NCBI GenBank assembly: GCA_009869945.1
Contig: WIXG01000007.1
Location: 310,001 to 374,000 of the forward strand
DNA length: 64,000 nucleotides
Direction of reading: 5' to 3'
Source of the DNA: Mesaphorura yosii
Lineage: Eukaryota > Arthropoda > Collembola > Poduromorpha > Tullbergiidae
The notes below the pieces were generated by a model. It saw only the letters and a list, made by a program, of their open reading frames with translations, was not told the DNA's origin and searched no databases. Below, piece after piece: positions 1 through 64,000 of the stretch (within the stretch, counting starts at the first letter, position 1; every line of letters begins with the position of its first letter). Made by a program: the position numbers and the translations under genes.

Positions 1-43
1 TACTAAGGACTAAGTGAAAAGGTTAAAATTCCCTTTTCCTTAG

Positions 44-1806
44 ATGATATTCAAATGGCTCTTTTGTTTTGGCGGAAGTCAATTGATCTGAGATATGATA
101 GACAAGGAAGAGAAGTTATTCCAAAGCCGCAGCTTAGCTATACGCCAATACATTCGCGAATTGTGGACAATGAAGGTATGTAAAGCAATTACATAGTTTC
201 CATTCAAATCGTTGAAATTGCTAATTGATGACTTTTTTGGTACAAAGGAAATGAAGTTACGGTCCGCGAGTTCAGAACACATTCAGATTTGGAAGCAATT
301 GCCACGGATTTGGATCAGCTAAGAATAAACAGTCTTTTAATTGCGGAAAGAGTACTTGGAATTAGTCACAAAGATTTAATTTTTCGAATCATGTAAGCAA
401 CTAAGCAATCGCCGAAATTCACTCTGGGGTTTGATGAGTATTCGTAATTGTATTTGGAAAACATCAGGTACCGCGGGGCAGCCTATGCCGATTCAAGTAA
501 ATATCTTCTTTGCATTCGCTTGTGGAGATACGCTCTTCAACTTCGCATTGAGAAGGATTCAATACTTTATGGAGACACCTGTTTCACTGCTCTTGCTCTG
601 GTAAATCGCAATTTGTCACCAATACGCAATAGGATACACAAACAACACGCAATCTTTAACTTTTTTTTATCATTTCTCTAAACAGATCAGACTCTACTTA
701 GATCTTGATCGAAGCAGTTCAGATGCTGAGTACAACGAAAGGGAAATGGGAGAAAATCCACTGACTATCGATGATCTAATGGCCACGCTCACTCTTCTCA
801 TTGAACAGCTACCAAGTGCTGCCAAACTTGTAAGAGTACGACCTGTTTTCAAACGTCAGCAGGAAAGCTTCGACAGGTAAACAATTTGCAGCAGGTAATT
901 TGTGGAAGTGCGATGTGGAACTAAAATTAATTTGTTCTGTTCAATGATTAGATGTCTCAGATGCTGCACACATCTTCTATATTTATTGTTGAAAACACCC
1001 AATAAAACTCCTCAGCAATTTTATCAGCTTAAAAAAGTAAGCATTTAACTATTTCACAATTGCATCTAATAAGTACGTGCAACGTACTGTCTTTTTTGTA
1101 GATCATACAGCAGCTTGTTCAGTACAACGTTAGAATGTGCTACAATGGCGATTCGCTTCTTCATATGGCAGTTAGTAAAAATAATGTGATTCGCAGTCAT
1201 TTCTTCGTGGACGAGCATCAGGTATGTCATTTAAACTCGTGGTAAGGTTTGTTTCTTTCGATTCGCCTAACCCTTCTTAATTTTGTTTTGCCCTGCTTTT
1301 AGGTTGCCGTATTTCCGAGTTTCGAAGTCACAAAGTTTCTTATTGATTGCGGCGCTGACGTAAATGCAATAAATGATTCACACGCAACTCCACTGCATCA
1401 TGTAACCTCTACCGACAATTTCAATCCACAGGTAAATTATCAATTGCGACCCGAACCATTCCACGTCCTAAATTTTTAATATATGCCTATCCTACGTGCC
1501 GCTTTCCAGGTGGTCGAGCTGCTGCTTCAAGAAGGTGCGCATGTCGACCAACTGGACGTGAATAACCAAAGTCCAATGAATGTGTTGCTGCAAAAACCAA
1601 ACTTCAACTTCGACTCATTGAATCACATTGGATTGAAATGCCTGTGTGCACGTGCCATCGGCGTGAATCAAATTGTTTACACTTCACAAGATCTCCCACG
1701 AGAGCTGGAAATTTTCGTGGAACGTCATCGACCCAAAAGCCGAGCAGACGATTCGGGTAGCTCTAGCTCAAAGCATAAATCCGGTCGAAGCGTCAAAGCT
1801 TTGTAA
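44..1806 (+). CDS. fem1: Fem-1 homolog (FEM1A/C-like), 3' part of gene
   Basis: FEM1 proteins are ankyrin-repeat substrate receptors of CUL2 ubiquitin ligases that read C-terminal degrons. Eight exons are visible: 44-175, 248-392, 468-600, 686-876, 952-1036, 1102-1221, 1303-1431 and 1510-1806. All have GT-AG junctions and matching phase, giving 409 codons plus a stop. The central helical (TPR-like) region shows the family hallmark YRGAAYADS followed by a CIRLWRYAL helix. Two C-terminal ankyrin repeats follow (LIDCGADVNAINDSHATPLH and VVELLLQEGAHVDQLDVNNQ). The end has the typical LKCLCARAI segment and a final DLPRELEIFVERH helix before a serine/lysine-rich tail. The N-terminal ankyrin repeats and start codon lie before the window; the first visible exon begins after an acceptor at 41-43. 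The A/C-type call rests on the C-terminal half only. A polyadenylation signal AATAAA is at 2042-2047. Confidence 0.9.
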
Positions 1807-3049
1807 TTTTGTTGTCTTATAGACTTTGACTATGATTTTAATCAAACGTAACTTTCGTGCGATTTTCCTATTCTATGTGATACTAATGTGCTAAAGAAAA
1901 ATTAGGAATCGTTTAGTTTTTAAATTTTAATTAACTGACACTTGAAGACGTTGGATTTTTGAAGGTATCGCGAGCACACAATTGCAATACAGGTCACTTT
2001 ATTTTTTTCTCATTTTGTCTCGGCAAATGTAGTGTAGTAAAAATAAAAAATATTATATACAGACTATACGATATACAAATAAAGATGCATATGAACTCGA
2101 CTAAGCAGCTACGCATACGGGAAATTTTCCAACTGCAACCAATCTATCCACGAGTCAGAGTCGTCTCATTAAATAATTAATTAGGCAGACCCTGAATTTG
2201 ACAATTAAATTGGATTGTTTCGAGGCACACATGTGGCTCATTGCATTTTTAGTACAGAATGACAACATCCTCTCTGACACAATTTCTCTGGAATTTTTGG
2301 TTCCCATTCAACCGAACATAAGACTATTGGTCCGGAGCCTTCTGTCAGGGTGAACTTCAAAGGCCAAGAGTCAACAGTCAAGAACGACAGTTGTTTGATG
2401 AAACGCATGAAGGGATAAAACCCGACCGAACGTTCTAAACTTTCTCCACATTTTTAGAGACTTGCTTACAAGAAAATGGAAAGTCGGAATGTAAATAAAA
2501 ACGTCACTGATATCATATCATTTTCATCTCCAAACACGGAATTTCCAGAACCAACTTGAAACAGCGCAGTAACTCCGAAAAATATGTTTCAAATAATGTT
2601 GTCGAAACGCTGTCTAGCTAAAAGGCACGTAGTAGTAAGTCCATATGCCCGTAGCAGTGAGTCCAGAGAAGCGAACCCTTCCAGAATTGCTGAAGGAATT
2701 GGGACCGAAGAAATTGTTAAAAAATTAAATAACATTTATATTTCAAAGCTATATTCAATACACTTTGCAGTACTCCATGCTGCAGGAAAACCGCTTTCAG
2801 ACTATGCAATCAAGCGCTTGGAGCAAATAACAAGCTTTGGGACGGCAGAACACCCTTTTATTAATGCATATTTCTGCGAACATTTCAGCCATGAATCTGA
2901 ATAATTTACATTTGGCTCGGGCTTCAAGGGCACAGACCCTGGAATTGGAACGTTGCAGAAGTAAGCAAAAACTTGCCGTAGTCTACTTGCTTCTTCAACT
3001 ACTGTTTTAATCGGCAGTCAAATTCGAGCATTAACAGCAAAAAGACAAG
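1807..3049. other. Intergenic region with likely 5' leader of the first CD36 gene
   Basis: This holds the 3' UTR of the fem-1 gene (AATAAA at 2042) and the promoter region of the next gene. A donor-like GTAAGC near 2960 and an acceptor-like CGGCAG near 3016 suggest a short non-coding leader exon spliced to the exon that carries the start codon at 3050. One 106-codon open frame (2584-2904) resembles no family I know and is not called a gene. Confidence 0.45.
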
Positions 3050-5362
3050 ATGGGATTTAAACCGGAAACTTTTAAATGGCTGCCGCTATTTTTTCTGGTT
3101 TCTGGTGCTGGACAAGTTTTCGTGGCCATTATTCTTTCGCTCGGCGGATTCAACTTCATGCTAAGGACAGCCGTCAAATTCGTAAGTTGACTAATTAGCC
3201 CTGATTCCCCTGATATATCCACATTTTTTGCTTTTCCTGAATCACAATAGATGAATTCTGAAATCTTTCCATTTAGCAAACCCGAATTGTTGACGGTTCA
3301 AACACTTTCAAACAATGGAAAGACATTCCCATCCTTCCGGTGCTCAAAGTACGGTTTTTCAACATAACCAACCCGGAAGATTTGTCTTGGGGTATGAAAG
3401 CAAAGGTTCAGGAAGTTGGGCCTTACGTATTCACGTAAGTATAATATAAACGTTAATTTCTCCAGGAGGAGTCTACATGTATGTGTGAGGTGGTTGCGTC
3501 ATTGTTACCGTTTTTCAAATTCTCAGCGAACGGCTGTACAAACGAGACATAACATTCTTCGAGGAAACTGACTCCGTCAAGTACCATCAGTACCGAGACT
3601 ACGCATTCCAACCCCAGCTTTCTGGTGGACTCGAATCGGATTTTATCACAATGATAAATCTGCCGTTCGTGGCAATCGCAAAGTAGGTTTTCAATTATTC
3701 ATACAATGACTAACGAAGCATTTATGACACGAAATGTGACAAAGCGCATGTGACAAAACAAAAACACACTGATAAATTTGAGGTGATTTGCCATACAGGT
3801 TGGCCAACGACTTTACCGATGTTGACTACATTCTCAGCACATTGGACGAAATGATAACCAAAAAGGGTAACTGTGAATCTTCAAGTTAAAATTACTTCAA
3901 TTGAATACTTGAATTCAATATTAAGGTGAAAAATTGACGAGGCGTGAAACGGTCAGAGACATTCTATTTGATGGATTCTCTGTGCAGACGTACTTAGATT
4001 TGGGTATGGTAACTCCACTTCACATTTTATATGTAACGCATATGTACCGTTTGTCATAAGATATTTTAATGCTTGTCAGCAAATGATCCGTTGGTAAAGG
4101 CAAGTGGACAAAATGTTGACATCCCTCCGCAATTGCAAAATGGACGAATGGGGATTTTGGAAGGGGCAAGTTGACATATTCGTATGTTTTAATCTTACTT
4201 CTGCACTCCTGTTCTGATTTCATGATCATATTTTGACGCGCAGAGAAACGGGTCACATCAGGGCTGGGTTGAAGTAAAAACTGGAATACATGATTCTGAA
4301 GAATTTGGCAAGTTCGTTGCGTTTGAGGAAAGACGACGGATGACAGTCTGGCGTGGCGACTCTTGCAATACCATCAATGGAACCGACGGAATGATTTATC
4401 CACCATTTCTGTACGAGAAAGACTACCTGCAAATATTTCTACCAGGTGAGATTTGCTGCATGTTCCAAAAGTAAACAATCGTCTACATTCCTAATATTAT
4501 TCAGAGATATGTCGATCGGTCACATTTCAATACACAAAGTCTGTCACGAGGGACATCATTCCGGGACGACGCTACCAGTTTCCGAATGAACTATTCCAGT
4601 CACCCTTGAAGAATTCAGACAACTGGTGTTTCTGCCCGAACGAGAATCTGACGTATTGCGATTTCGAAGGAATGTTTTCTGTTGGTCCCTGCTTAGGAGG
4701 TGATTACTCTTCTAAATGACAGTACAGTAGGATTGAAAATTTACGACTACTGGCAACTTGGTTGACACTATTCATTAGGTGCTCCACTCTATATATCCAA
4801 TCCACATTTCCTGTTCGCGGATCCCAAACTCAGGAACATGGTCGAAGGATTGGACCCGAGTCCGGAACTACATTGGGGCTACATGGACCTGAACCCGGTA
4901 AGATAGGTCACTATAATAGTTTAGGGTATAAGCCCCACAAGTCGTAATTCGTAATAATCTGATGAGAACAGACATCTGGCGTAACAATTATCGCTCAACA
5001 TCGACTGCAATTCAACATTCATCTGAAAGAGTATTTGTCAATGCCAACATTCAGCAATATTTCAGAAGCATACCTTCCCGTCATGTGGCTTGAAGAGGTA
5101 CTTCACTAACTTCACTTTGCATTTAATTTCGATTGTTTTTTTAATTGCTTAAATTGCATTGAAGGGAGGAACATTGGTGGGCATAAACAAGATCCTGCTG
5201 CAAGTCCTCTCATTGACCGAGTTGCTTTGGCCTCTAGCGATGGTTGGTCAGGTATTTTGTGGAGCTGTAATATGTCCGGCAATTGCCCTGTTCATCCTGA
5301 AAAGACGCCAAGGAAGATCATCCGTGAAATCGGCCTCAGTGGATGATGATGACGACGACTAA
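3050..5362 (+). CDS. CD36-family class B scavenger receptor, copy 1
   Basis: The CD36/croquemort/SNMP superfamily comprises two-pass membrane proteins with a large outer loop that bind lipids, lipoproteins or apoptotic cells. Exons: 3050-3181, 3277-3434, 3527-3682, 3799-3866, 3926-4003, 4080-4165, 4244-4445, 4505-4699, 4779-4897, 4972-5097, 5165-5362. They sum to 1518 nt, or 505 aa, the usual family length. Hydrophobic segments at about residues 7-32 and 460-486 flank the loop. Family marks include RFFNITNPED, EVGPYVF, INGTDGMIYPPF and six loop cysteines (SCNTI, EICRS, NWCFC, LTYC, GPCLGG). The start ATG follows an AAGACAAG context and opens directly into a basic, then hydrophobic, N-terminus. 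The intron after 4165 begins with GC, not GT. The short cytoplasmic tail ends in six aspartates. AATAAA lies at 5363-5368. Which subfamily it belongs to cannot be settled by eye. Confidence 0.93.
4166..4243 (+). other. GC-AG intron in CD36 copy 1
   Basis: The exon ends GAAGGG and the intron opens GCAAGT, which matches the GC-donor consensus. The acceptor CAG is at 4241-4243. The placement is fixed by the paralogues: copies 2 and 3 have GT introns at the same codon junction (after the Glu-Gly of LFEG / ILEG and before R/K-N-G-S). Confidence 0.8.
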
Positions 5363-6375
5363 AATAAAATCTCATACCTGGCTTTGAATCGAAGTACCTT
5401 GCATATGTACCTAATCCTACTAATCGACACTTTCCGATATAGTATTTAGGAATTGTGCATTGTATGGAATTGCATTACACGGATGTCATTATTGGTCTAG
5501 CCTAGGTCAACAAAGTTCTGAATGCACCAACGGCCTAATTCCCAATGTGTGCCTGCAATAGAAATTATTGGCCCAGCTCTCAGATTTCATTGACAGCGGA
5601 GGAAGCAGGATCAATTTGAGAGTTTGTCGGTCTGTCGTAATTTCAAGAGAGAAGTTAAGTATAATAATAATTATGGCACTAGTAGAATAATGAACCATCA
5701 TGCGCATTGAGAATAGAACAGATATTTCACGTGAAAATGTTGGCACGCGTGTTTTGTAGTCCCGTTAAAAGAAATAGTCTACGTCCCAATATTCCTCACT
5801 TTAAAATTTCCTTGCCTTCCACGTCATGCTGTAGAAAATGTCAACGTCAACCATTATTCTAATTGTATATCGTTGTCCTTTTCCTATTCTGCGCTACTTT
5901 TTTTAACTCATTTTGCGTGTTTGAGTTCGTCTTTTCTGCTTTTTTGTTTTTGAATAATTGACAGTGCAGATGAGTTCGTGAGTTCTAGTATCGCAAGACA
6001 AAGGGCAGTTTGAGAGAAAGCAATTTGAAATTTGTTTCAAGGCAAATGACAAAAAGGTTTCATGTCATACAATTTTCCGACTACCCCCTTTCCCCTTGTC
6101 TCACTTCTATGAAACTGGAACTGGAACATTAAATAATAAAATCGCAACTTCTTTAGAGCAGTAAATAAATTATGTCCTTTGAAATTCATCATCTATCTTC
6201 TGCTTGCGTGGCATTGACATAGAACACGGAGCCGCAGACTTTGTCGCAGTATTCTCATATGAAATTAGCACTGGCGCATGGAAGGCGAATCTCGAATTCA
6301 TCAAAGAAACGCAATTTAGTTACGTTTGATTCGAGTGACAGTGAAGGTTCATAATCACCGTTACCGTTTTAATCA
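5363..6375. other. Intergenic region between CD36 copies 1 and 2
   Basis: It holds the 3' UTR and poly(A) signal of copy 1 and the upstream region of copy 2. I see no coding exon, RNA gene or long repeat. Pyrimidine-rich stretches occur near 5870-5960. Confidence 0.5.
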
Positions 6376-8555
6376 ATGGCGGCACAGAAAAACCTATTTC
6401 GAGGCGCCCCAACCATCTTGATCGGCATAGGAATTTTGATTTTGCTATCGTCCATAGCATTGGGCATGGGAGGATTTCGAAAGCTGCTGAAGATTGGAAT
6501 TGGATCGGTAAGTATAAAAAGCATACGTTGCTGAGCCGCTTTGCATTTGACCTGGCATTGGCATTGGCATTGCAGCAAACCAAAATTATTCCTGGCAGCG
6601 ACGCGTACAAAATGTGGTCAGACGTTCCACTCCCAGTCTACATGAGCATTCAATTTTTCAATATAACAAATCCGGAAGAGTTTCATCAAGGTGGTAAGCC
6701 CAAGTTGCAGGAAGTTGGGCCCTACGTTTACAGGTGAGTTTACGGACGCGAACCTGTTGTTTCGGTCTATATTGAAGTGAGCGTGAATTCAACGTTGACA
6801 TTCAATTGAATGTCAGGGAACACTTGTACAAGAAGGAAATCAACATGTTTCCGGAGAACGACACTGCAAGATACCACCAGTATCATGATTACTTCTTCGA
6901 GAGGGACATGTCCGCAGGTCCGGAATCGGACGTCATCACGATGGTCAACATTCCGCTGGTGGCAATGGCAAAGTACGCTTCGTCTGCGATTGTGGCTAAA
7001 AATTGCTTTATTAATATTTTAGTCTTTATTAATTTCGACTATTTATCTCACAGAATGGCACACGATTTTACCGATGCCGATTTTGTACTGGAAACATTGG
7101 ACGATATGCTATCAAAGAAAGGAGAGACGTTCATCAGGCGTGAAACGGTGAGAGACATTCTTTGGGATGGATTCAGCGTGCAAAGCTTCGTTGATTTGGC
7201 CAATGATCCAATGGTCGAGGCTTCGGGGCAAGAAGTAAACCTCCCACCTGCAATGGAGGACGGAAGAATGGGACTATTCGAAGGAGTAATTAAATAAATT
7301 AAATATTAATGTTAGCCATTATATGACTAGCGCGATACATGCTATCGAGCGTGCAAATAGAGTGCGAGCGTGCTGGGGCATTTAGAGACTTTCGAATTTG
7401 TGTTGTGTTTAGAGAAATGGATCACATGAAGGCTGGTTCGAAGTTAGCACCGGTTTGGTCTCTCCAGCTGGATTTGGCAAGTTTCTGGCTCTCAACTATG
7501 AACGTTCGGTAACCGTTTGGAAAGCACCGAGCTGCAATGCAATAAACGGAACCGACGGAATGCTCCATCCTCCATTTCTGGATGATGTCCCGATGCTGCA
7601 GTTCTTCACGCCACAAATGTGTCGATCGCTCCTGTTCGATTTTACCAAGGAAGTCGACCACGGTGGAATAATAACCAGGCGGTACCAAACGTCGAAACGG
7701 ATGTTTCAGTCACCGAAAAATAACCCGGATAACTGGTGCTTTTGTCCGGAGAACTCCACCGACATGTGCACCATGAATGGACTCATGAGTATCGCGCCCT
7801 GTATTCAAGGTTGACATTTAAACACCTCTTTAATCTGCATGAAATTATAAAATAACAAATTAGATTAAGTTCAAGATTTAATGCTCGTCTTTGATCAGGA
7901 GCTCCGATGTACATCTCGAATCCACACTTGCTCTTCGCTGACAAAGAAATACAAGACCTGGTCGATGGATTAAACCCGAATGAGGAACTCCACTGGGGTT
8001 TCATGGATTTGCATCCAGTAAGTTAATGAACATGCCTATGCCCTCGCATACATGTTACCCTTACCGGACCCATAAAACTGCCAATTATTCTTAGCTGACG
8101 GCAGTCGCAATCGAAGCCAAGCACAAGTTTCAGTTCAACATCAAAATACAAGAGTGGCCAGCAATGCCGACATTTGAAAAGGTTCCAAACCTGTACCTGC
8201 CCATATTCTGGCTTCAAGAGGTTCGACAGTCTTATTCTAGCGACTATTTGTGTCCCGCTGTTTCGTCGCAAACTCGTTCCTTGCAATATTAATTTTATTT
8301 TTTTCACTATTTTAGGGCGCTGACTTGGCCGGACACACATTGGACGTTCATAAAATGCTACAAGGCCTATTGAATGGATGGGAACTTGGCAAGTTTGGCA
8401 TGGGGGCGTTCGGAGCTCTGGTTTTTCCTGGACTCGCTGCTCTAATCGCATTCAGGAGGTCAAGAAAAGCCGACGAAGTAACTCTCTTGGCTCCAACACT
8501 GTCCTCTGAGAGGTCGGTTGATTCAGTTGTTGTCAATGCCAAGCCTCTGTTTTAA
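6376..8555 (+). CDS. CD36-family class B scavenger receptor, copy 2
   Basis: A second complete receptor in the array. Exons: 6376-6507, 6576-6733, 6817-6972, 7054-7285, 7413-7809, 7899-8017, 8095-8220, 8316-8555. They total 1560 nt, or 519 aa. The first 1320 coding nucleotides have exactly the same cumulative length as copy 1, so no net indel separates them. Three introns of copy 1 are absent: exon 4 here equals exons 4+5+6 of copy 1 (232 nt) and exon 5 equals exons 7+8 (397 nt). Two terminal hydrophobic segments, IQFFNITNPEEF, EVGPYVY, INGTDGMLHPPF and the six loop cysteines (SCNAI, QMCRS, NWCFC, TDMC, APCIQG) are all present. The cytoplasmic tail is longer than in copies 1 and 3 and lacks their acidic end. 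AATAAA is at 8670-8675. Confidence 0.93.
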
Positions 8556-10000
8556 ATTCTCTGAGGAGAGCTAAAAATCCTCGTACTAGAAATAGTAGAT
8601 ATAACCTATACATCTGTACCTTGCTTTAAATTGGCATTAATATTATAGGCAGAGGAGCTTAGTTATGTTAATAAATATTTTATTCTGAATGCCTGACGTT
8701 TGGAAGCGTGAAATAGATAGAATAACAATTTTCTAAATCAAATCGTTTCACGTTAACAATTTTAACGGAAGCCGTAGAAAGTGCTTTCTGAGTACAACGC
8801 CTGTTCATTTTTAAAAAACGTTTAAAGAAACACGTAGATGAAACGTACATTTTCACAGGTGAGTATTTGCAGGCTTGCACGTTTTCAGGGCTTTTACCAC
8901 TTCCGAGCACTTTCATTGTGAATTTTAAGTTGACACGACATCTGAGTTGAAAGTTGATTGTTCCACAACTGATAAGATCTATGGGTCGAGAACTCGGGGA
9001 CATTCGCACAAAATCGACGGTCATTTTCAGTACAATACACTACCCATTACAAAAGTGTGGAACAACCGGAGCATCGACACATTGACACGTTGATAGAGGT
9101 GAAGAAAGTTCATATACGCGCAATTTTATTTTGTGTCTCAAAGCAATCTGAACTCTGAAGCCATCTTTTCTGTGCAAATGAAAATTGGAGAATACAGAAT
9201 ACATCATAAAAAGGTAATTTAATTGTGTACTTTAATCTTGCTTCAAGGCATCTCTGCTGCTGCGACTGACGAAGATCCTCGATGTCCGAATTCCATAAGT
9301 CTTGATTTCTAAATTTCAAATTATACGGTCCACGTTTGAATTAAACATACATTCTAGCTGCCGCCCTAGCTTGCGTGGCTTTCAGCAGTCGATAAATTGA
9401 ATGTTCGTGCTTTGGCTATTTTACCGTCTGCCATTTTGATGAGTTTTAGGTTTAAGCTTTTAATAGGCATAAAAACAGATATTGCCGCAGAGCGTTTTGT
9501 TTTGTCTTGCGAAGAGAAATGAAAAATACCTCAATCTAGCCATCAAATATTGTATGAAATATTAATACGTCTTGCGTTCATGCGAAGTGCTTTTTAATGC
9601 AATGGCTGTTATTTTGAACCGAGTACATTATTTACCAGGTTTCTATCCTAAAATTTTCTGGAAATTTCCCCTTGTGAGACCTTTCGATCGATTCCAATTT
9701 GAGCACGCTGGTGAAGTCTCAGTATTTATCGGCTTTAATAATGCAAAGAATCTCATCTCCGAACATCGCAGTTCAATTACTTCTTTCGTGTTTGAAAGAT
9801 ATTGTTTTTTTTTTAAGCCAAATCTTCTTCCGTGACTTTATAATGCGCTTCATCAGGTTAAGACGACCGAGGCAATGGTTTCAACTCACCAATATTGTTG
9901 GAGATTTCAATGGAAGGCGACGCTGACCACCGATCGATGCATGGACGGTTAAACACGTGAAACCTGAAAGTGCAGGGAGTGATACTAACGAAAACCAGAC
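8556..10000. other. Intergenic region between CD36 copies 2 and 3
   Basis: It contains the 3' UTR of copy 2 and about 1.3 kb with no supportable gene. Open frames on both strands here are short and resemble no family I recognise. Confidence 0.5.
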
Positions 10001-12261
10001 ATGGTAACTCTTCGAGCCAGCCTGCCCTACTTGGTTCTCCTGTTCGGCGCTGGGGGATTGGTGATTCTTATTCCGTTAGCACTTGGCGGATTTGAACTGA
10101 TCACAGACTTTATGATAAGTTTTGTAAGTCAGCGTGGGTTCATCCCACCGGAGAAAAAAGTAAGTATGTTTGCCATTTCAGGGCACTCGGATAGTGGAAG
10201 GGACGCCGACATACTACATGTGGCAGAAGATACCAATTCCTGTTTATCTTCGCATTCGTCTGTTTAACATTACGAATCCGAAAGAAATTGAGGAAGGAGC
10301 GAAGCCTAAATTAGTGGAGATGGGGCCATACGTGTACAAGTAAAGCTAATGCTACACGGAAATACTGGTCGCTATTGGTAGTATTTGGTATTATATAATG
10401 AAACTTTAATTATTCTTCTTTCAGGGAAACTTTGGAAAAATTTGACATCACATTCAATGAAGACGAGGACACGGCCAGATATAGACAAGTTCGATTCTAC
10501 TACTTTCAGCCGCAATTGTCAGCGGGCACCGAGGACGACTTGGTTACATTCATCAACGTAGCCTTTGTTGTAAGCTCTGGACTCTTGAGAATCATTTCTT
10601 CCTATGAAGCTTCCTGAATTCTCGAATTCAACTAGGGCGTAGCAAAAATCGCGCATGAGTTCACTGATGCTGACTATCTACTGGCTACGTTGCATGACTT
10701 GCTTACTGAGAAAGGAGAAAGGTTAACGAGGAGGCACACTGTTCGAGAAATTTTGTTCGATGGATTCTCGGTGCAAAGTATTCTGGAACTGGTGAGCGCG
10801 CACTTGAGCTATGTCGTACTTCTTACAAGTACACTTGCGCTTTCAACTTTCATAAACTTAATTTTTATTTTGGTAAGGCTGAAAGTGACTTAATTAAGTC
10901 AGCAGGAGAAATCCGCATACCTGAGCGGCTAATGGATGGCAAAATGGGAATACTTGAAGGCGTAAGGAAATTTTGGGTTTGACAACATTCACTATTCGAG
11001 GACATATTTTGATCTGTTTATTTAGAAAAACGGGTCGGACGAAGGTTGGTTCGTTGTAAAAACTGGCAGAGGCGATTCAAGAGACTTCGGCCGTGTTGTG
11101 AGTTGGAATGGGATGCGACAGCTGAACAAATGGAGCGGGCCCGAATGCAATACACTAAGAGGCACAGATGGGATCATTTATCAGCCATTCTTAACTCCCA
11201 AGACCCGACTAGAGGCGTTTGTACCTGACGTTTGCCGGTCACTCTACTTCACGTATCATGGAACGGTTCAACACGGCATAATAACGACATACCGCTTTGG
11301 ACAGCCCCCAGAGTTGTATGAGACAATTGAAAATAATCCTGACAACTACTGCTACTGTCCATTCAAAAACCTGACTTGGTGTCCACCGAAAGGTTGCACA
11401 TATGAATTAACTTTAATAGATTGCAGGCTTTTGATTGCGACTTGCTTACATTTGGTTTTTCAGGAGTTATCAGTGTGGCTACTTGTTTCGAAGGCGCGCC
11501 TTTGGTCATGTCGCAGCCACATTTCCTAGACGCTGATCCGACGGTTCAGCAAATGGTTGAAGGTCTATCTCCTGATCGTGATAAGCATTGGGGCTATTTT
11601 GATTTGCATCCTGTAAGCTAACGATTCTATCAATACTATTCGTGTTGCTCTCTGAAAAAATCGCTTTGCACCGTTTAATTTTTTTTTAGAGGACCGGCGT
11701 TTCAATCGAAGTTCGTCAAAAAGGTACAAGTACGCATTGTGTCTATCGATATGATACAAAATACAGAATTAGTTGAGGCTATATGTATGCTATTTCAGTT
11801 CAATTTGGAATTGAAGTATACCCCTGGCCTGCAATGACGACATTTGCCGACGTAAGTTATGAGATTCCAAGATTCTCACAATTCTCAGAACTAAACTCTA
11901 ATCCGTGTACAATTAATCAGGAACTGTTTCTATCATACTTGTCAAACAGGTGCAATATGCCTTCATTCCTATTCTTTGGGCCGAAGAGGTGTGTGCTCCC
12001 TGCTGTCTTATCAGAAATTGAAAGAACTCTTTAATCATGAGTTCCGAACCTTTTTCTCAGGGAGGTGATATCGACAACTTCACTCTAAACCTTCTCAAAG
12101 TGCTTGATATTGCGATGAAAGGATGGGCAATTGGAAAATGGTTCTTTCTTTTCTTCTGCTTGCTAATTACGGGTGCTGGTATTGGACTGATTTTGCAACA
12201 GAAAAAGTCATCCAAAGTTCAATTAATGGAAACTGACAGCATGAAATCTGATGATGATTAA
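10001..12261 (+). CDS. CD36-family class B scavenger receptor, copy 3 (divergent)
   Basis: The third receptor of the array, more diverged. Exons: 10001-10123, 10182-10339, 10425-10569, 10636-10791, 10878-10961, 11026-11392, 11464-11612, 11690-11723, 11799-11851, 11950-11988, 12061-12261. They total 1509 nt, or 502 aa. It has an N-terminal hydrophobic segment (about residues 8-35), RLFNITNPKE, EMGPYVYK, six loop cysteines (ECNTL, DVCRS, NYCYC, LTWC, VATCFEG) and a C-terminal hydrophobic segment before a lysine- and aspartate-containing tail. The otherwise conserved N-G-T-D-G loop reads R-G-T-D-G, losing that glycosylation sequon. The end of the ectodomain is split by two extra introns into exons of 34, 53 and 39 nt, while the introns seen in copy 1 at 3867-3925 and 4446-4504 are absent. 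AATAAA is at 12538-12543. Confidence 0.9.
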
Positions 12262-13746
12262 GAAATGCCTGTTGATTTGCGAGCGTGAACTTGTCCTTTA
12301 ACTATTTTCTTGGAAGTCAGGTCCTGTTTATGGATTTTAAATGCCCGGTGCTGAAAGCTGATAAACATCAACTGATTTTGAATTCAACCGTCACGAATTT
12401 CAATCATGATAATGCACATAAAAATTTACTAATGTGTGCTGAATGAAATTTCGTGTTACCTTGAAACAAAACTGTTTCAAGAACATTTCTGTTTGACCTT
12501 TATACTTGTACCTGAGGAACTTAGATTATGAAGGAATAATAAAGGACCTTCACACGTGGCAGCTCATCATGTTTTTGTGAAATTGATTTTAAATATTAAG
12601 CACACTGGAAAGGCTTCATCACAAACGGATTTAAACTGACGTGAACTTTTTGTGGTTGGAGACCGTGAAATATTAACCGAATGATTTAATGACACGAACT
12701 CCACGTGCACTTCAACAAAGCTGTAGGTATCCATTTTTAGTTGTTTTTGAACAGTTGTTAATGGACGACACGAAATACGTAACTCGTAATTAACGCAGGC
12801 GGACCACCACTGTCTGATAAATCTTGCCCACACAAAAATATTGAACTGAAATGACTCTACAAACATAGTGACTGAAAAAGTTTAGATAGTTTAACGCATA
12901 ATTTAAAGTTCATCAATTGAATCTTATCTAATCATCCGTTTTGGAATTCCTATCGGTTGGCTGGTAGCGAACCCAGCAAATAAGTTTTTTACATTTGGTT
13001 GTTTCATTGAGAGAGAGAATAGGACGCATGGAGCATATCCTGGACTCAACCTGTTCGGATTCCATATTTTAATTAAAGTATGACCAACATCTTTCCATAG
13101 CGCAACTCTTCTAGATCCTGCCTTTGCTAGAGCACGAATTTAGTGGGAGGACACAATTGACGGCCATGCTCAAATCGAATGAATGAAAGTTCTCATTCAT
13201 TTGCTGTGCCCTTCTGCTCTTCCTTAACTCATTACACGCTCGACTGCAGCACGAGACGGGAATTAATATTCTAATTAAGCAGATTAAGTGTGACTTTTAT
13301 TGAAAAATATTCCAGAGCAAGTACTTTGATGACAGAGCGGCGTACCACAAACAATATTGTGTCTCCAATTATTCCACCACGTTTTTTGGACGACCAATCA
13401 GATCAAACAGGGAGGCTCATTACGGAAATTAACAATTACACCTTTCAAAAGTAACCGACTCAGTTTCCTCTGCATGCTGTACTTCAGTATCTTCAGGTCA
13501 CTTGTTTTACGCGGTGAACGTTTGGATTAGGGGTTAATGGCAAAAATTCCAGGCCCGTAATGGCGTTGCCATTCATGGACAGGATAACAAGATCCGGCCT
13601 CGTGCTGAAACTCCGGATATTTACGTGGCAAACTATATCAGAATAAATAAATTTTGCATGCTTCACAGCGTAGTTCAGTCTTCATCCGAAGTCCGGAGCC
13701 TTAACTTCTTTGCCACAGAATCAGTGACAGCTTGCAACCATCCAAA
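12262..13746. other. Intergenic region between CD36 array and OBP-like cluster
   Basis: About 1.5 kb with the 3' UTR of CD36 copy 3 and the promoter region of the first OBP-like gene. No supportable gene. A degenerate TATA-like run (TATATCA near 13634) lies 113 bp before the first OBP start codon. Confidence 0.45.
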
Positions 13747-14557
13747 ATGAAGGGGTCAATAACACTGGTGCTTACAGTCATTGGGCTCGTCGCCATTTTA
13801 GTGAGTACTGAATGGACATATTAGTCTGCTCACAGTTAGATTCCTAGTTGCAAGAATTGATTGAGATGATCGAATCTTAGGATCTTGCCTATGGCGCAGA
13901 GGAAATGACGTGCAAGGAATTTGTTGGAAGCCTGACCAAGCGTCAGTTGGGAGGAATTCAAGAATGCAGCAAGAAATTGGGCCTGAAATCCGCAAAGGAA
14001 AAGAAAGAAAAGATGGCCGTAAGTCTTCTTTAGATTCCTTTAACGTGTACTTGAGGTGGGGCTTAATAATTGTTTTGTCTTTGATAGTGCGTACTCAAAT
14101 GCGTCATGATTAAGGAGAAATTGGTGAGCTCACGAAGTTTATAACCGTAGAATACACTGGGCTAATTAAAGTTCTAACCCGCGTTTTGAACATTTCCATA
14201 GTTGAATGAGGAAGGCCTCTTTGACGACGGAAGTTTTGATGCGTTCTTGGAAAAAGAAATGCCACCAAGTTTGCTAGCGAAAGGAGGGTCATTGTTCAGG
14301 CAGTGCAAAGATACTACAGGTACGTGTCAAAATGACGACAGGTTGTCGAAATGTTAGATTCAAAGGACAAAAGTTGAATTTTGTTGTAGGAAAACTCCTT
14401 GACCCAAAGGAGGAGTATTGCAAAACTTACGATGTTCTGATTAAGTGCTTCTTGGGCATTATTGGAGATGTAAGAATCCAGCATCAACATTGCAAGCATA
14501 CAAGCGTGCGTACATCTTTCATTTCAATTTTGGTTTTCCTTCTAGCTTTGCAAATAA
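13747..14557 (+). CDS. OBP-like secreted protein A
   Basis: Odorant-binding-protein-type (PBP/GOBP-like) small secreted helical protein, presumed carrier of small hydrophobic ligands. Exons: 13747-13800, 13881-14018, 14088-14123, 14202-14319, 14390-14469, 14546-14557; 438 nt, 145 aa. The first exon encodes a hydrophobic signal peptide (SITLVLTVIGLVAIL), and the mature part starts near DLAYGAEE. Cysteine order is C-x17-C-x17-C-x3-C, then a cysteine in LFRQC, then EYC-x8-C and a final LCK. The C-x3-C and C-x8-C spacings are the OBP signature. The first and last cysteines are additional to the classical six. It has the full set of five introns, including a 36-nt exon (CVLKCVMIKEKL) and a 12-nt last exon. 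ATG context is AAAATG. AATAAA is at 14886-14891. Confidence 0.82.
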
Positions 14558-15536
14558 ACCCACGTCGTCATCATCACCAAGAGTCATGACGCCATCAGCG
14601 CACCAAAAACGAACTGAAGCATCGCTTACACGGTCATTGTCGCTTCCTAATTTGTATGTTCACGTGGTTAATCAAAAGTCTGCACGTAGTGGTCTGTTGT
14701 TGGCTCTTTTGTAGTTTACATGTTCATTAAAATCATCTTTTCATTCATAACTAAGATTACTGGGTAGGAGTGAATTACTGAACCTCCATTGAAGCTTAAT
14801 TGTATAGCACAGTCTCATTGTAACTTTTAATGACCACGTCACTTCCTTTATCGCTTCATTACACGTATGTCACATTTAAATTCTGAATAAATTATTAAAA
14901 CTACCATTAATTAACTCGTGTCCGCTCGATGTCCATAACCACGAGGCATTATGATATTGGACTCTGAATCTCTGAGCGTGTAAATACCTTTAATAAGTAT
15001 TTCCGGTTTCGTGAGACAATGGATTTTATGCACTTTTGGAATCTGCATCCGCTAAATCCTCTTCGTCTGCTGGAGTCACTCTGTTTGCATGAAAGATGAA
15101 AGGCCTTGTTCATATTTAAAACAAGGCAAGGAACTTGATACTGTGCTCATAAATTATAAGTCGCAACAATGCGCAATGCTTGTTCAAATATTGCAGTAAA
15201 CTCTATTTCACGGGTCGATTTGACCTAATCTGCCTGGTCACGCCAAATGTAAGGTCATTTTGGATTTCCTCCTCGATCTTGGCTTATGTTTGTTGGTCAG
15301 GTTCTTCTGGCGTAGCTTCACAGTCACAAACGGTTAGATCCATTGTTATGCAATCCTTTGAACCGAAGCCTATAATTGTCTCATTGCTCATTAGGCGGAG
15401 ATAAATGGGGGCTAAAGCTCATGTTCACAGTTCACATGATATAAATATGGGGTTGAACTAAAGGTTATGCCTTCTGTTCTAAATTCGATGTGCTTCTGAG
15501 TTCGATATTGAGAAATCCATCAAGTCAAAAGTCAAA
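14558..15536. other. Intergenic region between OBP-like genes A and B
   Basis: It holds the 3' UTR of gene A, the promoter of gene B and no other supportable gene. A 74-codon open frame at 15180-15404 has no recognisable feature. Confidence 0.45.
15440..15447 (+). promoter_or_regulatory. TATA box of OBP-like gene B
   Basis: TATAAATA, 97 bp before the start codon. The same spacing recurs in genes C and D, which supports it as the core promoter. Confidence 0.65.
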
Positions 15537-16283
15537 ATGAAGAGGACGCAGACCCTTTCCGCGATCAGCGTTCTGTTGGTCATCTTGTTCGCTGGCACTG
15601 TAATTTCAATCTTGAATCTCGTAACTTGTGTACACGTCATAACTAAGTAAATTGAATCTGAATTTGAAACCCGTAGAATTTCGTTTATGGAGGCGAAGCC
15701 GAAGACAAGGCGTGTGCTGAAGCATTAGCGGAAATCACCAAGCGCCAAGTGTCCCAAATAAAGACTTGTTCAACGGAATTAAACTTGAGTCCAAAGGAGA
15801 AGAAAAACAAAATGAACGTCAGTTCGCCATGTTAAGTCCAACACGTATAGATTCACATAAGCCTAATCAGTGGTACACGTTTGCAGTGCGTGATGAAGTG
15901 CATCCTGAAGAAAGAGCGCCTGCTGAACGCCGAAGGAATGCTGGACAGTGAGTCAATTAAGGATATGATTGAGCACGAGGTTCCTGCGAATCTTGAGCAC
16001 TTGAGGGAGGCAGGCATTTCGATCTTAAACAAGTGCATGGCGGATCACGGTAAAGATAGCAAAAACCGCGAGGTATTGTCGAGAGTTTGTATTTGGTTAA
16101 TCTGATTTCTGATTAATCAAACTTCCAGGACCTAATTTGGACAACAATGACGAATTTTGTAAATCATACGCTCCGCTAGTCAAATGTCTGATGGGAATGA
16201 TGGATCTGGTAAGCTAAAACACATGAATGTAGATGCATAAAATTATTGACTTTGTTTGCCTTTTGCAGTGCAAGAAGGCTTAG
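15537..16283 (+). CDS. OBP-like secreted protein B
   Basis: Second cluster member, 153 aa. Exons: 15537-15599, 15677-15817, 15887-16049, 16129-16208, 16269-16283 (462 nt). A signal peptide (LSAISVLLVILFAGT) is followed by the eight-cysteine pattern: KAC-x17-C-x16-C-x3-C, ILNKC, EFC-x8-C and a final CKKA. The intron that in gene A follows the 36-nt C-x3-C exon is missing, so that segment is fused to the following exon (163 nt). The last exon is 15 nt and encodes Cys-Lys-Lys-Ala and stop. The conserved PNLDNND segment precedes the sixth cysteine, as in genes C and D. AATAAA is at 16333-16338. The ligand is unknown. Confidence 0.82.
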
Positions 16284-16860
16284 AGCGTGAGAATGCGATT
16301 GACTCGTCCGACTGAAGGCAGCATTACCATTTAATAAACGTGTCTTAAATCTATTAATAAATTTCGGACATTCGTTCCGTGCCCGTTGAAATTCGACCAT
16401 CTCGACTCTACTGAAGTTGAGACCACGCCAAATGAGCAAATCATCATTCGATACAAGCTAGCAGTAGTACAGCATAAGTCCAGACAACGCTTCACAATAA
16501 CAAAATGAACCTCGATTCACCACGTTGAGACATTCGACATGAGCACCAATGGGAAATGAAATCCATCCAGAGACGACAACGAGAATTCGAGCAACCCACC
16601 AAAAGCCAACCAAATTTCCAATCCCGAGCAAAAAGACCAAATCCCCGCCCAAATAAAGATACACAGACACAATTCAACAGATTTCGCAAAAAACATTGAA
16701 AAGGTCAAGTTTTATTCCAATAATTCAAAACTTGGTTTAAAAAGAATAAAAAACATGGAAAATCATAAAATCATTGAAAAACGTTGGCAAACATTGACAG
16801 AATACAAATTTTTGAACTGAGAACACTGAATGAATTGACTTGCATGACGACTGGTGTTGA
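16284..16860. other. Convergent 3' region of OBP-like gene B and the Gly/Tyr gene
   Basis: This stretch lies between two genes that point towards each other and should hold both 3' UTRs. Overlapping minus-strand open frames near 16458-16708 are unsupported. Confidence 0.45.
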
Positions 16861-17329
16861 TTAACCGTAGATTCCATAATAGCTGTACGGGTAGCCATAC
16901 CCGTACCCAAATCTGGAGTAAGGATAACCATAACCGTAGCCGTAGCCGCCATAGCCGCCATAACCATACAGACCATAGAAGAAGCCGGCTGCGTCCAGAT
17001 CGTCTTTCGACTTCAGGGTAGCAGGGGCAGCTCGAACAGGGCGTGCGGCGACTGAGACTGGCTTGCTCTTATCAGAGTCGTGGACTGACCGATCGTAGCG
17101 TACGTGCGTGTGCTGCGGGTTGTTGTGTTCACCTTTGTCGTACCCTTTGTTCCGGTCGTAGTCGTACGATGACGGTGCTGGAAGGCAGGTTCCAACAGCA
17201 GCAAAGAGGGCAAGAATCTGTGAAGATACAAAAGAAATATGTCGAGATTAGTACAGCCACTGCGTTATCGAGTTGGGCAACTTGCGCTTAGATAGTAACA
17301 TGAATTTAACTTACCAGAATAGCCTTCAT
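16861..17329 (-). CDS. Small secreted Gly/Tyr-rich protein
   Basis: Two exons on the minus strand: 17315-17329 (15 nt, Met-Lys-Ala-Ile-Leu) and 16861-17217 (357 nt), joined by a GT-AG intron in phase 0; 123 aa. The N-terminus MKAILILALFAAVGTCLPAP is a clear signal peptide with a likely cleavage site after residue 16-18. A charged linker follows (DYDRNKGYDKGEH, then SDKSKPVSVAARPVRAAPAT). The last third is built of Gly-Tyr repeats (GYGGYGGYGYGYGYPY, FGYGYGYPYSYYG). Such composition is known from cuticular proteins, silk or adhesive proteins and some nematode antimicrobial peptides; the sequence does not decide. It runs opposite to the OBP-like genes on both sides. A TATA box lies upstream at 17497-17505. 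Because the first exon is only five codons, a simple reading-frame scan misses this gene. Confidence 0.8.
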
Positions 17330-17496
17330 TCTTGTTGATTGTCTTGGAAAATCGTCCAAACGGGAAATGTGAGACTCCAGAGAATAGAAGTTGAAGTTGG
17401 TGTCCAAGAAAATTTGTCCAATGGAGCAGGGCAGCAAAGATCGGTTCAGCAGCAAGTCAAAAGGTGAAATGTCGTGGCTGACCGGGTCGGCACCGG

Positions 17497-17505
17497 CCTT
17501 TTATA
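17497..17505 (-). promoter_or_regulatory. TATA box of the Gly/Tyr-rich gene
   Basis: On the minus strand this reads TATAAAAGG, about 170 bp before the start codon. The extra distance compared with the OBP genes implies a longer leader. Confidence 0.6.
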
Positions 17506-18390
17506 ATTTTTCAGAGAGTCAAGTGGTCGTCTAAGACAGTGTGCATTGCGCACTGAAGCAGTGTATCTATTTTAGTGGATGGATTTACGGATTAAAGAAG
17601 TTAGTCACGTAGCACGTATCACGTTACGTTTTTTACCTGCTTGCATATCTCACATGCATTTATGAGACCACATGAAAGAGATTAGCATTTGTTGTCGCTG
17701 CTCGGACATTTGGTGCACTTTTCCTGGGAATATTTTTAAAAACGTTTTTAACTGGATGGAAAACCCAAGCTCTATTTTTACAATCAAAAAGCTCATTTCA
17801 CGTATACGTATTCAAGCCAAATATGAAAGGAGCATATCAGTTCCAAAAATGAATTGACTAATAAGATGCAGATATTGACAATATGAATTCGATTAGCATG
17901 CTCTTCATCGACGGCTGTAATATATAAGTACAAGAAATGCAAAATGAACTCAAGTGTGGATTTGAAGCATGCAAGCATGCTGTCACATCTAAGAATTGCA
18001 TGGCTTCGAAAAGTGTGACATTGACATTTCAAACCATTGCATAATCAACAATCGTAACTTAATACTCAAACGGTTCCTCCAAGACTGAAATCAATGGGTT
18101 GTGTCTGGTCAAGTTCAATGCAACCGAAGGGCAAAAGAACAGTGGCATGAAGCTGAAATTGACACCTGGCTTTATAATCTATGATCGCCATACGACTGAA
18201 TAAATTACTGCTTCGAAGGCGAATTAATTATGGTATTGAAGTAGCCAAATTGCCACTTTGATTGGAAGTCTCACCGCGGCCATGCATGATCGAATTGTTT
18301 TTGTAGTGCATGATCCGCCTGCACACGACGAAAGGATGCCTGCATTGCAATTAGATGTTTTATGGACACAGGTACCGAATTCAGGGGCCA

Positions 18391-18397
18391 TATAAAA
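18391..18397 (+). promoter_or_regulatory. TATA box of OBP-like gene C
   Basis: TATAAAA, 97 bp before the preferred start codon at 18488 and 79 bp before an in-frame upstream ATG at 18470. Confidence 0.65.
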
Positions 18398-18487
18398 TGA
18401 CCGAACAGTCCGAGGTCGGAATTTAGTAGAAATTCACGACTAAGAAATCCTTGTCCGTCGATTCTGCATATGGAGAAGATAACCAAA

Positions 18488-19291
18488 ATGGAGGCCAGGA
18501 AAGTCCTCATCACGCTGACGGTCGCAGCAACAATATTCTGTTGTCTAATCAACCCTTCAACCAGCAAAGACTTAGAAGTCGGGGGTGTAAAAGTGGATAT
18601 GTCAAATGCCAAGACCTGTGGTGATGTCATCAAGGAGATTGGAAAGCACCAGGTTTCAGCCGTCGGTGCGTGCACCAAGCAGCTTAACTTCAAGAATGCA
18701 AAAGAGAAGAAGGAGAGAGCGAATGTAAGACCAACGCACTATCAGTCGAATTTAAGTTTTACGAAAATGAAATAATTTGTGATCCTATCCGTAGTGCATC
18801 ATGAAGTGCGTTATGCAGAATGCAAAAGTCGTGAGTTTACCTTTCATTAGTAATTTGAATACGCTAGATAATTTGAATGAATTCAAACGACGACCTTATC
18901 TAGCTTGCTCCGGACGGGAAGTTTGATATGAAGTTGATTCAAGAAATGATTAACGAGAACATGCCGCCCACATTAGCTCACCTGAGAGAGAAAGGAGAGG
19001 CCATGCTTAACAAGTGCAAAACCGAACATGGTACGTGAATGTGAAAAGTCACAGTTGCATTTCGCATTTGACTTTTCAACCTGACTCTAACTTGCAATGT
19101 AAATCGTGCAACATCATTTGTGTAGAACCAAACTTGGACAACAATGAGGTATCTTGCAAGTCGTACGCTCCACTAATTAAATGCTTGATGGGACTCATGT
19201 CACTGGTACGGTGGAGAAAAAAGCCGTCGTGCAAGTGCAGTAAACTGATTGAGCTAATTTTAATCTGATTTGTTTTCAGTGCAATGAGTGA
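18488..19291 (+). CDS. OBP-like secreted protein C
   Basis: Third cluster member, 163 aa from the preferred start. Exons: 18488-18724, 18795-18830, 18904-19030, 19126-19205, 19280-19291 (492 nt). The start at 18488 has the AAAATG context shared by genes A, B and D and the same 97-bp distance from the TATA box as gene B. An in-frame ATG at 18470 (context CATATG) would add six residues. The signal peptide is VLITLTVAATIFCCLI. An insert (KDLEVGGVKVDMSNA) before the first cysteine is not found in the other copies. Cysteines follow the cluster pattern (TC-x17-C-x17-C-x3-C, LNKC, SC-x8-C, final CNE). The intron between signal peptide and mature region seen in A, B and E is absent. AATAAA is at 19401-19406. 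Confidence 0.82.
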
Positions 19292-20019
19292 GCTCACGCA
19301 AAGCGAACTCAGCGAACCAGCCAGGATTAGGGTAAATTCTTTATATGGACTTTGGATTTTTCAAAAATTACACTCTCTATGCTATTTGATGTTCGACGAG
19401 AATAAAACAAATTCATGTCCACGTCCAATTCCAATTTCTGCGTCCGCATGCCAGTATCAATCACAGCTAATGGAAAATTCAATTTTGGGTACTGGTAGAA
19501 AATGATTAAAGCATTGCACATGATCAACTAAACTGCACTGCGTTTATATTGCTCGCTACTCCATCATCATCAAGCAATTGCAATTATAATTTGGTCGTTA
19601 GGTGGTTGGCGGTGCTTACGCTTTTATCGTAAGGACAATAGACACACGAAATGCTGCTGCCTTGGTCATCAATTACCATGCTTATCAACAATGTGTTATG
19701 CATAGTAATGTTGGTACATGACATGGTGATGGAGGCCGTACGAAATGTGCAACCCTGCTGGGAGCGCGTGGCGATGATGAGGTGACCTGTCATAAAATCT
19801 CAGCAACCCAGCACGTTCATCGCCTGGCATTAACTTAATCTTTAGAAATATTGGATGGTTCATTAAAATTAAGCTCGGCACATCATTATCCAAAATTTAA
19901 TTAAAAAATGACACAATGGTATAAATATGACCCCAGGAATCAGTCTAAGCACGGTTGGACAATTTTCTACAGTTTCTCCAAGTCGTGTCGAGAATCTCCC
20001 AGAGACAAATAAACCGAAA
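19292..20019. other. Intergenic region between OBP-like genes C and D
   Basis: It holds the 3' UTR of gene C and the promoter of gene D. No gene is supported. Confidence 0.45.
19920..19927 (+). promoter_or_regulatory. TATA box of OBP-like gene D
   Basis: TATAAATA, 100 bp before the start codon of gene D. Confidence 0.65.
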
Positions 20020-20671
20020 ATGAGGGCCACACATATCTTGGTGCAAATTGTTGTAATTTCCCTGTTTGTGAGCTACATTGAAGGAGCGGCAGAAATGACA
20101 TGTGGAGAAGTCATCAAGGAAATGGGAAAGAAACAGATGGCTGGAGTAGGGGTCTGTACCAAGGAGCTGAACTTTAAAAACGCCAAGGAGAAGAAGGAAA
20201 GAGCCAACTGCATCATGAAATGTGTACTGAAGAAGGAACACGTTGTAAGTATTTAAATGAAAGTCCCCCTTGCCTTTGCATTCTCATTAAAACAGAACTG
20301 ACCTTCTATTCTAGCTCGGGGCGGATGGCAAATTTGATCTCAAGGCGATTCAGGAAATGGTCGATGAACAAATGCCACCGAATTTGGGCCACTTGCGAGA
20401 GAAGGGCGAGGCAATGTTCGAGAGGTGCAGAGCCGAGCATGGTGAGTGTGTCTAATTAAAACTAAAAATATGGACCATAAAAATAGACACTGAGAGAATT
20501 TGCATGAATAACAGAAAAAAATTTGGATAACAACGACGAAACTTGCAAGACATACGGACCGCTAATCAAATGTCTGATGGGAATCATGTCTCTTGTAAGC
20601 ATTCGTATGCAAAGAGGAACACTGAACCGAGGATGATGATGACTTGTCTTGTTTTGCAGTGCAAAGAATGA
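20020..20671 (+). CDS. OBP-like secreted protein D
   Basis: Fourth cluster member, 147 aa, closest to gene C in sequence (shared ELNFKNAKEKKERANCIMKC-type segment). Exons: 20020-20244, 20315-20441, 20515-20594, 20660-20671 (444 nt). The signal peptide is ILVQIVVISLFVSYIEGA. Cysteine spacing is TC-x17-C-x17-C-x3-C-x44-C-x14-C-x8-C-x7-C. It has the fewest introns of the cluster: both the signal-peptide intron and the intron before C-x3-C are gone, so the first exon runs through both. The 12-nt last exon encodes Cys-Lys-Glu and stop. AATAAA is at 20793-20798. Confidence 0.84.
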
Positions 20672-21772
20672 ACTTCTGCCTTCCTCGTCCTGTTCATTGC
20701 ATGTACCATCCTCCGAATTTTTTCTGGTGCTAGCTACAAGTAATGGAACCGAAGGATTTGACAAATATTGGACCACTTTTGTAATTTGTCTCAATAAAGC
20801 TCGGAGTCCAAATTCCGCAATGCATTTTATTCTTCTCATCTCTTATTTCCTGCTGCCGATATCATCCCTGTGCAAGTGACGTCAATTACTTGCAAATTCA
20901 CAATTGCTTCAATTACGGACAATTTGTTCATTCATGGTTTGGCACATTTGACAGGGTTTTAGCTGGAAGCATTTAAAAGCAGAGAAATTTTAGAGTTTAG
21001 ATTCATAACCTTGCTGGCATAATAGTATGCCCGTTTGAAGTTGTGAAGAAAATGCTCCAGAGCAATGACGTCAGCACTTACACCTTAACAGCAGCAGCGT
21101 ACCAGGTTAAATGTGAACTGACACAATCATTATAAACGATTCTAATGCCGTGTTTAATTGCTGTTTTAGCAAAGCACAAAGCAGCAAATTCTTCGAAGCC
21201 ATAATCATATGCTCCAAGCCTTTAATGTGTCTTTGCAGTTCGAGCGTCAGTGCTGCAAACCCACCTATAGTTTCTAAACCCTATAATTTTACACCACCTA
21301 ATGAAGTTAATATTCATATTGGTCAGGTCCATGCATCGTTATCGTTGTCCTAAACACCACTTTTGTACAGACAAAGCACTTCCTGTGTTTGCGTCCATTA
21401 CTTGCACGGTGTGCTGCAATCTGATGCACTATTGTTCCAGTTTCAGCTCATTGCTCATTAAAATGTTTTTATTGTCTTCAACCTAGTATTTAGCATTATT
21501 GGCAGCCATGTACAAGCCCTCAGCACAGACGATGAAAACGGAATTTTTTACAACTCATTAATACTTAATGAACTTTAGGATCAGCATGAAACGACGAAAC
21601 ACGAAACGCGAGATCCGTCAGCCTTCAGCCGCACACGATGGCAGCTCATCTTTTGTCCAGAGTTTACCTGATCGTTCAACCGAGCCTATATAAAGGCCTG
21701 AGTGCAGTAATTACGACGCAGCAATATATTTTTTTGCGAATCGCTTGAGGCGAGGCGTAATTCTGCAGCAAG
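20672..21772. other. Intergenic region between OBP-like genes D and E
   Basis: About 1.1 kb with the gene D 3' UTR and the gene E promoter. I looked for a decayed OBP copy and saw no C-x3-C or C-x8-C remnant. Confidence 0.45.
21687..21694 (+). promoter_or_regulatory. TATA box of OBP-like gene E
   Basis: TATATAAA within CCTATATAAAGGCC, 86 bp before the start codon of gene E. Confidence 0.65.
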
Positions 21773-22569
21773 ATGAAGACGATATTTATTATTTTGGTGG
21801 TGCTGTGCTCTTTGCCCTTCCTGGTAAGAACGGTTTCTTCTTCTTGGGGCGCAATCCAATTGAGATCTAACGCAGGTGATTCATTAGCGTGGTGATTTAA
21901 TTTCTAGATTGACGCCAAAACGTGCAAGGAGTTCATCACGGAAGCGTCAGAAAAGCAGATGAAATCTTTCTTCGCATGCAAGAAGGAATTGAACTACGCA
22001 ACAATTGAGGAGCGAATCGAAAAAATGACGGTAAGATTTTCTGGAAAGATTCACAATCTAGTTTGAAATATTCAGGTCATGAATTTCCGCCTCATATTTT
22101 TCATAGTGCATTCTCAGATGCGCCATGACAAAGGAAGGATTCGTAAGTCCAAGATTCAGAGTTCTTATTGAGGACTCCTTAAATCAAATGCGAAAACTAA
22201 TTTGCTCTGTCTTGTAAATTCAGCTAAGTAAGGACGGATACGTAGACGAGTCAAGTGCCATCGCGTACTTGGAGAGGGAGGTGCCGCCAGACGTTCAAGG
22301 GCGAGCCCTGCAGTTGATGGCACCTTGTCAAGTATAACGACCACTTTATTTGTTTCTCCTGCGTTGACGGTCATTAATTTGATGTCTTTTACAGGATTTG
22401 GTAGCTGACGTGAATCCCGACGAGGCGAACTGCTTATCGTACAAACCACTGATCAAATGTGCTATGCTAGTCATGTTTAAGGTACCTACTAATAAGCCAG
22501 ACAAGGTGAAAAAAGCAAAGTATGGCACGTTTATTCAATTTTATTTAATTTTGACAGGTTTGCAACTAA
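21773..22569 (+). CDS. OBP-like secreted protein E (divergent)
   Basis: Fifth and most divergent cluster member, 138 aa. Exons: 21773-21823, 21908-22030, 22107-22142, 22224-22331, 22395-22481, 22558-22569 (417 nt). The signal peptide is MKTIFIILVVLCSLPFL. The pattern is TC-x17-C-x17-C-x3-C-x41-C-x13-C-x8-C-x8-C, so cysteine number and the key spacings are kept although the sequence differs (KDGYVDESSAIAYLEREVPP in the middle). The intron set is the full one seen in gene A, including the 36-nt exon (CILRCAMTKEGF) and a 12-nt last exon (Val-Cys-Asn-stop). The fourth intron lies in phase 0 rather than phase 1. AATAAA is at 22647-22652. Confidence 0.8.
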
Positions 22570-23081
22570 CTTCTTCAACAACACGGGCCTAAACTGAACA
22601 TAATAGTTAATTATCCTTCGCACGAGCTTTGATTATGGCTCCTCCGAATAAAACTGACTAATCAGAGTAATGAGCACAGGGCGCCCATTTCCAGAGAAAC
22701 AATAAACTGCTAAACCACAAAAAGTACAAACTAATTTACACAAAACTCTTAAAACCGAATTTAAAAAAAAATCAGACTAACTACCTCAAATGTCACTCTA
22801 TCTTACAATCACTATAAAGATGAACGTCTTGCCCGTGGCTGAAAAGAAAAGAAACTTCGCGTCTAAATCCGCTCCTGTCATTTTTGCCTGCAGTCGAGTA
22901 CAAGTAACAAATACATTAAAACAAACTGAATGCTCCAATCGTTGCCAACTGTCCTTAGTCCTTCTTGAGAATCAATGCCGCCGTCAGCCGATCACCAAAT
23001 GTGTAGATTCTAGACACTCGATATGCATGAACTTATGAAATCTGCATTTTAAAAATTTGTGGCTTAAAAAAGAAATCAATC
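22570..23081. other. Convergent 3' region of OBP-like gene E and the Tudor gene
   Basis: It should hold the 3' UTRs of two genes facing each other. No coding exon is supported. Confidence 0.45.
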
Positions 23082-24236
23082 TTACTTCTCTTCTCCGTCT
23101 ACCATTTGTCTTAGGATCACCTTGACCCTGCTCATATGTTTCTCCGAAGAATGACCGACCTTCCTTATGAATGCACCAAATGTCTTCCCTTCCAGATCCT
23201 TCCTGACACTGCTGAGTATTTCAGCATCGAAAGTTTTAATATTATCAATGCCTGGAACTGCAAAATACAATTGTTACACTAAAAATTAAGGAGAATATTT
23301 ACACGTAGAATTTTTCCCACTTACCATCTAGGCCTGCCCATGCAGCCTGAATTGGAAGCTCGACATAATGTTTTCGTAGCAAAGCGACACACTCGAGTGC
23401 GACGATATCAGTTCTTCCGTGATCAACCATAAAAACTAGTAATTCCCAGCCTTTGCGTCCTTCGTCGCGCCAAACAGGCTCTAAAACTTTTCCCCTGAAC
23501 CAAATACCAAATCATGAAGTGACATGTTCACTAGAAAATCGTGAAAATATTGATTTCTAACCTATGCCATGCTCCCGTAACAAAGCTGAATATTGCGTAG
23601 AATCCCTTCATCTCAATCTCGTCCATTGTCAAGACTTCGCTGACTTTCCAGTGCGCCTGGTAGTATTCATACATAGCATCCTCCAAAACTTTTAATTCTT
23701 TCCTGGTCCCAAAATTACGAATCTAAAAGCACGAATGACCTTAACACTTGAGATTTTAGGGCATCTGTGATTATTTCGGTTTATAAGCAGTCCCTAAGCT
23801 TACGTAAAAGTCGTTTGGAGTATCCACTTCGTCAACAATAACATCATTTAGAAGTCGGTCTGACCAATACGGCGATGAAGGTATTGGAACCGGCAAAGGG
23901 TAGACGAAAGTAGGATCTTCAGCAAGTATTTCTTTGTCATGTTCTGTAAATATCAAACAGAAGAGAGTCATATCCATTCATATGCAAATGGTACGTCCAA
24001 AACTCTAAACTGAAGTTGAGGGTACATTTCATGAAGTCTTTACCAGTCACAATAAATGCGCTGTGCACTTCGGCCAATTTGGGCGGAGGGTCATTTGTTA
24101 CGTTCTTCTCAGGATCACACCAATCCGGTAGCTGCCTATCCGACAACATTTCGGACGCTTCTTTGTACAAAGCTTCCTCGTCGAGGTTTCTCGCGCTAAG
24201 CAGAGCCTTCTCCCATTTATTCCGTTCCAAATCCAT
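23082..24236 (-). CDS. Single-Tudor-domain protein (Papi/TDRKH-like Tudor)
   Basis: Tudor domains bind methylated arginine, commonly on Piwi-type proteins in the piRNA pathway. Minus-strand exons in order: 24236-24044, 23943-23804, 23722-23562, 23494-23325, 23257-23082; 840 nt, 279 aa. The core Tudor runs about residues 150-230: DEVDTPNDFYI, then FYAIFSFVTGAWHRGKVLEP, then VFMVDHGRTDIVALECVALL and LPIQAAWAGL. This is the usual order of the Tudor barrel (entry strand, W-x-R-G-x-V, V-D-x-G). The N-terminal ~100 residues show no KH domain, unlike Papi/TDRKH. The start is uncertain: the ATG at 24236 follows an acceptor-like TTCACTAG, so an upstream exon may exist and could lengthen the protein. 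Upstream lies the divergent Set2 gene. Confidence 0.75.
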
Positions 24237-25106
24237 CCAAATGTTCACCCTAGTGAATACAGGTCACACGCCTCGAAGTCTCTACGAGTAACCGATACGA
24301 CTAATTAATGGACTGACACTTTCAAGGTGCGTGTGGTTGGAACAACATCATGATATCATTTTCAGAAATCAGCACCATCAGCACGGTTTAGAAAGATGGA
24401 ACAATCAATGACAAGACCTTTCGTGTTTCGTTCCTGTCGGATTTGGCACACTCGCGTACTTCGATACAACGAGTCTAGCTTCTGATTTCTGCGGATACGT
24501 TGCAGCTTTATCGTTGGTCCGGTCCTTGGAAAGCAATCGCTTGAATTATAATCACTACTGTATGATCGATCAGATTATCAAGCAACGAATATTAACTCAA
24601 TACTGACAAAAAAACACACAAAAATACTAATTCTTGAACTCGTGTTTTGCTGGAGTAAACTGAGACACTCGGAACGCGACAGCTGACGGCGGCTTTCGTA
24701 AGAAGTTGAATTGAAATTGAAAGTAAGTTTATCGCGTCCTGCTACTACGCTACGATTATCCGAGTCCCGTGAGAGTATTTCATAATTTAACAAAATAGTG
24801 CCAGTTTTTACTTACCAAATTATCTACGATCGCTCATTTCGCTAACAGCCTAATAAACCTACCCACTGCTGCTTTAGCGAATGCGGTTGATTGCTCCTGT
24901 TGTAAAGTATCTGACTGTATTTTTGGCATTTACACCGGGATTAAGGTAAGGTCAATTTTCTATCTTCTCGATTGATTTAGAGGTAGACTTATCAAATTCC
25001 AAATTCAAGTTGAAACGAGTGGGCATAGGTCACCACAAAGTGCAATAGGCGTAATGGGCAACCCCAGCGCATTAATTTGATTATATTGGCTTCCAATTCG
25101 TTTTAG
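24237..25106. promoter_or_regulatory. Shared region between divergent Tudor and Set2 genes
   Basis: About 870 bp separates the two head-to-head coding starts. It probably holds both promoters and leader exons. A plus-strand ATG at 24881 opens a frame ending at a strong donor (AAG then GTAAGG, donor at 24946), which could be a Set2 leader exon. No TATA box is evident. Confidence 0.5.
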
Positions 25107-28100
25107 ATGGACCCGTCGAGAAATTCGCGAGCGCTAAGTCCCGATATCACAGAACTGTGCGCACCGAAACGAGAACCTCAACCTAAGCAAAAACCACCTG
25201 ATACATCGACTGGTAGGATTTCGTCCTATGTTCTAATTATAACTGGGCTTAAATAAATTAACATGAGTCTTTTCAATTCCAGAAGAAGAAAATGACAGCA
25301 CAAAGATACGTCGGAGTACCAGAATTAAGAAACTCGAAAGTAGCCGTGGAGGTGCTCGTAGGAGAGAAGTTGTATTCGCAAGAAGTTCTGATCGTGAAAA
25401 TGCCAGCAGAAGTTTTGATCAAGATGATGACTCTAATTCTAATTCCAATAGCGGCAATGGACTTTCGATGTCTAACTCAGTCCCAAATTTGGCTAATTTA
25501 AACCTGAATCCTTCTATTGAAGAAGCAGGACAAGCAGCTAGTTCATTCACTCTAAACACAACGTCCATTCAGAGTTCAGCGATGAAGTTAAAATCTCGCT
25601 GGAGATATTCCCTTGATGCGGAGTCGTTCAAGTCTTCAGCTACCATTTCCACGTCAGATTCCAACGAGAACAGTGCAGAGCGGCCAGAATCAGTAGCCTC
25701 CTCAGTGGAAGCCGGTGATCTTGGCCCAAGTAGCCAGTTTGAAGACTCCGGTTCACAGTGGAAGCCTAACCCCAACTTAAAAAGCAGACCGGGCTATATT
25801 CTAGCCGACTCGACAGACGCTGAACTAATGGACAAATTAAAGGAATTTGAAGGCATCGAAGAAAGCATATTTCTGACTGAGAGATACGTGAGCAAAGAAG
25901 GCAGAGGAATGGTTTGCGATTGCTTCCTCACTCGCGAAGAAATATCACGGGGAGAAATTGGTTGCAATGATGACTGTTTAAATCGACTGCTAATGGTCGA
26001 ATGGTAAGCTTCAGCCTCAGTCCCACAAAGCGCAATGGCTAGTTTTGATATTACAATATGAGTATGGGTTAATTCATTTAACAGTGGAAATAGATGCCCC
26101 ACCGGAGATCGCTGCACGAACAAAAGCTTCCAGCGCAAGCATTATTGTGGCTTGGAAGTCTTTCGCACAGAACAGAAAGGTCATGGCTTAAGGACAACAC
26201 AGACCTTACCAGCGTGAGTGTGAACCGATAATCGCATGCTACATCTATGAAAAAATTAATGAATCCCATTCTGTCGATTCATCGTTTTAGGGGCGGTTTC
26301 GTTATCGAATACGTTGGTGAGGTGCTAGATCCGAGAGAATTTAAGCAGAGAACAAGAGAATATGCCAAAGGCAACCAGGAGCACTTCTATTTCATGGCTC
26401 TAAAGTCAGACGCAATTATTGACGCCACATTAAAAGGAAATTGCTCTCGATTTATAAATCACAGTTGTGAGCCTAATTGCGAGACACAAAAGGTAGGAAA
26501 TAAAAATGCATTTGCTCTTCAATATTTTGATGCAATATTTAATTTAAACAGTGGACTGTGAATGGTGAATTGAGGATTGGATTCTTTGCAATTAAGGACC
26601 TTGAAGTTGGTGAAGAAATAACATTCGACTATCAGTTCCAAAGATATGGGTATGCTAGGCAAACTTGGCACACTTTACACTTGAATTGATCATTTCTCAA
26701 TTCTATCTATGACTGTTAACTACTTAGAAAAAAAGCTCAACAATGTTTTTGTATGACACCATCGTGTCGAGGTTGGATTGGCGGCGATGAGGAAAGCACA
26801 GTGAAGGAATCGGAAAGGCTTCGATTGCGAGCTGAGAAGAAGAAAAAAGAGCGAATGCAATGGGAAGATGTTGCTGTAAGTGCTTCACTAGTTGAAGATT
26901 GTGTGAATTTAAAGAATATAGTACTAGCATACGATGTTCCTGTAGTTGGAAGAAGAATTGCAAAAGTTGGAGATAACTGGATTGAGGAATAAAACTCAGA
27001 CGCTGAATTTATGCCGACTGATGGTCAGAGCAGAAGATTGGGACGCTCGTGAAAGAATCCTGAATGTGTTAAATGACGGAGACAGACCGTGCCTCCGCCT
27101 CTTTCTGGATTATCATGGTCTTAAACTTCTATGGGCTTGGATGCTTAATTTACCTCTGCCGTCTCCTGATGCTGAAATCCAACTCATTCGAAATGACCGA
27201 TACCATTTGTTGGTGAGTCAGAATAACAGTTTAGTAGTTACGCTGAACAAACGCACAAAATTGCTATGTTGTACATCAATTTAAAGATTTTGAAGACGCT
27301 CAAGGCACTTCCAATACCAAACAAAACAATTTTACAAGATAGCAGAGTTTTACAAGTTATTGAAAAATGGTCGTCTGCACCTCCAACCTCGACAATGATA
27401 CTGAAGAAAGTAAAACCTGAAATCTCTGAAGCCACGTCGAGCGACTCTGTGGTAAAGGAAGAAATCAGGCCGCAGCTAGGATCTTCGCATCCCGTTGAAC
27501 CGGAAATCAGTGCCCTAGAACGACAATTGAATGATGTTGAAATTCAGCCGGTGTCGACTACCTCCGAAAGTATGGAAATTGTGCCTGGTCTTGATTTATT
27601 GGACCACGAGAGTGGCAATGGTGATCCAGGAGAACAGGTCACAACCACGGAAAGCATAACACCGGAAGTTGACGATTTGGTTACGCAAGAGCTTAAATGG
27701 GAGTTTGTCGAGACAGCACAGGATTTGCTAGGTTCATGGAACGAGCTGACTGAAGTGTTCAGAATCCCGAAGAGAGAAAGAGTGGAGCAAATGAAGAAGC
27801 ATGAACGAGCCGCTGATATAAGCGGTGGATTGTCAGCTCTGATTCGAAGACCGGCTTCGAATTTGTCAACCACTGGGCCGTATGGAAAAGACAGGTAGGC
27901 ACATACTGACATTTACATACGTCTAAACCTCCACGTTGTGAAGTTTGAATTTGAACTTTAATTTATAATTACGCAGTCGTCTGAATAAGGCAAAGTCGAG
28001 TCTTGAAAGAAAAGTGCCTGTGTTGGACTTTTCTTATCGAAATCGAGAAAGGCCTAGCCGCGAACAACGACCAAGCGTTCCCTTCCCTCAATCCAACCTA

Positions 28101-29889
28101 TCGAAGGAAGAAAGAAGACACTTATTTGCTGCCCAGGTGGCCCGTGAAGAGGAAGAAGAAAGAAATCGGCAAATGCAAGATCATATGGTAGTTTTGCATC
28201 AGGAACGATGCGCAAATCTTGGCTTGGATGCTGCTACTGTCCCGATATTAGATCCAACATGCACTTACTACTTGGAGCCATCGACAGTCACATGGAGAGA
28301 GATTGACTTAAATGGTAGGCAGTGGGCAGTACTTAAAATGTCTAGGAAATTAGCGTGAAGAAAGATTTCTTTATGTTGTCCATCGTGTTTAGATCCTACT
28401 CTGCCGCCTGAACTGGCACTAATTGTTCGAGCCAGTCAGCAACCTCCAGAACCAATCGATGTACTAACTCCAGAAGCCGAGTTTACGTTTCCTCCCTGGC
28501 CCCAGGGCCTTCCGCCTCCTCCTCCTTTGCCTCCGACAGTTTTACCAAGAGGATGGAGAATGGCTGTTGATGACGACGGGCGATGTTACTATTATGATAT
28601 TCGATCTCGCCAAACGCAGTGGAATCCTCCTTCGCCTGACACGTCCAGTTACAATTCATCTGACTCTTCTGATTCAAATTCCAGTGAAGATGAGGAAGTT
28701 GAAGATGAAAATATATCTCCTTCATATGACTTGGAAACGCCAAAGCTGAGGCTGAAGGTGTCAGACAGATCTGAACGTAGGAAAAAGTCTGGTTTAGTCG
28801 TAGAACGAATAATCAGTGTAAGTAATTCATCCAACATCCAACCGTTACCCTATAATAAGTGCACAGTGATGAAAATTATGAAAATGACATTGTTGCATTT
28901 AGCCCCGGGATGAAGATGATAAACCAGCCATTAGTCAGAAGTCAATTCGGGCGAAGAAACTTCAACTCATGGAACGAAAGATTCGACAGGAAGCACTCGA
29001 AGCTCGAGGACTAGGAAAAAATAACGACGAAGAAACGGACGTATTACCAGCGCCAGCTTTAAATAAAGAAGGAGACTTCCCCGAGGGACAAAGCTCACCA
29101 GAAGAAAGCACGAAGAAAGAAATCGATGAGGCGTCAATGAGTGAGGAAGGAATGGATGTAGATCTCTCAGAAGATAGTGCTGCTGGCGACGCAACGTCTA
29201 GTAATTCAGGCGATCAATCTTCAATAATAAGCAAGAATGAAATGTCACCGACGTTGCCAGGTTTTAGTCCAACGGAATCTCTTGAGGCCGATGTCAGTGA
29301 ACCTTCAACAGTGGAGAAGCCTTCGTCTCTTGGACCATCTCCGACATCTGATGAAACTATTTCCTTGGTCAGAGGCCATCCAGCGTCAACAAGTTTGACG
29401 CCCACGTTGAGTAAACTAGCAGACAAAGCTCATCGTAAAAGCAAAACAGTCGACAAGAAACTTACCCTACCCGATAAGCATAAACTGCAAAAACAGAAAT
29501 CAGTCAGTATTGACATCTTCAGAAGCCAAATAGCAAATGTCATAGTGGAACACTTGAATCCATATCGCAAGGCAAAGTGCACGATGGGCCGTATTACATC
29601 GAATGAGGATTTCAAACATCTTGCAAGGAAGGTAAGGTGTCCACTGTCAACGTCAGTTGTTCAACCAGCTTAATTGTCCTTTTGTCATGTTCAACGTTGA
29701 CTGCAATTGCCTATTTCTGAATAGATGACACACACCATAGCCTTGAAGGAGCTCAAACGCTGTCGAGACGGCAAGTCGCTCGTGGTCAATGAAAGTGTGA
29801 AGCACAAGACGAAAGAGTACGTGAAAAAGTACATGGCTAAATACGAAGGACGGGATTACGTCAAGTCTCCAGAAGAGGGAAAGCCATGA
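25107..29889 (+). CDS. Set2: Histone H3-K36 methyltransferase Set2/SETD2
   Basis: Set2 trimethylates histone H3 lysine 36 behind elongating RNA polymerase II. Exons: 25107-25212, 25283-26003, 26085-26213, 26291-26492, 26552-26649, 26728-26875, 26946-27212, 27287-27894, 27977-28314, 28393-28817, 28903-29631, 29725-29889; 3936 nt, 1311 aa. After a serine-rich N-terminus come the AWS domain (about residues 245-300; CDCF, CNDDCLNR, GNRCPTGDRC), SET (about 300-418; GGFVIEYVGEVLD, FINHSCEPNCE, EEITFDYQFQRYG) and post-SET cysteines (CFCMTPSCRGWIGG). A WW domain lies near 922-955 (LPRGWRMAVDDDGRCYYYD to QWNPPSP) and an SRI domain, which binds the phosphorylated polymerase tail, near 1215-1305 (VIVEHLNPYRK, FKHLARKMTH). 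The start ATG sits immediately after an acceptor-like TTTTAG. The acceptor at 27286 lacks a clear pyrimidine tract but is fixed by phase. AATAAA is at 30001-30006. Confidence 0.93.
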
Positions 29890-30637
29890 GAATAGGTTGC
29901 ACAGATCATATTTGCTATCAAGCCAAATTAGTATTAAGATTTTACGCAGAAACTCTTCTGCCCTTTTCTAGCATGACCAACTAAGACTCTGGCACGTGTC
30001 AATAAATTACAAGTAACAACATATGAAGTAATAAATGTTTAATCAAAATGAAAGTACAAAATATCACCGATAACAAACTTTCTATGATAATAACATCATA
30101 AATATGGTAATTATGGAATAAACCCGAAGACGGGTTTGTAACTACTTCAGTAGCACAGAGCATTCAGTATCCACATTTAAATACGTTCCCCATCACAAAT
30201 GCTTTCACTTCACCCAAAAGGCTAACAACTTATTTAGAAGAAAGTAATAAAATAACATTGGGAAACCTAATTAATTTAGTGATTTTCCACCAAAACAACG
30301 CTAGCGAACATGTGCAGGTGTCTCAATCTTGAGGTGCCCGTTCAATACTTCGCCATAATTCTGCCTGGCATGTTACGTCTAAGAGGAGGAGGCGACGCGA
30401 CGACGACAATCGCAAATGACACTGACATATTCAACCGTGCATAAATAATAATACTTCATGGTTTCTAGTTTCTACTCTAGTCAACGCCACGGCCACAATA
30501 TAACATATGACATTCATAACGCATGCTCTTCACGTTCTTGTTATGTAATTTGCGAAGTATGTCTATGTGGAACGGCACAGCGCAATTTAATTTAAATGCC
30601 GTCTCGCTATAAGACTCGCTGAACGCTGTGCGCTACA
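29890..30637. other. Convergent 3' region of Set2 and the ZP-N gene
   Basis: It holds the Set2 3' UTR (AATAAA at 30001) and, from the other side, the 3' UTR of the minus-strand ZP-N gene. No other gene is supported. Confidence 0.45.
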
Positions 30638-33600
30638 CTAAGCGTGAGAGGCAGACGAAAGCTGTTGACATGTCTCATCCAACTGAAGCGTAAATCGTTT
30701 AGGACTGCAATAACTGTTGTTATTGTCGCTTCTGCTGCTGCTGTTGGTACTGTTCTCTGTACCGGATGGGCTCTCCATATTAATTTCTTCGGAAAATTCG
30801 AAATCCAATTCCACTTCGAGTTCGGATCTGGTGTCAAGATTACGAGGCGCTCGATCTGGTGACATTGAGTGCGGCTGATGCTCATATTGTGAGTCAAGAG
30901 AACTTTCTCCGTCGTTCGCTCCGACGTGGAAGCTATTGCACACGCTTGAGAGCTGCGATGTCCTTCCGGAACTGCTGCCTGAGATGGATGCATTGTCATC
31001 TCCAGCTCCTACCATTGCGCCACTTTTGTAAGAAGACTTGATGAACCACAGAACCGAAGCCAGCCCGCAGACTATTACGAGCACCACCATCCCAAATACG
31101 ACGTAACCTTCAACCGTGCCCTCATCCTGATCGCTGCCCCTGCCGCCGCGTAGCTCAATGAGCGACAGCGGTCGTCGTTTTTCATGGCTCTCCTGATCCG
31201 GTAGCCGGGGATTACTCACCTCTTCGCCGCGCAGATACGCACGTGACTGGCGTTGTCGGAACTCTTGGAGTCCACTGATTGACTGAACGGAAGATTCGTC
31301 TTGAGAACGCGAGTCTTCGGTGCTGTTGTCGGCGAGCTCCGCCTCGGCGTCGGCCTCACCAACTGACGACTCTTCTGCGGCTTGACTGTTATCGTCTTGG
31401 GCGGACATGTCGTCCAGATCTTGTAATTGAGTCTCTTCGTTTGCACCTTTCACTGCTTTCACTTCGTTAGCGATAGTGCGATTTTGCACTCCGCGATGCG
31501 AGCCTTCTTTCTTCGCAACCAAAATATTGCTATTCTGCGAAGAAACACGTACCAGCTGAGAGAAGTCCAACGATTTTCCCACGCTGCTCGAACCTCGAGG
31601 GAGATTGACACTAAAATGAAACAAGAATTCCGAAGTCAGAAAAATTCAAGATCATTCATTCATAACTCATAAGTTGGCATAAGTCAGTGCTAGCATAAGC
31701 CAACTTTTCTGTTTGAATCTTTCGAGCAGAGCGCTGAGGATTATTACAATGCACTAACAGGCTCTGCTCAGTACTCAGTACGTGTTTTGGAAACGGATTA
31801 TCTTTTTCCGGGATTTGAAGAACGGGAAATCCTTCACGGTTCTTGGAAAATAGCACGGCATCTGTCTACATTCTTGAAGAATTACTTGGAATGGTTGCTC
31901 ATACTTTTTAGATAAATTCAAGGCCAATTTTTTTACCGTCACTTCGTATTAAATGCATTTAGAAGAAAATTCATTCCAAACTGAGATAATTGAGAGAATT
32001 TCATCCATCTCTGTCCATATCGCCACCTAGGCGCACGTGAGTGTATGTATCTCGTTTTTCAATTCGAGGAATTCAAACTGATAAAGAAAGGAAATTAAAT
32101 GCAGATAATGGTGAAGAAAGAAGCTCACGATTCTATTGTGGAAAATAAATCGATTTGAAGCGTTCAGGCACACTTCAAATATATTATTGTACTTAGGCGA
32201 GACGAGGAAGATATGAATTTAGTCATTGTGTGCTGCTCGAATGTGTGACAGGCCGAAGTGAATCTGAGCCGACATTACGCTTTCGTCTCGTGCAACTCAA
32301 TTCCGTCTTACATGCAAGAGTAATTCATTGGATCACACGCCTCATACGGCCTTGGGCATTTCGAAGTATTCGTATTACGTTGAGAATTCTGGAGTCCAAG
32401 TTCAGTACTGGAAAAGTACTCAGCACTGTACCAGCTCCAAGATTGAACTTAGCTGCTTTAAGTTTTGGTATTTATTAAGAGTTTTCGGGTTGCAATTAGA
32501 TCCGGCTCAAATTTCGCTTAAAAGTCTCATTACTTCATCAGCCGCACATTTCATGATTAGATGGGACAATATGTCTCAACCCTGAGATTCTTCGGCTAAA
32601 ATGTGATTGTAGCTAATGTAAATATCCATTTTCTCTTAAAACGAAATGAGTTTTTCATATCAGAGTAATTCGACACGTCCCGCCCCACTGTTTGGAATTC
32701 GAGCACCGCTGAACCGGTAGTATCGGTTCTTAGACTTCGTTTCACCTTCATACCTTCTGCGGAGTTACAATCAGCGGCACAGCGAGCCCACATCATTATT
32801 CAAACGTTAACGAAGTGGGTTACTTACCCGGCTTTGACAATGAATGACTCTGGTGAGAATGTGCAGACCACAACGAATCTTCGGGTACTGTGAGTAAGAA
32901 TTGGCAGATTTTCTTGTACCAGGATCACAGTCGTCACCTTCGAATTGTTCACTGTGCTACCGCATTCCTCATGCCGTATTTTCAGTGTGTACTGCGTCGC
33001 AGGGCTGTCGAAAAATTGCAGTTAATTAATTTGCGAACGAATCATCTTGTTTGTGGTCTCAATTAAATATGAATAGCATGATAGTTAAGGGTTCTTTTGG
33101 TGTGTTTTGTCAGAACTCCCAAACTCTAATTAATAATTATAAAGAATAAGGAGCAGGAGTCACTAGGAGTCTTTATTGCGTCTCAATTTCAGGCTAAGGG
33201 TGAAATTCTCGCTTCACACGGACATCAAGCACGAATTCCTCATTTTATAGCTGACTATTAGTTTACTGAGATCTTCCTCACTATGAAAATTCAGCTCTCC
33301 AGAACCATACTGCTTAGGGACAAGAATTTGTTCAATAACTTTCGGACTGCTCGAACTCGAATAACGCGAGGGAATTAATAACGCGGGCATTAGATATTTC
33401 ATATAATGCTCCAATAGCCTTGAATTCGTGAGGCTCACACAACGTGCAACATGAAAAATTCTCAGGAGACAAATCTTTATTATTTTGTCACGAATGAAAT
33501 GAATGCTTCAACTTTTGGCTTCGGCCCTTGGCGCATTGCGTGTCGCATTTTTCTATTCTCTCGTGCGGCTCAATTGAAACTGAGTTTACCCAAGTTGATG

Positions 33601-36600
33601 AATGTTCTGAAAGTTTTCATTCGACACACAAATGACATGAACACCACATTCCTCATGCGGTATCATTTATCATGATGTCATGTCAATATGCTATTTCAGA
33701 TGTTCAATTTCAAATGTCGACCAAGATGCGTGTCGACATTATTCAATGATGAAGACGTGCTCACAGTTTTTCAGTGAAAGATATGAAAATCGTTAAGCTT
33801 GAACAAATACACGCGGCGTAAATGTGTTGTCTCGGCAGAAAACTAGTTGAAATGAGCTTTCTCCTTGTTGGCCTCGACCCTTGTATTTGAATTACTCGTA
33901 CTGTCTCAATTACTCACGAGGAGCACGAATCATGAACACCGTTCATGTAAGTTATGAGCTTAAGTCACAAAGGCATGTGGATGTAGCATGGCAACGTTTC
34001 ATTGATACTATAATATTCCACGCGCACCATGTTACGTACCTTTGAGGATCTCCCTTCAAAGCGCATGACGGGCTTTGAGAATTTTCCACGGAAATTCGGC
34101 CTCCGAAGAAAGGTCCGGTTTCAACGACGACCACGCTCGAGTCGGTTAAGCAGGAGCTTGCCTTGGCAGAGACTAAAAATAAAGCGCAACAAAAATACGA
34201 AAGAATTTGGTTAATTAAATTCCTCCCATTTAATAATGGGTGACGAAACTCGGCTCACGTAGTCTGAAGCCAGCCTTACTCAATTACATATTTTAAGATC
34301 TTAGACGATTCGACGTCTTGAGAAAGCCTGCACGGAATTAAACTTTTTTATTGTTGCTCTGGGTCAGTTTCAACTTAGAGCAAGTCGGGTAAAGTATGCA
34401 AAAGGTGGAATTCTAATCCCGTGACGCTGACGAAGAGTCTGTCTGCATTTCAATTTTCGGTCTCGCTTGGTCTGATTATATCATTAAATGAAGTTCGCGA
34501 AGTGCTGGAAGATTTTGATTCTGGGAACAATTCTGTCTACATACTACAAATTGATGAAATTGTTTTTAGGCGGGTGTAATTTAAGCAAAAGCGTGCACTG
34601 CCACATGATAGTGTTTTTCCACGAGAAGGTCTCCAAGGGCTTTCAGATCCATAAAGTATAGTTAAACTGAAACAAAGGCCTCTTGGTTCCAATAAGGAAG
34701 ACGGGCCCAGGATGAAAGTTGATGTAACTTTCACATTGTTAATAGTCCAAGGCCAGACGCGCTTTCTTAACTATAAATTCTCATTCTCTCATTCGTGTAA
34801 CTTTCACTTACATCCTTTAGTTTGAAGTGAAATTTGTGCTGTGTCTCCGTCAACAAAGTTGTCCCACTCTTGTGGTTGTGGCATGATCTCAAATGAATAG
34901 TTTGTAGCCATTCGCAGTCCGCCAATGTCAATTTTGTACACACCATTTTTCTCAATTAACGTCTTGCTTACAGATTGCTGTTGCTTGTCTTTGCGCCCTG
35001 TTCGATGTGAGGAATTTCCGTGGCTGTCTACAATCTGGAAATGCATAAGGAAAAGTACAATAATGTGTTTGTAAGATTCCGATTCATGCTTAAGTGTCAG
35101 TGACATGGAGTATTTCCCTTATATTCTATTAAGTATCGAAATAACAATCATCAAAAGTAATTTTGCTATTTGCTGCTTACTGTTGCATGTTATGCTATTG
35201 CTATTGATTGAAAGTCGGGAGAACGACCTTCCTTGGAGAATTCCGGTACGCGTACTGCCTGCTGTTCGAGTGCACAGCCAAGTGTGATTGTTTACACGAT
35301 AAATTGTCAACTGGATTGACAGGTTCAATTCATGCCTCCCGGCACACCCGACTTGAGAAGGTACAGAAATAGTCAGTCAGAAATAACGTAGTCCTTTATT
35401 TGGTTTTATAAAGAGAAAGTTTTCCAGAGAATGCGTATAGCATAGCGTATACGCTTACGTATTACGTGCCAGTAATGTAATTCTAATATTACGTCGTATT
35501 TGCACTCCAAAGTACTATCACCAGTCACCGATTCGTCTTATAACGGTGTCCCAAAATAATCATACGTTAGAAACCCAAAATCAGGCAGAATACTGAAATA
35601 CACTGAAAAGAAGCGACAGGAAGAAAGATACCATATGCAATTTGTCACGATTCCGCATAAATACCAGTTCCTGCTGCCGTACGATTTGCAAACTATAAGG
35701 CACGGCGTCTCTTTTGCCTTTATGCTCGATTCAATAATTTTCGCCTTTACAGTAGCAGTCTAAGTTTATGAATCGTTATGCTCCACAAACTGCAAAAGAC
35801 TACAGGCGGCTGCGGCTGTGGCTTCGGTGCTGCTGTAACACAGATCATTAAACTCGGAAATTATTGACTTTATTGCAGGGAAATGTAAAGCACTTTGTAC
35901 TTTGTATGGAATTTGTGCTGAGCGCACCAAGTTCGTGAAGTTCGTGTGATGTAATTTATTGAACCAATTCATGTCTGACATAAAGTATTCTTGATGTGGC
36001 ATCCGTGGGTTTGCCTGGCTCTGAATACCGACCGACAACCCGTTATAAATATTTGAAAATCTCCCTTTTCTGTTATCGCAAACTTTCAAGCCTCACAAAC
36101 CTCATAAATTATGAATAACGAATCACATATTACGCGTTACGCCGCGCGGTGTACATCTTACAATTCCCAGTGCGTTCAAATTGAATCTTCAATATTGTGA
36201 AACGTTAGATCGAAACGAATTCTGCTTTCCCTGGTCTAACTTCATACGCTGTATATCAAATTCATCTGAATGCTTAATTTCCTGAACCCACTGAACCTCA
36301 AATCCGGACCTTCCAAGAATCAGGGGGGAAAAGGCAAACACCTTCCCGCAAATTCGTTGCAGGTTTTAATTTAAGCTTTCAAGCTCGCATTAACAATTTA
36401 CCTGATATCTGCAGCGATGGAGGCCCCACGAGTGTCGTTCGCAATAGCGCACTCGGAAGGCAGTCGGAGTCTTTTCTTGAGTCGTGGCTGGAAATTTCCA
36501 CTGGAGTGTTGCCATTCGATAACCAGCTTCGCCTTCCAGTTGACCGATTGTGTCTTAATGAATCAAAGCATAAAATATATCATGAACATACGTGGAACTA

Positions 36601-37249
36601 CTGGGTTAGTCTTTCGTGTTATCACACTTCGCATTTCGCGACATTATTGACATACTTTTTGGAAAAGTTACTTTCTGATCAAACACTTTTGCGCGTGAAT
36701 AAATAAAATCATCTCACAATCAAATCCTTTAAGATATTTCAAAGGAATTGGGTTGGGTTTTGATGTAGCTGACTGCATATTAAATCGATGGAGCAGAATA
36801 TTTCCTCGAAGGGAAAGGTGTATCTGAGATCCGAGAAACCGAAATTGCGACACACTTTAATAACAATAAATTTGAACCTGAAGACCCTTCCTAGGTTTTG
36901 AGTAATTAAATGCAGTGATGTGTGTAACTGACAAGTTCATTATATAGTTACAAAGAAATCTGATACTTCTTAGAAAAAATTGAAGCGACAAAATTTAACT
37001 TGAGCAGAAATTTTGAGGAATTGAAAATGAGCAGATATCAAAGTCGCGAGAAATACAGATGCAGAGTTTAGTTAAGTTGAGTTAACCTGGATGTACGGTG
37101 GTGGGCGTGAGCTGAGCATCGCTTAGTGGCTGGTGTGAAATTGTCAAAGGTTGAACCCCACCACTAAGAAACACCACCAGTGCGAATGCGACATAGCCGA
37201 ATGTCGTTCGAAGGTTCCATGAATTTGAATTATATGAAGACTTCCACAT
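30638..37249 (-). CDS. ZP-N-domain transmembrane protein without ZP-C
   Basis: Minus-strand exons in order: 37249-37087, 35027-34812, 34172-34040, 33004-32828, 31610-30638; 1662 nt, 553 aa, every junction phase-matched. The first exon carries a signal or anchor segment (FGYVAFALVVFLSGG). Residues ~134-218 form a zona pellucida ZP-N module with its four cysteines at about 134, 163, 185 and 218. Supporting motifs are PFFGGRISVENSQSPSC, YTLKIRHEECGSTV, VTTVILVQENLPI and RRFVVVCTF. ZP-N modules mediate polymerisation or adhesion in the extracellular or apical matrix. The following ~180 residues are acidic and serine-rich with no cysteine, so a ZP-C half is absent; KRR near residue 375 could be a furin-type site. 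One transmembrane helix (YVVFGMVVLVIVCGLASVLW, about 397-420) precedes a long serine-rich tail. The start is the first ATG after an in-frame stop; an upstream exon is not excluded. Junction 1-2 is the least sure. Confidence 0.72.
31611..32827 (-). other. Last intron of the ZP-N gene (about 1.2 kb)
   Basis: Non-coding stretch bounded by a GTAAGT donor at the 32827 side and a TTTTAG acceptor at the 31611 side (minus strand). No nested gene was found. The other large introns of this gene (33005-34039, 34173-34811, 35028-37086) are likewise empty of supportable features. Confidence 0.6.
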
Positions 37250-40200
37250 TTTACGAAACCGCTTTGACTTCACTGAAGATGAGAATTATGTTTTTTGAAA
37301 TCAGTACACCATTCAGCGCCTGCAAAATAATTCAGATAAAAATTCGCATTTAGCTTAGTTTGCTAAAAAATGCACGTGTCGTGCATCGCATTTTCGCATT
37401 GTGATGTTGGCCCCGTCCCGACTTCTGCACGCCTTTGTCAACTCACTAAGCGCAAGACACGACGGGACGCAGTCAACGGAACACGACTTTTGTTACGATT
37501 TTTACACAGAAGCAATTGAATGAGATTCTCATTGGATGTAATTTGACCCCAAATCATTAATCTACAAACAGCAGCAGAAGAAAATGACGTCGTCTAATTC
37601 TCTTTCAGTTGCTGAATGATAATTTCTTTTCGGGTGAATAAGTTTTCTGAATTGCGTGTATATTTTTTCCTGATTAAATGGTTCTTTATGTAGCAATAAA
37701 AAAGTAATCATCATCACAGCTTGATTTGCACGAGCCTAAAGCGCGACTCAGGAGAGTATCGAATCTCAAGCTGTGCATTGTGCAGGCTGTATTCAACTGG
37801 CAAGGATGTGGCTTCTGAATTGCAACACTTGCTATTGTGGGCTGCTGACTGCTGACGATGATACAGTAAGATTTATTGTGTGGTGCATCACCATCATTCA
37901 TCTTGAAACTCAGACTAGATCCAACCAACTAAAGAGCATTTATATTTATTTGGGAAACAGATCTTCTCGGGACGAAGAAGTTATTTTAAGGCTCTTTTTG
38001 TGTTTACTCAGGAAGCCGTAGAAATTGAGTCACGCGGTTTGAGAATACTCTAATCAAACAAATACGAAATACCCAGTCTGCAGATTGCAGACAAACCTTA
38101 TTTAATAGTGCATGATGACTGGTGACGGTGACAGTCTAGTGGCTCATTTGCTCATTTGCCCACGCATGGCTGATCGATTCGCAGTTTGTAAATCATAGCA
38201 CAGGAGACGTCATGAGCGACGAACGAATCTAACACGGAAAATGTCCGTGTTATAAAATAATTGTCTCTTACTCATTTGAGGAACAAGTGCGCATTCAATC
38301 TCGGTAGAAAATCCAATATGTCACGATTTCACTATTTTGCAGACGATTGCATGACACATTTCGAAAAGTTCATAACAAGATTCAGGAATTAGAAATCTCT
38401 TACGGTTTCCTGTAGCTCTTTTTGTTAATTGTCAAGCGCATTTAACTTAGGCTGACGTTGAGTAGGTTAAAGTTTCTGTGTGTAAATAAATCTCAATGAA
38501 TTGAATCAGCCTCTTCTTGTAAATAACGGGTGAAATCTCACGAGATTGTTCTACGACGGAGTACGGCATTAATTACGATCCTTTGTTTAATTTGACTTAT
38601 TTGCTTACAACCTGTGCGATAAAAACAATAAACACGTTAGCAGTCTTTATATTTCTCAATTTCCCATTCTTTGTTCACTCGGTCTTTGGTTCAAGTTCAA
38701 AACAGTCTCGGCACGAATCACGAACACGACACGAGCGTATTGCATTTTGAACGGAATCTGCAGGCTCCGTGACACCAAATTAGCAAGGGTTTCGGAATGC
38801 TCGGAGTAGTCCACGACATTTACCACGAGCTCGTTAACGGGCGTTAGTACGCCTACATTCAGATTCAGTAAATAAATTCCAAGTTGGCAGCACGGATGCG
38901 GAAATGGGTAATTATGACAGACTCACAAATTCTGTACTCACATTACGTTCGTTTCTCTTTGAAACAGACTCAAGACTTTGCTTTGGAACGTGGAACATCC
39001 TACATTCTATTTTACTATCTCACCTTTCGTACCATCATTTTGTTTAATTAATGATATACGAGCTGCGCTATACTACGCGAATCTCTCAAATATTTATGGT
39101 ACGTGAACAGGGTGTATGCTTTACACTTGCTAATTGAAAATGTTCTCATTAATTGACACTTTGGCACTTGTCACGAGCTAAATTAATATTCGTATACTAC
39201 GGGTGACGTTCCACGGTTATTTGAATTTAATGAATGAATGTTTGCAAGGCATTGCTCACGCCCACTGCTCTTTTGCGGGTAAATCAATCATGAACTTCTC
39301 TGAACGGCACTGTCCAAAGTCCGAGTCAGAAGTGTGCCGTACAAAGCGAGCATTTGCATACATTCTTTATTTAATGGACTCGGCAAGATGTAATTACGGT
39401 TTCGTTATTATGTTTCCTGTCCACGACTTTACCTTAATTTACTGCTTTTCATAGTCCGAAGTCTCGGCACCGGCACTCGCACTACAGCAGACGTGTTGCT
39501 TGTTGCGTTCTGTTGACGAATGATTATGCTTGTAATGGTAAAGAGTCTGCCGGCGGAGTGCAGTGCAGATTGCAGGTATGAAAATATTAGGATAATTAAT
39601 GGGTCTAATTAATTATTAACATCATGAAAGCCCGAATATTTTGACACTAATTTACACTTGTTATGAATTTGCGAATTTCTTGACATTTTACGGTAACTTG
39701 AGAATTTACTTAGGCATAGCACACAAACGACACAATAGACAAATTGCACTTAATTCGTGCTTGACTTGACTTGAAAGTTGAGTTGCGAAAGCAAAGTTTT
39801 TATCTTAACCACTCCGCCGTCTTCGGCGTCAGTCTTGGATCTGATTCACAGACTCGCGAATCACGATTGTCAGCGACATTGCAATTGCAACAATAATGAA
39901 ATGAAGAAAACCACGAAAAGCATGCAAATTTGGCTTAAGCAGTGGAATAAAGATGCAAATGGATGCCTTTCTTGCGTACTATTGCATCGCTGTGCTCAAG
40001 GTTATAATGCGGCGACGGATGACAGCTTTTGTTATCATTCTTAAGCACAGCACAGCGCAGTTCGAGACGAGTACTCAAAGGAAAATAAGTTCATTCGGTG
40101 CGTGGTGCGTGCAGACAAATGCTAATGTAGGTCAGGTTGAAATGAATCCTGTTATATTAAATATTTTGACGCTCTGCTCTACTGGCTAAGTCTAAGCCCA

Positions 40201-43200
40201 AGCCGTAAGCCTGCTTGGCTTAGTTTTAAGTAGAATGCAACCCTTTTAGCAGCATTGAATCTTGTATTGCTTCCCATCATTGCAATGAAGTGTCATGGTT
40301 TATCCTCATTAGACTCTCATGATTGAGGCTATAAAAATGGAACCGACTAACACTCGCGTACGAACTCACCAGCTCACGCTCTCTCATTGCTGGCCAACTT
40401 ACCCAAATTTTGGTGTTGACGCCTGGTAGTAAAATTGAATTGCCAATTGCGTGACCACAAAAGAGATGCAGCCCATTGAAGATTACGTTGCATTGCAGCC
40501 AGCGGTCGTAAAAATGTATAAAACAGGTTGCAAAACACCAGCACAGCACAAAGCAGCCGTGTCAGGCTTGTATCAATGGGTGTCATCTTCTGAGTCGAGA
40601 CTTGAGACGCGTTTCTGAGCACTCGACGAAGATTACGCTGAGCAATACAACGCAGTGATTATGCAATGTATTCGATGTGATTAAGTCACATCACGGTTAC
40701 ATAAGATTAGAAATAAGGTTTTGATGATGATTGTTGAGTAGAGCATGAATTTTTCCTGTTAAAATTGCCACTTGGCTTAACATTCTATGGTTATTGTATC
40801 TTACGCACCTTGATTTCCTTTGAGTCTCATTAAGAACTCAAACGCGCGGCGGCACCTACACCACGTCCTCATGTTTTCAGTTCACGCTCAAGCCAAGCCG
40901 TCAAGTCATATTTCACGCTTTGCCGTCTTCCGTCTCCGTACTTTGTGCGCTTAAGTGGAAATCTTCTTATGCGCTCAACAGTCAACAGTTATGTAATTAA
41001 TTAAGATGACTCTTCCGTTCATTGTTTGACATGTGTGATGGGAATTCAATTCAATTCATACATTGTGAAAAACGTCTTTTCTTAAGCGATAAGATGCGAA
41101 AAACATAAATGCTATGACTCTTTGCTTACTGATTCATGTTGCATCGATCATATGGAATTTGAATGCCTGCAATAACGCCAATCCCACCTATCCTTCAAAT
41201 GCAAAAATGACTAATTTTAATTGCTTTATTAAATCTCGCCTGTCAAAGCTATAAGGAATTAAGCCACGCAACCTTCACGTTTCGGCATTTCGAGGAATTC
41301 AGCCAAGTGAATTAGGAAGTTGTTAATGTGATTCAACTTGCCAAACTATCCGGGGCGCGTGGAAGAATTCATAAGAATACAAACACATCAAAATTCGCAA
41401 GTCACTTGTTTGAGCAGTTTTTCTCGGTACTGGCAGGGCTGAACGTTTAATCGGCTCAGGCGCATATGAATGACTATCTACCTTTGTGTGCTTCTCAGAA
41501 GCTCCTGTGTTAATACAAAGTTCATAATTCTATTAGAATCTCAAAGTCAGGATCTTGGAATTATCTCCCACCTTTCGGTTCAATTAATCGTACGGATGAG
41601 GATTTGGGGCGTAACCCGGTAGCCCAGCCTGTGCAGCGACATTCGCAGCAGCGGAACGTATTCTATACGTCTATTCTGTACTTGTGCTGATGTGTATCGT
41701 ACTCATACATTTACGCGTAACATTAAACCATTCCAAGAATTTAGCAAGAAGTTCAGGCATAACGTGTAAATGTGACTTGGGTCAATAATTTCAAGTAGAA
41801 AACGTTGTCCCGTCCGTAAATCTTTATGCTTTCTCAGTGCTATAAGTGTAAACATAAATTTGCCGAAGGGAAACCCTTGCCCTGAATTCATGTGCATACT
41901 TTCTCCAACGTAACTGTGGATCTAGACTCCGGATTCCGCATGGGAAAAAATCTACGCAATAATGCTGCATAGCTGCATTGCGGATGACTTCCAGAATCAA
42001 GAGAGCTCGTGAAATGTGTACGTAGAATCATTAACCTGCAGGCGCTACTTGCTCTTGTGCTGAGAGAACCAGCACAACTTGACTCATGATCATTGCATGA
42101 CGACAATTTCACTCTGGTGCATTTAAAAAGACAGCTAAATTCTCTACCTTGAAAAATCCGTAATGATAATCCCTTTCTGCTTGCAAACCTTTAGAGAGCA
42201 ATTCTTCGCCCGCTGCAGCTGCATCGCAGGCATGCTGATGGCGTGCTAGAGAAAAATTATCTTCTTGCACTTGTCATTAACTTCAACTTTGCTCACCCGG
42301 CCGTTCAAAAATCCTGCAAAAACGCCGAAGAATTTCTTGTACAAACATTATGAATTAAAGTGCAAAAAACGCGGTAATTGAGAATTGCCTGAAAATTCGC
42401 GCAACGTAATGATCCTTTTGTTGGCTGCACGAGTTTCAAGTCTTCACTTCCTCATGAGCACGAACAATAGGCCAGTCGTCAAGCAACGAAACGACGCCAA
42501 CACAGCGTGAACTACTCTTTGAACTCTCCGACGAGTTTTCTGGCAAGCGCAGATTTTTTCGGCTTTGTAATGACAATAATCGTTTTGACCTTTCATCGCC
42601 TGATGCCTCGTCATCGTCTCATCAGGGACCAAGCCCAACGCCACCATCACCCATCGCGGCGACAACAGGAAGATTGAGCCTCTCTCGCTGTCTGCCACAA
42701 CTTTTGTAATTAATTAAAAATAATCTGTCCATTCATACTGTCTTTTGATGTCTAACTTTGGACTTGACTGGATGTTGGCAAACTGTCAAGCTCGGCTTGG
42801 TATTCGCTCTTCAGTCTAGTCTTACAGCGGTCTGCCACTAATGACAATCTGCAATCTGCGTCTGGAATCTCAACTGCTGACTTTGATGGCATCATGCAGT
42901 AGAAGAAAATAGAAGCAAGCCAACTTTGTAGACTTTGTAACCAGAAGGATTATACTTAACGAAAAGATGGCCGCCCTCCGGAAAAATGAAATGCGCCACA
43001 AATTATGAAGTTCAAGGTTGGAGTTTTAATTCCTTGAAAGTATTATTAACGACTTCAAAAGAGAGGAATGTGCCGACGGAAGGGATGCAACGAAAGCTTA
43101 TTATTGAAGTCGCGTTTGCTTCACCCAATGGTCGTTAGAATACTAAAACCGATCTAAACTAATAACGAACGCAATACAATAAAGCTCCTGAAAATCGTAC

Positions 43201-46200
43201 AATTGTGGTTAGCCCGAATCAATTAACCAAAAATGCAATGCCAGCTGGCACGTTGTACACATCACCAGCATTATAATTAATCTCGTTCATGGAATATTTG
43301 ACAGTTGTTTGAAGTTCATGAATTGTTCTTCGCATTTCATTCTGAATCCGATCCTTCGATTTTGATTTCAGTAAACATTTCGGAGGAACCACATAACGGG
43401 GAAAACTTCACCAGTCCTATTCCAACTAGGGGATGTGTAGAACAATCAGAAGCCATGTGTTGGGCAACTAAAAAGCTACGATTTTTGCAAGAAGTAAGCG
43501 CCAACTTTTGCTTGTATGGCTTTCGCTTCAATTTAGATCCAAAGCTATCTTTTCGTCACCGCAAAAAAGTTAAGGCAAGACGTCATTACGGCTAGAGTAG
43601 ATCACTTATAATCCCATACCATTATAAACAAACTTTCTCTAATGGCAAAAGTTTATGCGTAGTTAACCTTTACCTGTTCATTCAGTTCGGCTTTTGTCAT
43701 TACACACGCTCTCACTGTCTCAGTTCTGGATCCGAATTTAGCACCGTATTATCATGGGAAAATGAGTATGGTGCTAGTAACCCGGTGATGTATGGGCTCT
43801 GGGACGATATTTATGTGCAGTCTATAATGGGTATGTAAAATGGGATGTGAAAGGAATCTATTACAGGGTAAAAAGAATCTGATCCCAGCACAACGCACAA
43901 AAACCACCACTGCCATGTTGAGTCAAGACATAAAGAATCGTAATCCATGACCCTACAACGAAACGATGGAATCAGCCTGAAATTGAGTATTGGCTTTTGG
44001 GTTAAGTAGTATGCACGACGTCGCAGGAGTGTCCTGTGCCAGCAGCGCTTTTGAAATGTAATCTGATAATGGCCATGACCATAGTGGAACGGCGGAACGG
44101 AAAATGTTCACGCCGATGGCGATCAAAACTACGAATTGAGTAACCGAAGTTTAATAAAAATGGGCTTTGATACACGTAATGTGCCCATTCATGTGGGTGG
44201 GTTTCTAATTTCATACTTATTGCATAGGCACGCACAAATCTCGGTTTTCATGATTCATGATTGCTGGTTCCCCTTTCCTCTTCCCTTCGCCCAAAAATTC
44301 GCTCAACAAGGATGAGATTAGAGTTTTATTTTCTAGGAAAAGATTGCTCGTTTCCCATTCCCATTCGGATACGCGCTTGGTCAAATTTGGGTGCGCTGTG
44401 CTGCACTTCTTTGCTACGCTGAGGTGCGCAGTCATTTCTATTTACGAGGTTCTTATCTAAAACTGCATTTGTAGCACCTGATTAACAGCACACTCGAACA
44501 AAGGAAGCGAAACTCACATCGCAATTCGCAAACATCCTGAACTGAAAAATCAGCTCTTAACGGCACGAGCAGCGAAACAATGCAGCAAGCGGCATGGCGG
44601 TGGAATAAAATGCTTGTGCTTTCTGTAGGACTTTAAAATTGGGTCCATTGTTCTCGATTCATACAATTTTATAACTCGTTAACATCATGCCAACTCGTTC
44701 ATGTCGTAAACTTTGAATCTCTGTACTTAATTTGAGGCAGCAAGTCAGGACGTGAGCGGGATTGAGATCGAGATCCGAACCAAATTAAAGTAGCAATTAC
44801 AATTTTACTATTAGTTGCCGTTGTACGTACTTAGCAGTTATTAGCCTTGGCATTTTCATTTTCCGCAGTGCACATTTGGGTAACCCTTTCATGCTGCTTT
44901 TGCTGCCAACGACGACATAATAAGCACGGTCACGGTACAAGAAGCAATAAAATTGTCATGTTTCGTGCTCTCGCTCGAGAGTCGATTAAAGTGTAGGACA
45001 AAATTATAGCCATAATAATATTTTAATGAGATGTCGAACATTGCTGACAAATCTTGCGCGAATTGACTTGAGCCTCGCGAGCACGGACGCAATTCGAATC
45101 TGGCCTCAAGTTCTCTACTTCTGCATTATGCTTTGCTTAATAAAAAGGCAGAGGAAATGATTTCTTTGCATGTTGAGATTAATGGTGACATGAAAATATT
45201 ATTTTTGCTCATTGTATTATTGCAAGAGGTAAGTACTTGACGCCTTTGTGGATTCTGGGTCTCGGTTCTCACTGCTGCAGCCACTACGATAAAGGTAATC
45301 TTGGGTTCTTAGGGAAGTAGGTTTTAATAATTAGTGACTCCTGCTGCACGCAATGCACCGCACCGCAATTGTGTGAAACGGTTGATACTATGGAAGCCGG
45401 GGCTCGGCTCCGTGGCATTCGCAGGTTGAATGAATGGCACGCATTGTGGCATTGGCATTCAAATTTCCCATTTTCGGTACACGCTGCCTTGTTCGGAGCC
45501 CATACGACTCATTGCTCCGGGTACGAGAGAAAATTCAAGCTGATTTTCAGCTTTTTAAAATACCAAATAGTAATCTGAAAGAGACCTAAAACAAACAAAT
45601 CGTAGCCACGAAGCACGGGCGCGCTAAAATTGCAATCCGGTGTAGTATGTCGTTTGCCAGGAGCGTGTCCCCTGGGCGGCTGGAAATTATGCCCGACATA
45701 AAGACCCTTTAAACTATGCCGAACTCACAGTACACGCCCACACATGATGAACAGCATTCCATATGCGTATTTCGCTTCGCTCAAGGTCTTTCTTTTGAAC
45801 TTGGAAACTTTCATGGGTTGCCTGTGTCGTGTCCGCATTCGGATACGAATTTAATGCTCTCGCATTCGGGTAGGAAGTCGAATGACATTTTCATTAAACC
45901 GGGAGGAACGTGGGCTTAATTGAGAAAAGATGCCGAATCTTACTTGCTGGGTGCCGAGAGCAGGTGACCTTCGGAGATGAGGAACCATAAAGTGTCGCGC
46001 GCCCCTTCTGCTGGTTGCGTCTGCTTGCGTTGGCAGGAAATCAATTCTCGCCCTGGCTGTAAAGGAACAGAATACTACACGAGCACGAACAACAAGCAGC
46101 GAACACTCGTTCCAGATTCAATTACACTTTCGCTGGTTGTTTATTGTTTGTAATCTCTGGTTTCTTGGAATGCTTGTTCCGTGGTACAAGAATTTCATTG

Positions 46201-49200
46201 TCAAGAACCGCACCAAATCATTGTCAATGTGGGAAAACTTATATCATAAAACTGCCGCTGTTCGCAATGAAAAAAGTCGAGAAGCACGCATGCAACGCAA
46301 AGTATTGAAATTGGAACGGATGAAAATTTCACAACAGGTACAAATATATCGCACTAATAAATTTGTTGTCGTCCCTTGTTTTGTTGCTTCGAAACGAGTG
46401 ACATTTGAGGCACCTGACAGCAAGTAGAAAAGTAAGGTAGCAGCGGCAGAGATATTAAGGCTTGACTGTGTACATTTTTGATTAAATTGGATCACTGTTT
46501 AGTTTGTGAATCCAGGCAGGAATTCAGTCAGCGCTGAAGTCACCACTGCTGCGGTAGAGAAATTTAATAAATTATTGTTATTGCTTTCAGCGTGACTCGA
46601 ATCAAATTATCAAAACAGCAATCCACTCCGACTCTGACTCGTGCAGCAGTCGCAGTCGCAAATGCTACCAACTCCGACTGAAATGAAATGGAAACAAGAT
46701 TTGGTTATTAAGCTGCGTGCCATCGTCAACGAAAAATATCATCAGTTATGTGGATTGTCTCACCACAGTGCCGAGCATCAAGAGGTACACGCAAAATTTT
46801 AGTCTCCTACACAGATTCTACTTTTCTACTTTAAACCCAAGCTAGTAGTTTCATCTTTGTGGCATGACATGCTATTGCAAATTAGTATGGGGTTGGTGCA
46901 CCTGCAATTTAGTAACACAAAGCCTATCACGCTCATGCTGTGGAGGAGTTAAATGAGACGGTTCAACATTTTGACAATGTGGCACGGTGGTGCGATGTGT
47001 TGAGAAGTACATGTACAATAATGTTGATGTGGTTGCCTGCCTGCAAAGCATACTCACGCTTTATGAAGCCTCAGGTGCACGGCTGGTGAGTAATTCGTCA
47101 AAACTTGCATGCAAAAGTTCACAATTACTCGAAAATAGTTTCATCTCGACTGTGGCGGAAAAGATTTAAAACTTTTTTGTGTAAAGAATAAAATACTTGT
47201 AAGTTATAAGATTTTTATGACGTGCACTAGCAAATAAGACTGATTACACGCTGGTTTGCTCTTGTACCATTTAGTATTTTTAGAATTTGAAACAATGGAG
47301 TACAGCAGCTGGGATCGGAACCTTCGCATGCATCGTAGTCGTCTTTGCTGGGCGATGCGTCATTCATGGCTTAGCAAAGTTTTCAATGCACTCAGTTCTC
47401 AGATTTTGCGATTCCTTAAACATAGAAAGTTTATTGTTTCTGCGAAGAAACAAAAGTTCTTATGTAAATAAGAAACCCAGTCACTTTTAATTATCTTCAC
47501 TTTGTGCCACGCTGTCAGTTTTTTATTTCTTTTGCGCCAAATCGATATGCACAAGAATGCGAGGCGAGATGGGACCGAGAAATTCGACTGTTTTAGCTGG
47601 AAAACATCCCTGGCCTTCTTTTGGTCAGACTCTACGAGGCCGTACCATGATTGACGTACGAGGAATGGACATAAACCAAGATTGATGAGAAATTCTGAAT
47701 GAATGAACATTCGGCGAAATGAATATAAAAAGGTTATAAAGGCGCAACGCGCATCTTGTGGTCTAATATTTCATCCACTCCACCTCCAACCCGGACCGTG
47801 CCTGAACTGTCGTCCTTCCGCCCAACACCTTCGTCGGTTCGTTTCGGTTCTATGCTTCCCACATCAACAAATTCTAAAGTTTCATTTTTTGCACGAATAG
47901 ACAATTGTAACATAGTAAGGATTAGAAATAGTTTCCCCAAAAGTTTACGTCACAAGCAAGATAAGGTGTAGTGTTCTGCACAATTTCCATCATTGTTGGA
48001 ATAGTGTACACCAAAGTGTGCCGCGTGCCGGGTCGACGTGGGGTCCATGATAAAGATTGATGCCCTTGCTGCTTGCTTGCTCGTTTTCGTAAACATGAAC
48101 TTTGCATTGCATTCACTTTGATTCTGAGTCTGGGTTTCTAATTTACGTCAAAGTCAATGCAAAGTGCTTTTTTACTTGGCTGCTACTTTACCCAAATGCC
48201 TTCGTAAATCATTTGGACAAAAGTGGTCAAGTCTATTGACCCAGAAATGAAGAAAGAGCAATCACAATTTAGCGAATTTAGGCCAGTGCATCGCGAGTTT
48301 TATGGGTCACGAGTCCGTAAAACTTGTAAGATTTCCAAAAGTATCCTGATTGAACGAGTCAAAGTTTCATGTGGGATCGTACGTAGACATCCCAAGCGGA
48401 AATTAAGCATGAAATAGAGGCAGACCTCCATCTGATACCGTCTTTATTGCAGTCGACATCTAGAGCAGTGCTCCTTTGACTCAGGTAAATTAAGTTTATG
48501 TATTCTGGCTGCCGCACATGAGGACGCGCTTCTAGTCTTTTAGCCCTTCAGCTTTGAACTGTCTCTGAGAACCGAGAACTGAGAGCGCAATGCACGAAAT
48601 TATATTTAGACCATAGCTAATAGCATCTTACATGATTTATAATAAAAGAAAAATGCTTTCACGGGGCCCACTTCGTAGTTGTGTTCGTTGTAGTCGTGTG
48701 GCGTGTGGCTTTCTGAAAGAAAAATGGTTGCGCTTTTATTAAACGCTTGCCGATGCCAACTTGAGAGCCTGTGTTGCTTGTCTTGTTTCGTGTTCCCAAG
48801 TTCGCATATCGTAATTTATGTATTCATGCGACCCGAGAACAAAATGCAGCCCGAAATGTCAAACCGTTTACTTGTAAAGCCTGAGCAAGTGCTTCGTGTC
48901 TTTGCTTTGTCCGTGCAATGAGTAGAGGAAATGGCGCATACGAAAAATGACACAAAGTTAACTGCACGTCATTTCTAAGTCCACTCTTGTTCGTCGTCTT
49001 AATAATGTATCCTCGAGCCTATTTATTATAATGAGGACTCCGAGATCATAAATCTTGTTGACTTTTGTCTATTGCCTGTAAACGGCGGTATCAATGAAGC
49101 TTGCTGTGTCCTCCCCAAACCTCTAGAACAATACGCAAAAATGATGCATAATTTGCAAAAGTGAACAATTGCAAGTAATGCATAATACGGAGAATTTATT

Positions 49201-51208
49201 GTTCACCATAAGCTGCATTTCTGCTCCAGAGGAGTTCCAGAAATCATCCGAAAGCAAGTACCCAATTATTACTTGTTTTCTAGTTGGACGACGTTTAGTT
49301 GTCTGTTGTTCCTTAAACAAAATCATTTCTCTCAACATATGTCATCATAAAATCTCCGAACTGGACTCCATGGGTTGAATTGCTTGAAAACATCCGTTCC
49401 ACCGTTCATTTCTAAGAAGTGCCTCTTTGTTGGGGCTTACCTTTCCATCCATTGGCAATGTATTCAGTCCTCCTAGTTTTTGTAGTTCCTGAAAGACAAC
49501 AACTTTGAACTCGGCGTCTACAATTTGGAAACAAGTTATTTCCGGCTGAAACTCTCCCGGTTCCTGCTGTGACTCGTAGTTAAATGACCGTGTTCCGACC
49601 TTGGCAGTCTTGCCAGGTAGCGCGTAGCCACTTTCTTTTGAAAGTCGTCAGAGCCATGCTACCATTTCCCCCAACACTGAATAAAAGAAATGAATGTTCA
49701 AGAATTCAATTTCAAAATGCAAAAGTACTTTTTCTGAGCACCAAGCAAATCATGTACTTTGGTGAGTCAACGGGTGAAACAAATATGCATAAAGGTTTGG
49801 TTCGTTCAGATGAGGCGGTAATGTAATGTAACGCAATGCCAACTATTCTGTTCAAGGCCACTTTAGTTTTCCATCACCATAAAGTAGGATATGCTGCCGG
49901 CTTGGCCTATTCTTTCGTACTGTATAACATCTATATCTATCTTTTAGTGAAGTTCATGAGCCATGACTTTGACCATGGCACTTTTCATTTCATGTCCCGA
50001 GTCTTTGGACGTGGCATGACATAGCCCATCCAGTTCGAAGAAGTCACGTACTGTCAAAACTGTTTCCACTTGTAACTTATTACTTTCGGTGAAATATGAA
50101 ATTCCTGCTTTCCCGGTTTGCCCAGTAAAATACATCGTGCGCGGCCTGCCACTTAGACAAGATTGTTTCATGGCTTGTGCTTCCTGGAATAAATAAAGCT
50201 CAGCTCAACTGTGAACGGAAGAAAAAGTTGTGGAGTAAGAGATGAGATGAAATATGTGCCTTTCCGATGTTCTAATCCAACACTCTTATCTTGTGCGTGT
50301 GTTTCGTGTGTCTTTGCTCAGATCTGGAAATAACTGGTTTTGCAAGGAGAGGTACAAGAACTGAAGTGAAGTTGATGAGATGAAAGTATAAAAACCCTGA
50401 AATTAATTCCAAGCAGATGAATATAATTCGAAACCACGAAAGAGTGAAAACGGAGAAAAGATGAGACCCGATCCAGAAACCAGAATGGAGTATACTGTAG
50501 TCGAAAACATTTATTCAATGCTTTGGTTTGTGGAATGTACTTTTTGTATTCGTGGCAAGGTACATTTAACATCACAACACGTCACACCATAATAGCTATT
50601 TAAAACACAAAAATAGTGTTAAATATTTAGTATCCTTCAAAAAATACTTAACAAAAACACTAGCTTGCACAATTAAATTTTTTATAGGATTTGGACTTTG
50701 ATTTTTATCTACCTCATATCGATCTAAGTACTAGACAAACACCGAACAGACGTTACGCTAGACTACTAATACGGCACATGTTCTACACACTACATATAAA
50801 AGTTGTGTTTTGTTAAGTTAACCCTTAAAACAAAATATTTTTCTCTCAATCCAATCTCACTTGGATGTCCGTTGCGAGTTTCGAGGCATTCGAGCTGTCT
50901 GGAATCTGGAACTTGGATTTAGATTGACTTCGCGTGCCCTGGAATACGCTTATACGCTGCATCCTTTGACATTGGAATGTAGAACAACGACTAAGTGTTT
51001 TACATCCAGACATTTAGTAGCGATTCCATTCCACCCTGGCGCTAGTCGCAGCGCAGGCGAAGGTTTTGACACTGACTTGTCACTTGATAGACTTGCTACA
51101 TCGCTCTTAATATGAAATTGAAATGGCCCGAAGTCCACGCTCGGTGTCGCCGTCACAAGCAGCACGAGCATGAAGTGTAGGAATGAAATAAAAAAGTGTA
51201 AATTGTCT
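37250..51208. other. Gene-sparse region of about 14 kb
   Basis: I found no exon with a recognisable domain, no transposon open frame, no tRNA-like cloverleaf and no CRISPR-like array. Open frames are all short (under about 100 codons) and composed like random sequence. The region separates the upstream end of the ZP-N gene from the 3' end of the GPCR gene on the same strand, so it could contain regulatory sequence or long leader exons of the ZP-N gene. Confidence 0.5.
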
Positions 51209-54200
51209 TTAAAATTGTTGTAGTTTCTTAATGGAGTTTTGATGAACTGGTTCTGGCAAGGGTGACGCCTGCATCCGACGTGAGCCTCCTCCAGCCCATG
51301 TTCTCAGCGTGGCGTTCGCGCTTGTTTTTGACTTTTGACGATGCAGGTTCCTCATGTTTTTCCTTGTCAAACCTCCGATGAAGTCCTCAAGCAGGTTTGG
51401 ATTGAAGAAAAGGAATATCCATGGATTAACGCAGGAATTCAGAGATGCGAGCAGAACCAAGATGGTAAAGGTCGCTCCTGTTGAGAAAGAAAGCAAAATG
51501 AGAAATGAAATGATGAATATGCTATTTTGAAATTATTCTCCGCTTATGTAAATACAGGTCGTACAGTTTTGAAGCGTTCAATTTCCGAGAAGTCTCAAAT
51601 GAAATGATAAGAAATGAGATAATGAGATGAAATATTATGTCGGATTCGGAGAAAGTCTGTTTAAAAAGTAAAGTAAGTGTATGTAATTATTAGCCTGTAT
51701 CCCCTAAAGCCTGTCCAACATTTTAAAACAGCAGCGGCCCTATAAAAGGTGCCTTGTCAAGTCTTGCAAGTCTGCGAAGTGTATTAAATTGTATTAATCG
51801 CACATGAAAAGTACAATTGCGTAGCAAATGACAAACTCTCACAGGAAAAGATGAATGAAGCGTGGTACGAAATTGTTCCAATAAATTCATTCAATTATGT
51901 GTTAACAACCTATTACATTTGAGGCAACCTATTAAAGTGCTCTTTAATTTCAAATTGAACTACACTTTGAATTGAAAATGAATTATTTTGAGATGATGAA
52001 CTCTTCCTTGATATTCGTATACAAGTCCAGGTATATCAACTCTTGCAAGTCTATAATAGCAGTTTTACTTTCACGGAACGTTGAGGTGATTGTTGACTCA
52101 TGCTTTAACTTGTCATCACTCCAAAAACCCAAAATTCCCTTGGAAAAATCACAATCCAGTGTTTCTATTATCGCAGCAAATAAATTAAATTATTCAAATT
52201 ACAGTTCAAAACTTGGACGACTCCAGCAAAGCTGCGCTATGAATTTTGCGAACTTTTTTATGAAATGCTTACGCAACATGCTTTTCTTGTTATACAGCGA
52301 ACACAGCCCATACAATTTATTAATAACCTTCCATTAGTGTGCTATTCGTGTCATTTTGATTTATTTGAGTCGTGCTGTGGTGGGCTTTTAAAAAGTTTCT
52401 CCGTAAAAGGCGGAGATTTTACTTGAAAACTTTCTGCGGTCAAATGCAAATGACACTTGGGACAATTTTTATATTCAGGCTTCCCTAAAATAGAAAACAT
52501 ATACAGTGTCATTTTTGGTCTCTGTTCTACACATTTTGGCATTTTAGTGGTGGTGTTGCCGTCTTCCGTGCCGTCTAATGTAACGTAATTATAACTACTT
52601 CATGAATTTTTTCTCAATGCATGGTCCATTTCATTAATTGACAAAGTTTGGGGATGTCCGCACGTCATTAGCCTCATTGCAAGAAGCCTCGCTCATTTCA
52701 TGCCCGAATAAACCTTGCCTCCTGTGGCACACAAGGAACTTGCTTGCCGCAGGATTGCAAGAGATCTGTGCAAGCCGAAGCTGAAAACAAGTGCGCTTCT
52801 GGATATGGTATGAATTTTTTGTTTTTATTTTCGGGGAAGATAACATTGTTTTGTCATTCGAGCCTCGCAACCTTGCCGTGCACAAGAATTCTATAGTACG
52901 CTTTACTATCGCTTAATGGCAAATAAGCTTCATAAGTCTCGTTCCTCTAGTTTTTATTATTATTCTATGAATTCGTAGAGAAGCGCTGCAAGCCATGAGA
53001 GCTTTCGCCAAATGTAACCAAACTTTGTTTTAATTTCGAATTTCACTTCCAGTCTCACAGCACGATTCCTCTCAAATAATGCCTGCCTTCGTGCCTCGTG
53101 TCTGAGAAAGTGTATATCAGCGAGTCACACCCGGTTTTTTAATGGAGATAAAATAATATTCACAGAATGAGCGAAGGAAAGAGAGATCGTCTGCCATAAA
53201 TTCTTCCTGAATTTCACATGTCACTATTGCATAAGAATTCTTGTGCATTTCTCGCGCTAAGCCTCGCAGTAACTCCATTTGAGCCTCAAGGAAAGTGCAA
53301 CATCGAGATGACTACTTTTTCTAAGAAGAGTCTATTATAATAATCTTATTATTACATTTATGCCCTTAGGATGTTGCAACTTTGCACGTGCCCACTGAAA
53401 TAATTGTGGAAAGCAAGCAGGAGAGCTTGGAGGCGAAAATTTGTAATTAGCAGTTATGGAAATAGGAGTTCTTCAGCAGTTAGTGTTAGTGTTAGCGGAA
53501 CTCGTGCTTTAATTGTGAGTAGATAGCTGTGGAATTCGTTTTTAATCCCGTCCATGGCTTAAGCCGCTTAAGCTGCCCTTCAAAATCCTTGAATGAAATG
53601 TAAAAATAGCTCCATTATAACTGAGATCAATGTCAAAATTGTAAAATAAGCATAAAATGTTGGGAAATGTCATGCAGAGTATCATGTTTCATCTCTGCAT
53701 TGCCTTTCACTGAACACTTTCCCGATTTTTATGAAGCTCTTATTTCCGCCGTGCTTTCCCTCGTTTTTATCATCGTAAAGCAGTTTATGTTTGTCTCGCC
53801 GGCATATTTTTATTTTTACAATCGGATGTATCTATGCAACGCAAGCAAGTATCAGAACAGTGCAACAAGCTCTGTGCACACGGAGAAAGTCTTCGTCTTC
53901 AGCGCTTTCAACACTTTCCGTCGTATGAGTGAAAAAAGTTTCCAAATAATGAATGTAAAACTTTTCTGTTCACATCATCATCGTTTTATTTCCATTTACT
54001 GCTCTCCAAGTCCAAGACCACGATAAGATAACTTTTTACGGGTAAGTACGTGGGACAAAGTACAAGTTGTTGAGTCCATAAATCCCTGCGATACATGAAA
54101 AATTGTTTACGATTGATTTTAATAACTTGTAACTTCGCCCCCTGTTTGAACGCTGAAAACTCAATTTAATGTAGAATATTTAAGTGCTTTCACCCGCAAC

Positions 54201-57200
54201 ACGTGCGGACTTTTACCACAAAATATCAAAAAACCTCTTTACCTATCGCACATATTTCCCCGGAGTTTTCTGCTTTAAATTAGTAATATGGCAGCGGTTT
54301 GGATTGGAGTTAATTTGAACGTGCTTAAAATGCGGTCCTTTCATTAGGAACAAATTCGCACTGCTGTGACCGGGTTTTGATAGACGATTGAAAATTGAAA
54401 ACATCGAACATAGAAATTCGCCGAATTCCTTTTCCATGGGTTTAAAGCTTATCCGACTGCGATAACTTCACTTACGCAGGACCTATAGCCACGGCCCTAG
54501 TTTGAAGGTCCTAAGCCGAGATCAAACGACATTTCAGCAGAAACAATAAAACTATTAATTCAGGCTGAGTTGCGAATTAAGGAGAAATCCCTCCTCTCGT
54601 CTCAAGGCCACAGAGGCTGCGACTGCTGTGTTGCTGTATTCGCGTGTGCTTTGTTCATAGCCATTTTAGATTAAAAGCAACTTTCTCTTTCTAAATCCTA
54701 AGTCAGCACGTCGCAAAAAGCACAGTTCAGTGAGAAGTGTTCTCCGCTGCAAATTCATTCTTTCTTGTCGTTGACAAAGAAGAATGCTTATTTCTTACAA
54801 AGAAATCCAGACGACATTCCTTTTATCTTTCCGAAGAAACAACGGAATGAGAAATTATTTTGCCTAGCTCTTTTTGTTGACGGACGGAACAGTGAAAAGA
54901 GAAAGCATCGATTATTTTAATTAAACGCGAGAAAATCAAGATTGAAAGATAGCAATCGTACGTACATAAAAGAGTTTCATGGTACATTAGTCTCTCGTTT
55001 CTCTTGTTCAGGGACTTCGTTATTGGCATCATTATTTCACAAAAACTCAAACTAACGATAGTTTGGTACAATTTAATTGTTTATAGCACCTCCAGCTTTT
55101 TGATTAACTTGAGAGAGGAACGGCACACTGGAATCGTGCTGATTCGTCCCACGAGTTGCGTAAATTAAGCCAGTCAGCAGAGAGTACACAGGAGATAATC
55201 TGAATATAAACGTTGTGCCTGTCAGCTTCTCAGAATTTGCAGAAAATCAGGCATTGGCATTTCGTTCCTTTTGATTCAGAGATGGATTTTTCGAGCAATT
55301 ATTTTAATTGAAGTTTGACGCGTTATGGTTAGCCGACAGATTCTGCCTATCTACCTCGTGGACGAATCTGAAATTCTCATCAGGGTGAAATAACGGGCAA
55401 CTCGCCACATGAGAGCTTTGCTGAATTGTGGTTAGGCGTCATTAACTTCCCAGTTTACTTTACAGTACACGTTATCGTGCGAACCTACTTAAATTACTAC
55501 AAACTGTACAAACGCTGACAACTACGTTTGAATAGATCATCATTTTGCCAGTTCAAAGCGAAGTTTCACGGGTGCCTGTTTCCCAGAATCCCTATTGTGC
55601 CGAAGTTGGGCCGTACTTTGAATTTTACGTGTTATTTTTGCCTAGCCTTGCCGTTGGCTTCCAATCTTCATTGTGATAGAATTAAATTGATATTTGTGCA
55701 CCTTTTCTTAGAATGATGTAACCAGACCCAAAATAAATGACGGAATGATATCAGAACGGCGGGTCTAATTAGATCTCACATGCCCCTTCAGGGTTTACTT
55801 GGCTATTTTGGAAGCAAATACACTTTCTTCTCATTCAGTGGTCTGCCACTAATTAGGGCGTATTTACACACAATGAGAGGCCACAAGCCTTAAGCAAGTC
55901 TTACCTGTGTAGAAAGGACTTTCACTAGCGTGCGGATCGTAGCAGGACCACAGCTGTGCGGCAATGAAAGGCGATGAGCAAACGATGTAGCACGCAATGA
56001 CCGTAATAGTTAGCTTAATGGTTTTAATTTTGGCTCTTGAGATTCCAGTCGTAGAATGGGTCCGCGGTTGCTGATTTACAGTGACCACACCGTCACTCCC
56101 AACTACAATTGATAAACCAAAACAATAATTAGCTTTAATAACTGAAATTAAAACAGGCGGGCACACATGTTTAGTATGCAGTTGAACTCTGGACTTACCT
56201 CTGACAGCCACTTCAGTTACAGAAGACGAGCTTGTCTCAAGTTGCCCGTTCAGTTTACCTCGGACGCCATGGCCGTTGTTCTGAACCACGGCTTCATTCG
56301 GAAACTTGCTTTTGTAACTCAGTAGGCATTTCATTTCATTGCCTTTCACATTCTTTCCATAGTATTTTTCAGAACCTTTCAGGATTTCCTTAAGCTCTTC
56401 CTCTACCAATTTCCCCTCAAGACCCAAATCGCCCGCGGTTGGCTCATCATCACCAAAATCGCTATGAGAGTGATGACGGGCTTCCGAAGTCGACGTTGTA
56501 CTGGGATCATTTAAATGATATCTGCCTCCGGCATGGTGCTGACGAGTTGAACCAGGCGACGAAGATGTGGTTGATGTTGACGTTAGAAGAGATCTCACAA
56601 CCCCATTTTGCTCCACTCTGCTTTCAAGCCCATGGAACAATTCATTTTGTTCCTTCTCATCTTCCCCACGAAGAAGTGAACTAGAATTCTTTGCATTCTT
56701 CTGAATATTCTTACTCCTGAATTTCATTAGCAGTCGTTTCTCGGAGGGTTTCTTCTTGAGTTGTTTGTTGATGGCTTGTCTGATGATTTCGTCTGACGAT
56801 GTCGAGTCCTGGCTCATTCTACTGCAGCTGGTGTGCAGAATGCGGTCAGGGCGAGCACCAGCTTCTTTGTGGGGACTCCCACCTCCAGTCCCGTTTTTGT
56901 ACTCAACTTTCCCAATTAAGGTCTTCATGCTAGCGTTCAGCCAAAGCGTGCGACAAATGCAGGTGTATGCAAAAATGAGGAGGATGAGTGGGACAATGAA
57001 GAAGCTAATTGAGTACCAGGTCACGTACGATTTTGCGCCCCAGTTCTTTGTGAAGGTCGCGTAGCAATCATGGACTCCCGGGTAGGTCTCTTGTAGTGAA
57101 AATATAAATAGTTGTGGAACGCAGAAAGCTAGAGCAGTGGCCCAAGCGACTGCCAGCATAATTTTGGACCTTTTAGTTGTCCAGCGATAGCTGCTCAGCG

Positions 57201-57735
57201 GAAAGCAAATGGCTTGATATCGGTCCATGGCTGTCATGACTAGCACGTAGGACGACGAGTACGGGCCAAGTATCTGGGCGTACTTGACAAACTTACAGAG
57301 AGCGTCGTTGCCCAGGAATTCGGGCCAGGTGAGTTCCATGAAGAATTGTGCGGCAACGTTGAAGAACGCTGTGATGAGATCGGCGATTGAGAGGTGAAGG
57401 ATAAAGTAGTACATGCGTGACATTTTCTGGTGTCGAAAATAGATTCCGAGGATTACGATGGAGTTACCGATGAGAGTTAGCGTGAAAATTATGAGTAGCA
57501 CTGCCATTTCGATCTTGGCCAAGTGCTCATCGCGTTTCGGACCTGCTGCAAGGGTGTCATTGTTGGCCAGCTCTGCGACGATGGACTCTGCGACCATGGC
57601 CGGGCTGTGCCCGTCAATGGCCGTGTCTGAGGCCATCATAGTTGACGGCAGCATATTCACAATGCTCGCGGACGTTGGTGTGGTGTAAGCCGCAGCGGCA
57701 GCTTCATCAGACGAGGAGGACGAAGAATATGACAT
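51209..57735 (-). CDS. Vasopressin/oxytocin-like (inotocin) receptor, GPCR
   Basis: Class A GPCR of the vasopressin/oxytocin receptor family. Coding exons: 57735-55905 and 51477-51209, with a probable extra intron 56198-56103 inside the first block. Unspliced there it is 699 aa; with that intron removed, 667 aa. The ectodomain is Ser-rich. TM1 starts LAKIEMAVLLIIF with G-N-S; TM2 has LSIADLITAFF; TM3 ends ..MDRYQAICFPL (DRY motif). TM4 is followed by VPQLFIFS, and TM6 is preceded by the family mark ISRAKIKTIKLT and contains CSSPF. TM7 is LLASLNSCVNPWIFLFF. NPxxY reads N-P-W-I-F. The third intracellular loop is about 250-290 residues instead of the usual 60-70. The last exon carries TM7 and the tail behind a 4.4-kb intron. 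The ATG at 57735 opens a Ser run; an in-frame extension is not evident. Ligand type is inferred from family similarity; a corazonin/AKH-type receptor is less likely because of the ISRAKIKT and TM7 motifs. Confidence 0.88.
51478..55904 (-). other. 4.4-kb intron of the inotocin-receptor-type gene
   Basis: Donor GTAAGA on the 55904 side and acceptor CAACAG on the 51478 side join phase 1 to phase 1 (Tyr-Thr-Gly-Ala). No nested gene, repeat array or RNA gene was seen. It is by far the longest intron in the window. Confidence 0.75.
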
Positions 57736-60700
57736 TCTAAGGAAGTTCAGGTCACATTACTTACAACTACGACACGGTATCCTACTACTGTGGTAACTAA
57801 ACTAATTAAATTACAATGTCTTGCCATCCCGCTTCGGATGGTGAATAGTTTTTAATTAGCTTGGATTAATTAAATGGTTCATCTGTTTTGATGTCCTTTG
57901 TTCCGAGTTCATTGTGGTTGGTTTGGTAAATTACACGTTTGTTCGTTCGCGTTATTGTCTCAACTCTCTTCCGGTTGAAAGTTTCACAAACTTTGCACAA
58001 AGAAGTACAAAATGTTGAAGCTAAACTGTGGCGAGACTTGCGTCCATTTCAAACACGGGCAGCCAATAAGCCACGTTCCGTTCCAAACTTCCAAACGTCT
58101 CGGGTAATTAAAACTTCCGTGTGTTTGGCGCACTCGCTGCGCTGTTACAAAGTGATTTAGTCTACTGTTCACTATTCACACTGCTGCACCCGCTTGAGTG
58201 GTCTGTTAAACAGGGATTACACTTGACTTGACTCACTTTCTTGCTTGTAAGAGTCTCAATGAATTAATTAAAATTCATTGCACACTTGGCCATTTGGTTA
58301 ATGTTTACGTTGTGTTTGTAACGCGAAGCAGACGCGTGTTAACCTAGACAAGTATTTGTGTTCAGTGCTTCGAGTCCGCTGTGACGAAAGCGAAAGGATT
58401 CCGCCTTGCTCATATGTCAGTCAACATAACACAACGCTGCAAGGGATACTTTGTAATTACTGCATGTAATCACTTACGAGTTGGACGTGTAACTTTATGT
58501 TGTACTTAGGAAAATTTACACATAAGCCTAAAGGCTTCTGGCCAGGTGAATCGTCTTAATCTTGATCCGACGACGGAATAATTCACTTCTTCGCTTGTAA
58601 ACAGGTTCAGGTTTCAGTACCAGTAAAGAATGTGGAAAATTATTGAAACAAACAGTAATTCAATAACCTCGGTCAGTGTACCACAATGCGAGTGCGACGC
58701 GACGTGTTCATTTGATCTTGTTCATAACTTGTATTGTGATCTATGAGAGTTCAGATGAACAACTGATACTGCTGTGGAACGAATCATGCACCTTTATACG
58801 ACCGCCCCGAAAAGAGAGCCTCACTCGCAGCCGTGCGGTGATCGGGCCTTTGGTGCTGCTGGCCCCAAACCAAGCCAAGCCGAAGACGTCTCACTCTTGA
58901 TGTAAAATGTAATGAAACTTTGTATGCAATCAAGTTCCAGTGTTCTGTTCCAGTTCCGATTTTCTCTTCAGCAACGCCACGCCGCACTGAAAATGTCTCG
59001 AATTTCCCCAGGAGACTCAAAGAGCATGTTTACTAACTCACAGGCTGCCGAAGATGATCCAGTTCCCAATCCACGTCGGTGGCATTTGGCTTCTCGGCGG
59101 AAATTCAGCACTTGCTTTGATTATTACTTTGCTCCTATATTCAAAATAAAAAGAAAACGTAGGTTAGTGTTAGTATTGATTTTATATGCGTTTGTCAATT
59201 TCAGTGTGCACTCAAAGTAAAGGTTTTTTCGCAAACCACATCTATGCACAATAATGGTAAACTACATTTCCCGGGACTTCCGCACACTGTTGTCTCCTTG
59301 CTAGACATCTTAGGACAACCATAACCGGAGACTGACGCTCTTATTTGGCGCTTCCTTAATTTCTTTCGGGCCTCTTCCAGGAATTTCGATTTTGAACGCG
59401 ATTTGTAATTTCAGAGCGCAAGCATCACAAGAATTGTAATCGTGCGCCCGTAATCCATGGAAGCTGTTACCCCAAGCACATGGCCACTTGAGTATAATGG
59501 GCAACGACGCACAAATGCACCGTAAATCTTCACGATGCGTCTACAGAGACGTCTTATTGAAATTCGATACCTCGCTTCGTCTTTGCTTATTTTCCACTCA
59601 AGCAAGCAAGTAAACCGAATTGATACTTATAGTTTTGTCTTCCTAGCCTGCCTTGTTGCCTTTGTTGGTCAGGAGTCTCAAATGTCGCATCATTCATTGT
59701 TTAAACTCACATCACATCCAACCATTCAATTGGCGTATCGTATCGTTACTACAGTTTGTGACGCTGCGAGGACTATGGCGTCGTCTCTTTTGAAGCTCGA
59801 CTCGACACTCGTATTTCGCATCTTCTGCTTGTAGATCGTAGATTTCACTCAAGATTACATTACTGTTCACACTCCAGCCACAGAAAGCGGATAAAGGCGC
59901 CTTATCCGCATCGCATCACGATAAGTCTTCTAGTCTTCCCATTATTTTCGATGATGAAAATGCGAATGTTGTTATTGTCACCACGCTGAACTTACGTCGT
60001 GTTTACTTTTATGATGGAGTGGAAGTGCAGAAGCAAGATTTGAAATTGTCAAACAAATCCGAAGACGCTTTCTTGACAAAGGGAAATGAAAAGCCTTGCT
60101 GGTTTTGAGTTAGTTTTGTAAACAAATACACAACCTCCGTGCTTATACGTAAACTGTACTCTGACTCGTCCATCGTCCTTGAGTGCCTCTGCCTACATAA
60201 AATTACGGAATTTGTCTTTTGCTTACACTTTCTTTGGTCTATACAAGAAAGAGTGCGCTACTTTATTTTGAAGCGCCTTCTATTAAAAGTAGCGACAATA
60301 ATGAAGACAAGGGAGTTATCTTTAGAAGCAAATACATCTTTCTTATTCTTTTGCTTTCACTGCTGTCGATGCTGATTCATGCCGGGTCAAACGGAAGCAT
60401 GGTTGACAATTCTAGTCACGGCCAATGCACTCTTTTCACTTTCCGGTGACGAACAACAAATTAAGGCCTTTTCTTTAACGAGCACTTTCTATGGCGAAAG
60501 AAGATCTTAATTATCTTAGCTCTAACGTCGCAAAACCTTCACTAATACATCTTACTGCGTCTAACCTTCGATTAGTGATGATCCTGTGTCGTTCAATGGG
60601 TGAGTGTTTTTGGCTTTGTGCCCGAAACGCTAATTCCTTGGCTCCAGACAGGACAGAATTGTCAGGGTCATCGCCACGCGTAGAACAGTTTACACTTCAT

Positions 60701-63700
60701 TTGTCCACGCGCACTGCAATAAAAACAAAAGCAGACTATCGAAGATCCGGTGCACTTAAAAATCGAGTGATTCTAATCGGAATGGAGGGAAAGTCGACGG
60801 GAGACACAAATCGAATGGAATGCTTCAAGTACTGCTTGGGAAAAGTGTCTTCCGTTAATGGATAGCCTGATACGAAACTGCAGGGACTCTTCCCCTTATT
60901 GCACTGCTGGCACTCAGATTTGGCACCGCCACTCAGAAGCTGTGCTCCTCAAAATTGCCTGGAACAATCACACAGCTTTCTCACGGAATTACTCTGCGCA
61001 GCTGATACCATGAGACACTGTTGCACAACGCAGCTCGTGAGACAAAGCGCGAAATGATACACTTTGACTTTGCAGGGTCGCATTCTTGCGTAATGATTAA
61101 ATGCCTTGCTGGTGTTGCTGGCATTGATTCTATTGGATGATCCTCAATCTCGTTCACAATTCAGCCTGTCTGCTTTTCTGTGTTCACAGCTCGTCCACTT
61201 GTAGCCGTTGAAATGGGAATTCCAACTTTTTCCAACAATCATACTTCAAGAAAGTATTCAGAAATCTGGACTAATGTACACACTTCATGAGTAAATTTGA
61301 CAAAAAATTCTCAACAATACGAATCTGAACACAAAAAACCATGGGCTATTGGTCGATCGCACGTGAAATAGATTATAGACTTGGCAGAGTAACCTTTACG
61401 CTTGTTTACTCATGGAAATGAGAGGAATTAACGCTATACAGGCACGGGCAGAGGCTACTTCTTGGAACCAGTTGTGAAATCTCTCATCGTTAGCGAAAGA
61501 CTAAAAGGAAACCCGTTTCTTTCTAAGAATAACATTTTAAAAAAAAACCTACTGCGGCATGGCATGACTGCCACTGGTCAACTTAATTATTAAAATTATA
61601 AATCAAGTGGTTTGCATGCTCTGAACCGACTCCGCAACTCTGGACTAACTCTGGACTTGACTGGGCTGTCTGTTGGGGTTTTCTGTTTGGCAGGCAGGCA
61701 GTTGTGCGAAAATATACTGTGCCAGTCACCGGTCACATGAATTTACGGAGCCTCATTAGAATTTCATTCAGACATTTATCTCTCCAAGTCTCTGGTCTGA
61801 CCATGCCAAGAGTCAGAGTGCAGCCTTTGACAGTGGTCTTGTACCACACGCAAATAAATACATCAACTATCAAGATAACATAAAAACATGTAGAAAAACA
61901 GGATTTGAAACGGTTCACATAATTCGCCTCTACAAATCACTTTTATACAAGTACAAAAAGCGCCTACTGTAATATTATTATTACAGTCTAAATATTTATG
62001 ATGACTGCTGAGAGAGCTTTGATCCAATGATATTCTCTTTCTAATTACAAGTCTATCCTGCTGCGAGCCTGCTGCTTTGCTGGAGTCATTTGCTCATAAT
62101 TTGTAAGGTTTTCCAGCGGTCGCATGAAAAAATTAAAGATATCATTCGTATTCGTCTCAGTTCGCGTTGGGACTGAGCATGACCGGACTCTTGAACCGTG
62201 ACTTCTGCGCTGTGGATCAGTGCCAGACTGAATCAACTTGTTTCATACGATTATTGAATTGATAACTTTTAAAGATGTTTCTCTCAGGCAAAAAGCCGAC
62301 TACCTTGAAATTTCCCAACTGCCACTAATCGCATTTTCTTTCATATGTTATGTCTTCACTTGCTCAACTTGCTTTGCATATGACTAGCGAACATGAGCTT
62401 GAACTTGTCATTCTACACCTTACGACTATGATGTTGTGTTCTCATTACCACTTTTGACAATTGCCTGACAGCAGGCCAACCTGTCATGCTGAGTCTGGTC
62501 CCGTAATTCTTAATCGCGTTCTAATTAAACGCATCGTGTAACATGTCTCAACTTGATGAAGGCTTGAAGAATTCAAATCAACTATGCCATAGTAGTGCAA
62601 AAAGCGTGGTAGCATGGGTTTTGCCCTGCATCAAATCAGAGCATCTTCTCACGCGCGCGCGCGCGCATTTTCTTTTATTGTTCTCTCGTTTGTTCATTCT
62701 CTTTCCTTGACCTTCCCCCTTTGTCGTGTGCATTTGCGTAGATCACCGCTCACGGTACTGATGATTAATTTCTCCATGTGATTGTGACAGGTCCTCGCGA
62801 GTGTATGGTGACGTGGAGGTAACCCGTCTTACTTACGTAGGAAAATTAAGTCCTGGAAATGTGCAATTACAATCATTAAGCTCACCATTCGAATTCAATT
62901 AAAGATTCAGTGTTCAGTGGCTGGCAAGTTTCATTTCGGGTAATTAAACATGAAATACGTCAATGGGCAACCGGCAACGCAATTGTAGTCAGTGCGTTTG
63001 CGTCGGCTTCATCTAATCTCATTTCTGTGTGAATCATCATACTCTAGAATCCAGTTTTTGTGAACGGCAAGAAGAGCAGAGTAAACTATTAAATGATACT
63101 TGACTTAAACCCGGACCTACATTCACCTCACAACCACAGATAGCAGTCCAAAGTGCAAGAATGTGGGCCCGGTGGGAAACGTAAAGTTGCTACGCTGCTG
63201 AAGTTCATAACACGTCCTGCCAAGGCACAGCCACGGCCATTTTTACCGCAGCTCCCGCACGAAACCATGAGCTCGCGAACTGCAAACTTTAATCTATAAG
63301 CTATCAATCGTCGAACATTGGCCCACATCACGTAGCTCTGATTGCCGATCCGTGAGTCCACACTGGACGTATTCGGGTTAGAACCCATTTTCAGATAGCT
63401 TGCCTTGCATTTACCATGCCCGAGTTCGAGGATTGTAGCGCGTGTCCCAAGAGACGCGGAGAAACTTTTTGATTAATTCTTGGCGTGTCCCGGGCTCATT
63501 CTCTTCCAGTCTGATGCACACTGGTCGAAGCAGAAGCAATGAAGTTGTTACTTTCTATAGTTCGACTTTGGTATTCGGCTTGTGGTTTGCTAAAAATATG
63601 TAACTGCAACTGTCTAAGTCCCAATTCAATTTATTATGAGACTGACTTTCACTTTTCGTAAATACTTTGGTGTTGTATGAGAAAGGAACGCAATGAAGTT

Positions 63701-64000
63701 CGTATTATGAGAGTGCCGATTGGAGTGAGTGGATTGACGGCTAAGCTGTCAAGAGGAAACGAGTTTCTTGTTACCGGCTCCCTTGGCCTATCTCAATGCG
63801 AAATCAAATAACCCAGACATGTATAATGAATTCCAAGGGAGTCTTTATTAGAATTTTTTTATACTCTGTATGTCAATGACTTCGTCCTCAGTCTTTTGAA
63901 TACAACAAAATTCTTGCTTGCTTTAGAATTTACACTTTATTGAATTAATATTTCCTGGAAAAGTTTACGATTTTTCCTAGCTTATTGTTTTACCATGAAA
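57736..64000. other. Upstream region of the GPCR gene, no gene seen
   Basis: About 6.3 kb with no supportable coding exon on either strand. The longest open frame (60491-60865, 124 codons) matches nothing I recognise. A short CG dinucleotide run is at 62652-62666. The proximal part should hold the GPCR promoter and leader. Confidence 0.5.
62652..62666. repeat. Short CG dinucleotide repeat
   Basis: An uninterrupted alternating C/G run of about seven units, in otherwise AT-rich surroundings. Confidence 0.9.

Follow-up and report, generated by a model that had tools for sequence, protein, structure and literature searches.

The window analysed here, a stretch of 64,000 nucleotides from the genome of the springtail Mesaphorura yosii, carries five spliced OBP genes, which were read directly between positions 13747 and 22569 and lie in tandem on the plus strand (Table 1). 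The models were built along the splice junctions, and all 21 introns of the five genes have GT-AG boundaries. In genes 1-4 the intron preceding an NLDNN-like segment is in phase 1 and the remaining introns are in phase 0; in gene 5 all five introns are in phase 0. The last cysteine is coded in each of the five genes by a tiny terminal exon of 12-15 bases. The products of genes 3 and 4 are 63% identical. By eye, the predicted proteins have hydrophobic N-termini, which suggests that the products of the cluster are probably small and secreted. CD36-family exons, belonging to two proteins, are located just upstream of the cluster, and genes 2 and 3 have an unrelated Gly/Tyr-rich open reading frame between them, on the minus strand.

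Table 1. OBP genes of the window, with the numbers of residues between successive cysteines of the eight
Gene	Span	Strand	Exons	Predicted protein	PF01395 E	Cysteine gaps
1	13747..14557	+	13747-13800, 13881-14018, 14088-14123, 14202-14319, 14390-14469, 14546-14557	145 aa	1.5e-5	17,17,3,41,14,8,8
2	15537..16283	+	15537-15599, 15677-15817, 15887-16049, 16129-16208, 16269-16283	153 aa	6.8e-7	17,16,3,44,14,8,7
3	18470..19291	+	18470-18724, 18795-18830, 18904-19030, 19126-19205, 19280-19291	169 aa from ATG 18470, or 163 aa from second in-frame ATG 18488	4.7e-8	17,17,3,44,14,8,7
4	20020..20671	+	20020-20244, 20315-20441, 20515-20594, 20660-20671	147 aa	4.9e-8	17,17,3,44,14,8,7
5	21773..22569	+	21773-21823, 21908-22030, 22107-22142, 22224-22331, 22395-22481, 22558-22569	138 aa	2.4e-5	17,17,3,41,13,8,8

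The five proteins share the register C1-x17-C2-x16/17-C3-x3-C4-x41-44-C5-x13/14-C6-x8-C7-x7/8-C8 (hereafter Cys1 to Cys8), and the additional cysteines of genes 3 and 5 are confined to the signal-peptide region. The spliced models bear out the original prediction, according to which all five proteins keep C-x3-C and C-x8-C and carry one extra cysteine 17 residues ahead of the classical first and another 7-8 residues past the classical sixth, with a gap of just 16-17 residues between the classical first and second cysteines; each of these features is present in 5/5. In classic OBPs the latter gap is usually about 26-30 residues.

The whole 93 Mb assembly, small for a springtail genome, was searched exon by exon for further OBP genes, and 11 of them were modelled, on contigs C1 (three), C21 (two), C381, C389, C653 (three) and C872. 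The resulting set of 16 leaves out places of weak match on contigs C225 (two), C257, C415 (two) and C428; such searches give lower bounds, and the OBP family of this species thus comprises at least 16 genes; beyond the 16 read, classic six-cysteine members may also occur. The eight cysteines are found in all 16 models read, five in the window and 11 elsewhere, with gaps of 16-21, 16-22, 3, 40-48, 11-16, 8 and 7-17, and C-x3-C and C-x8-C stand inside the six-cysteine frame in every one. One gene of contig C1 (C1a) has one more cysteine, adjoining Cys7, and the gene of contig C872 has two more within an N-terminal extension. In the three genes of contig C653 the last cysteine comes later and both extra cysteines are kept; long Gly-rich tails follow in the two genes whose reading reached the end, and the remaining one continues in a Gly-rich frame. 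Since the same eight cysteines recur in 11 further genes, the pattern is not due to chance. In a selection test of 11 gene pairs, amino-acid identity was 32-63% and dN 0.25-0.69; dS could be computed for six of the pairs (1.6-4.0) but not for the other five, so that constraint is only weakly indicated.

A search against the PBP/GOBP profile, proposed together with the original prediction, placed all 16 models above the curated Pfam cut-off of PF01395, the contig C653 models being entered without their Gly-rich tails and two models (C21b and C653a) as trimmed cores. A profile made from the five window proteins gave 28 rows in the PDB, of which 27 were OBPs or PBPs (best E 0.0012), and with a profile of 14 proteins the best match was LUSH (E 4e-7), 50 of the 52 PDB rows being OBP, PBP, D7 or related salivary or carrier proteins. 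A single-protein search of the PDB gave no OBP match and returned only a designed repeat protein (E 1.5). The original prediction had allowed for either an OBP branch or a separate small-carrier family. The PF01395 result in 16/16 and the structure matches to OBPs argue for the former, and on the same grounds we reject the latter. The window OBP proteins gave no OS-D match and are not chemosensory proteins of that type; an OS-D cluster is present in the genome on contig C80.

In the PDB profile alignments, the C-x3-C motif aligns with the classical second and third cysteines, and Cys5-Cys7 fall on or near the classical fourth to sixth. Cys2 aligns with Cys19 of the moth protein 6vq5, and the same offset is seen in the structural alignment with 6vq5. 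As far as these alignments can tell, Cys2-Cys7 fit the classical six; if Cys2 is taken as the classical first cysteine, then Cys1 and Cys8 make up the added pair. The Pfam alignments vary at this point: the match of the gene on contig C381 starts so as to place Cys2 on the likely first-cysteine column of the profile, and the matches of four of the 16 models start so as to place Cys1 there. The extra pair is fixed, as originally proposed, and a fourth disulphide, which it had been taken to suggest, is plausible.

For one paralogue, folded with the last cysteine left off, the predicted model is an OBP-like bundle of five helices with no helix 2. Its nearest solved structures among the matches listed are OBPs, the hits include blowfly OBP56a, and the alignment rows begin at Cys3. 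The original prediction had taken a six-helix fold as the mark of an OBP; this one model departs from that number by the absence of helix 2, and the structures nearest to it are still OBPs. The short segment between Cys2 and Cys3 would account for the missing helix, and helix 2 was presumably lost in the window proteins too.

The closest parallels to the springtail arrangement come from a mite and from locusts. The disulphide bridges of Varroa OBPs, established by mass spectrometry and, for OBP1, also by crystallography, join the first cysteine to the last, the second to the third and the fourth to the fifth; helix 2 is absent from OBP1 (PMC8222343). Varroa destructor OBP1 (7nyj, 7nza) has six cysteines only and is apparently without equivalents of Cys3 and Cys6; the springtail proteins have terminal cysteines that may likewise be bridged, lack helix 2 in the one predicted model and, unlike the chelicerate OBP-like proteins, which are without the insect C2 and C5, have Cys3 and Cys6 in 16/16. 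In a spacing test against Varroa (15 models, C653a being left out), Cys3 and Cys6 were the best pair to remove in 12 models (with one tie) and Cys3 and Cys8 in three. The spacing thus favours Cys3 and Cys6 as the missing pair, without settling the matter, and their removal takes out exactly one classical bridge (C2-C5). The springtail chain without Cys3 and Cys6 would correspond to the Varroa set and without Cys1 and Cys8 to the insect set, that is, the chain would be the union of both. The Varroa protein was not among the matches of the 14-protein profile search of the PDB; it is from the comparison of cysteines that we infer homology of the springtail and Varroa proteins.

The locust plus-C type-B OBPs (LmigOBP6, SgreOBP9) are described as having two additional cysteines, the first ahead of C1 and the second past C6 (PMC6062766), and with Cys2 taken as C1 the springtail proteins have the same, a likeness that concerns the order of the cysteines as described. 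Type-B is given as one of 17 OBPs in Locusta (PMC6062766), versus 16/16 members read here. The extra pair of locust type-B (PMC6062766) and the proven first-last bridge of Varroa (PMC8222343) make it doubtful that the branch is lineage-specific, as had been proposed originally; that it is an OBP branch stands.

Cys1 and Cys8 most likely form a terminal clasp joining both ends of the protein. Alternatively, the chain may be re-wired, with no Cys1-Cys8 pair and with, for example, Cys1 bound to Cys2 or Cys4 and Cys8 to Cys6 or Cys7, which would make the knot different from that of insect OBPs. The four Pfam alignments in which Cys1 may occupy the classical first-cysteine place agree with such re-wiring, as do the three of 15 models for which dropping Cys3 and Cys8 gives the better fit to Varroa, and Varroa OBPs show that the linkage is changeable within the superfamily (PMC8222343). 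However, Cys2-Cys7 keep the classical order together with the x3 and x8 signatures, Cys2 falls on the classical first cysteine of the moth PBP in alignments of both sequence and structure, and the end-to-end bridge proven in Varroa links sites near those of Cys1 and Cys8. We therefore regard re-wiring as improbable. We consider it likely that the five genes are tandem duplicates in the springtail PBP/GOBP family whose products have the three classical bridges plus Cys1-Cys8 and lack helix 2.

A protein of this kind, with its terminal clasp, would be a secreted helical bundle held by the three interlocked disulphides of the classical type, with the proposed pairs Cys2-Cys4, Cys3-Cys6 and Cys5-Cys7 corresponding to insect C1-C3, C2-C5 and C4-C6. 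The fourth disulphide, Cys1-Cys8, would connect the beginning of helix 1 with the point where helix 6 ends. In insect OBPs, helix 2 closes the pocket; its absence, as in Varroa OBP1, would leave the pocket open on one side, and the clasp may compensate by stiffening the open pocket. Such proteins would most likely bind small hydrophobic molecules in extracellular fluid and deliver these to gustatory receptors, ionotropic receptors or CD36-type proteins, partners other than insect odorant receptors being proposed because none of these was detected above the cut-off.

The springtail proteins fit neither of two established subclasses. Classic insect OBPs, such as LUSH, moth PBPs and the cockroach PBP, are alike in C-x3-C, C-x8-C and the profile match and, going by the one predicted model, in the bundle fold; they have exactly six conserved cysteines and a wider C1-C2 gap, whereas the springtail proteins have two more cysteines, a gap of 16-22 and, in one model, no helix 2. 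In dipteran Plus-C OBPs, which share with the springtail proteins the presence of two additional cysteines, a proline comes after C6. The definition of the subclass calls for one proline in addition to the two extra cysteines (PMC8067015), and no proline stands directly behind Cys7 in 16/16 springtail models. Anopheles OBP7 (3r1v, 3r1p) is described as a protein 'with four disulfide bridges'. For other springtails, Folsomia candida and Orchesella cincta, seven OBP sequences are given in the text and four and two in the table of an earlier survey (PMC4145409), and these may share the eight-cysteine pattern. No eight-cysteine springtail OBP is described in the titles and abstract starts found, a literature from which subscription papers are largely absent.

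It is also possible that the family has the OBP fold without a chemosensory role and consists of general carriers of lipids or other hydrophobic molecules in haemolymph, cuticle or glands, in the manner of fatty-acid-binding OBPs or of venom and salivary OBP-fold proteins. This would change the role and leave both the fold and the clasp as they are. The insect odorant-receptor family had no match above the cut-off in the assembly, with four weak ones below it, and gene 1, gene 5 and C21b gave weak, below-cut-off matches to Sol_i_2; both observations are consistent with a non-chemosensory role. So is the best match reported for the structure of Varroa OBP1, a fatty-acid-binding OBP (PMC8222343), namely the same blowfly OBP56a that was matched here. 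On the other hand, locust type-B OBP9 shows expression around each of the four types of antennal sensillum (PMC5913285). The arrangement of the genes likewise speaks for chemosensory carriers: the latter usually occur in tandem, divergent clusters. We judge the non-chemosensory reading to have slightly less than an even chance.

The assembly also contains genes resembling those of beta-lactam synthesis. Contig C420 carries an ACVS-like NRPS, in which three condensation-type domains and part of a thioesterase were matched, as well as a deacetoxycephalosporin C synthase-like (DAOCS-like) gene (E 5e-66 to 1w28) and a CmcJ-like gene; condensation domains were matched on contigs C394 and C1089 too. 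The first adenylation domain of the NRPS begins in a frame of its own, upstream of the main one, an arrangement that an intron would produce. Among animals, springtails and a plectid nematode are reported to carry beta-lactam genes (PMC10531068), and a Folsomia candida cluster contains ACVS, IPNS, cmcJ and cmcI (PMC5490193). A search of the assembly for cytochrome oxidase I found no match. The beta-lactam genes very probably mark the genome as that of a springtail, and the OBP and chemosensory-protein genes speak against a nematode; another arthropod with beta-lactam genes, or a contaminant origin of their contig, is very unlikely.

The putative clasp-type extra pair is already known in part, from a single locust type and from the end bridge of Varroa. 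What looks new is the presence of the eight-cysteine pattern in every member read and the joining, within a single chain, of the cysteine set of insects to that of mites. A 2014 survey placed OBPs in hexapods only and found no progenitor elsewhere (PMC4145409), and the authors of the Varroa work described the linkage in mites as wholly unlike that in insects (PMC8222343). The ancestral arthropod OBP may conceivably have been an eight-cysteine, four-disulphide, five-helix form that was kept throughout the family in springtails, lost the Cys3-Cys6 bridge in mites and, on the way to most insects, shed the Cys1-Cys8 clasp and acquired helix 2, with locust type-B as survivors. We offer this scenario tentatively and think it rather unlikely to hold. 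If it were true, insect and chelicerate OBPs would be one homologous family, older than insect odorant receptors. Both cysteine sets in one springtail chain suggest how the insect and mite forms could have arisen one from the other and offer a testable intermediate. With 16 or more OBP genes and no insect odorant receptor detected above the cut-off, M. yosii may also provide a system for asking directly what such carriers do where those receptors are missing.

The OBP cluster is adjoined on its upstream side by exons of two tandem CD36-family genes. SNMP1, a Drosophila relative of CD36, acts together with the OBP LUSH, as described in an excerpt of PMC8067015. The small Gly/Tyr-rich ORF lying within the cluster has a hydrophobic start, and a Pfam search with it returned no match. 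The frames with the AWS-like and WW matches may belong to a SETD2-type histone methyltransferase, and the rhodopsin-type GPCR appears, by eye, to be neuropeptide-receptor-like.

Features of the window and of other contigs of the assembly (OBP, odorant-binding protein)
Feature	Location	Strand	Remarks
CD36-family exons, two tandem genes	window 6345-7814 and 11026-11529	+	PF01130 match
Small Gly/Tyr-rich ORF	window 16861-17247	-	between OBP genes 2 and 3
Frames with AWS-like match and WW domain	window about 25267-29673	+	AWS-like match below cut-off
Rhodopsin-type GPCR, long open frame	window 55864-57756	-	PF00001, 1.6e-35
OBP paralogue	contig C872, locus L050, 1800-2465		one intron only
Three OBP paralogues	contig C653, loci L052 and L053		long Gly-rich tails beyond last cysteine
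Beta-lactam gene cluster	contig C420, 16001-33336 (loci L058, L059, L060)		animal assembly

The beta-lactam gene cluster comprises an NRPS of ACVS-like layout with a thioesterase match and, besides it, one DAOCS-like gene and one CmcJ-like gene.

Among the OBP paralogues located outside the window, the one on contig C872 carries an N-terminal extension that adds a C-x27-C pair, and its likely mature chain contains ten cysteines. The tails of the three paralogues on contig C653 suggest a structural or matrix role.
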